Assembly (NCBI GenBank): GCA_017391185.1
Contig: JAFOZN010000117.1
Location: 1-26,489, forward strand
Direction of reading: 5' to 3'
DNA length: 26,489 nt
DNA from: Alistipes sp.
GTDB lineage: Bacteria; Bacteroidota; Bacteroidia; Bacteroidales; Rikenellaceae
In this document: one piece after another, positions 1 through 26,489 of the stretch
Layout of the letters: the number at the start of each line of letters is the position of its first letter
Numbering within the stretch: position 1 is the first letter of the stretch
Position numbers and translations under genes: made by a program
The notes under the pieces: generated by a model
Told to the model about the DNA's origin: nothing
The model's input: the letters and a program-made list of their open reading frames with translations, nothing else
The model's database searches: none

Positions 1-644
1 GGGACAATTATCGAACTAAATTTGGCTATACGCTGTATGCCACCGAAGATGATGAGTAGGGTAGCGATGGTGATTGCGATTCCGAACTCCATGTGACCTA
101 TCCCGAAGGCGTTCTCCACCGCCTCGCAGATTGTGTTGCTCTGTACGGTATTGAAAGCAAAGCCAAAAGTAAGGATTGTCAGCACGCTCATCAAAATGGC
201 CATAGGCTTATTCCTCAGCCCATACATTATATAATATGCTGGGCCTCCGATGTAGGAGTCTGCCGAATGGCGTTTGTAGAGCTGAGCCAACGTACTCTCG
301 ATAAAGGCGTTGGCTGCACCTATGAGGGCTATCACCCACATCCAAAAAACAGCACCCGGACCACCAATAGTAATGGCAGTAGCCACACCCGCCAGATTTC
401 CCGTACCGACACGGCTGGCAAGCGATACGGCAAAGGCCTGGAATGGAGAGATATGACTCTTGCTCGCTCCTCGCTCTCTCTCGGCAGAGTTGGTTAGCTG
501 TCGAAACATCTCTTGGAGCATAGTAAACTGCACAAATCGGCTACGAATGGTGAAATATAGGGCGCAACCAATCAGTGAGACTATCATCACATAGCCCCAA
601 AGGATGTTGTTTGTCGAGTCGATTAGGTGTTGCAGTTCTTCCAT
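1..644 (-). CDS. Sodium:alanine symporter family protein (AGCS), C-terminus cut by window edge
   Basis: Read on the minus strand from an ATG at 644-642; 214 codons are visible and the frame runs off the left edge, so roughly the last half of a usual 450-550 residue protein is missing. The family imports alanine or glycine with Na+ (or H+) across the inner membrane. Family hallmarks are visible: ISPFQAFAVSLASRVGTGN at residues 65-83 and GGPGAVFWMWVIALIGAANA at 94-113, followed by FIESTLAQLYK. Hydrophobic segments lie at about 14-33, 86-110, 147-166 and 186-202. It starts 5 bases after the stop of the hydrogenase-like small-subunit gene, so it is probably the last or a late gene of the same transcript. 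There is no clear Shine-Dalgarno site. Family assignment is firm; the substrate is inferred. Confidence 0.9.
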   Translation of the reverse strand, partial: MEELQHLIDSTNNILWGYVMIVSLIGCALYFTIRSRFVQFTMLQEMFRQLTNSAERERGASKSHISPFQAFAVSLASRVGTGNLAGVATAITIGGPGAVFWMWVIALIGAANAFIESTLAQLYKRHSADSYIGGPAYYIMYGLRNKPMAILMSVLTILTFGFAFNTVQSNTICEAVENAFGIGHMEFGIAITIATLLIIFGGIQRIAKFSSIIV

Positions 645-649
645 ATTAT

Positions 650-1411
650 TTATCTCTTTTTAAGTGAGATGAGATTCATTACCGAGTCGATGAATGTCAT
701 TGGATGTGTAGGAGTACCCGGTAACCACAGATCTACATGGTATTTCTCCAAAAATGAGCGATCAACGGCTTTACTCTGGGCGTATAGTCCACCTGAAATG
801 GCCTCCGATCCACACACAATTACGATCTTGGGATCAGGTATTGAGTTGAAGCATATATCCAATGGCTCAGCCATATTTTGCGATATAGGGCCTGTGATTA
901 CCACTCCATCTGCATGACGTGGTGAAGCTACAAACTCTACGCCATAGCGGCCGAAATCGAAGTTTACGTTACCTGTTGCGTTGAGCTCCATCTCCACCGA
1001 AGCATCGCCCGCAGCCGACACCTGACGAAGTTTAAGCGCGCGACCAAAGAGCGTAGGGATCTCCTTGCGCACATTCTCTGGGTGGAAGTCAATCGCTTTA
1101 GTCTCTGGTGTTACGATAAGAGCCTGACGCGATGTAGAGCCGATCTTGTAATCGTTGGTAAAACGTATGTTACGTGGTGCGCGCAGAGCACACTCGCCAC
1201 AAAATAGACAACGTCCCAAGTCGAGCGTAAATGGAGCTGTGGTGATGGCCTGCGTTGGGCATAGTTTTGCCGCAGCCTCCACATCGCTCATATCTGAGCT
1301 TGGAGTAAGCTCTGCTCTTCCGCGAAACTCTTCTGTGAGAGTCACATTATTCAGATCGGGTATATATTGCCATCCGTGGCTCTTTAATACCTTTATTTTT
1401 GGCAGAATCAT
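650..1411 (-). CDS. Ferredoxin/NuoB-like small-subunit fusion of a hydrogenase-related membrane complex, proximal-cluster cysteines lost
   Basis: 253 residues. It joins what are two proteins in hydrogenase-4 (HyfH and HyfI). Residues about 1-110 form a ferredoxin domain in which C51 (CPTQAI) plus C68, C71 and C74 (CxxCxxC) can hold one [4Fe-4S] cluster. The other cluster's ligands are gone (A78 takes one position). Residues about 118-250 match the NuoB/HycG small subunit, seen in ASPRHADGVVITGPISQNMA and in PDPKIVIVCGSEAISGGLY. All four ligands of the proximal cluster are replaced: D136 and V139 at the CxxC, E203 in the GxCA motif and T233 in the PGCP motif. It is expected to sit on the cytoplasmic face with the large subunit and the HyfC-like membrane subunit. 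It follows the large-subunit gene by 21 bases. The fold assignment is good; the activity is unknown. Confidence 0.88.
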   Translation of the reverse strand: MILPKIKVLKSHGWQYIPDLNNVTLTEEFRGRAELTPSSDMSDVEAAAKLCPTQAITTAPFTLDLGRCLFCGECALRAPRNIRFTNDYKIGSTSRQALIVTPETKAIDFHPENVRKEIPTLFGRALKLRQVSAAGDASVEMELNATGNVNFDFGRYGVEFVASPRHADGVVITGPISQNMAEPLDICFNSIPDPKIVIVCGSEAISGGLYAQSKAVDRSFLEKYHVDLWLPGTPTHPMTFIDSVMNLISLKKR

Positions 1412-1432
1412 ATTCTTCTTAATCTAAGTCTG

Positions 1433-2944
1433 TTATAAATCGTGTCCGCAGTATGAGAGGTTGAAACTCTTGTTGTTGATAGGGAAGTCTGAGATGCCCT
1501 CTCCTCTAACGGCAAGAGCCAAGGCAAGCCAATTGTGCAGGCTCGGATCTTTGATCTTATAGGTCTCGATCTTACCCTCTTTGTCGGTGATTGCCACATG
1601 ACAAATCTCGCCACGCCATCCCTCCATCAAGCCTATTGAGATTGACTCCGAAGAGAGTGCTAAGTCATAATCTGGTCTGCAACTCTCGGCGGGGGTATAT
1701 CCAGCGAGAATCTGCTCGATATAATCTGCCGACTGCAACACCTCACGACAGCGAACCGTCAAGCGAGACATCACATCGCCATGACGCTTGGTGATACTCT
1801 CATGTTGGATTTGTGAGCCATATACCAGATATGGGTGCGATGAGCGAATATCTCTCTTTACGCCACTTGCGCGTGCCGCCATTCCTACTCCGCCGATGCG
1901 TTGCATCTCCTGCTTGGGGACAATTCCACACTGCTCATATCGGGCAAGCAATGTGGCAGAGGTCTTGATATCCTCTCTAACCTCATTGTAACGGCGCTTT
2001 ATCTCGGCTACATTCTGGCGAATCATATCGACTTTTTCCTTGGTCAAAGGTTTGTTTGTGCCGCTTGGGCGAATCAAACCCTTACCGAAGCGATTTCCGC
2101 ACCACGCCTGAGTGGTGTTGATGGTCATCGTACGCAGAGCTTCGCAAGCTACCTGCCCCAACTGATAACCCACATCGGTACACAACGCTCCCGTATCCGC
2201 AATATGCATTGCCATGCGCTCCAACTCCAATGCAACTACGCGCTCTTGCTCCAGATTCTTGTCGGCCATTTTGCCAGAGAGTTTCTCCATCGCCATTGCG
2301 TAGGCTACGCCATGCGATACGGCGCTATCTCCCGCAATAGATTCGGCAAGAAGCATCTGACGTAGGCGGTTGTCGGTAGATGAGAATTCGTTCTCCACAC
2401 CGCGATGCTGATAACCGAGTGCAATCTCAAGGTGGAGTACACTCTCTCCGTTACATATAAAACGGAATGCTCCAGGCTCAATGATACCAGCATGGATAGG
2501 TCCTACATTCACCTCATGCAGAGACTCTCCCTCGATGGTATAGAATGGATAGTTGTCGATTGTAGAGTTGCGATTGCGGCGATTGTAGGAAAAACGCAGA
2601 GGCTTAGCCCAAGGCATAGAATCGAACTCTACATTATATAGTTCGGCAATCTCTCTCTCGAATGGGTGCAGGGCAGGGTGCAGAGCCGTAAGTGAAGGCA
2701 GAGCAATATCCTCGTAATACTCCATCGAGAAGGACGATATCATAATTTTAGATGTTGCATCATCCAGAAGAATCAGATAAAAGCGCAATCGCTCCTCTTC
2801 GGGGCGAGCGAAGTAGTGAGCAACGTGGTATTGCTCCTGCTTTAGACGCTCCTTTAAATCCTCATATAGCGCAGCATAATCCACCTCAGGGATTTGGCTC
2901 AGTTTGATGGCCTGGCTACGGTTATCTGTAATGTAGTATATCAT
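1433..2944 (-). CDS. NuoC/large-subunit fusion (HyfG/HycE-like) lacking the NiFe ligands; Ehr-type large subunit
   Basis: 503 residues. The first ~115 are NuoC-like (HPFEREIAELYNVEF at 93-107). The rest is the NuoD/hydrogenase large-subunit fold, with HRGVENEF at 180-187 and ELERMAMHIADTGAL at 240-254. A true [NiFe] hydrogenase has RxCGxC near this N-terminal region and DPCxxC at the C-terminus. Here the first reads SIAGDS (A204 and S207 replace the cysteines) and the second reads NLSYCG (N495, L496, S497, G500), so no NiFe site can form. C499 is out of register. Loss of these ligands defines the Ehr complexes related to energy-converting hydrogenases. No hydrogenase maturation gene or C-terminal processing peptide is present, which fits. 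The gene starts 3 bases after the HyfF-like gene. It is not a normal NADH dehydrogenase subunit because its partners are of HyfB/E/F type. Confidence 0.9.
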   Translation of the reverse strand: MIYYITDNRSQAIKLSQIPEVDYAALYEDLKERLKQEQYHVAHYFARPEEERLRFYLILLDDATSKIMISSFSMEYYEDIALPSLTALHPALHPFEREIAELYNVEFDSMPWAKPLRFSYNRRNRNSTIDNYPFYTIEGESLHEVNVGPIHAGIIEPGAFRFICNGESVLHLEIALGYQHRGVENEFSSTDNRLRQMLLAESIAGDSAVSHGVAYAMAMEKLSGKMADKNLEQERVVALELERMAMHIADTGALCTDVGYQLGQVACEALRTMTINTTQAWCGNRFGKGLIRPSGTNKPLTKEKVDMIRQNVAEIKRRYNEVREDIKTSATLLARYEQCGIVPKQEMQRIGGVGMAARASGVKRDIRSSHPYLVYGSQIQHESITKRHGDVMSRLTVRCREVLQSADYIEQILAGYTPAESCRPDYDLALSSESISIGLMEGWRGEICHVAITDKEGKIETYKIKDPSLHNWLALALAVRGEGISDFPINNKSFNLSYCGHDL

Positions 2945-2947
2945 GAT

Positions 2948-4351
2948 TTAGAACATTGCGATTTTATCAATAATATCTCTCAATATGGCAGGTTGCCAGA
3001 ATCCGATGATGAGTGCCAAAATCAAAAGTGAAAGGGCACTGTAAGAGAGTCGGCGGTTGATATTCGAGAGGTGTAACTCATCCTGATTGGATTGGTAGCA
3101 GAGCTTAATCATGCGGTAGCAGATTGTAAATATCACGATGCAGATGAGCAATACCATGATGGCAACTACCCACCAACCCTTCAAGGTCAAAGCCTCCATC
3201 ATAATCATCAACTCCGAAATAAAGAGTGGCGAAGGAGGGAATGCCAACACCGCAATCATGCCGAGCAATAGGCCGATGGCACCTACCTTGTTGATGTTGA
3301 TATAATCTCCGATACGGTTGATACGGTAACCGTTGTAGATCTGACGCACGATAGCAATTTGTAAAAAGAGACTACTCTTAATAAAGGTGTGACACACCAC
3401 ATGGAATAATGCTGCCCATACGCCTAATCCACCGATACCCAAGCCTATGGCCACGATACCCATATTCTCTACCGTAGAGTAAGAGAGGAATCTCTTGTAG
3501 TTGTTGGTACGGCGCAGGAACAGAGCTCCGACAACCAGACTTAGGAGTCCAATGATGAGCATTACGTTCTTCACCCAAGGGAAGACTTCGGTTGTAGAGA
3601 AGAGTTTGTAGATACGGAAGATCGCCAAGAAACCCGCATTCACCAGACCCGTAGATATCATCGCAGAAGCTGGAGCTGGAGCTGCAAAGTTGGCATCTAC
3701 ACCAATGGTATAGAGTGGGAAAATCTCCATCTTACAGCTATAACCTGTCAGAATTAGCAGAAATGCAGCCTTGAGATATAGCGGATTACCGTTGATGATT
3801 AGATGTTGCAGGTCTGCGTAGCTGAGCGAGTTGTTAGATGCTGTAGCGCACAAGAGCAAAATACCCAAATATGCGATGGCAATACCTGTTGAGCATACGA
3901 AGAGATACTTCCAAGTAGCCTCCAAGGTAGCCTTCGAGTGGCGGTGGTAGATGATACCTGCTGCGCACAAAGTTGTGGTCTCCAACAAAATCCACGTCAC
4001 GGCAATGTTGTTGGCAAAATATACTCCCGTGATGGCGGCTGTGAGTAGCATCAACAGAGCGAAGTAGTTCCTATAGTTGACTATCGTATCATCTTTGAGA
4101 TACTCTTCGGAGTGTACAAAGACGTAGCACGAAACCACAAACAACAATACATAGAAGAGTGAACCCACCTGATCGAATGTGAAGAACTCTCCCGATGTAG
4201 AGAGATACGCCCCACCGAAGAGTAGATTTGCGCCGAATATGGCGTGCGAGAGCAGATACACAAGGTATAGCGAGTGTACTATCTTGCGGCTTCGGGCGAA
4301 GAATGTGGCTACGGCCAACAATATCCATATTACGAAGAAGATATATATCAT
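2948..4351 (-). CDS. HyfF-like Mrp-antiporter-type membrane subunit
   Basis: 467 residues, almost entirely hydrophobic with about 13-14 membrane spans, of the NuoL/M/N antiporter-like family as in HyfF of hydrogenase-4. The pumping residues expected in this fold can be placed: E124 (LLETTTLCAA), K207 in GYSCKMEIFPLY, and a lysine within the HVVCHTFIKSSLFL helix. The usual TWLPDAH that follows the central lysine is replaced by TIGVDAN (about 215-221), so the subunit is divergent at a normally conserved half-channel. It lies between the HyfE-like gene (3-base gap) and the large subunit (3-base gap), which implies one operon and translational coupling. Its likely role is an ion-translocating module in the inner membrane; whether H+ or Na+ is unknown. 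Confidence 0.87.
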   Translation of the reverse strand: MIYIFFVIWILLAVATFFARSRKIVHSLYLVYLLSHAIFGANLLFGGAYLSTSGEFFTFDQVGSLFYVLLFVVSCYVFVHSEEYLKDDTIVNYRNYFALLMLLTAAITGVYFANNIAVTWILLETTTLCAAGIIYHRHSKATLEATWKYLFVCSTGIAIAYLGILLLCATASNNSLSYADLQHLIINGNPLYLKAAFLLILTGYSCKMEIFPLYTIGVDANFAAPAPASAMISTGLVNAGFLAIFRIYKLFSTTEVFPWVKNVMLIIGLLSLVVGALFLRRTNNYKRFLSYSTVENMGIVAIGLGIGGLGVWAALFHVVCHTFIKSSLFLQIAIVRQIYNGYRINRIGDYININKVGAIGLLLGMIAVLAFPPSPLFISELMIMMEALTLKGWWVVAIMVLLICIVIFTICYRMIKLCYQSNQDELHLSNINRRLSYSALSLLILALIIGFWQPAILRDIIDKIAMF

Positions 4352-4354
4352 AGC

Positions 4355-4984
4355 TTAATCTTTTACATGGGTTAGTGAATCGCTATCATCGGTGTGAATC
4401 TTGTCATCGACCTTGGTCATGAACAGACCAAGCATCAATACAGACATCAAGATATCGAGCATGATAGCTGCGTTGATCAACATCGGCATCTCAACTCCGA
4501 TAGCCATCGAGAAGAGGAATACTCCATTCTCAATAACAAGGAATCCTACCATATGGGTAAAGATGCGTGAGCGCAATACAATCAGGATCAATCCTGAGAG
4601 CAAGGCATAAATGGCAACTCCGAAGAAGACCATATTGATCGAAGAGTCTGCGATATAGTAGGTCATGATGGCACTTATGACAAGCGCAACCACCGAAAGC
4701 ATCAGCGAATTAAACTGAGATGTGCCTGATGTGCGGATGCGGTTGATACGAGTCTTGTTTATCACTCGTGTCAAAATCGCAGGGACAATCAGAGCCTTGA
4801 AGATTAAGGTCTCGGTCACGATAAATGACAACTCCACCCAATCCAGAGAGTGCAGACGCAGGAGTGCAATACCCAAAAGAATCCAACCTTGGAAGGCGAT
4901 TATCGAGGCATAGTTGCGGAATCGCTCAACGATAGAGATGTAGATGAGCGAGATGATATAAAGTATGATTAATGAGAGTAACAT
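4355..4984 (-). CDS. HyfE-like membrane subunit of hydrogenase-related complex
   Basis: 209 residues with about six membrane spans and a short charged, Asp-rich tail (DDKIHTDDSDS near 191-201). The size and layout match HyfE, a NuoK/MrpC-like subunit found in hydrogenase-4 and Ehr-type complexes but absent from complex I, where NuoK is about 100 residues. The stretch GFLVIENGVFLFSMAIGVEM is typical, with a Glu buried in a membrane helix that probably takes part in ion transfer. It starts 9 bases after the HyfC-like gene ends and ends 3 bases before the HyfF-like gene starts. This gene helps exclude an ordinary nuo operon. No special regulation is seen; it should be expressed with the rest of the operon. 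Confidence 0.85.
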   Translation of the reverse strand: MLLSLIILYIISLIYISIVERFRNYASIIAFQGWILLGIALLRLHSLDWVELSFIVTETLIFKALIVPAILTRVINKTRINRIRTSGTSQFNSLMLSVVALVISAIMTYYIADSSINMVFFGVAIYALLSGLILIVLRSRIFTHMVGFLVIENGVFLFSMAIGVEMPMLINAAIMLDILMSVLMLGLFMTKVDDKIHTDDSDSLTHVKD

Positions 4985-4993
4985 GATACCTCC

Positions 4994-5908
4994 TTATATA
5001 TTAATGTCCAACTTGAGCAGATAGCCGATAAAGAATATCAGAGCTGCCAAAGCCGAGATTGTTACGATAAATGTGGTGTTACGAACAAGCTTGTTGCGTC
5101 CTTGTGTAGATTCCACTATGCCGACAGAGAGTCCTGTGAGCAGGATCGCCAACGGAGTAGCAAACCACCAATTGAAACAACATGTTGCGGCGATAGCGTT
5201 GGCTGCAATCATCGAGAAGCAAGCGCATTTGATCCAGCTTGCGATGTGTATCAAAGCCATATCTATTCCGCAATAATCCAGACACATAACCTCGTGGATC
5301 ATCGTAAGCTCAAGGTGTGTGCGTGGATCATCCACAGGTACACGCCCCGACTCTACGAATGTAATTTTGAGAAAGAGGAATGCCGTAAGCAACATCACAA
5401 TCGTCAGATGCAGATTGAACGACTGCCGATGCTCAAATATCTCGGCAAACGATGTATATCCACAGAATAGTGCAAGCGTAGCAAAGCCTATCATCAAGGC
5501 TGGCTCTATCAACGCGCCATACAACGCTTCGCGAGCAGCACCCATACCCTCGAATGAACTACCAGTGTCCATAGCGGCAAAGATGATAATGATGCGAGCC
5601 AGGGCCAATGTATATGCGAAGCAGATAACATCTCCCTCAAACGATATGAGAGGATAGAGATCAGCCACGGGGATAAACAACATGGCTACGATAGCAGCAC
5701 CTAAATAGATTGCAGGTGCTATACGGAAAAGAGCTGTGGTAGTGGTAGAATATACCGTACTCTTTCTTAGGAGCAGATTAACATTTCGCAGATGCTGCGT
5801 AAAGGGCATACCCTGACGACCTGCCAACACAGCGCGTGTACGATTGATCACTCCCGGTATGGCAAGTGCGGTGATGATGATGAGAAGTGTATTAAGTACA
5901 ATTGCCAT
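4994..5908 (-). CDS. HyfC/NuoH-like membrane anchor subunit
   Basis: 304 residues with about eight membrane spans. This is the NuoH/HyfC-type subunit that links the soluble arm to the membrane arm. Family marks are GSSFEGMGAAREALYGALIE at 116-135 and ESGRVPVDDPRTHLELTMIH at 186-205, whose acidic residues form the charged chamber that in complex I couples redox chemistry to ion transfer. These acidic residues are all kept, although the redox centres of the neighbouring soluble subunits are lost. It starts 2 bases after the HyfB-like gene ends. The N-terminus (MAIVLNTLLIIITALAIPGV) is a normal first membrane helix, and the next loop has RTRAVLAGRQGMP, the equivalent of the RxxARxQxRxGP motif. 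Confidence 0.9.
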   Translation of the reverse strand: MAIVLNTLLIIITALAIPGVINRTRAVLAGRQGMPFTQHLRNVNLLLRKSTVYSTTTTALFRIAPAIYLGAAIVAMLFIPVADLYPLISFEGDVICFAYTLALARIIIIFAAMDTGSSFEGMGAAREALYGALIEPALMIGFATLALFCGYTSFAEIFEHRQSFNLHLTIVMLLTAFLFLKITFVESGRVPVDDPRTHLELTMIHEVMCLDYCGIDMALIHIASWIKCACFSMIAANAIAATCCFNWWFATPLAILLTGLSVGIVESTQGRNKLVRNTTFIVTISALAALIFFIGYLLKLDINI

Positions 5909-5910
5909 GA

Positions 5911-7899
5911 TTATATCAGATTAAAGAGTGAAACGACAAATATAACCACCAAGAATATCAAGGCGTAGGCGATATAGATATTTATCTTACCCGTACGCAG
6001 GCTCATTACTCGTTTGTTGATAATGTGCAGAAGCTCTACCCACCATTCGGCAAACAAACGATCGATTTTATCCTTGTGACGTATGTTGTAGTTGTGCGTA
6101 GATGGGAAGATCTCGCTCTTGCCTACGGTGCGTCCCTCGATGGTGTTCTGAGTAAACGAAGTGGCAATAGATTCCAAACCCTCGGCAAAAGACTCTCCCG
6201 TATATTGCATGCGGATATTAGGTGAGGTGAAACCACAACCCCAAGTAGGACCCTGAGCAATGGTACGAGAGCGTTGAGCACGACTCTTAATGATATAAAT
6301 CAGAGCAATGATGATGATCAATAGCCATGCTGTGAGGGATAATTTGGTCAACGTTGGTGTGAGATATTGACTTACTACAGGCTCGGTGTAGGGTGTAAAT
6401 TGTTGAGCCACACCCTCAACTATACGGATAGCAAATTGAGGGAATAGTCCAATCAAGATTATACCAGTTGCGGGTATTGCCATAGCGGCGATTCTGATGT
6501 TGTCCACCTCTTGAGACTCAGCTACATGGTGATCACGTGGCGAGCCGAGGAAGATGGTGCTGTATAACTTGCTAAATGCCAATACAGCGATACCTCCAAT
6601 GAGAGCCAAAGCGAGGAGTCCACTTGCTGCATAGATAGTGTTTACATTGTCTCGTACGCTATCCAACATTCCCAAGTAGATCAAAAACTCGCCAACAAAG
6701 CCGTTGAGTGGTGGCAACGCACAGATTGCCAATGTGGCGATAAAGAACAATATAGCCGTTACGGGCATATGCTTGGCTACGCCACCAAACTTATCGAGCA
6801 GTGTGGTATGCATCTGAGAGTAGATGTTGCCTGCTCCGAAGAAAAGCAATGACTTAAATAGCGAGTGATTTACCGTATGGAGCAATGCTCCGCAAAGGGC
6901 GATGGTGGCAACCAAATGATTCCCTGAGGCTTGTCCCAAAGTGGCGATACCGAGGCCGATGAAGATTACGCCTACATTCTCGATACTCGAATATGCAAGT
7001 AGTCTTTTGGCATCGTTCTGTACAGCTGCCAAGATAACACCCCATAGTCCTGTGATAATACCTACCGAGAGGATTATCAGACCAATAGTGTGCAACTCTG
7101 TAGAATCGGCAATATACCACATAACACGCATAATACCATATACACCAGTCTTGATCATTACGCCCGACATGATAGCCGAAACGTGTGATGGTGCAGCAGG
7201 GTGAGCTTCAGGCAACCAAACGTGCATAGGGAAAAGACCAGCCTTCATGCCAAAACCTAAAAGGAAGAGTATGAAGATAGGTATGGTCTTACCGTTTGAG
7301 AAGCAGATGGCAAGGTCTGAAAATGCTCCTGTCGAAGTATTTGCATAGATTGTTGCAAAACCAGCCACGAGGAATATAAATCCTATATGCATCATAATCA
7401 AGTAAGCCACAGCAGCACGTAATACCTCAGCTCGCTCGGCATCAAATAGGATGAGTAGGAATGAGGCGATGGTCATCAACTCCCATGCAAAGAGAAATGA
7501 AAAACCTCCGCTTGAGATTACCACCAACATCATCGATAGTATCAGCACCACAAGCGAAGTGTAGTGCAGAGAGATGTGTGCCGAAGACTTTTTCTTGAGA
7601 TATTGCTCCAAATAACCTTTCGAATAGAGTACGGTAGCAACTCCTGCAACTCCTATGATTAGCAGAAAGATGGCCGAAAGTGGATCAATACTCAAAGACT
7701 CTTGCCCGAAAATTGGGCTCATGAACTCCATGAGAACCAGACTCTTGCCCGAAGTGAGCACTCCAATGGCTGGCACGATTGCCGCCAAAGCCAACGTCAC
7801 CGCAGTAGCCAAAGCCACCCACACTTTACTGCGCAGAGGGCTGAGGAATAGTGCTACGATGAGCAACGTAAGAGTCGGAAGTAGATAAAGATAAAACAT
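5911..7899 (-). CDS. HyfB-like Mrp-antiporter-type membrane subunit (first gene of Ehr-type operon)
   Basis: 662 residues. The N-terminal ~520 form the NuoL/M/N antiporter fold: E140 in FLFAWELM, K219 in GFGMKAGLFPMHVWLPEAH, K250, then HTVNHSLFKSLLFFGAG at 341-357 with H341, H345 and K349. All ion-path residues are present. The C-terminal ~140 residues carry the HyfB/HycC-type extension with the WGCGF signature, MQYTGESFAE, and a last membrane helix near residues 638-660. This extension separates it from NuoL, NuoM and NuoN. It is the first gene of a run of six closely spaced genes (gaps of 2 to 21 bases), with no HyfA- or HyfD-like gene in the run. The start ATG at 7899-7897 is the only reasonable one. 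A possible promoter lies just upstream. Confidence 0.9.
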   Translation of the reverse strand: MFYLYLLPTLTLLIVALFLSPLRSKVWVALATAVTLALAAIVPAIGVLTSGKSLVLMEFMSPIFGQESLSIDPLSAIFLLIIGVAGVATVLYSKGYLEQYLKKKSSAHISLHYTSLVVLILSMMLVVISSGGFSFLFAWELMTIASFLLILFDAERAEVLRAAVAYLIMMHIGFIFLVAGFATIYANTSTGAFSDLAICFSNGKTIPIFILFLLGFGMKAGLFPMHVWLPEAHPAAPSHVSAIMSGVMIKTGVYGIMRVMWYIADSTELHTIGLIILSVGIITGLWGVILAAVQNDAKRLLAYSSIENVGVIFIGLGIATLGQASGNHLVATIALCGALLHTVNHSLFKSLLFFGAGNIYSQMHTTLLDKFGGVAKHMPVTAILFFIATLAICALPPLNGFVGEFLIYLGMLDSVRDNVNTIYAASGLLALALIGGIAVLAFSKLYSTIFLGSPRDHHVAESQEVDNIRIAAMAIPATGIILIGLFPQFAIRIVEGVAQQFTPYTEPVVSQYLTPTLTKLSLTAWLLIIIIALIYIIKSRAQRSRTIAQGPTWGCGFTSPNIRMQYTGESFAEGLESIATSFTQNTIEGRTVGKSEIFPSTHNYNIRHKDKIDRLFAEWWVELLHIINKRVMSLRTGKINIYIAYALIFLVVIFVVSLFNLI

Positions 7900-7918
7900 G
7901 TAATCAATAAATTTTATT

Positions 7919-7949
7919 CAAATCCAATTACCGAAAAAGTGAATTCCAA
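7919..7949 (-). promoter_or_regulatory. Possible Bacteroidetes-type promoter of the Ehr-like operon
   Basis: On the minus strand, TTG (7949-7947) is followed after 20 bases by TGGATTTG (7926-7919). This matches the phylum's TTG-N19-21-TAnnTTTG pattern with one mismatch in the -7 box. A start near 7912 would leave a leader of about 12 bases. Read-through from rsmE (stop at 7958) is the alternative. Confidence 0.4.
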
Positions 7950-7957
7950 TCGAGATA

Positions 7958-8668
7958 TTACTCTCCGTTGATGGTCGAAACCATCACTGTTGCCACGACT
8001 GCTGCAGTCTCTGTACGCAGACGTTGATGCCCCAAGGAGATGGGTTGGAATCCGTTTGCGAGTGCAAAATTAATCTCTTCGGGCGAAAAATCACCCTCAG
8101 GACCAATCAAAATTAAAATATTTTCATTTTTTTTAATAATTCGTGGCAAATATGGCCTTTCGGGGAAGGTTGAGTCGCAGTGAGCGATGAATTTTTGCCC
8201 CTCAAAAGGCATTGTAATCACCTCTTTGAGTGGCGTCATATCCGCCAATTCGGGATGATATGCCTTCAATGATTGTTTGACAGCCGATGTGATAACCTTA
8301 AATTCCCTCTCGTGCTTTATCGTACGGCGTTCGCTGTGGTTACACTCGATAGGGATAAAACGTGTTACACCCACCTCTGTAGCCTTTTCCAGGAACCATT
8401 CATAGCGATCAATATTCTTGGTAGGAGCTACGGCCATCGTAAGTTCATAAGGCATCTTCTCATACTCGTTATAGGTCTCAACTACCTCTACCATGCAATG
8501 TTTGTGGTGAGGATCGACTATTTGGCAGAGATATAAGTTTCCTTTACCATCGGTCAGATGTAATTTGTCGCCTTGCTTTAGTCTCAGCACCCTGATACAG
8601 TGCTTTGATTCCTCCTCTTCGAGCGTATAAAGGGGCGGAATGATATTAGGTGCGTAAAATAGTTGCAT
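7958..8668 (-). CDS. rsmE: 16S rRNA (uracil-1498-N3)-methyltransferase RsmE
   Basis: 236 residues, the usual size. RsmE methylates N3 of U1498 in 16S rRNA with S-adenosylmethionine, in the decoding region of the 30S subunit. An N-terminal PUA-like part (about 1-70, with KHCIRVLRLKQGDKLHLTDG) is followed by a SPOUT domain. APTKNIDRYEWFLEKATEVG lies at 81-100, and the SAM-binding trefoil knot is seen as LIGPEGDFSPEEI (187-199) and LGHQRLRTETA (212-222). The KQSLKA motif is at 131-136. The gene is divergent from the first M3 peptidase gene with only 51 bases between start codons, and lies 58 bases upstream of the hydrogenase-related operon on the same strand. Confidence 0.96.
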   Translation of the reverse strand: MQLFYAPNIIPPLYTLEEEESKHCIRVLRLKQGDKLHLTDGKGNLYLCQIVDPHHKHCMVEVVETYNEYEKMPYELTMAVAPTKNIDRYEWFLEKATEVGVTRFIPIECNHSERRTIKHEREFKVITSAVKQSLKAYHPELADMTPLKEVITMPFEGQKFIAHCDSTFPERPYLPRIIKKNENILILIGPEGDFSPEEINFALANGFQPISLGHQRLRTETAAVVATVMVSTINGE

Positions 8669-8693
8669 AAATTTTTGTTAATGTTTATCTTTG
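8663..8693 (+). promoter_or_regulatory. Promoter of the M3 peptidase operon (TTG-N20-TATCTTTG)
   Basis: TTG at 8663-8665 and a perfect TAnnTTTG box, TATCTTTG, at 8686-8693 are separated by 20 bases, as expected for the Bacteroidetes housekeeping sigma factor. Transcription would start near 8700, 20 bases before the ATG at 8720. The -33 part overlaps the rsmE start codon. Confidence 0.7.
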
Positions 8694-8725
8694 CAAAGAT
8701 ATTAATTATAAGTTAAGTAATGAAA
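8694..8725 (-). promoter_or_regulatory. Promoter of rsmE sharing a palindrome with the divergent promoter
   Basis: Because 8686-8701 is a perfect 16-bp palindrome, the minus strand carries the same TATCTTTG box at 8701-8694. A weak -33 (TTTC read on the minus strand, 8725-8722) sits about 20 bases upstream. Transcription would start near 8687, about 19 bases before the rsmE ATG. Confidence 0.55.
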
Positions 8726-10984
8726 CGCTTTTTCCATTTATTCGCATTTGCGATGTTAATTATGACACTAAATTCGTGTAATAATTCGGCTTCAATAGCC
8801 GATAACCCTTTTTTTGAGCCTGTGTGGGATACTCCTTACGGTGCACCTCCATTTGAGCGAATCAAGTTTGAGCACTACAAACCCGCCTTTGAGCAGGGTA
8901 TGTCTTTGCACAACGAGGAGATTGCTGCAATCGTAGATTGTAAGGATGAGCCTACCTTCGAGAATACCATCTTGGCATTGGATAATGCCGGTAAGATGCT
9001 CTCTAAGGTGAGTACAGTATTCGGTATGTTGGAGTCGGCTGTGACCGATGAAAATATGCAGGATCTCTCTTCAGAGATGATGCCACGTATGGCTGCTCAT
9101 AGCGATGCTATCGTGATGAATGATAAGCTTTTTGCTCGTATCAAGAAGGTCTATGATAATCGTGATGCTGCAGGCTTGGATGAACTTCAGCAGCGTTTGA
9201 CCGAGAAGATCTATGATCGTTTCGTGCGTTCAGGAGCTTTGCTCTCTGAGCAGGATAAGGCTAAGCTCAAGCAGATCAACGAGCAGCTCTCGTCTTTGAG
9301 CGTAAAGTTTGGTCGCAATATCTTGGCTGAGACCAATGCCTTCCAGCTTGTTTTGGACCATACTCAGATAACAGGTATCCCTCAGTCGGTGTTGGATGCG
9401 GCTCAGGAGCAGTCAAAGGAGGCTGGTAAGGGTGCAGATAAATATCTCTTTACTCTGCATAAGCCAAGTATGTTGCCACTTTTGACCTATGCGAAGGATC
9501 GTGGAGTGCGTGAGCAGATTTATAAAGCGTACCTCAAGCGCGGAGATAATGGCAATGAGAATGACAATAAAGCGGTTATCGCCGATATGGTTTCGCTTCG
9601 TTATGAGAAGGCGAAGTTGTTGGGCTATGACTCATATTCTCATTATGTTACCTCTAAGCAGATGGCTGGCTCACCTGAGGCTGCATATGAGCTTCTTGAG
9701 GGTATTTTCGATGCTGCCAACGAAAAGGCTAAAGATGAGTTGGCTCGCATGACAACTCTCTTTAAGCAGGATAATGGTTCAGATGCCAAGTTTGAGTCAT
9801 GGGATTGGTGGTACTATGCCGAGAAGGTACGTAACAGAGATTATAAGATGGAGGAGGAGCAGGTACGTCAGTTCCTTTCGTTGGATAATGTCAAGGGTGG
9901 AATTTTCTTCCTCGCCAATCGTTTGTATGGCATTACTTTCCGACCAATCAAGGCTCCTTTGTATCATGAGGATTGTGAGGCCTATGAGGTAATCGATGCC
10001 AATGATACACCTCTGGGTATGCTCTATTTTGATTTCCATCCACGAGCAAGCAAGAGTGGCGGTGCGTGGTGTGGTACGTATGTAGATCAGAGTTATGAGG
10101 ATGGCAAGCGTGTTGCTCCAGTTGTGAGCATTGTTTGCAACTTTACACCTCCTACAGGTGATACTCCAGCTCTGCTTACTATTGATGAGACCGAGACTTT
10201 GTTCCATGAGTTTGGACACGCTTTGCACAATCTCTTTGCCGATGTGAAATACTCAGGCTTAGGTGGTGTTGAGGGTGATTTCGTGGAGCTTCCATCACAG
10301 ATTATGGAGAATTGGGCCTTCTCTACCGAGATGCTCAAACAGTATGCCGTACACTATTCGAGAGGTAATGTGATGCCCGATGATATGATTCGCTCTATCC
10401 AGCGTTGCTCAAAGTTCAATGAGGGCTTCAACACCACTGAGCTCTCTGCTGCGGCACTTTCAGATTTGGATATCCACTCTATCAAGAGTGCCGAGAAGAT
10501 TGATGTTGCCGATTTCGAGCGTAAAGCGTTGAGCCAGAAACGAGGCCTTATCTCTCAGATTGAGCCACGTTATCGCTATACATACTTCAGCCATATCTTC
10601 AACGGAGGTTACTCTTCGGGTTACTACTTCTATTTGTGGGCTGAGGTGTTGGATAAGGATGCTTATCAGGCCTTTGTGGAGAGTGGCGACATCTTCAATC
10701 AGGAGGTTGCTAAGCGATTCCGCGATGAGGTACTCTCTCGCGGTGGAACTCGTGACGGTATGGATATGTACCGTTCATTTAGAGGTGCCGATCCCGACAA
10801 GAATGCCATGTTGGTGGCTCGTGGTTTGATTCAGGAGAGTGAGTTGGAGCCACAGCAGAGTGAGCGAGTAGTAGCCAAGGTGGATACTCGCGAGCAGGCT
10901 CGTCAGCGTGCCGAGCGTTCACGCCGTGAGCGAGAGGCTGCAAAGGCTAAAGCAGAGACAGAGACTACTGCTCAGGCGGAGTAA
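8720..10984 (+). CDS. M3 family zinc metallopeptidase lipoprotein (peptidyl-dipeptidase/oligopeptidase type) with charged C-terminal tail
   Basis: 754 residues. The N-terminal signal ends in a lipobox, L17-N-S-C20, so this is a lipoprotein, presumably in the periplasm or on the outer membrane. The rest matches peptidyl-dipeptidase Dcp/oligopeptidase A, which cut short peptides. The HEFGH zinc motif is at 496-500 (H496, E497, H500), with the third ligand E523 in FVELPSQIMENW. Substrate-binding tyrosines lie in HIFNGGYSSGYYFYLWAEVL. The loop between the zinc motif and E523 is two residues shorter than in the next gene. The last ~40 residues are a low-complexity tail rich in Arg, Glu, Lys and Ala that its neighbour lacks. 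It is the first gene of a three-gene operon, and 34 bases separate it from a paralog. Confidence 0.95.
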   Translation: MKRFFHLFAFAMLIMTLNSCNNSASIADNPFFEPVWDTPYGAPPFERIKFEHYKPAFEQGMSLHNEEIAAIVDCKDEPTFENTILALDNAGKMLSKVSTVFGMLESAVTDENMQDLSSEMMPRMAAHSDAIVMNDKLFARIKKVYDNRDAAGLDELQQRLTEKIYDRFVRSGALLSEQDKAKLKQINEQLSSLSVKFGRNILAETNAFQLVLDHTQITGIPQSVLDAAQEQSKEAGKGADKYLFTLHKPSMLPLLTYAKDRGVREQIYKAYLKRGDNGNENDNKAVIADMVSLRYEKAKLLGYDSYSHYVTSKQMAGSPEAAYELLEGIFDAANEKAKDELARMTTLFKQDNGSDAKFESWDWWYYAEKVRNRDYKMEEEQVRQFLSLDNVKGGIFFLANRLYGITFRPIKAPLYHEDCEAYEVIDANDTPLGMLYFDFHPRASKSGGAWCGTYVDQSYEDGKRVAPVVSIVCNFTPPTGDTPALLTIDETETLFHEFGHALHNLFADVKYSGLGGVEGDFVELPSQIMENWAFSTEMLKQYAVHYSRGNVMPDDMIRSIQRCSKFNEGFNTTELSAAALSDLDIHSIKSAEKIDVADFERKALSQKRGLISQIEPRYRYTYFSHIFNGGYSSGYYFYLWAEVLDKDAYQAFVESGDIFNQEVAKRFRDEVLSRGGTRDGMDMYRSFRGADPDKNAMLVARGLIQESELEPQQSERVVAKVDTREQARQRAERSRREREAAKAKAETETTAQAE

Positions 10985-11018
10985 GGGTTGTTGAATGATA
11001 ATTTAATTAGATAACACG

Positions 11019-13154
11019 ATGAAAAAATTGTTTTTGATGATGACACTAAGTGCATTGCTCTCTTCATGTGGATCGGATCAGATGCCACAGGTTGTTTTGC
11101 CAGAGATAGATACCTCTAATCCATTGTTGGCTCAGTGGGATACTCCATATGCCACTCCGCCTTTCGATAAGATTAAGATCTCGGATTATGAGCCAGCTTT
11201 CGAGACTGCCATTGCCGTATCGCGTGCCGAGATTGACGCTATTGTAAATAATCCTGCCAAGCCAACTTTCAAGAATACGATCTTGGCTATGGAGCGTCAG
11301 GGCGAGTTGCTTGGTCGTATCAGTGGTATTTTCTATAACTTGCGTGAGGCAGATACATCGGATGAGATGGATGCTATCGCTATGCGTATTCAGCCTAAGA
11401 TGACAGAGTTGAGTAACGATATCTCGCTCAACCCAGAGCTTTTTGCTCGTGTGAAGGCTGTATATGAGGGCTCTCGCCGTGGTCTGTCTGATGTGGATAT
11501 CAAGCTTTTGGAGGAGACATATAAGGGATTTGCTCGTTCGGGTGCTGAACTCTCGGATGAGAAGAAGGAGGAGTATCGCAAGTATAGCTCTTCTTTGGCC
11601 TCTTCTACATTGCTCTTTGGTCAGAATTCGCTCTCGGCAACAAATGCTTTTGCTATCAATATCACCGATGCAAAGAAGGTGGCTGAGTTGCCTGATTTTG
11701 TGAAGGAGGGTATGGCTGCCGATGCCAAGGCTCGTGGTGAGAAGGGTTGGACCGTTACTCTTAAAGCACCAAGCTACATCCCATTTATGACCTACTCTTC
11801 GCAGCGTGATCTGAAAGAGAAGTTGTATCGTGCATATAACTCTCGAGCTTTGGGTGGTGAGTTTGATAATACCAATGTAATCAAGAGCATCATCTCTGAT
11901 CGTCTTGCCATCGCTTCGCTTTTGGGTTATAAGACCTACGCTGACTATGTTTTGGAGGATAAGATGGCGGAGAGTTCGGAGAATGTAAATAACTTCCTCT
12001 CTGAGCTTCGCGATCAGACCTTGGAGTATGGTCGTAAGGACTATGCTATGATCAACGAGTTTGCTAAGCAAAACGGTCTCAAGGGAGATGTAATGCCTTG
12101 GGATTGGGCATATTATACCGAGAAGTATAAGAGCGAGAAGTATGCTATCAACGATGAGCAGGTGAAGCCATATCTGAAGCTCGACAATGTTATCAAGGGT
12201 GTATTCCTCTTGGCAGAGAAGCTCTATGGCCTTTCGTTCGTGCCAAATAAGGATATTCAGGTATATCACCCCGATGTGACAGCCTATGAGGTTTACGACA
12301 AGGATGTGAACGGTAAGAGGGAGCTTTTGTCGATTCTATATCTCGATTTCTTCCCACGCGAGTCTAAGCGTTCGGGTGCGTGGATGACCGAATTCCGTGG
12401 TGCAAAGGTTATTGACGGCGAGGAGATTCGTCCTTTGGTGTCGCTTGTGATGAACTTCACCAAGCCTACCGAGACTATGCCTTCATTGCTTACGTTCGAT
12501 GAGTTTGAGACCTTCCTCCATGAGTTTGGTCACGCTCTGCACGGAATGCTTGCCAAGGGTGAGTATGAGTCTATGAATGGTACTGCAGTTTATCGCGATT
12601 TCGTGGAGCTCCCATCACAGATTATGGAGAATTGGGCTACCGAGAAGGAGTATCTCGATATGTGGGCCGTACACTATAAGACAGGTGAGAAGATTCCTGC
12701 TGAGCTTATCGAGAAGATTGTGGCGGCGAAGAACTACCTTGCAGCATATCTCAATCTGCGTCAGCTCTCATTCGGTATCTCTGATATGAAGTGGCACATG
12801 CTCACAGATAAGAAGCAGATCGAGTCTTTGGATATTGAGTCATTTGAGCGTGAGGCTGTGACCTCTGTTCAGATTACCCCATTGGTCGAGGGTACATCTA
12901 TGGCTCCAGCCTTTACTCATATCTTCTCAGGTGGTTATGCAGCTGGTTACTACGGTTATAAGTGGGCTGAGGTGTTGGCTGCCGATGCTTATTCACTCTT
13001 CGAGGAGAAGGGTATCTTCGATCAGCAGACTGCATCTAAGTTCCGTCACCTTTTGGAGCAGGGCGGTCAGCGTCATCCTATGGATATCTACGTAGAGTTC
13101 CGAGGCCATAAGCCAGAGACTAAGGCTTTGATCGAGTCTATGGGTTTGAAGTAA
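11019..13154 (+). CDS. M3 family zinc metallopeptidase lipoprotein, paralog of the preceding gene
   Basis: 711 residues. The signal peptide ends in the lipobox L14-S-S-C17. The catalytic domain has HEFGH at 501-505, the third zinc ligand E530 in RDFVELPSQIMENW (canonical 29-residue spacing from H501), and HIFSGGYAAGYYGYKWAEVL near the C-terminus, which supplies the substrate tyrosines. This gene and its neighbour share the mature N-terminus (WDTPY, then A/TPPF) and the whole domain order, so they arose by tandem duplication. This copy ends at the usual family C-terminus (GHKPETKALIESMGLK). Its role is probably degradation of oligopeptides in the periplasm, perhaps with a specificity different from the first copy. 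It is 26 bases upstream of the GH43-like gene. Confidence 0.95.
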   Translation: MKKLFLMMTLSALLSSCGSDQMPQVVLPEIDTSNPLLAQWDTPYATPPFDKIKISDYEPAFETAIAVSRAEIDAIVNNPAKPTFKNTILAMERQGELLGRISGIFYNLREADTSDEMDAIAMRIQPKMTELSNDISLNPELFARVKAVYEGSRRGLSDVDIKLLEETYKGFARSGAELSDEKKEEYRKYSSSLASSTLLFGQNSLSATNAFAINITDAKKVAELPDFVKEGMAADAKARGEKGWTVTLKAPSYIPFMTYSSQRDLKEKLYRAYNSRALGGEFDNTNVIKSIISDRLAIASLLGYKTYADYVLEDKMAESSENVNNFLSELRDQTLEYGRKDYAMINEFAKQNGLKGDVMPWDWAYYTEKYKSEKYAINDEQVKPYLKLDNVIKGVFLLAEKLYGLSFVPNKDIQVYHPDVTAYEVYDKDVNGKRELLSILYLDFFPRESKRSGAWMTEFRGAKVIDGEEIRPLVSLVMNFTKPTETMPSLLTFDEFETFLHEFGHALHGMLAKGEYESMNGTAVYRDFVELPSQIMENWATEKEYLDMWAVHYKTGEKIPAELIEKIVAAKNYLAAYLNLRQLSFGISDMKWHMLTDKKQIESLDIESFEREAVTSVQITPLVEGTSMAPAFTHIFSGGYAAGYYGYKWAEVLAADAYSLFEEKGIFDQQTASKFRHLLEQGGQRHPMDIYVEFRGHKPETKALIESMGLK

Positions 13155-13180
13155 TAAATAGGTTTTAAAATATAGCTAAT

Positions 13181-14143
13181 ATGAGAAAGTTTTTATTTGC
13201 GGTTGTGGCTATTTTGGTAGCATTTTCGGCTTCGGCTCAGAAGATGAGTGGTAATCCTATCTATGAGGGTGATTATGCCGATCCTGAGGGAGTAGTGTTT
13301 GGTAAGACCTATTGGATCTTCCCAACATTCTCTGCGGCTTATGATGATCAGTTGCATTTCGATTGCTTCTCTTCGAAGGATCTGGTTAAGTGGACCAAGC
13401 ATGAGCGTATTATTGACAATTCGAGGATTAAGTGGTTGCGCCGAGCATTGTGGGCACCTGCAGCTTTGGAGAAGGATGGTAAGTATTACCTCTTCTTCGG
13501 CGCAAACGATGTGCATGAGGGCGAGATTGGCGGTATCGGTGTAGCTGTGGCAGATAAGCCAGAGGGACCATACGAGGATTTGTTGGGTAAGCCTCTGATT
13601 GGCAATATTGTCAATGGCGCACAACCTATCGACCAGTTTGTCTTTAAGGATAAGGATGGTACATATTATATGTATTATGGAGGTTGGGGACACTGCAATG
13701 TGGTGAAACTCAAGGATGATTTCACAGGCATCGTTCCTTTCGAGGATGGTACTTTGTATCGTGAGGTTACACCTAAGAACTATGTCGAAGGCCCATTTAT
13801 GTTTATCAAGGATGGTAAATACTATTTCATGTGGTCTGAGGGTGGTTGGACAGGCCCTAATTATAAGGTTGCCTATGCTATTTCGGACTCTCCATTTGGT
13901 CCATTTGAGCGTAAGGGCGTGATCCTTCAGCAGGATGATAAGGTTGCACGCGGTGCAGGTCACCATTCTGTATTGCACAACCCTAAGAGCGGTAAGTATT
14001 ATATCGTTTATCACCGCCGTCCTTTGGAGTCTAACAAGCGCGATAATCGTGTCACTTGTATCGATGAAATGCACTTCGATAAGGATGGTAATATCCTGCC
14101 TGTGAAGATGACCTTCGAGGGTGTTAAAAAGGATAAGTTGTAG
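13181..14143 (+). CDS. Secreted glycoside hydrolase family 43-like protein (five-bladed beta-propeller)
   Basis: 320 residues. A cleavable signal peptide (residues 1-19, ending SASA) is followed by Gln20. The mature protein has the three GH43 acids in the expected contexts: D34 (YADPEG, the base), D151 (QPIDQFVF) and E203 (YVEGPFMF, the acid). Repeated blade motifs such as KDGKYYLFFG and DGTYYMYYG are visible, and H/R-rich GAGHHSVLH and YHRRP near residues 265-287 fit the active-site rim. GH43 enzymes usually cut arabinose or xylose from plant polysaccharides; the substrate here cannot be told. It lies 26 bases after the second M3 peptidase and ends 26 bases before a strong terminator. It probably goes to the periplasm, since it is not a lipoprotein. 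No SusC/SusD pair or other polysaccharide-utilisation genes are present nearby. Confidence 0.88.
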   Translation: MRKFLFAVVAILVAFSASAQKMSGNPIYEGDYADPEGVVFGKTYWIFPTFSAAYDDQLHFDCFSSKDLVKWTKHERIIDNSRIKWLRRALWAPAALEKDGKYYLFFGANDVHEGEIGGIGVAVADKPEGPYEDLLGKPLIGNIVNGAQPIDQFVFKDKDGTYYMYYGGWGHCNVVKLKDDFTGIVPFEDGTLYREVTPKNYVEGPFMFIKDGKYYFMWSEGGWTGPNYKVAYAISDSPFGPFERKGVILQQDDKVARGAGHHSVLHNPKSGKYYIVYHRRPLESNKRDNRVTCIDEMHFDKDGNILPVKMTFEGVKKDKL

Positions 14144-14169
14144 TAGGTGTTACACAACTTTTATGTCTG

Positions 14170-14209
14170 ATAGGTTGCTTGACAATAATGTTGAGCAACC
14201 TATTTTTTT
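14170..14209 (+). terminator. Rho-independent terminator after the M3-M3-GH43 operon
   Basis: A 10-bp perfect stem (ATAGGTTGCT with its complement AGCAACCTAT, 14170-14179 and 14194-14203) can be extended inward by further pairs including G-T wobbles, leaving a small AT loop. It is followed by seven T at 14203-14209. Confidence 0.9.
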
Positions 14210-14264
14210 ATCTTCATATCGGATTCACTCCTCATGAGATAGCTAAGAATTGCAAAAAAAGCGT

Positions 14265-14272
14265 TATATTTG
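14265..14272 (+). promoter_or_regulatory. -7 box (TATATTTG) of the cyclotransferase promoter
   Basis: This is a perfect match to TAnnTTTG, 21 bases before the ATG at 14294. No good TTG lies 19-21 bases upstream, so the -33 element is weak. The box overlaps the longer possible start at 14270, which argues for the later start codon. Confidence 0.55.
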
Positions 14273-14293
14273 TTCGTTAAATATATATGTGTT

Positions 14294-15088
14294 ATGAAAA
14301 AGTTATTGATTACTCTCCTTATAGTGGCATCCATCGTGGCGTGTGGATCGCAGCAGAGTCAAAAGCGTAACTCTCTGCAACGTGTAGTGGTAGAGCCTGC
14401 CCAGTATGGTTATGTGGTGAAGAATGTATATCCTCACTCGACCAAGAGCTATACCCAAGGCCTACAATTTGTCGATGGCGTATTGTGGGAAGGCACAGGC
14501 GAGTGGGGTAAATCCGTGTTGCAGAAGGTTGACCTTGAGAGTGGTAAATGCGAGGTGTTGGCACGCCTGCCCAAGAGCGAATTTGGTGAGGGTATTACCG
14601 TGCTGGGAGATAAGGTCTATCAACTCACATGGACCAATAATGTCGCTCATGTCTATGATCTAAAGGGTAAGTTGATTAAAAACGAGCGTTACTCAGGCGA
14701 AGGTTGGGGACTTACCACCGATGGCAAGATGCTCTATATGTCAGATGGTTCGACCTATATCTACAAAGTAAATCCCGAAACATTCAAACGCGAGGGTAAG
14801 ATTACCGTTACGCTTCGTGGTCATGCCATCGAGTATATCAACGAGTTGGAGTGGATCGAGGGTAAGATCTGGGCAAATGTCTATACTACACACGAGATTC
14901 TGATTATCAACCCCGAAACGGGCGTTGTCGAGGGTGTGGTGAGCTTTGCCAATCTGTTGAAGGAGGAGGATACTACTGCCGATACCGATGTGTTTAATGG
15001 CATTGCCTACGATAAGGAGCAGAAGAGAATCTTTGTTACAGGTAAGAATTGGAATAAACTCTACGAAGTAGAGATAATTAAACGATAG
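14294..15088 (+). CDS. Glutaminyl-peptide cyclotransferase (bacterial/plant type), lipoprotein
   Basis: The family cyclises N-terminal glutamine of proteins to pyroglutamate. The ATG at 14294 is chosen over the in-frame one at 14270 because it gives a clean lipoprotein signal (MKKLL, then I14-V-A-C17) and because the promoter -7 box overlaps the earlier codon. The protein is 264 residues from this start. The beta-propeller motifs of PF05096 are clear: YPHSTKSYTQGLQF, EGTGEWGKS, FGEGITVLGDKVYQLTW, GEGWGLTTDGKMLYMSDGS and INELEWIEGKIWANVY, with NGIAYD near the end. It should act in the periplasm on exported proteins whose signal cleavage exposes Gln, and the GH43-like product just upstream has such a Gln. 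It is followed after 4 bases by the homocysteine methyltransferase gene, so the two are probably co-transcribed although functionally unrelated. Confidence 0.92.
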   Translation: MKKLLITLLIVASIVACGSQQSQKRNSLQRVVVEPAQYGYVVKNVYPHSTKSYTQGLQFVDGVLWEGTGEWGKSVLQKVDLESGKCEVLARLPKSEFGEGITVLGDKVYQLTWTNNVAHVYDLKGKLIKNERYSGEGWGLTTDGKMLYMSDGSTYIYKVNPETFKREGKITVTLRGHAIEYINELEWIEGKIWANVYTTHEILIINPETGVVEGVVSFANLLKEEDTTADTDVFNGIAYDKEQKRIFVTGKNWNKLYEVEIIKR

Positions 15089-15092
15089 AGAG

Positions 15093-15968
15093 ATGATTTT
15101 GGAAGATATTTTGCGCCGTAAGATATTACTCCTGGATGGAGCTATGGGTACTCAGCTTATGAGTCAGGGGCAACGAGGTGTGTTGGAGTTGTTAAATGTT
15201 GAGAATCCAGATCTGGTCAAGGCGGTGCATGCCTCATACCTCGATGCTGGTGCGGATATAATCACTACTAATACCACATGCGCCGATGCACTTTCGCTCA
15301 AGGCTGTGGGGGCTGAATCGCGCTCCTATGAGTTGGCATTGGCTGGTGCAAAGTTGGCTCGCGAAGTGGCTGATAAATACTCTACTACGCTCTTCCCACG
15401 CTATGTGGCAGGTTCGGTAGGCCCGACATCGCGTAATCTCACACTTGCCAACGATACTACTCCTGAGCAGGTCGCTGCGGCATACCAAGAGGTGATACGG
15501 GGGTTGATTGATGGTGGTGTGGATATGATTTTGGTGGAGACAGCGATGGATGCCAAAAATGTAACTATCGCCATCGAGGAGTGTCGTAAGGTAGATGAGA
15601 ATATCCCAATTCTGGTCTCTGCAGTCTTGTCACGCATCGAGGGTAGAGTGGCGAGTGGTGCTACATTTGCTAAATTCTTTGGTGACATACCTATGGAGAG
15701 AGTCTCTATGGTCGGATTTAATTGCTCGAATGGCGTGAAGCCATTGGAGTCGGCTTTGAAGCATCTTAAGGAGGTAACGGATAAACCCGTGATAGTCTAT
15801 CCTTCGGCTGGCGAGCCGAGAGTAGCTGCCAACCACTTTGCTAAAGCTATTGAGCAGTTGTGTCGAGCCTCGCAGGTAAACATCATCGGAGGTTGTTGCG
15901 GTACTACGCCCGAATATATCGCCCAGCTAAAGCGAGTAGCGGAGCGTTGGCGACCAAAGAGAGTCTAG
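15093..15968 (+). CDS. Homocysteine S-methyltransferase module (stand-alone MetH N-terminal-type domain)
   Basis: 291 residues, matching the first (homocysteine-binding) module of cobalamin-dependent methionine synthase rather than the ~1200-residue whole enzyme. Seen are LLLDGAMGTQLM at 12-23, YVAGSVGPTSRNLTLA at 104-119, and the three zinc ligands C211 (GFNCSNG) and C268/C269 (GGCCGTTPEYI). The pterin-, cobalamin- and activation-domain parts of MetH are not encoded on either side: upstream is the cyclotransferase (4-base gap) and downstream RNase R. It may work with a separate MetH remainder elsewhere, or use another methyl donor such as S-methylmethionine or betaine. The zinc site is complete, so it looks active. 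The protein is cytoplasmic. Family firm, methyl donor unknown. Confidence 0.88.
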   Translation: MILEDILRRKILLLDGAMGTQLMSQGQRGVLELLNVENPDLVKAVHASYLDAGADIITTNTTCADALSLKAVGAESRSYELALAGAKLAREVADKYSTTLFPRYVAGSVGPTSRNLTLANDTTPEQVAAAYQEVIRGLIDGGVDMILVETAMDAKNVTIAIEECRKVDENIPILVSAVLSRIEGRVASGATFAKFFGDIPMERVSMVGFNCSNGVKPLESALKHLKEVTDKPVIVYPSAGEPRVAANHFAKAIEQLCRASQVNIIGGCCGTTPEYIAQLKRVAERWRPKRV

Positions 15969-16025
15969 GTTTTAGATTTTACGTACAGAAGAAATTAAGT
16001 TAAAAATATATAATATCCTCTTGCA

Positions 16026-18212
16026 ATGAGACAGACCAAAAAGAGAGAGTCTCGCCGCGTGAAGAGCGAGCAGAAGCATCGAGATACTAAGAGTATCCGC
16101 TCGGCATTTATCATAAATATGTTCCGTGAGTTCCCTGATAGGGTGTTTACGCTCAAGCATCTTGTTTCGGCTTCGGGTGGTAACTCTCGTGAGGGGCGTT
16201 ATATGGTCAAAGATATTCTTGAGGATTTGATAGCTCAAGAGGTGGTTATTGCGGCAGGTAGAGATAAATACCAACTCTCATTTGCCCAACTACCACATTA
16301 TGAGGGTGTGGTGGAGATTCTCAATTCGGGTGCGGCGTATGTCAAAGTCGAGGAGCTCGAACGTGAGATATATGTCAATCCGCGAGCTACGGCGTGCGCT
16401 TTGGATGGTGATAGGGTGGAGGTTGTACTCCAGCGAGAACCTCAGCGCGAGGGTGATAATCCCGAAGGTGCCATTGTGAGCATCATTAAGCGTAGCGGTA
16501 AGCAATATGTAGGTGTGGCGGAGCTTAGTCGTTCGGCTATATTTGTTAGGCCAGACAGCCGTAAATTGCAGATGGATATCTTCTTCTCTCGCAAGGAGTA
16601 TCCAGGGGTGAAGGATGGCGATAAGGTTGTTTTCCGCATTACCGATTGGCGCGAGGGGGATCGCTCTCCAAGGGGAGTTATTGTCGATGTGCTTGGTCGT
16701 GTGGGTGAAAATGATACCGAGATGCACGCTATTTTGGCAGAGTACGATTTGCCATATAAGTTTGAGCAAGAGGTAGAGGATGCTGCAAATGCTATCAGCG
16801 CCGAGATTACCCCTCAGGATTATGCCGAGCGTAGAGATTTCCGCGATGTTACAACCTTTACAATCGATCCTGCCGATGCCAAGGATTTCGATGATGCACT
16901 CTCTATCCGTAAGGTGGAGGATGGCTTGTGGGAGGTCGGTGTGCATATTGCCGATGTTACACATTATGTGCGTCCGGGCTCTATCGTAGAGAGTGAGGCG
17001 CAGGAGCGAGGTACTTCGGTCTATTTGGTGGATCGTACCGTGCCGATGCTTCCTGAGAGGCTGTGTAACGAACTATGCTCGTTGCGTCCCAATGAGGAGA
17101 AGTTGGCTTTTTCGGCAGTCTTTGTTCTGAATGAAAATGCCGATGTGCTGGATGAATGGTTTGGTCGTACGGTTATCTACTCGGATCGCCGCTTTACCTA
17201 TGCCGAGGCTCAGGCTCGTATTGAGACAGGTGTTGGCGATTTTTCTGAGGAGATAAACGTATTAAATGACTTGGCTCAGAAGATGCGCCGCAATCGTTTC
17301 AAGAATGGTGCGGTGAGCTTCGAGAGGGCAGAGTTTAAGTTTATACTCGATGAAAAGGGTAAACCTCTGGGAGTATATACCAAGGAACAGAAGGAGTCCA
17401 ATCAGCTCATCGAGGAGTTTATGCTTTTGGCCAATCGTAAGGTTGCCGAGTGGTGTACCTATAAGGAGATAAAGGGCAAGAAGGTTCAACGTCCGATGGT
17501 CTATCGTGTGCATGATGAGCCTAATGAGGAGAAGCTCACCCGTTTCAGAGATTTTGTCTTGAAGTTTGGTTATCAATTCAAGGCTACCAAGGGTCGCTCG
17601 GTGGCTAAGGCTATCAATAAGTTGGTCACTGAGGTTAAGGGCCGCCCAGAGGAGAATGCCGTGCAGGCTTTGGCGGTGCGTAGTATGGCCAAGGCTCTCT
17701 ATACTACGGATAACGTGGGACATTACGGTTTGGCATTTAAATACTATACCCACTTTACTTCGCCTATCCGCCGCTATCCCGATATGATGGTGCATAGATT
17801 ATTGGCGAATTATCTTGCTGATGGTAAAAATGGCGATAAGCGAGCTTTGGAGGCGCAGTGTGTCTATGCCTCTGAGCGTGAGATTGTGGCTTCGGAAGCA
17901 GAACGTGCATCCATCAAATATAAGATGGTGGAGTTCATGCAGGATAAAATCGGACAGATGTTCAAGGGTCATGTCTCAGGCATGAGCGAGTGGGGTATAT
18001 ATGTTGAGTTGAACGACACTCATATCGAAGGTATGGCATTCCTGAGAGATATCGAGGGCGATTTCTATATGTATGATGAGGCTCGCTTTGAGGTTGTTGG
18101 TCGTGCTTCAGGCAGACGTATAGCCTTTGGAGATGAGGTTTGGGTACGTGTCAAGGGTGTGGATATGCGCCGCCGTACGATAGATTTTGAATTGATAGTA
18201 AGTGCAAAGTAA
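16026..18212 (+). CDS. rnr: Ribonuclease R (3'-5' exoribonuclease, RNB family)
   Basis: 728 residues. The basic N-terminus (RQTKKRESRRVKSEQKHR) and a winged-helix-like part are followed by cold-shock domains (about 80-230). The RNB catalytic domain has the metal-binding block DPADAKDFDDALS at 281-293 (D281, D287, D289, D290), and the active-site helix TSPIRRYPDMMVHRLL has R582/R583. A C-terminal S1 domain (GHVSGMSEWGIYVELNDTHI) closes the protein; there is no long Lys-rich tail. The enzyme degrades structured RNA from the 3' end and takes part in rRNA and mRNA turnover. Its stop codon overlaps the start of mqnC in TAATG, so the two are translationally coupled. A 57-base AT-rich gap precedes it. 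Confidence 0.96.
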   Translation: MRQTKKRESRRVKSEQKHRDTKSIRSAFIINMFREFPDRVFTLKHLVSASGGNSREGRYMVKDILEDLIAQEVVIAAGRDKYQLSFAQLPHYEGVVEILNSGAAYVKVEELEREIYVNPRATACALDGDRVEVVLQREPQREGDNPEGAIVSIIKRSGKQYVGVAELSRSAIFVRPDSRKLQMDIFFSRKEYPGVKDGDKVVFRITDWREGDRSPRGVIVDVLGRVGENDTEMHAILAEYDLPYKFEQEVEDAANAISAEITPQDYAERRDFRDVTTFTIDPADAKDFDDALSIRKVEDGLWEVGVHIADVTHYVRPGSIVESEAQERGTSVYLVDRTVPMLPERLCNELCSLRPNEEKLAFSAVFVLNENADVLDEWFGRTVIYSDRRFTYAEAQARIETGVGDFSEEINVLNDLAQKMRRNRFKNGAVSFERAEFKFILDEKGKPLGVYTKEQKESNQLIEEFMLLANRKVAEWCTYKEIKGKKVQRPMVYRVHDEPNEEKLTRFRDFVLKFGYQFKATKGRSVAKAINKLVTEVKGRPEENAVQALAVRSMAKALYTTDNVGHYGLAFKYYTHFTSPIRRYPDMMVHRLLANYLADGKNGDKRALEAQCVYASEREIVASEAERASIKYKMVEFMQDKIGQMFKGHVSGMSEWGIYVELNDTHIEGMAFLRDIEGDFYMYDEARFEVVGRASGRRIAFGDEVWVRVKGVDMRRRTIDFELIVSAK

Positions 18213-19324
18213 TGATACGAGCAGAAGAGGTTTTCGCTAAGGCTAAGGATCGAGCTACGCTTAGCCGCCAGGAGGCTTATTGGCTGTGGGATGAGGCTCC
18301 GTTGGAGCGTCTGGCTGCGGTGGCTGATGAGGTTAGGCGAGGTGTGGTAGCAGATTCTAATGTGGTAACGTGGCAGATTGATCGCAATGTGAATATAACC
18401 AATGTTTGTGTTTCGGGATGTAAATTCTGCAACTTTCATTGCAAACCACATCAGACTCAGAAGGCATTTATCACCTCGATAGAGGAGTATCGCGAAAAGA
18501 TTGATAGGATGTTGGAGTTGGGGGGCGATCAGCTTTTGTTGCAGGGCGGTATGCATCCCCGATTGGGCGTAGAGTTTTATGAAGATCTGTTTAGTGAGCT
18601 AAAAAGACTCTATCCTAATGTGCGCCTACACGCTTTGGGACCTCCAGAAGTAGCTCATATTGCTAAGGTTAGCGGGATTACTTCACGTCAATGTTTAGAG
18701 CGTTTGGTGGCAGCAGGTCTGGATTCGTTGCCAGGTGCGGGAGCCGAGATTCTCGATCCTCAGGTGAGAAAAACTATCTCGCCTGCCAAACCGAGTGTCG
18801 AGGAGTGGCTTGAGGTGATGCATGAGGCTCATGAGATGAATCTTGCTACTTCGGCGACTATGATGTATGGCCATATTGAGACACCTCATCAGAGGGTGGA
18901 TCATCTGCTTAGAATACGTGATTTGCAGGATCGTTGTCCTGAGGGTAATTACGGCTTTTTGGCATTTATCCCATGGATCTTCCGTTCTACGGGTACAAGG
19001 CTTGAGGCGGAGGGCGTAAAGTCTAATTTCTCGGCGTTGGAGTATATCAGAGTTATTGCGGTTAGCCGATTGATACTTAATAATATACGCAATATCCAAG
19101 CCTCATGGCTTACGGTGGGTAAAGCGACAGCACAACTTGCTCTGCATAGCGGTGCCAATGACATGGGTTCGATTATGATCGAGGAGAATGTCGTTTCGAG
19201 TGCGGGAGCGCATAATAAGTTCGATGCCGAGGGTATTCAGCGAGCTATCCGAGAGGCTGGTTTTACCCCTCAGCTTCGTGACCAATTGTATCGCCCAAGA
19301 GTTTATGAAGTAGGCGCGAAATAA
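18212..19324 (+). CDS. mqnC: Cyclic dehypoxanthinyl futalosine synthase (radical SAM, menaquinone biosynthesis)
   Basis: 370 residues. The radical-SAM cluster motif CxxxCxxC is C66, C70, C73 (NVCVSGCKFCNF). The enzyme cyclises dehypoxanthinyl futalosine to the cyclic form in the futalosine route to menaquinone. MqnC-type marks are LLQGGMHPRLGVEFYEDLF, LDSLPGAGAEIL, TSATMMYGHIETPHQRVDHL, NYGFLAFIPWIF, NIQASWLTVG and GANDMGSIMIEENVVSSAG, with the C-terminal AGFTPQLRDQLYR. The paralogs MqnE and CofH share the fold but not this C-terminus. The start overlaps the rnr stop by one base (TAATG). No other mqn gene is in the window, and a strong terminator follows. Menaquinone is the membrane quinone used for anaerobic respiration. 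Confidence 0.9.
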   Translation: MIRAEEVFAKAKDRATLSRQEAYWLWDEAPLERLAAVADEVRRGVVADSNVVTWQIDRNVNITNVCVSGCKFCNFHCKPHQTQKAFITSIEEYREKIDRMLELGGDQLLLQGGMHPRLGVEFYEDLFSELKRLYPNVRLHALGPPEVAHIAKVSGITSRQCLERLVAAGLDSLPGAGAEILDPQVRKTISPAKPSVEEWLEVMHEAHEMNLATSATMMYGHIETPHQRVDHLLRIRDLQDRCPEGNYGFLAFIPWIFRSTGTRLEAEGVKSNFSALEYIRVIAVSRLILNNIRNIQASWLTVGKATAQLALHSGANDMGSIMIEENVVSSAGAHNKFDAEGIQRAIREAGFTPQLRDQLYRPRVYEVGAK

Positions 19325-19343
19325 CTCTCAGTGAAAGATATTT

Positions 19344-19389
19344 AAAGAGGAATAATCTTATCAGAAATGGTAAATTATTCCTCTTTTTT
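19344..19389 (+). terminator. Rho-independent terminator after rnr-mqnC
   Basis: A perfect 13-bp stem (AAAGAGGAATAAT at 19344-19356 with its complement at 19374-19386), a 17-base loop and a T-run to 19389. Confidence 0.9.
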
Positions 19390-19477
19390 GTATGGATTTT
19401 AACTCCTTATTCTACTCTAAAAATATCTCTTTAAGAATAAAATAACATAGAAAGGTTTTTAATTAATTAAAATTAAT

Positions 19478-19485
19478 TACCTTTG
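19478..19485 (+). promoter_or_regulatory. -7 box (TACCTTTG) of the trigger factor promoter
   Basis: A perfect TAnnTTTG box in a very AT-rich stretch (19455-19480), with a run GGTTTTT about 17 bases upstream as a weak -33 element. A start near 19492 gives a leader of about 50 bases before the ATG at 19541. Confidence 0.6.
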
Positions 19486-19540
19486 CACTCCGAATTGATA
19501 GAGAAAAAGTCGAAATAAGAATAAAATACTAAATCAAATT

Positions 19541-20866
19541 ATGAAAATTACAAGAGAACAGCGTGAGGCAGGTACTTCAGTTTTGAAGGTACTCGTTGCA
19601 GAGGCAGATTATGCAGAGGCAGTTGATAAGATGTTGCGTGACTACAAGCGTAAGGCAAATGTCCCAGGTTTCCGTCCTGGTATGGTTCCTATGGGTATCG
19701 TACGCAAGATGTATGGTAAGGGTGCTGTAGCAGAGCAGTCATATCGTATCGCATCAAACTCAGTATTCGAGTATTTGCAGAAGGAGGGTATCGACTACGT
19801 AGGCGATGTTATCCCATCAGAGGAGCAGGGCGATTTCGATTTCGAGAACAACACCGAGCATGAGTTCATCTTTGAGATCGGTGAGGCTCCAAAGATCGAG
19901 ATGGAGCTCACAAAGGAGGATAAGCTTACATACAACAAGATCAAGATCGATGAGAAGATGGTAGAGGGTTATAAGGATAACTACTTGCGCCGCTACGGTC
20001 GTTTGGTAGATGTTGAGAAGGTTGAGAAGGATGAGGCTTTGACCGTAGTTTTGGATAACGGCGAGATGCGTATCGAGGATGCTTACGTAGGTCTTATCTC
20101 TATGAGCGATGAGGAGCGTGCTATCTTCTTGGGTAAGAAGGTTGGCGATAAGATGGATGTAGATGTAAACGAGCTCTACAAGTCAGCTTCTCAGCGTGCT
20201 TCTATCCTTCAGGTTAAGCAGGAGGAGTTGGAGACAATCAACCCTAAGTTCTCTTTGGAGATCAAGCAGATTCGTCAGTTTGCAAACCCAGAGCTCAACG
20301 AGGAGTTCTTCAAGATGGCTTTCCCTGCAGGTAACATCACCTCTGAGGAGGAGTTGAACAAGTTCTTGGAGGCAGAGATCGAGACAGAGCTTAAGCGTGA
20401 GTCTGATTACCTCTTCACTATCCGTGTTCGCAACTTCCTCATGGAGAAGGCTGGCTTGCAGATGCCTGAGGCATTCTTGAAGCGCTGGTTGTTCACCATC
20501 AACGAGGGTAAGTTCACAATGGAGGATATCGAGAAGGATTTCGATGGCTTTGTTAAGATGTTTACATGGAACTATATCCAGAAGCACTTCATCCAGAGCG
20601 CTGAGTTGCGCGTAAGCCAGGAGGAGGCAGAGGCAGAGGCTAAGGAGTTTGCTAAGGCTCAGTTTGCTCAGTACGGTATGCCATCAGCTCCAGAGGAGAT
20701 GATTGCTAACTTCTCTAAGCAGATCCTTGAGAACAAGGAGCAGTCACAGAAGATCTATGAGAAGCTCTATGAGTTGAAGGTTGTAGAGTACGTTAAGTCT
20801 CAGATCAAGGTTTCTAACAAGTCTGTATCTTCAGAGGAGTTCGCTAAGTTGGCTCAGGAGATGTAG
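19541..20866 (+). CDS. tig: Trigger factor, ribosome-associated chaperone
   Basis: 441 residues. The protein binds at the ribosomal exit tunnel and shields new chains. The N-terminal ribosome-binding loop is GFRPGMVP at 43-50, matching GFRxGxxP. A middle PPIase-like part (about 145-230) is divergent, as is usual in Bacteroidetes, and shows little of the FKBP active-site pattern. The C-terminal part (about 250-441) is helical and highly charged (Glu/Lys rich), as expected for the cradle arms. Codon use differs from neighbours: AAC, TTC, ATC, AAG and CGT dominate, as in very highly expressed genes. It stands alone between its own promoter and terminator, upstream of clpP-clpX, an order common in bacteria. 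Confidence 0.93.
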   Translation: MKITREQREAGTSVLKVLVAEADYAEAVDKMLRDYKRKANVPGFRPGMVPMGIVRKMYGKGAVAEQSYRIASNSVFEYLQKEGIDYVGDVIPSEEQGDFDFENNTEHEFIFEIGEAPKIEMELTKEDKLTYNKIKIDEKMVEGYKDNYLRRYGRLVDVEKVEKDEALTVVLDNGEMRIEDAYVGLISMSDEERAIFLGKKVGDKMDVDVNELYKSASQRASILQVKQEELETINPKFSLEIKQIRQFANPELNEEFFKMAFPAGNITSEEELNKFLEAEIETELKRESDYLFTIRVRNFLMEKAGLQMPEAFLKRWLFTINEGKFTMEDIEKDFDGFVKMFTWNYIQKHFIQSAELRVSQEEAEAEAKEFAKAQFAQYGMPSAPEEMIANFSKQILENKEQSQKIYEKLYELKVVEYVKSQIKVSNKSVSSEEFAKLAQEM

Positions 20867-20936
20867 TATTGTAATGTCGAAGACTTGGGGCACTTGATGT
20901 AAGTTAAGGGCCTAAGAGTATCGAGATAGTTTTTAG

Positions 20937-20975
20937 ATTGGACTCTGGGCGTAAAGTTTGCAGAGTCCAATTTTT
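20937..20975 (+). terminator. Rho-independent terminator after tig
   Basis: An 11-bp perfect stem (ATTGGACTCTG at 20937-20947, complement at 20961-20971), a 13-base loop and T-rich trailing bases (TTTTT around 20971-20975). It separates tig from clpP. Confidence 0.88.
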
Positions 20976-21095
20976 AGTTTTCTGGGTGAGGATGATTTGT
21001 GGGTGTGGAGATGGATTTCATATTTAGCTCTGCTCTTATGAGTTGTCACAACAGAGAGAGAAATAGATATATTAATATATAAAGTATAACGCGAT

Positions 21096-21764
21096 ATGAG
21101 TGAATTTGAAAAGTATGCCAGAGGATATTGTGGTATCAGCAGCCTGAAGTTGCACGATTTTAAGTCAATTCAGTCAGCTTATGTCTCTCCGACAATTATC
21201 GAGGAGCGTCAGTTGAATGTGGCTACGATGGATGTCTTCTCTCGACTTATGATGGATCGTATCATCTTTTTGGGAGCTCCGATCTATGATGATGCAGCCA
21301 ATATCATTCAGGCACAGTTGCTTTTTTTGGAGTCGGTAGATCCTTCGAAGGATATTCAGATCTATATCAACTCTCCAGGTGGATCAGTCTCAGCTGGTTT
21401 GGGTATTTATGATACTATGCAACTCATATCGAGCGATGTGGCTACGATCTGTACAGGCCTGGCTGCTTCGATGGGCGCGGTGTTGCTTACGGCAGGTGCT
21501 GCTGGCAAGCGTTCGGCATTGCCACACTCTCGCATCATGATTCATCAGCCATTGGGCGGTGCTCAGGGACAAGCCTCGGATATCGAGATTACGGCTCGTG
21601 AGATTCTCAAGACCAAAAAGGAGCTTTATGAGATTCTTTCTACACATTCTGGTGTGGCTGTGGAGAAGATTGAGCGTGATGCCGACCGAGATTATTGGAT
21701 GACATCATTGGAGGCTAAGGAGTATGGCTTGATTGATGCAGTATTGGGTAAGCGTAGTAAGTAA
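21096..21764 (+). CDS. clpP: ATP-dependent Clp protease proteolytic subunit
   Basis: 222 residues. The catalytic triad is S125 ([11 protein letters not shown]), H150 ([14 protein letters not shown]) and D199 (DADRDYW), with the spacing of the family (25 and 49 residues). The N-terminal ~28 residues precede the conserved core and may include a propeptide or extended axial loop. ClpP assembles into two seven-membered rings and degrades proteins fed by ClpX. It is followed after 11 bases by clpX, so the two form an operon. The 120-base leader after the tig terminator contains a small inverted repeat (GTTGT/ACAAC, 21042-21052) and an AT palindrome (21067-21080). A possible TTG-N21-TATATTAA promoter there is weak. 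Confidence 0.97.
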
Positions 21765-21775
21765 AAGAGTATAAT

Positions 21776-23056
21776 ATGGCAAATAAACATAAAGGAACAG
21801 GTCGAGGTCATGAAGATTGTTGCTCGTTTTGCGGTGCCAAGCGAAGCGATGTGGCATTGATGTTTCAGGGCGTTGATGGCTCCAATATCTGCAACAATTG
21901 CGTGGATAGAGGCTATCAACTTCTGCGTGAGAGCGAACTTGTTTCGGGCAAAGGTAAGGTTCAGTCGAAGAGCGATGACCTGAGTTTGGAACAGCTTATG
22001 AAACCTCAGCAGATTAAGGCTGTGCTGGATGAGTATGTTATCGGTCAGGATGATGCCAAGCGATATATGTCGGTGGCCGTATATAACCACTATAAGCGCA
22101 TCCTAAGTCGCCAGAAAGGCATAGGTGGTGATGTGGAGATCGATAAGTCGAATATCGTATTGGTAGGCCCTACGGGTACGGGTAAGACTTTGATGGCACG
22201 TACCATTGCGCGAGTATTGAATGTGCCCTTTACCATCGTTGATGCTACAGTATTGACCGAAGCAGGATACGTGGGTGAGGATGTAGAGAGTATCCTCTCG
22301 CGTCTGTTGCAGGTGGCAGACTATGACGTTAAGGCAGCCGAGCGAGGTATCGTCTTTATCGATGAGATAGATAAAATTGCCCGCAAGGGTGATAATCCGA
22401 GCATCACGCGCGATGTTTCGGGTGAGGGCGTGCAGCAGGCTCTGTTGAAGATTCTGGAGGGTACGACAGTGAATGTGCCACCACAGGGAGGTCGTAAGCA
22501 TCCCGATCAGAAGTTCATTCAGGTCAATACCAAGGATATCCTGTTTATCTGCGGTGGAGCGTTTGACGGTATAGAGAAGAAAATCGCTCAGCGACTTAAT
22601 ACTCGTGCCATTGGTTATGGTGTGCAAAACTCCTTGCAGGTTGATCGCGAGAATCTGATGAAATATATTATGCCTCAGGATCTTAAGTCTTTTGGATTGA
22701 TCCCTGAGTTGGTTGGTCGTCTGCCTGTGTTGACATATATGCAACCTCTCACAGCTGAGGCTTTGCGTAAGATCTTGACTGAGCCTAAGAATGCTATTGT
22801 CAAGCAGTATGAACAACTATTTGCTATGGATGGTGTGGATTTCAAATTCTCGGATGAGGTGTTGGATTATATCGTTGAGAAGGCCGATGAGTATAAATTG
22901 GGTGCCAGAGGTTTGCGCTCGATATGTGAGGCCATAGTGACCGACATCATGTTCGACTTGCCATCATCGGATGAGAAAGCATATATTTTGGAACTCGATT
23001 ATGCAAAAAAGCGTATCGAGGGATCGAATTTTTTGCAACTTAAGCAAGTAGGTTAA
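21776..23056 (+). CDS. clpX: ATP-dependent Clp protease ATPase subunit ClpX
   Basis: 426 residues. The N-terminal zinc-binding domain has CxxC pairs C16/C19 and C39/C42 for substrate and adaptor binding. Walker A is GPTGTGKT at 131-138, the pore loop is GYVGED, and Walker B is VFIDEIDKI. The RKH loop is in [10 protein letters not shown], the Arg finger region is around [13 protein letters not shown], and sensor 2 is LGARGLRSI near residue 380. ClpX is an unfoldase that recognises tagged proteins and threads them into ClpP, its neighbour 11 bases upstream. Length and all motifs are normal. The IGF-type loop that docks ClpP was not confirmed by eye. Transketolase follows with its own promoter. 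Confidence 0.97.
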
Positions 23057-23067
23057 AATTTTTGTGC

Positions 23068-23075
23068 TATATTTG
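23068..23075 (+). promoter_or_regulatory. -7 box (TATATTTG) upstream of transketolase
   Basis: A perfect TAnnTTTG box 28 bases before the ATG at 23104. No TTG lies 19-21 bases upstream, as that spot falls in the end of clpX. TTTTTG sits too close (3 bases). The promoter is therefore only moderately supported. Confidence 0.5.
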
Positions 23076-23103
23076 TGAAATAGGAAAATAAGTATTCAAA
23101 TAT

Positions 23104-25134
23104 ATGTTCGCTAACTCTAAACTAAACAGGGCAGCAGATAACATTCGTATCTTGGCTGCTGCTATGGTTGAAAAGGCTAAATCGGGCCATCCGGGCGGTG
23201 CTATGGGTGGTGCTGATTTTATTAATTTGCTCTATTCTGAGTTCATCAAGTTTGATCCTGAGAATCCAGAGTATCCATTCCGTGACCGTTTCTTCCTCGA
23301 TCCAGGTCATATGTCGCCTATGCTCTATTCGGTGTTGATGCTTTCGGGCTTCTACCAGATGGAGGATTTGAAGGCTTTCCGTCAGTGGGGTAGTATCACT
23401 CCAGGTCATCCTGAGGCAGATGTGATGCATGGTGTTGAGAATACTTCGGGTCCACTCGGTCAGGGACATGCTATGGCTCTTGGAGCTGCTATTGCCGAGC
23501 GTTTTATGGTTGCTCGTTTTGGCGAGTGGATGGCGCATAAGACTTATGCTTTTGTCTCGGATGGTGCTATTCAGGAGGAGATTTCTCAGGGCGTAGGTCG
23601 TATAGCAGGTCATTTGGGGTTGGCAAACTTTATCATGTATTATGACTCGAACAATGTCCAGCTTTCGACTAAGGTAGATGAGGTCGATGGCGAGGATGTT
23701 GCGGCAAAGTATAAGGCATGGGGCTGGCATGTAATAGAGGCTAATGCTCATGATGTAGATGAGTTGCGTAAGGCGCTTATCGAGGCTAATGCTCAGACTC
23801 AGAAGCCAACTCTTATCATCGGTCATTCGATTATGGCCAAGGGTGCTTGCGGTGCCGATGGCGAGAGCTTCGAGGGTAAGGTTTCGACTCATGGTCAGCC
23901 ATTGTCAGGTGCTGGAGCGGATTTGGCTGCTACGGTGACAAATTTGGGTGGCGATGCAGAGAATCCATTCCAGACTTTCGCTGAGACAGCAGAGATTTAT
24001 GCCGCTCGCCGCGAGGAGCTCAAGGCTTGGGCTACGGAGATTAAGGCTCAGGAGGCTGAGTGGCGTTCTCAGAATAAGGAGCTTTCTCGTAAGTTGAATC
24101 GCTTCCTATCGGGTGAGATTCCTGAGATTGATTACAATAAGGTGGAGATGAAGGCAGATGTTGCTACACGTGCGGCATCGGCTACCATGCTCGGTGTGTA
24201 TGCCGAGAAGATTGAGAATATGATCGTGGCTTCGGCAGACCTTAGTAATTCGGATAAGACAGATGGTTTCTTGAAGAAGACCAAGGCCTTTGAGAAGGGT
24301 GATTTTACAGGTCAGTTCTTCCAAGCGGGTGTTGCTGAGCTTACCATGGCATGTATCATGAATGGTATGGCTTTGCATGGTGGTGTCATCCCTGCTTGTG
24401 GTACATTCTTCGTATTCTCTGATTATATGAAGCCAGCGATCCGTTTGTCGGCTTTGATGCGTCTGAAGGTGATTTATATCTGGACTCATGACTCATTCCG
24501 CGTGGGCGAGGATGGCCCTACCCATCAGCCAATCGAGCATGAGGCTCAGATCAGATTGATGGAGCAGTTGCGTAACCATCAGGGCGAGCGTTCTATGGTG
24601 GTGTTGCGTCCAGCCGATGCAGAGGAGACTTTGGTTGCATGGCAGATTGCTATGGCTGAGAAGCGTCCTGTAGGTTTGATCTTCTCTCGTCAGAATGTGA
24701 AGAATCTTCCAGCACTCAGCTGCTCACGCCGCGAGGAGGCTAAGCAGGCTCAGAAGGGTGCATATATCGTGATGGATGCTGCTAAGGCTCAGGTGGTTTT
24801 GATAGCATCAGGTTCTGAGGTATCGACTCTTGTCGAGGGAGCAGAGCTTTTGCGTCAGGAGGGTATCGCAGTGCGTGTGGTGAGCGTTCCAAGTGAGGGC
24901 TTGTTCCGCGATCAGCCTAAATCATATCAAGATTCTGTATTGTTGAAAGATGTTCCTCGTTATGGTTTGACTGCAGGACTCTCGATTACGCTTCGAGGCC
25001 TTGTAGGTGATGAGGGCAAGATACATAGTTTGGATCATTTCGGCTACTCAGCTCCGTTTAAGGTGTTGGATGAGAAGTTCGGTTATAATGGCCAAACTGT
25101 TTATGAAGAGGCTAAGGCTCTGATTAAAGGATAA
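23104..25134 (+). CDS. tkt: Transketolase
   Basis: 676 residues, full length. Transketolase uses thiamine diphosphate and a divalent metal to move two-carbon units between sugar phosphates in the pentose phosphate pathway. Seen are GHPGG at 28-32, GPLGQGHAMA at 116-125, and the cofactor motif written SDG (152-154) instead of GDG, with DSNN at 181-184 as the metal-binding side. The pyrimidine domain begins near residue 350, with DLSNSDKTDGF and THDSFRVGEDGPTHQP (a transketolase signature). The C-terminal domain includes VVLIASGSEVSTLVEGAELL. The SDG variant is familiar in Bacteroidetes transketolases and is not a sign of damage. A hairpin follows the gene. Confidence 0.96.
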   Translation: MFANSKLNRAADNIRILAAAMVEKAKSGHPGGAMGGADFINLLYSEFIKFDPENPEYPFRDRFFLDPGHMSPMLYSVLMLSGFYQMEDLKAFRQWGSITPGHPEADVMHGVENTSGPLGQGHAMALGAAIAERFMVARFGEWMAHKTYAFVSDGAIQEEISQGVGRIAGHLGLANFIMYYDSNNVQLSTKVDEVDGEDVAAKYKAWGWHVIEANAHDVDELRKALIEANAQTQKPTLIIGHSIMAKGACGADGESFEGKVSTHGQPLSGAGADLAATVTNLGGDAENPFQTFAETAEIYAARREELKAWATEIKAQEAEWRSQNKELSRKLNRFLSGEIPEIDYNKVEMKADVATRAASATMLGVYAEKIENMIVASADLSNSDKTDGFLKKTKAFEKGDFTGQFFQAGVAELTMACIMNGMALHGGVIPACGTFFVFSDYMKPAIRLSALMRLKVIYIWTHDSFRVGEDGPTHQPIEHEAQIRLMEQLRNHQGERSMVVLRPADAEETLVAWQIAMAEKRPVGLIFSRQNVKNLPALSCSRREEAKQAQKGAYIVMDAAKAQVVLIASGSEVSTLVEGAELLRQEGIAVRVVSVPSEGLFRDQPKSYQDSVLLKDVPRYGLTAGLSITLRGLVGDEGKIHSLDHFGYSAPFKVLDEKFGYNGQTVYEEAKALIKG

Positions 25135-25145
25135 AACATCTAAAG

Positions 25146-25173
25146 CGAGCGAGTTGCAATAGCGATTCGCTCG
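25146..25173 (+). terminator. Hairpin after transketolase, weak terminator or processing site
   Basis: A 12-bp stem with two G-T wobbles (CGAGCGAGTTGC at 25146-25157, partner at 25162-25173) and a four-base loop AATA. Only three T follow, so it may slow or partly stop transcription before hpt. Confidence 0.55.
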
Positions 25174-25190
25174 TTTGGAATATATAACTC

Positions 25191-25197
25191 AAGGAGG
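25191..25197 (+). promoter_or_regulatory. Strong Shine-Dalgarno site of hpt (AAGGAGG)
   Basis: A full AAGGAGG lies 5 bases before the ATG at 25203. Most leaders in this window (for example tig, clpX and tkt) have no such site, so this one is unusual here and fixes the start codon. Confidence 0.75.
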
Positions 25198-25202
25198 GAA
25201 GA

Positions 25203-25742
25203 ATGGAGAATAAGGTTAAGTTGCAGGATCGTACCTTTAAGGTGATGATCTCGGCGGAGCAGATAGATAAGGCCGTGGCAGAGGTTGCCTCTAAGTTGAA
25301 TGAGCGATATGCTGGCAAGCAGCCGATTATTGTCGGTGTGTTGAGCGGATCGGTACTTTTTATGAGTGATCTGGTGCGTAAGATTGAGTTTAACAGCGAG
25401 TTATCGTTCGTTAAGTTATCTTCTTACGAAGGCACCCAATCAACGGGTAAGGTACGCATGGATTTAGGCTTGAGCGTTGATGTCAAAGATAGAGATGTAA
25501 TTATCGTAGAGGATATCGTAGAGACAGGCCATAGTATGAAACATCTGTTGGATTATCTTGCCGATTTTGAGCCTCGCAGCGTAGCGATTTGTACTCTTTT
25601 CTTTAAGCCTGAAAAGTTTCAATATGACTATCCAATTGAGTATGTGGCTTTGCCTATTGGTAATGAGTTTATAGTGGGTTATGGTCTGGATTACAACCAA
25701 TTAGGCCGTAATCTGAAGGATATATATGTCGTAGAGCCTTAG
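25203..25742 (+). CDS. hpt: Hypoxanthine phosphoribosyltransferase
   Basis: 179 residues, the usual size. The enzyme joins hypoxanthine (and often guanine) to PRPP, making IMP or GMP in purine salvage in the cytoplasm. The PRPP-binding motif is VEDIVETG at 102-109, preceded by GVLSGSVLFMSDLVR (45-59, the loop with the conserved cis peptide) and VKLSSYEGTQSTG (flexible loop). The C-terminal GLDYNQLGRNLKDIYVV is typical for bacterial HPRT. The start is set by a strong Shine-Dalgarno site. The gene is preceded by a hairpin after transketolase and followed 60 bases later by the DivIC-like gene. Confidence 0.95.
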   Translation: MENKVKLQDRTFKVMISAEQIDKAVAEVASKLNERYAGKQPIIVGVLSGSVLFMSDLVRKIEFNSELSFVKLSSYEGTQSTGKVRMDLGLSVDVKDRDVIIVEDIVETGHSMKHLLDYLADFEPRSVAICTLFFKPEKFQYDYPIEYVALPIGNEFIVGYGLDYNQLGRNLKDIYVVEP

Positions 25743-25802
25743 TTGGTGCTTAGTTATTTATGGGCGTATAGTGGGCTGATTTATATAAGGGGAGATTTTA
25801 GT

Positions 25803-26078
25803 ATGGCTTCAAATTTTAGCAAGCGAGTGTGGCAAATCTTGACTGCGGTAATCATAGTATATACCGTAGCCTTGACCGCGCGTAATCTCTTCCGAGTGAT
25901 AAAGATTCAGAGCCGTATCTCTTTGTTGGAAGATCAGAAAGACTTTTTCCAGCAGCGTATCAGCGAAGATAGTACCCTTTTGGAAAGATTGAATTATGAT
26001 GAGTATCTTGAGCAATACGCCAGAGAGAAATTTCATATGCAACGCCCTAATGAGTATATCTATATCCTTGAAGATTGA
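25803..26078 (+). CDS. DivIC/FtsB-like septum formation initiator protein
   Basis: 91 residues from the ATG at 25803. An earlier in-frame ATG at 25743 would add 20 residues of poor character; the later one is preferred because AAGGGGAG lies 8 bases upstream and the protein then has the classic layout. That layout is a short cytoplasmic N-terminus (MASNFSKRVW), one membrane span at about 11-28, a coiled coil at about 33-62 (IQSRISLLEDQKDFFQQRI), and the family's C-terminal YAREKFHMQRPNEYIYIL. FtsB and DivIC bridge FtsL and FtsQ/DivIB in the division complex. No fts genes are nearby. It ends just before a bidirectional terminator. Confidence 0.88.
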   Translation: MASNFSKRVWQILTAVIIVYTVALTARNLFRVIKIQSRISLLEDQKDFFQQRISEDSTLLERLNYDEYLEQYAREKFHMQRPNEYIYILED

Positions 26079-26099
26079 TTTTGGGCGTTGGACGATATA

Positions 26100-26135
26100 A
26101 AAATGGGCGTTACAGTATTAAGTAACGCCCATTTT
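26100..26135. terminator. Bidirectional terminator between the DivIC-like gene and argR remnant
   Basis: A perfect 14-bp stem (AAAATGGGCGTTAC at 26100-26113 with its complement at 26122-26135) and an 8-base loop. A-tract and T-tract flanks give a T-run in both directions, which suits the convergent genes on each side. Confidence 0.9.
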
Positions 26136-26152
26136 GTCTGTATCTGCAGTCT

Positions 26153-26400
26153 TTAGATTATGTTACTAAGCATCGGGAAGATGTGCAGTAGTGCATCTAT
26201 CACATCTTTGCGTTTGGCATCCTCCTTGAGTATAATCAATACCGTATTGTCGCCAGCTATAGTGCCAAGGATTGATGGGCAGTCGAGGTTGTCGATAGGT
26301 ACCGATATAGCACTTGCGTAGCCTGATTTGGTCTTCAATACGCCCAAATTACCTGAGAATGTAAGGCCTGTGATATTGTCCGATATGTTGGACGTTTTTC
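26153..26400 (-). pseudogene. argR: Arginine repressor ArgR remnant, DNA-binding domain missing
   Basis: Read on the minus strand, the frame ending at 26153 encodes the C-terminal oligomerisation and arginine-binding domain of ArgR: ITGLTFSGNLGVLKTKSGYA, then DCPSILGTIAGDNTVLIIL and a final helix. GTIAGDNT is the family's arginine-binding motif (usually GDDT or GDNT). ArgR is normally about 150-155 residues, with an N-terminal winged helix whose mark is a TLSRDL-type motif. Here recognisable ArgR sequence begins at about base 26395 (SDNITG). Upstream in the same frame only about 14 unrelated codons follow to the ATG at 26437, and no winged helix is found in any frame. The gene is therefore 5'-truncated by an insertion, deletion or assembly join. 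If real, this copy cannot bind operator DNA. Confidence 0.75.
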
Positions 26401-26489
26401 TTATAAACCTTATCCAATATTTCATTCCACTCTTCAACTGAAATGTGGCCTTTATTTGGAATTAAATTATCAAGTGATGCTTCGGTAAC
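26349..26489 (-). CDS. Partial open frame of unknown function at the window edge, upstream of the argR break
   Basis: On the minus strand a frame open to the window edge gives 46 codons and stops at 26351-26349. It reads VTEASLDNLIPNKGHISVEE and continues WNEILDKVYKKN. I do not recognise it. Its last ~15 codons overlap the ArgR remnant in another frame, so only the first ~31 codons lie in the foreign part. The stretch is AT-rich and reads like coding sequence (no stop, charged and hydrophobic residues mixed), so it may be the end of a gene on an inserted element. Confidence 0.3.
   Translation of the reverse strand, partial: VTEASLDNLIPNKGHISVEEWNEILDKVYKKNVQHIGQYHRPYILR

Follow-up and report, generated by a model that had tools for sequence, protein, structure and literature searches.

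What work remains for a hydrogenase-4-like complex that has lost its hydrogen-activating site? This question was raised by six contiguous minus-strand ORFs at positions 650-7899 of the window, that is, the whole stretch of 26,489 nucleotides of Alistipes DNA that we analyzed. A sequence-only reading had assigned these ORFs to counterparts of HyfB, HyfC, HyfE, HyfF, HyfG and a HyfH-HyfI fusion, and this assignment was borne out, as all six genes are open in the ORF list and the Pfam and NCBIfam matches agree with it (table 1); for the HyfE-like subunit, the Pfam search gave no match and the assignment comes from NCBIfam. Promoter and terminator scans at the operon gave no convincing signal. The Na+:alanine symporter gene starts 5 nt past the last stop of the operon. 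A frame of 970-980 aa over the large subunit in several genomes of the same genus suggested a HyfF-HyfG fusion, which was rejected because the extra part proved to be out-of-frame sequence in three loci (L144, L181, and L182).

Table 1. Features of the operon and its downstream neighbor, with positions in the window
Feature	Position	Strand	Length	Basis
HyfB/NuoL-like antiporter subunit	5911..7899	-	662 aa	Pfam and NCBIfam
HyfB ion-path residues E140, K219, H341, H345, K349	7480..7482, 7243..7245, 6877..6879, 6865..6867, 6853..6855	-		Alignment, codons
HyfC/NuoH-like membrane anchor	4994..5908	-	304 aa	Pfam and NCBIfam
HyfE-like membrane subunit	4355..4984	-	209 aa	NCBIfam NF008556, below its cut-off
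HyfF-like antiporter subunit	2948..4351	-	467 aa	Pfam and NCBIfam
HyfG-like large subunit, 30 kDa and 49 kDa parts, without NiFe cysteines	1433..2944	-	503 aa	Pfam and NCBIfam
Retained E156, matching the proton shuttle Glu21 of Mbh	2477..2479	-		Alignment, codon checked
First former CxxC, A204-G-D-S207	2324..2335	-		Alignment, codons checked
Second former CxxC, S497-Y-C-G500	1445..1456	-		Alignment, codons checked
HyfH-HyfI fusion: ferredoxin domain and NuoB-like small subunit	650..1411	-	253 aa	Pfam and NCBIfam
Sole [4Fe-4S] motif kept, C51 (LCP) and C68, C71, C74 (CxxCxxC)	1190..1261	-		Alignment, codons checked
D136 at first proximal-cluster cysteine	1004..1006	-		Alignment, codon checked
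V139 at second proximal-cluster cysteine	995..997	-		Alignment
E203 at third proximal-cluster cysteine	803..805	-		Alignment, codon checked
T233 at fourth proximal-cluster cysteine	713..715	-		Alignment, codon checked
Na+:alanine symporter, downstream, cut by window end	3..644	-		ORF list, Pfam

The large subunit had been read as having lost the four NiFe-binding cysteines and thus as unable to be a hydrogenase, a reading upheld when the subunit was aligned with HycE and HyfG of E. coli: A204/S207 and S497/G500 align exactly with the two CxxC pairs. Of 134 aligned large-subunit rows (the window and 133 other loci, with certain genomes entered twice under different names), 133 carry cysteine at none of the four NiFe sites, one (L179) carries a single cysteine among them, and none carries a CxxC pair there. 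Left out before these counts were 30 short loci whose genomes are also present as longer stretches, and loci of at most 200 bits (complex I-type NuoD and a fragment). Among the 120 matches listed from 8000 scored, the four sites spell ASSG in 119 homologues and ATSG in the remaining one. These counts exclude a sequencing error as the source of the window's residues. The source genome, a draft of 305 contigs that is 84.8% complete, was also checked for maturation genes and another hydrogenase; it gave no match to HypD, to the NiFe large subunit family or to the FeFe hydrogenase families, an absence that at this completeness is not final. Apart from the HyfG-like subunit, nothing in this genome matched the complex I 49-kDa family.

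At the level of sequence, the change is larger than a missing NiFe site, as the ligands of the proximal cluster and one cluster motif of the ferredoxin domain are gone as well. In the small subunit, none of the four cysteines of the proximal [4Fe-4S] cluster, the counterpart of complex I cluster N2, is left. A tally of 125 small-subunit rows, which includes some genomes twice under two names, comprised 15 rows with all four cysteines (CCCC, hereafter C-type) and 110 rows with D/E at 136, D/E at 203, and N, T, A or S at 233, with a gap in two (D-type); no mixed state occurred. Site 203 was D in all 18 homologues displayed out of 120 listed. In a comparison of 2351 columns from the six subunits (13-15 C-type and 83-100 D-type rows, depending on the subunit), the two types were completely separated at three, sites 136, 203, and 233, which is partly by construction since the groups had been labelled by the four proximal sites. 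The small-subunit columns with the next-lowest overlap included the N6a ligand sites 40, 44, and 47, which had not been used for labelling. Apart from the proximal and N6a sites, the two types are nearly unchanged in the column and conservation comparisons; these comparisons, like the quick tree below, used deduplicated rows.

The surroundings of the former active site persisted, with E156, D206, K492, S497, and D502 invariant. For Mbh, a proton and loop network has been proposed that includes Glu21L, His75L, Asp379L, and Arg64J (PMC11228991). Among D-type and C-type rows, respectively, their counterparts were kept as follows: E156 in 100/100 and 14/15, H211 in 96/100 and 13/15, D502 in 100/100 and 15/15, and small-subunit R165 in 100/100 and 15/15. 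The ferredoxin domain retains one [4Fe-4S] motif, which we take to be N6b-like, and its cysteines were found in 115/115 deduplicated rows and in 120/120 homologues among the matches listed. The first motif, N6a, was detected by pattern in 12 of the 15 C-type rows and in none of the 110 D-type rows, seven apparent D-type matches having been rejected when they turned out to be the second motif. Judged from these sequences, a full electron path is not present: NiFe, proximal, and N6a-like ligands are all missing, and one N6b-like motif is left.

In one account (PMC6349859), Ehr complexes are defined by missing conserved Ni- and Fe-coordinating residues. Those of Geobacter, Nitrospira, CPR, and Riflemargulisbacteria are described with a group 4-like large subunit without NiFe residues and Nuo/Hyf-like membrane subunits (PMC6349859, PMC10284858, PMC7304191, PMC4378227, PMC7894505). 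Ehr complexes are suspected in print of coupling a redox reaction in the cytoplasm to the translocation of charge. The window likewise encodes a group 4-like large subunit without NiFe cysteines, with Mrp/Nuo-like membrane subunits in one operon with the large and small subunits, and by the published NiFe-residue criterion its complex is Ehr-like. Thus, the likeness to Ehr proposed from the sequence alone stands; however, an ordinary Ehr complex with an unknown catalytic centre would be too simple a description, as the electron path to such a centre also appears to be lost. The proximal cluster persists in the 15 C-type relatives fetched here. The 110 D-type rows, the window among them, have neither proximal ligands nor the N6a-like motif and are acidic at two ligand sites. 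Among the literature searched, which did not extend to Marreiros et al. 2013, no Ehr complex lacking the proximal cluster was described.

E. coli hydrogenase 4 and formate hydrogenlyase (Hyf, Hyc) have homologous subunits whose genes follow one another in the same relative order, B, C, E, F, G, H, I, but the window operon has no HyfA, HyfD, HyfJ or HyfR gene, its HyfH and HyfI are fused, and its complex has neither NiFe site nor proximal-cluster ligands; the two CxxC pairs and the four-cysteine proximal [4Fe-4S] of group 4 [NiFe] hydrogenases are both missing. Pyrococcus MBS and Mbh share large-subunit homology and loop residues, the Mbh Glu21 counterpart included, but no Mrp-type Na+-module subunit was matched among the six window proteins (Pfam, NCBIfam). 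In MBS, a three-cysteine proximal cluster performs the chemistry (PMC7684303); in the window, the ligands of this cluster are gone. Complex I shares NuoB/C/D/H/I/L/N-like parts, but the window operon has no NADH-module gene and its proteins carry neither the ligands of cluster N2 nor the quinone residues H38 and Y87. Mrp antiporters share antiporter-like subunits with a conserved Glu/Lys/His path, but the window operon also contains hydrogenase-like head genes.

Trees were built from relatives fetched here rather than from named Ehr references (Geobacter, Nitrospira). The quick tree, with columns 202 and 232 masked, required 2 changes between D-type and C-type; the careful tree (62 rows, 45 of them D-type; proximal sites 203 and 233 masked) required 3 and placed one C-type row (L174) inside the D-type rows, and the test of a single D-type clade gave a p-AU of 0.034. 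FastTree required 3 changes for the large subunit alone and 1 for the small subunit alone. The proximal cluster may have been lost by a single switch, by parallel switches or with gene exchange, among which the trees do not distinguish.

The membrane arm had been described as keeping its ion-path residues, the acidic HyfC loops included, and row-by-row counts agreed, the coupling loops being kept as well. Each of the five HyfB residues (E140, K219, H341, H345, and K349) was present in 82 or 83 of the 83 D-type rows and in all 14 C-type rows. Residues E186, R189, D193, D194, E200, and E206 of the HyfC acidic loop and E124, K207, H321, and K325 of HyfF were also kept. Values of dN/dS lay between 0.026 and 0.098 in the 21 of 24 comparisons that gave a finite value, indicating that the operon genes are under purifying selection.

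As the likeliest reading, we tentatively propose an Ehr-type relative of complex I in which electron transfer no longer drives the machine and which translocates protons (or protons and another cation); without an electron chain, it may be an antiporter or a gated conductor rather than a redox pump. With somewhat more reserve, we suggest that the lineage turned a redox-driven pump into an electron-free transporter by exchanging the cluster for a carboxylate pair, with protonation or cation binding as the switch and the same loops and arm. D136 and D/E203 should sit side by side at the top of the chamber, in the place of the lost cluster, and would switch charge in its stead. When the pair is protonated or binds a cation or a ligand, the large-subunit loop between beta strands 1 and 2 would move together with the HyfC loop, and this movement would open or drive the HyfB/HyfF proton paths. 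An ion gradient already in place, such as the Na+ gradient of Nqr/Rnf, would supply the energy instead of a redox reaction; two matches to the RnfD/NqrB family were found in the draft genome. The N6b-like cluster that is left would either support the structure or sense the redox state. Some observations count against this reading: no Mrp-type Na+-module subunit was matched among its proteins, a few HyfE and HyfF columns also separate C-type from D-type well, and the retention of the N6b-like cluster without exception suggests some redox or sensing role.

The last of these would suit the main rival, which we consider rather unlikely: a one-cluster redox enzyme in which ferredoxin or another donor reduces the N6b-like cluster, a substrate or cofactor lies within tunnelling range in the vacated proximal cavity, and the redox reaction drives the pump. 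The conserved pocket residues of the large subunit would also fit, as would MBS, which shows that the superfamily can shift catalysis onto a [4Fe-4S] cluster (PMC7684303). However, the usual entry cluster is N6a, whose motif is missing from every D-type row. By the distances known from complex I, the former NiFe pocket would be far from the remaining cluster, and I155 and G205, aligned with H38 and Y87 of complex I, leave no complex I-like quinone site. In addition, the 59 D-type rows outside the window's own family have neighbor clusters in common at three loci at most; the one exception, a cluster of about 678 aa lying mainly within the operon, is presumed to be hyfB.

Still less probable is that the acids merely replace the negative charge of the cluster as a structural plug, the head serving assembly or stability and the membrane arm alone acting as an Mrp-like antiporter. 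R165 and H166, both invariant, adjoin the old cluster site and may need a counter-charge, and the headless NDH-I of Prevotella has been put forward as a possible antiporter (PMC6560451); but a mere plug would hardly seem to require so many invariant head residues, from E156 to D502. A proximal iron-sulfur cluster that persists on Asp/Asn or other ligands is very unlikely. Single Asp ligands do occur in some [4Fe-4S] clusters and 48/110 D-type rows have Cys at site 139, but 62/110, the window among them, have none of the four cysteines, cysteines at sites 200 and 205 are inconsistent (36/100 and 23/100 D-type rows), and we know of no precedent for three non-Cys ligands on such a cluster. Assembly error or gene decay, conceivable in a draft of so many contigs, has a negligible chance given the same states in 109 other D-type rows, six open genes, and dN/dS far below 1.

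It has long been asked how redox chemistry at complex I-like heads drives distant proton paths, and these homologues form a natural series bearing on this question, from the full hydrogenase (Hyf/Hyc) through loss of NiFe (C-type) to loss of the proximal cluster (D-type). Should D-type complexes prove to move ions, electrons would not be needed to drive the coupling loops, and the electrical parts of the mechanism would be separated from the mechanical ones. Shallow alignments (24 and 22 rows) yielded AlphaFold2 models of the two isolated head subunits with mean pLDDT of 56.5 and 66.5, too poor for a pocket to be made out, and the usable part of the large-subunit model best matched FHL HycE, complex I, and Mbh chains in the PDB. 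The complex is common in relatives of this gut bacterium: by-eye counts from the listings, own genome included, gave orthologues in 132/250 sampled genomes of its family and 68/294 of its order. Named entries for these proteins are mostly NADH-quinone oxidoreductase or Ni,Fe-hydrogenase III subunits, names that could mislead metabolic models.

The operon comprises six closely spaced ORFs (table) whose products match HyfB, HyfC, HyfE, HyfF, HyfG, and a fused HyfH-HyfI in Pfam or NCBIfam, bearing out the six-gene set proposed in the sequence-only reading; every NCBIfam hit to the six fell below its cut-off in the tables shown, which places these proteins far from the named families. In an alignment of the large subunit to HycE and HyfG of E. 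coli MG1655 (loci L079 and L080), A204, S207, S497, and G500 stood at the positions of the four NiFe-binding cysteines, as had been claimed. No cysteine occurs at any of these sites in 133 of 134 rows (the window plus 133 loci), the exception being locus L179 with a single one, and the NiFe site is likewise lost in the 120 homologues listed from 8000 scored in the database. Among 115 deduplicated rows, G205, D206, S497, and D502 are invariant. A cysteine-free NiFe site matches the Ehr criterion as given in PMC6349859, PMC10284858, PMC7304191, and PMC4378227, and the likeness to Ehr complexes suggested earlier fits on this point.

Features of the operon and its neighbors in the window
Feature	Position	Strand	Remark
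Six-ORF operon	7899-650	minus	intergenic gaps 2 to 21 nt
Na+:alanine symporter gene	3-644		starts 5 nt past operon
rsmE			upstream of operon
M3-family peptidase genes	8720-13154		tandem pair
Radical SAM protein	18212-19324		CofH/MqnC C-terminal region

In the small subunit, alignment with HycG, HyfI, and MbhJ placed D136, V139, E203, and T233 at the four ligand sites of the proximal [4Fe-4S] cluster; judged from these ligands, the proximal cluster is lost as well as the NiFe site. A small subunit could be scored in 125 rows, the other 9 of the 134 having none on their stretch. Four cysteines (C-type) were observed in 15 of the 125. In the remaining 110 (D-type), sites 136 and 203 are each D or E, and site 233 is N, T, A, or S except in two rows that are gapped there; none of the 125 showed an intermediate state with two or three cysteines. 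Site 139 is cysteine in 48 of the 110 D-type rows and variable elsewhere, so that all four cysteines are missing in 62, including the window. In a second sample, built on a distant D-type small subunit, all 120 listed homologues had D at 136 and none had cysteine at 233; the 18 inspected at 203 all had D there. Searched by pattern, the first ferredoxin-domain CxxCxxC, which we take to be N6a-like, is missing from 110/110 D-type rows and present in 12/15 C-type rows; the second motif (CP plus CxxCxxC), presumably N6b-like, is retained in 115/115 deduplicated rows. Ehr complexes as such are already known; what appears to be new here, from the aligned ligand sites, is Ehr-like complexes that also lack the proximal-cluster ligands, of which we found no report in the open literature consulted, which did not include Marreiros et al. 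2013.

The six subunits gave 2351 columns in which the C-type (13-15 rows) and D-type (83-100 rows, depending on the subunit) were compared. Zero overlap was found at three columns only, sites 136, 203, and 233, where the separation is partly by construction because the groups were set by the four proximal sites; sites 40, 44, and 47, N6a ligand positions that played no part in the grouping, are among the next-lowest small-subunit columns, and HyfE and HyfF have two columns each that also scored below 0.1. Elsewhere, the complex differs little between the two types. In the large subunit, E156 (100/100 D-type, 14/15 C-type), H211 (96/100 and 13/15), and D502 (100/100 and 15/15) are retained, as are R165 and H166 of the small subunit in 115/115 rows. 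The claim that the membrane ion path is kept also held in the row comparison, with retention of HyfB E140, K219, H341, H345, and K349, HyfF E124, K207, and K325, and the HyfC loop acids E186, D193, E200, and E206. The dN/dS values against four relatives were 0.026-0.098 in 21 of 24 comparisons and not finite in three, rough estimates with synonymous sites near saturation. In the printed alignments, the Mbh counterparts of E156, H211, and D502 are Glu21, His75, and Asp379, the last by extending the register beyond the printed end, and that of R165 is Arg64 of MbhJ; in PMC11228991, these four are proposed parts of the proton path and of the loop network driving the membrane arm. PMC7684303 describes three loops that link head and membrane arm, with the proximal cluster beside them in both Mbh and MBS. 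At the positions of the complex I quinone residues H38 and Y87 stand I155 and G205.

Taken together, the ligands of the proximal and N6a entry clusters are missing from the D-type complexes, while the loops, proton residues, and ion path are kept under strong selection. On the simplest reading of this combination, which we tentatively propose as the best explanation, the head would still operate the membrane arm, not by electrons, with the carboxylates at 136 and 203 supplying a charge change through protonation or through binding of a cation or metabolite. Because both replace ligands of one cubane, they should be neighbors in space. The complex would draw its energy from a gradient already in place; PMC6560451 raises a comparable antiporter role as a possibility for the headless Prevotella NDH-I. 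The main rival, to which we give distinctly less credence, is a one-cluster redox enzyme binding its substrate in the vacated cavity, a reading supported best by the invariance of the N6b-like cluster. That the acidic residues serve as a structural plug seems unlikely, and that a proximal cluster persists with non-cysteine ligands is improbable.

Orthologues were counted by eye, own genome included, in 132 of 250 family genomes (some as fragments), 68 of 294 order genomes, and 12 of 296 genomes across the phylum, all being samples and no census. A D-type small subunit, P0209, is labeled as from unclassified Flavobacterium; a correct label would place it outside Bacteroidales. Of 142 stretches examined, 82 D-type, 14 C-type, and 2 lacking a scored small subunit had the genes in the order B C E F G HI; the other 44 were short or were automatically assigned fewer or different positions. 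The C-type rows are basal in trees rooted on E. coli, so CCCC is likely the ancestral state of the proximal sites. The types changed twice on the quick tree, three times on the careful tree, and once on the small subunit alone, and a single D-type clade was disfavored (p-AU 0.034); the number of switches varies among the trees, partly because the C-type locus L174 sits inside D-type rows. Its position in the joint trees may reflect gene exchange, regain, or tree error. One genome, G528, has two large-subunit copies (L109 and L178), and no small subunit was found on the examined stretch of the second.

The host genome is an 84.8%-complete draft of 1.95 Mb in 305 contigs. It gave no match to HypD, the NiFe large subunit family, or FeFe hydrogenase, in agreement with the absence of a hydrogenase function, and its sole match to the complex I 49-kDa family is the one in the operon. 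The RnfD/NqrB family is represented by two matches, so Rnf and Nqr may perform ferredoxin and NADH oxidation. The radical SAM protein hints, we presume, that menaquinone is made through the futalosine route. Named matches among the closest relatives are Alistipes or Rikenellaceae MAGs, many from ruminant gut. An HTH-EIIA gene (HTH and PTS EIIA domains, Pfam on L117 only) adjoins the operon in 8 of 15 C-type loci (L116, L117, L118, L119, L120, L114, L115, and L047), no D-type neighbor clusters with it, and this hints at regulation resembling that of ion transporters. A sulfate-permease-family (SulP) gene lies near four C-type operons (L113, L119, L120, and L122; Pfam on L113 and L120). Among the 59 D-type rows outside the family, no neighbor cluster, presumed hyfB aside, occurs in more than three loci. 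Within the family, by similarity to the window genes and with some genomes under two names, 29 loci have rsmE upstream and 11 have the symporter downstream; genes similar to the peptidase pair are upstream in 30. Small membrane proteins, presumably of chromate-transporter type by their look, were also observed downstream of the operon in 15 family loci (L048, L032, L184, L133, L134, and others).
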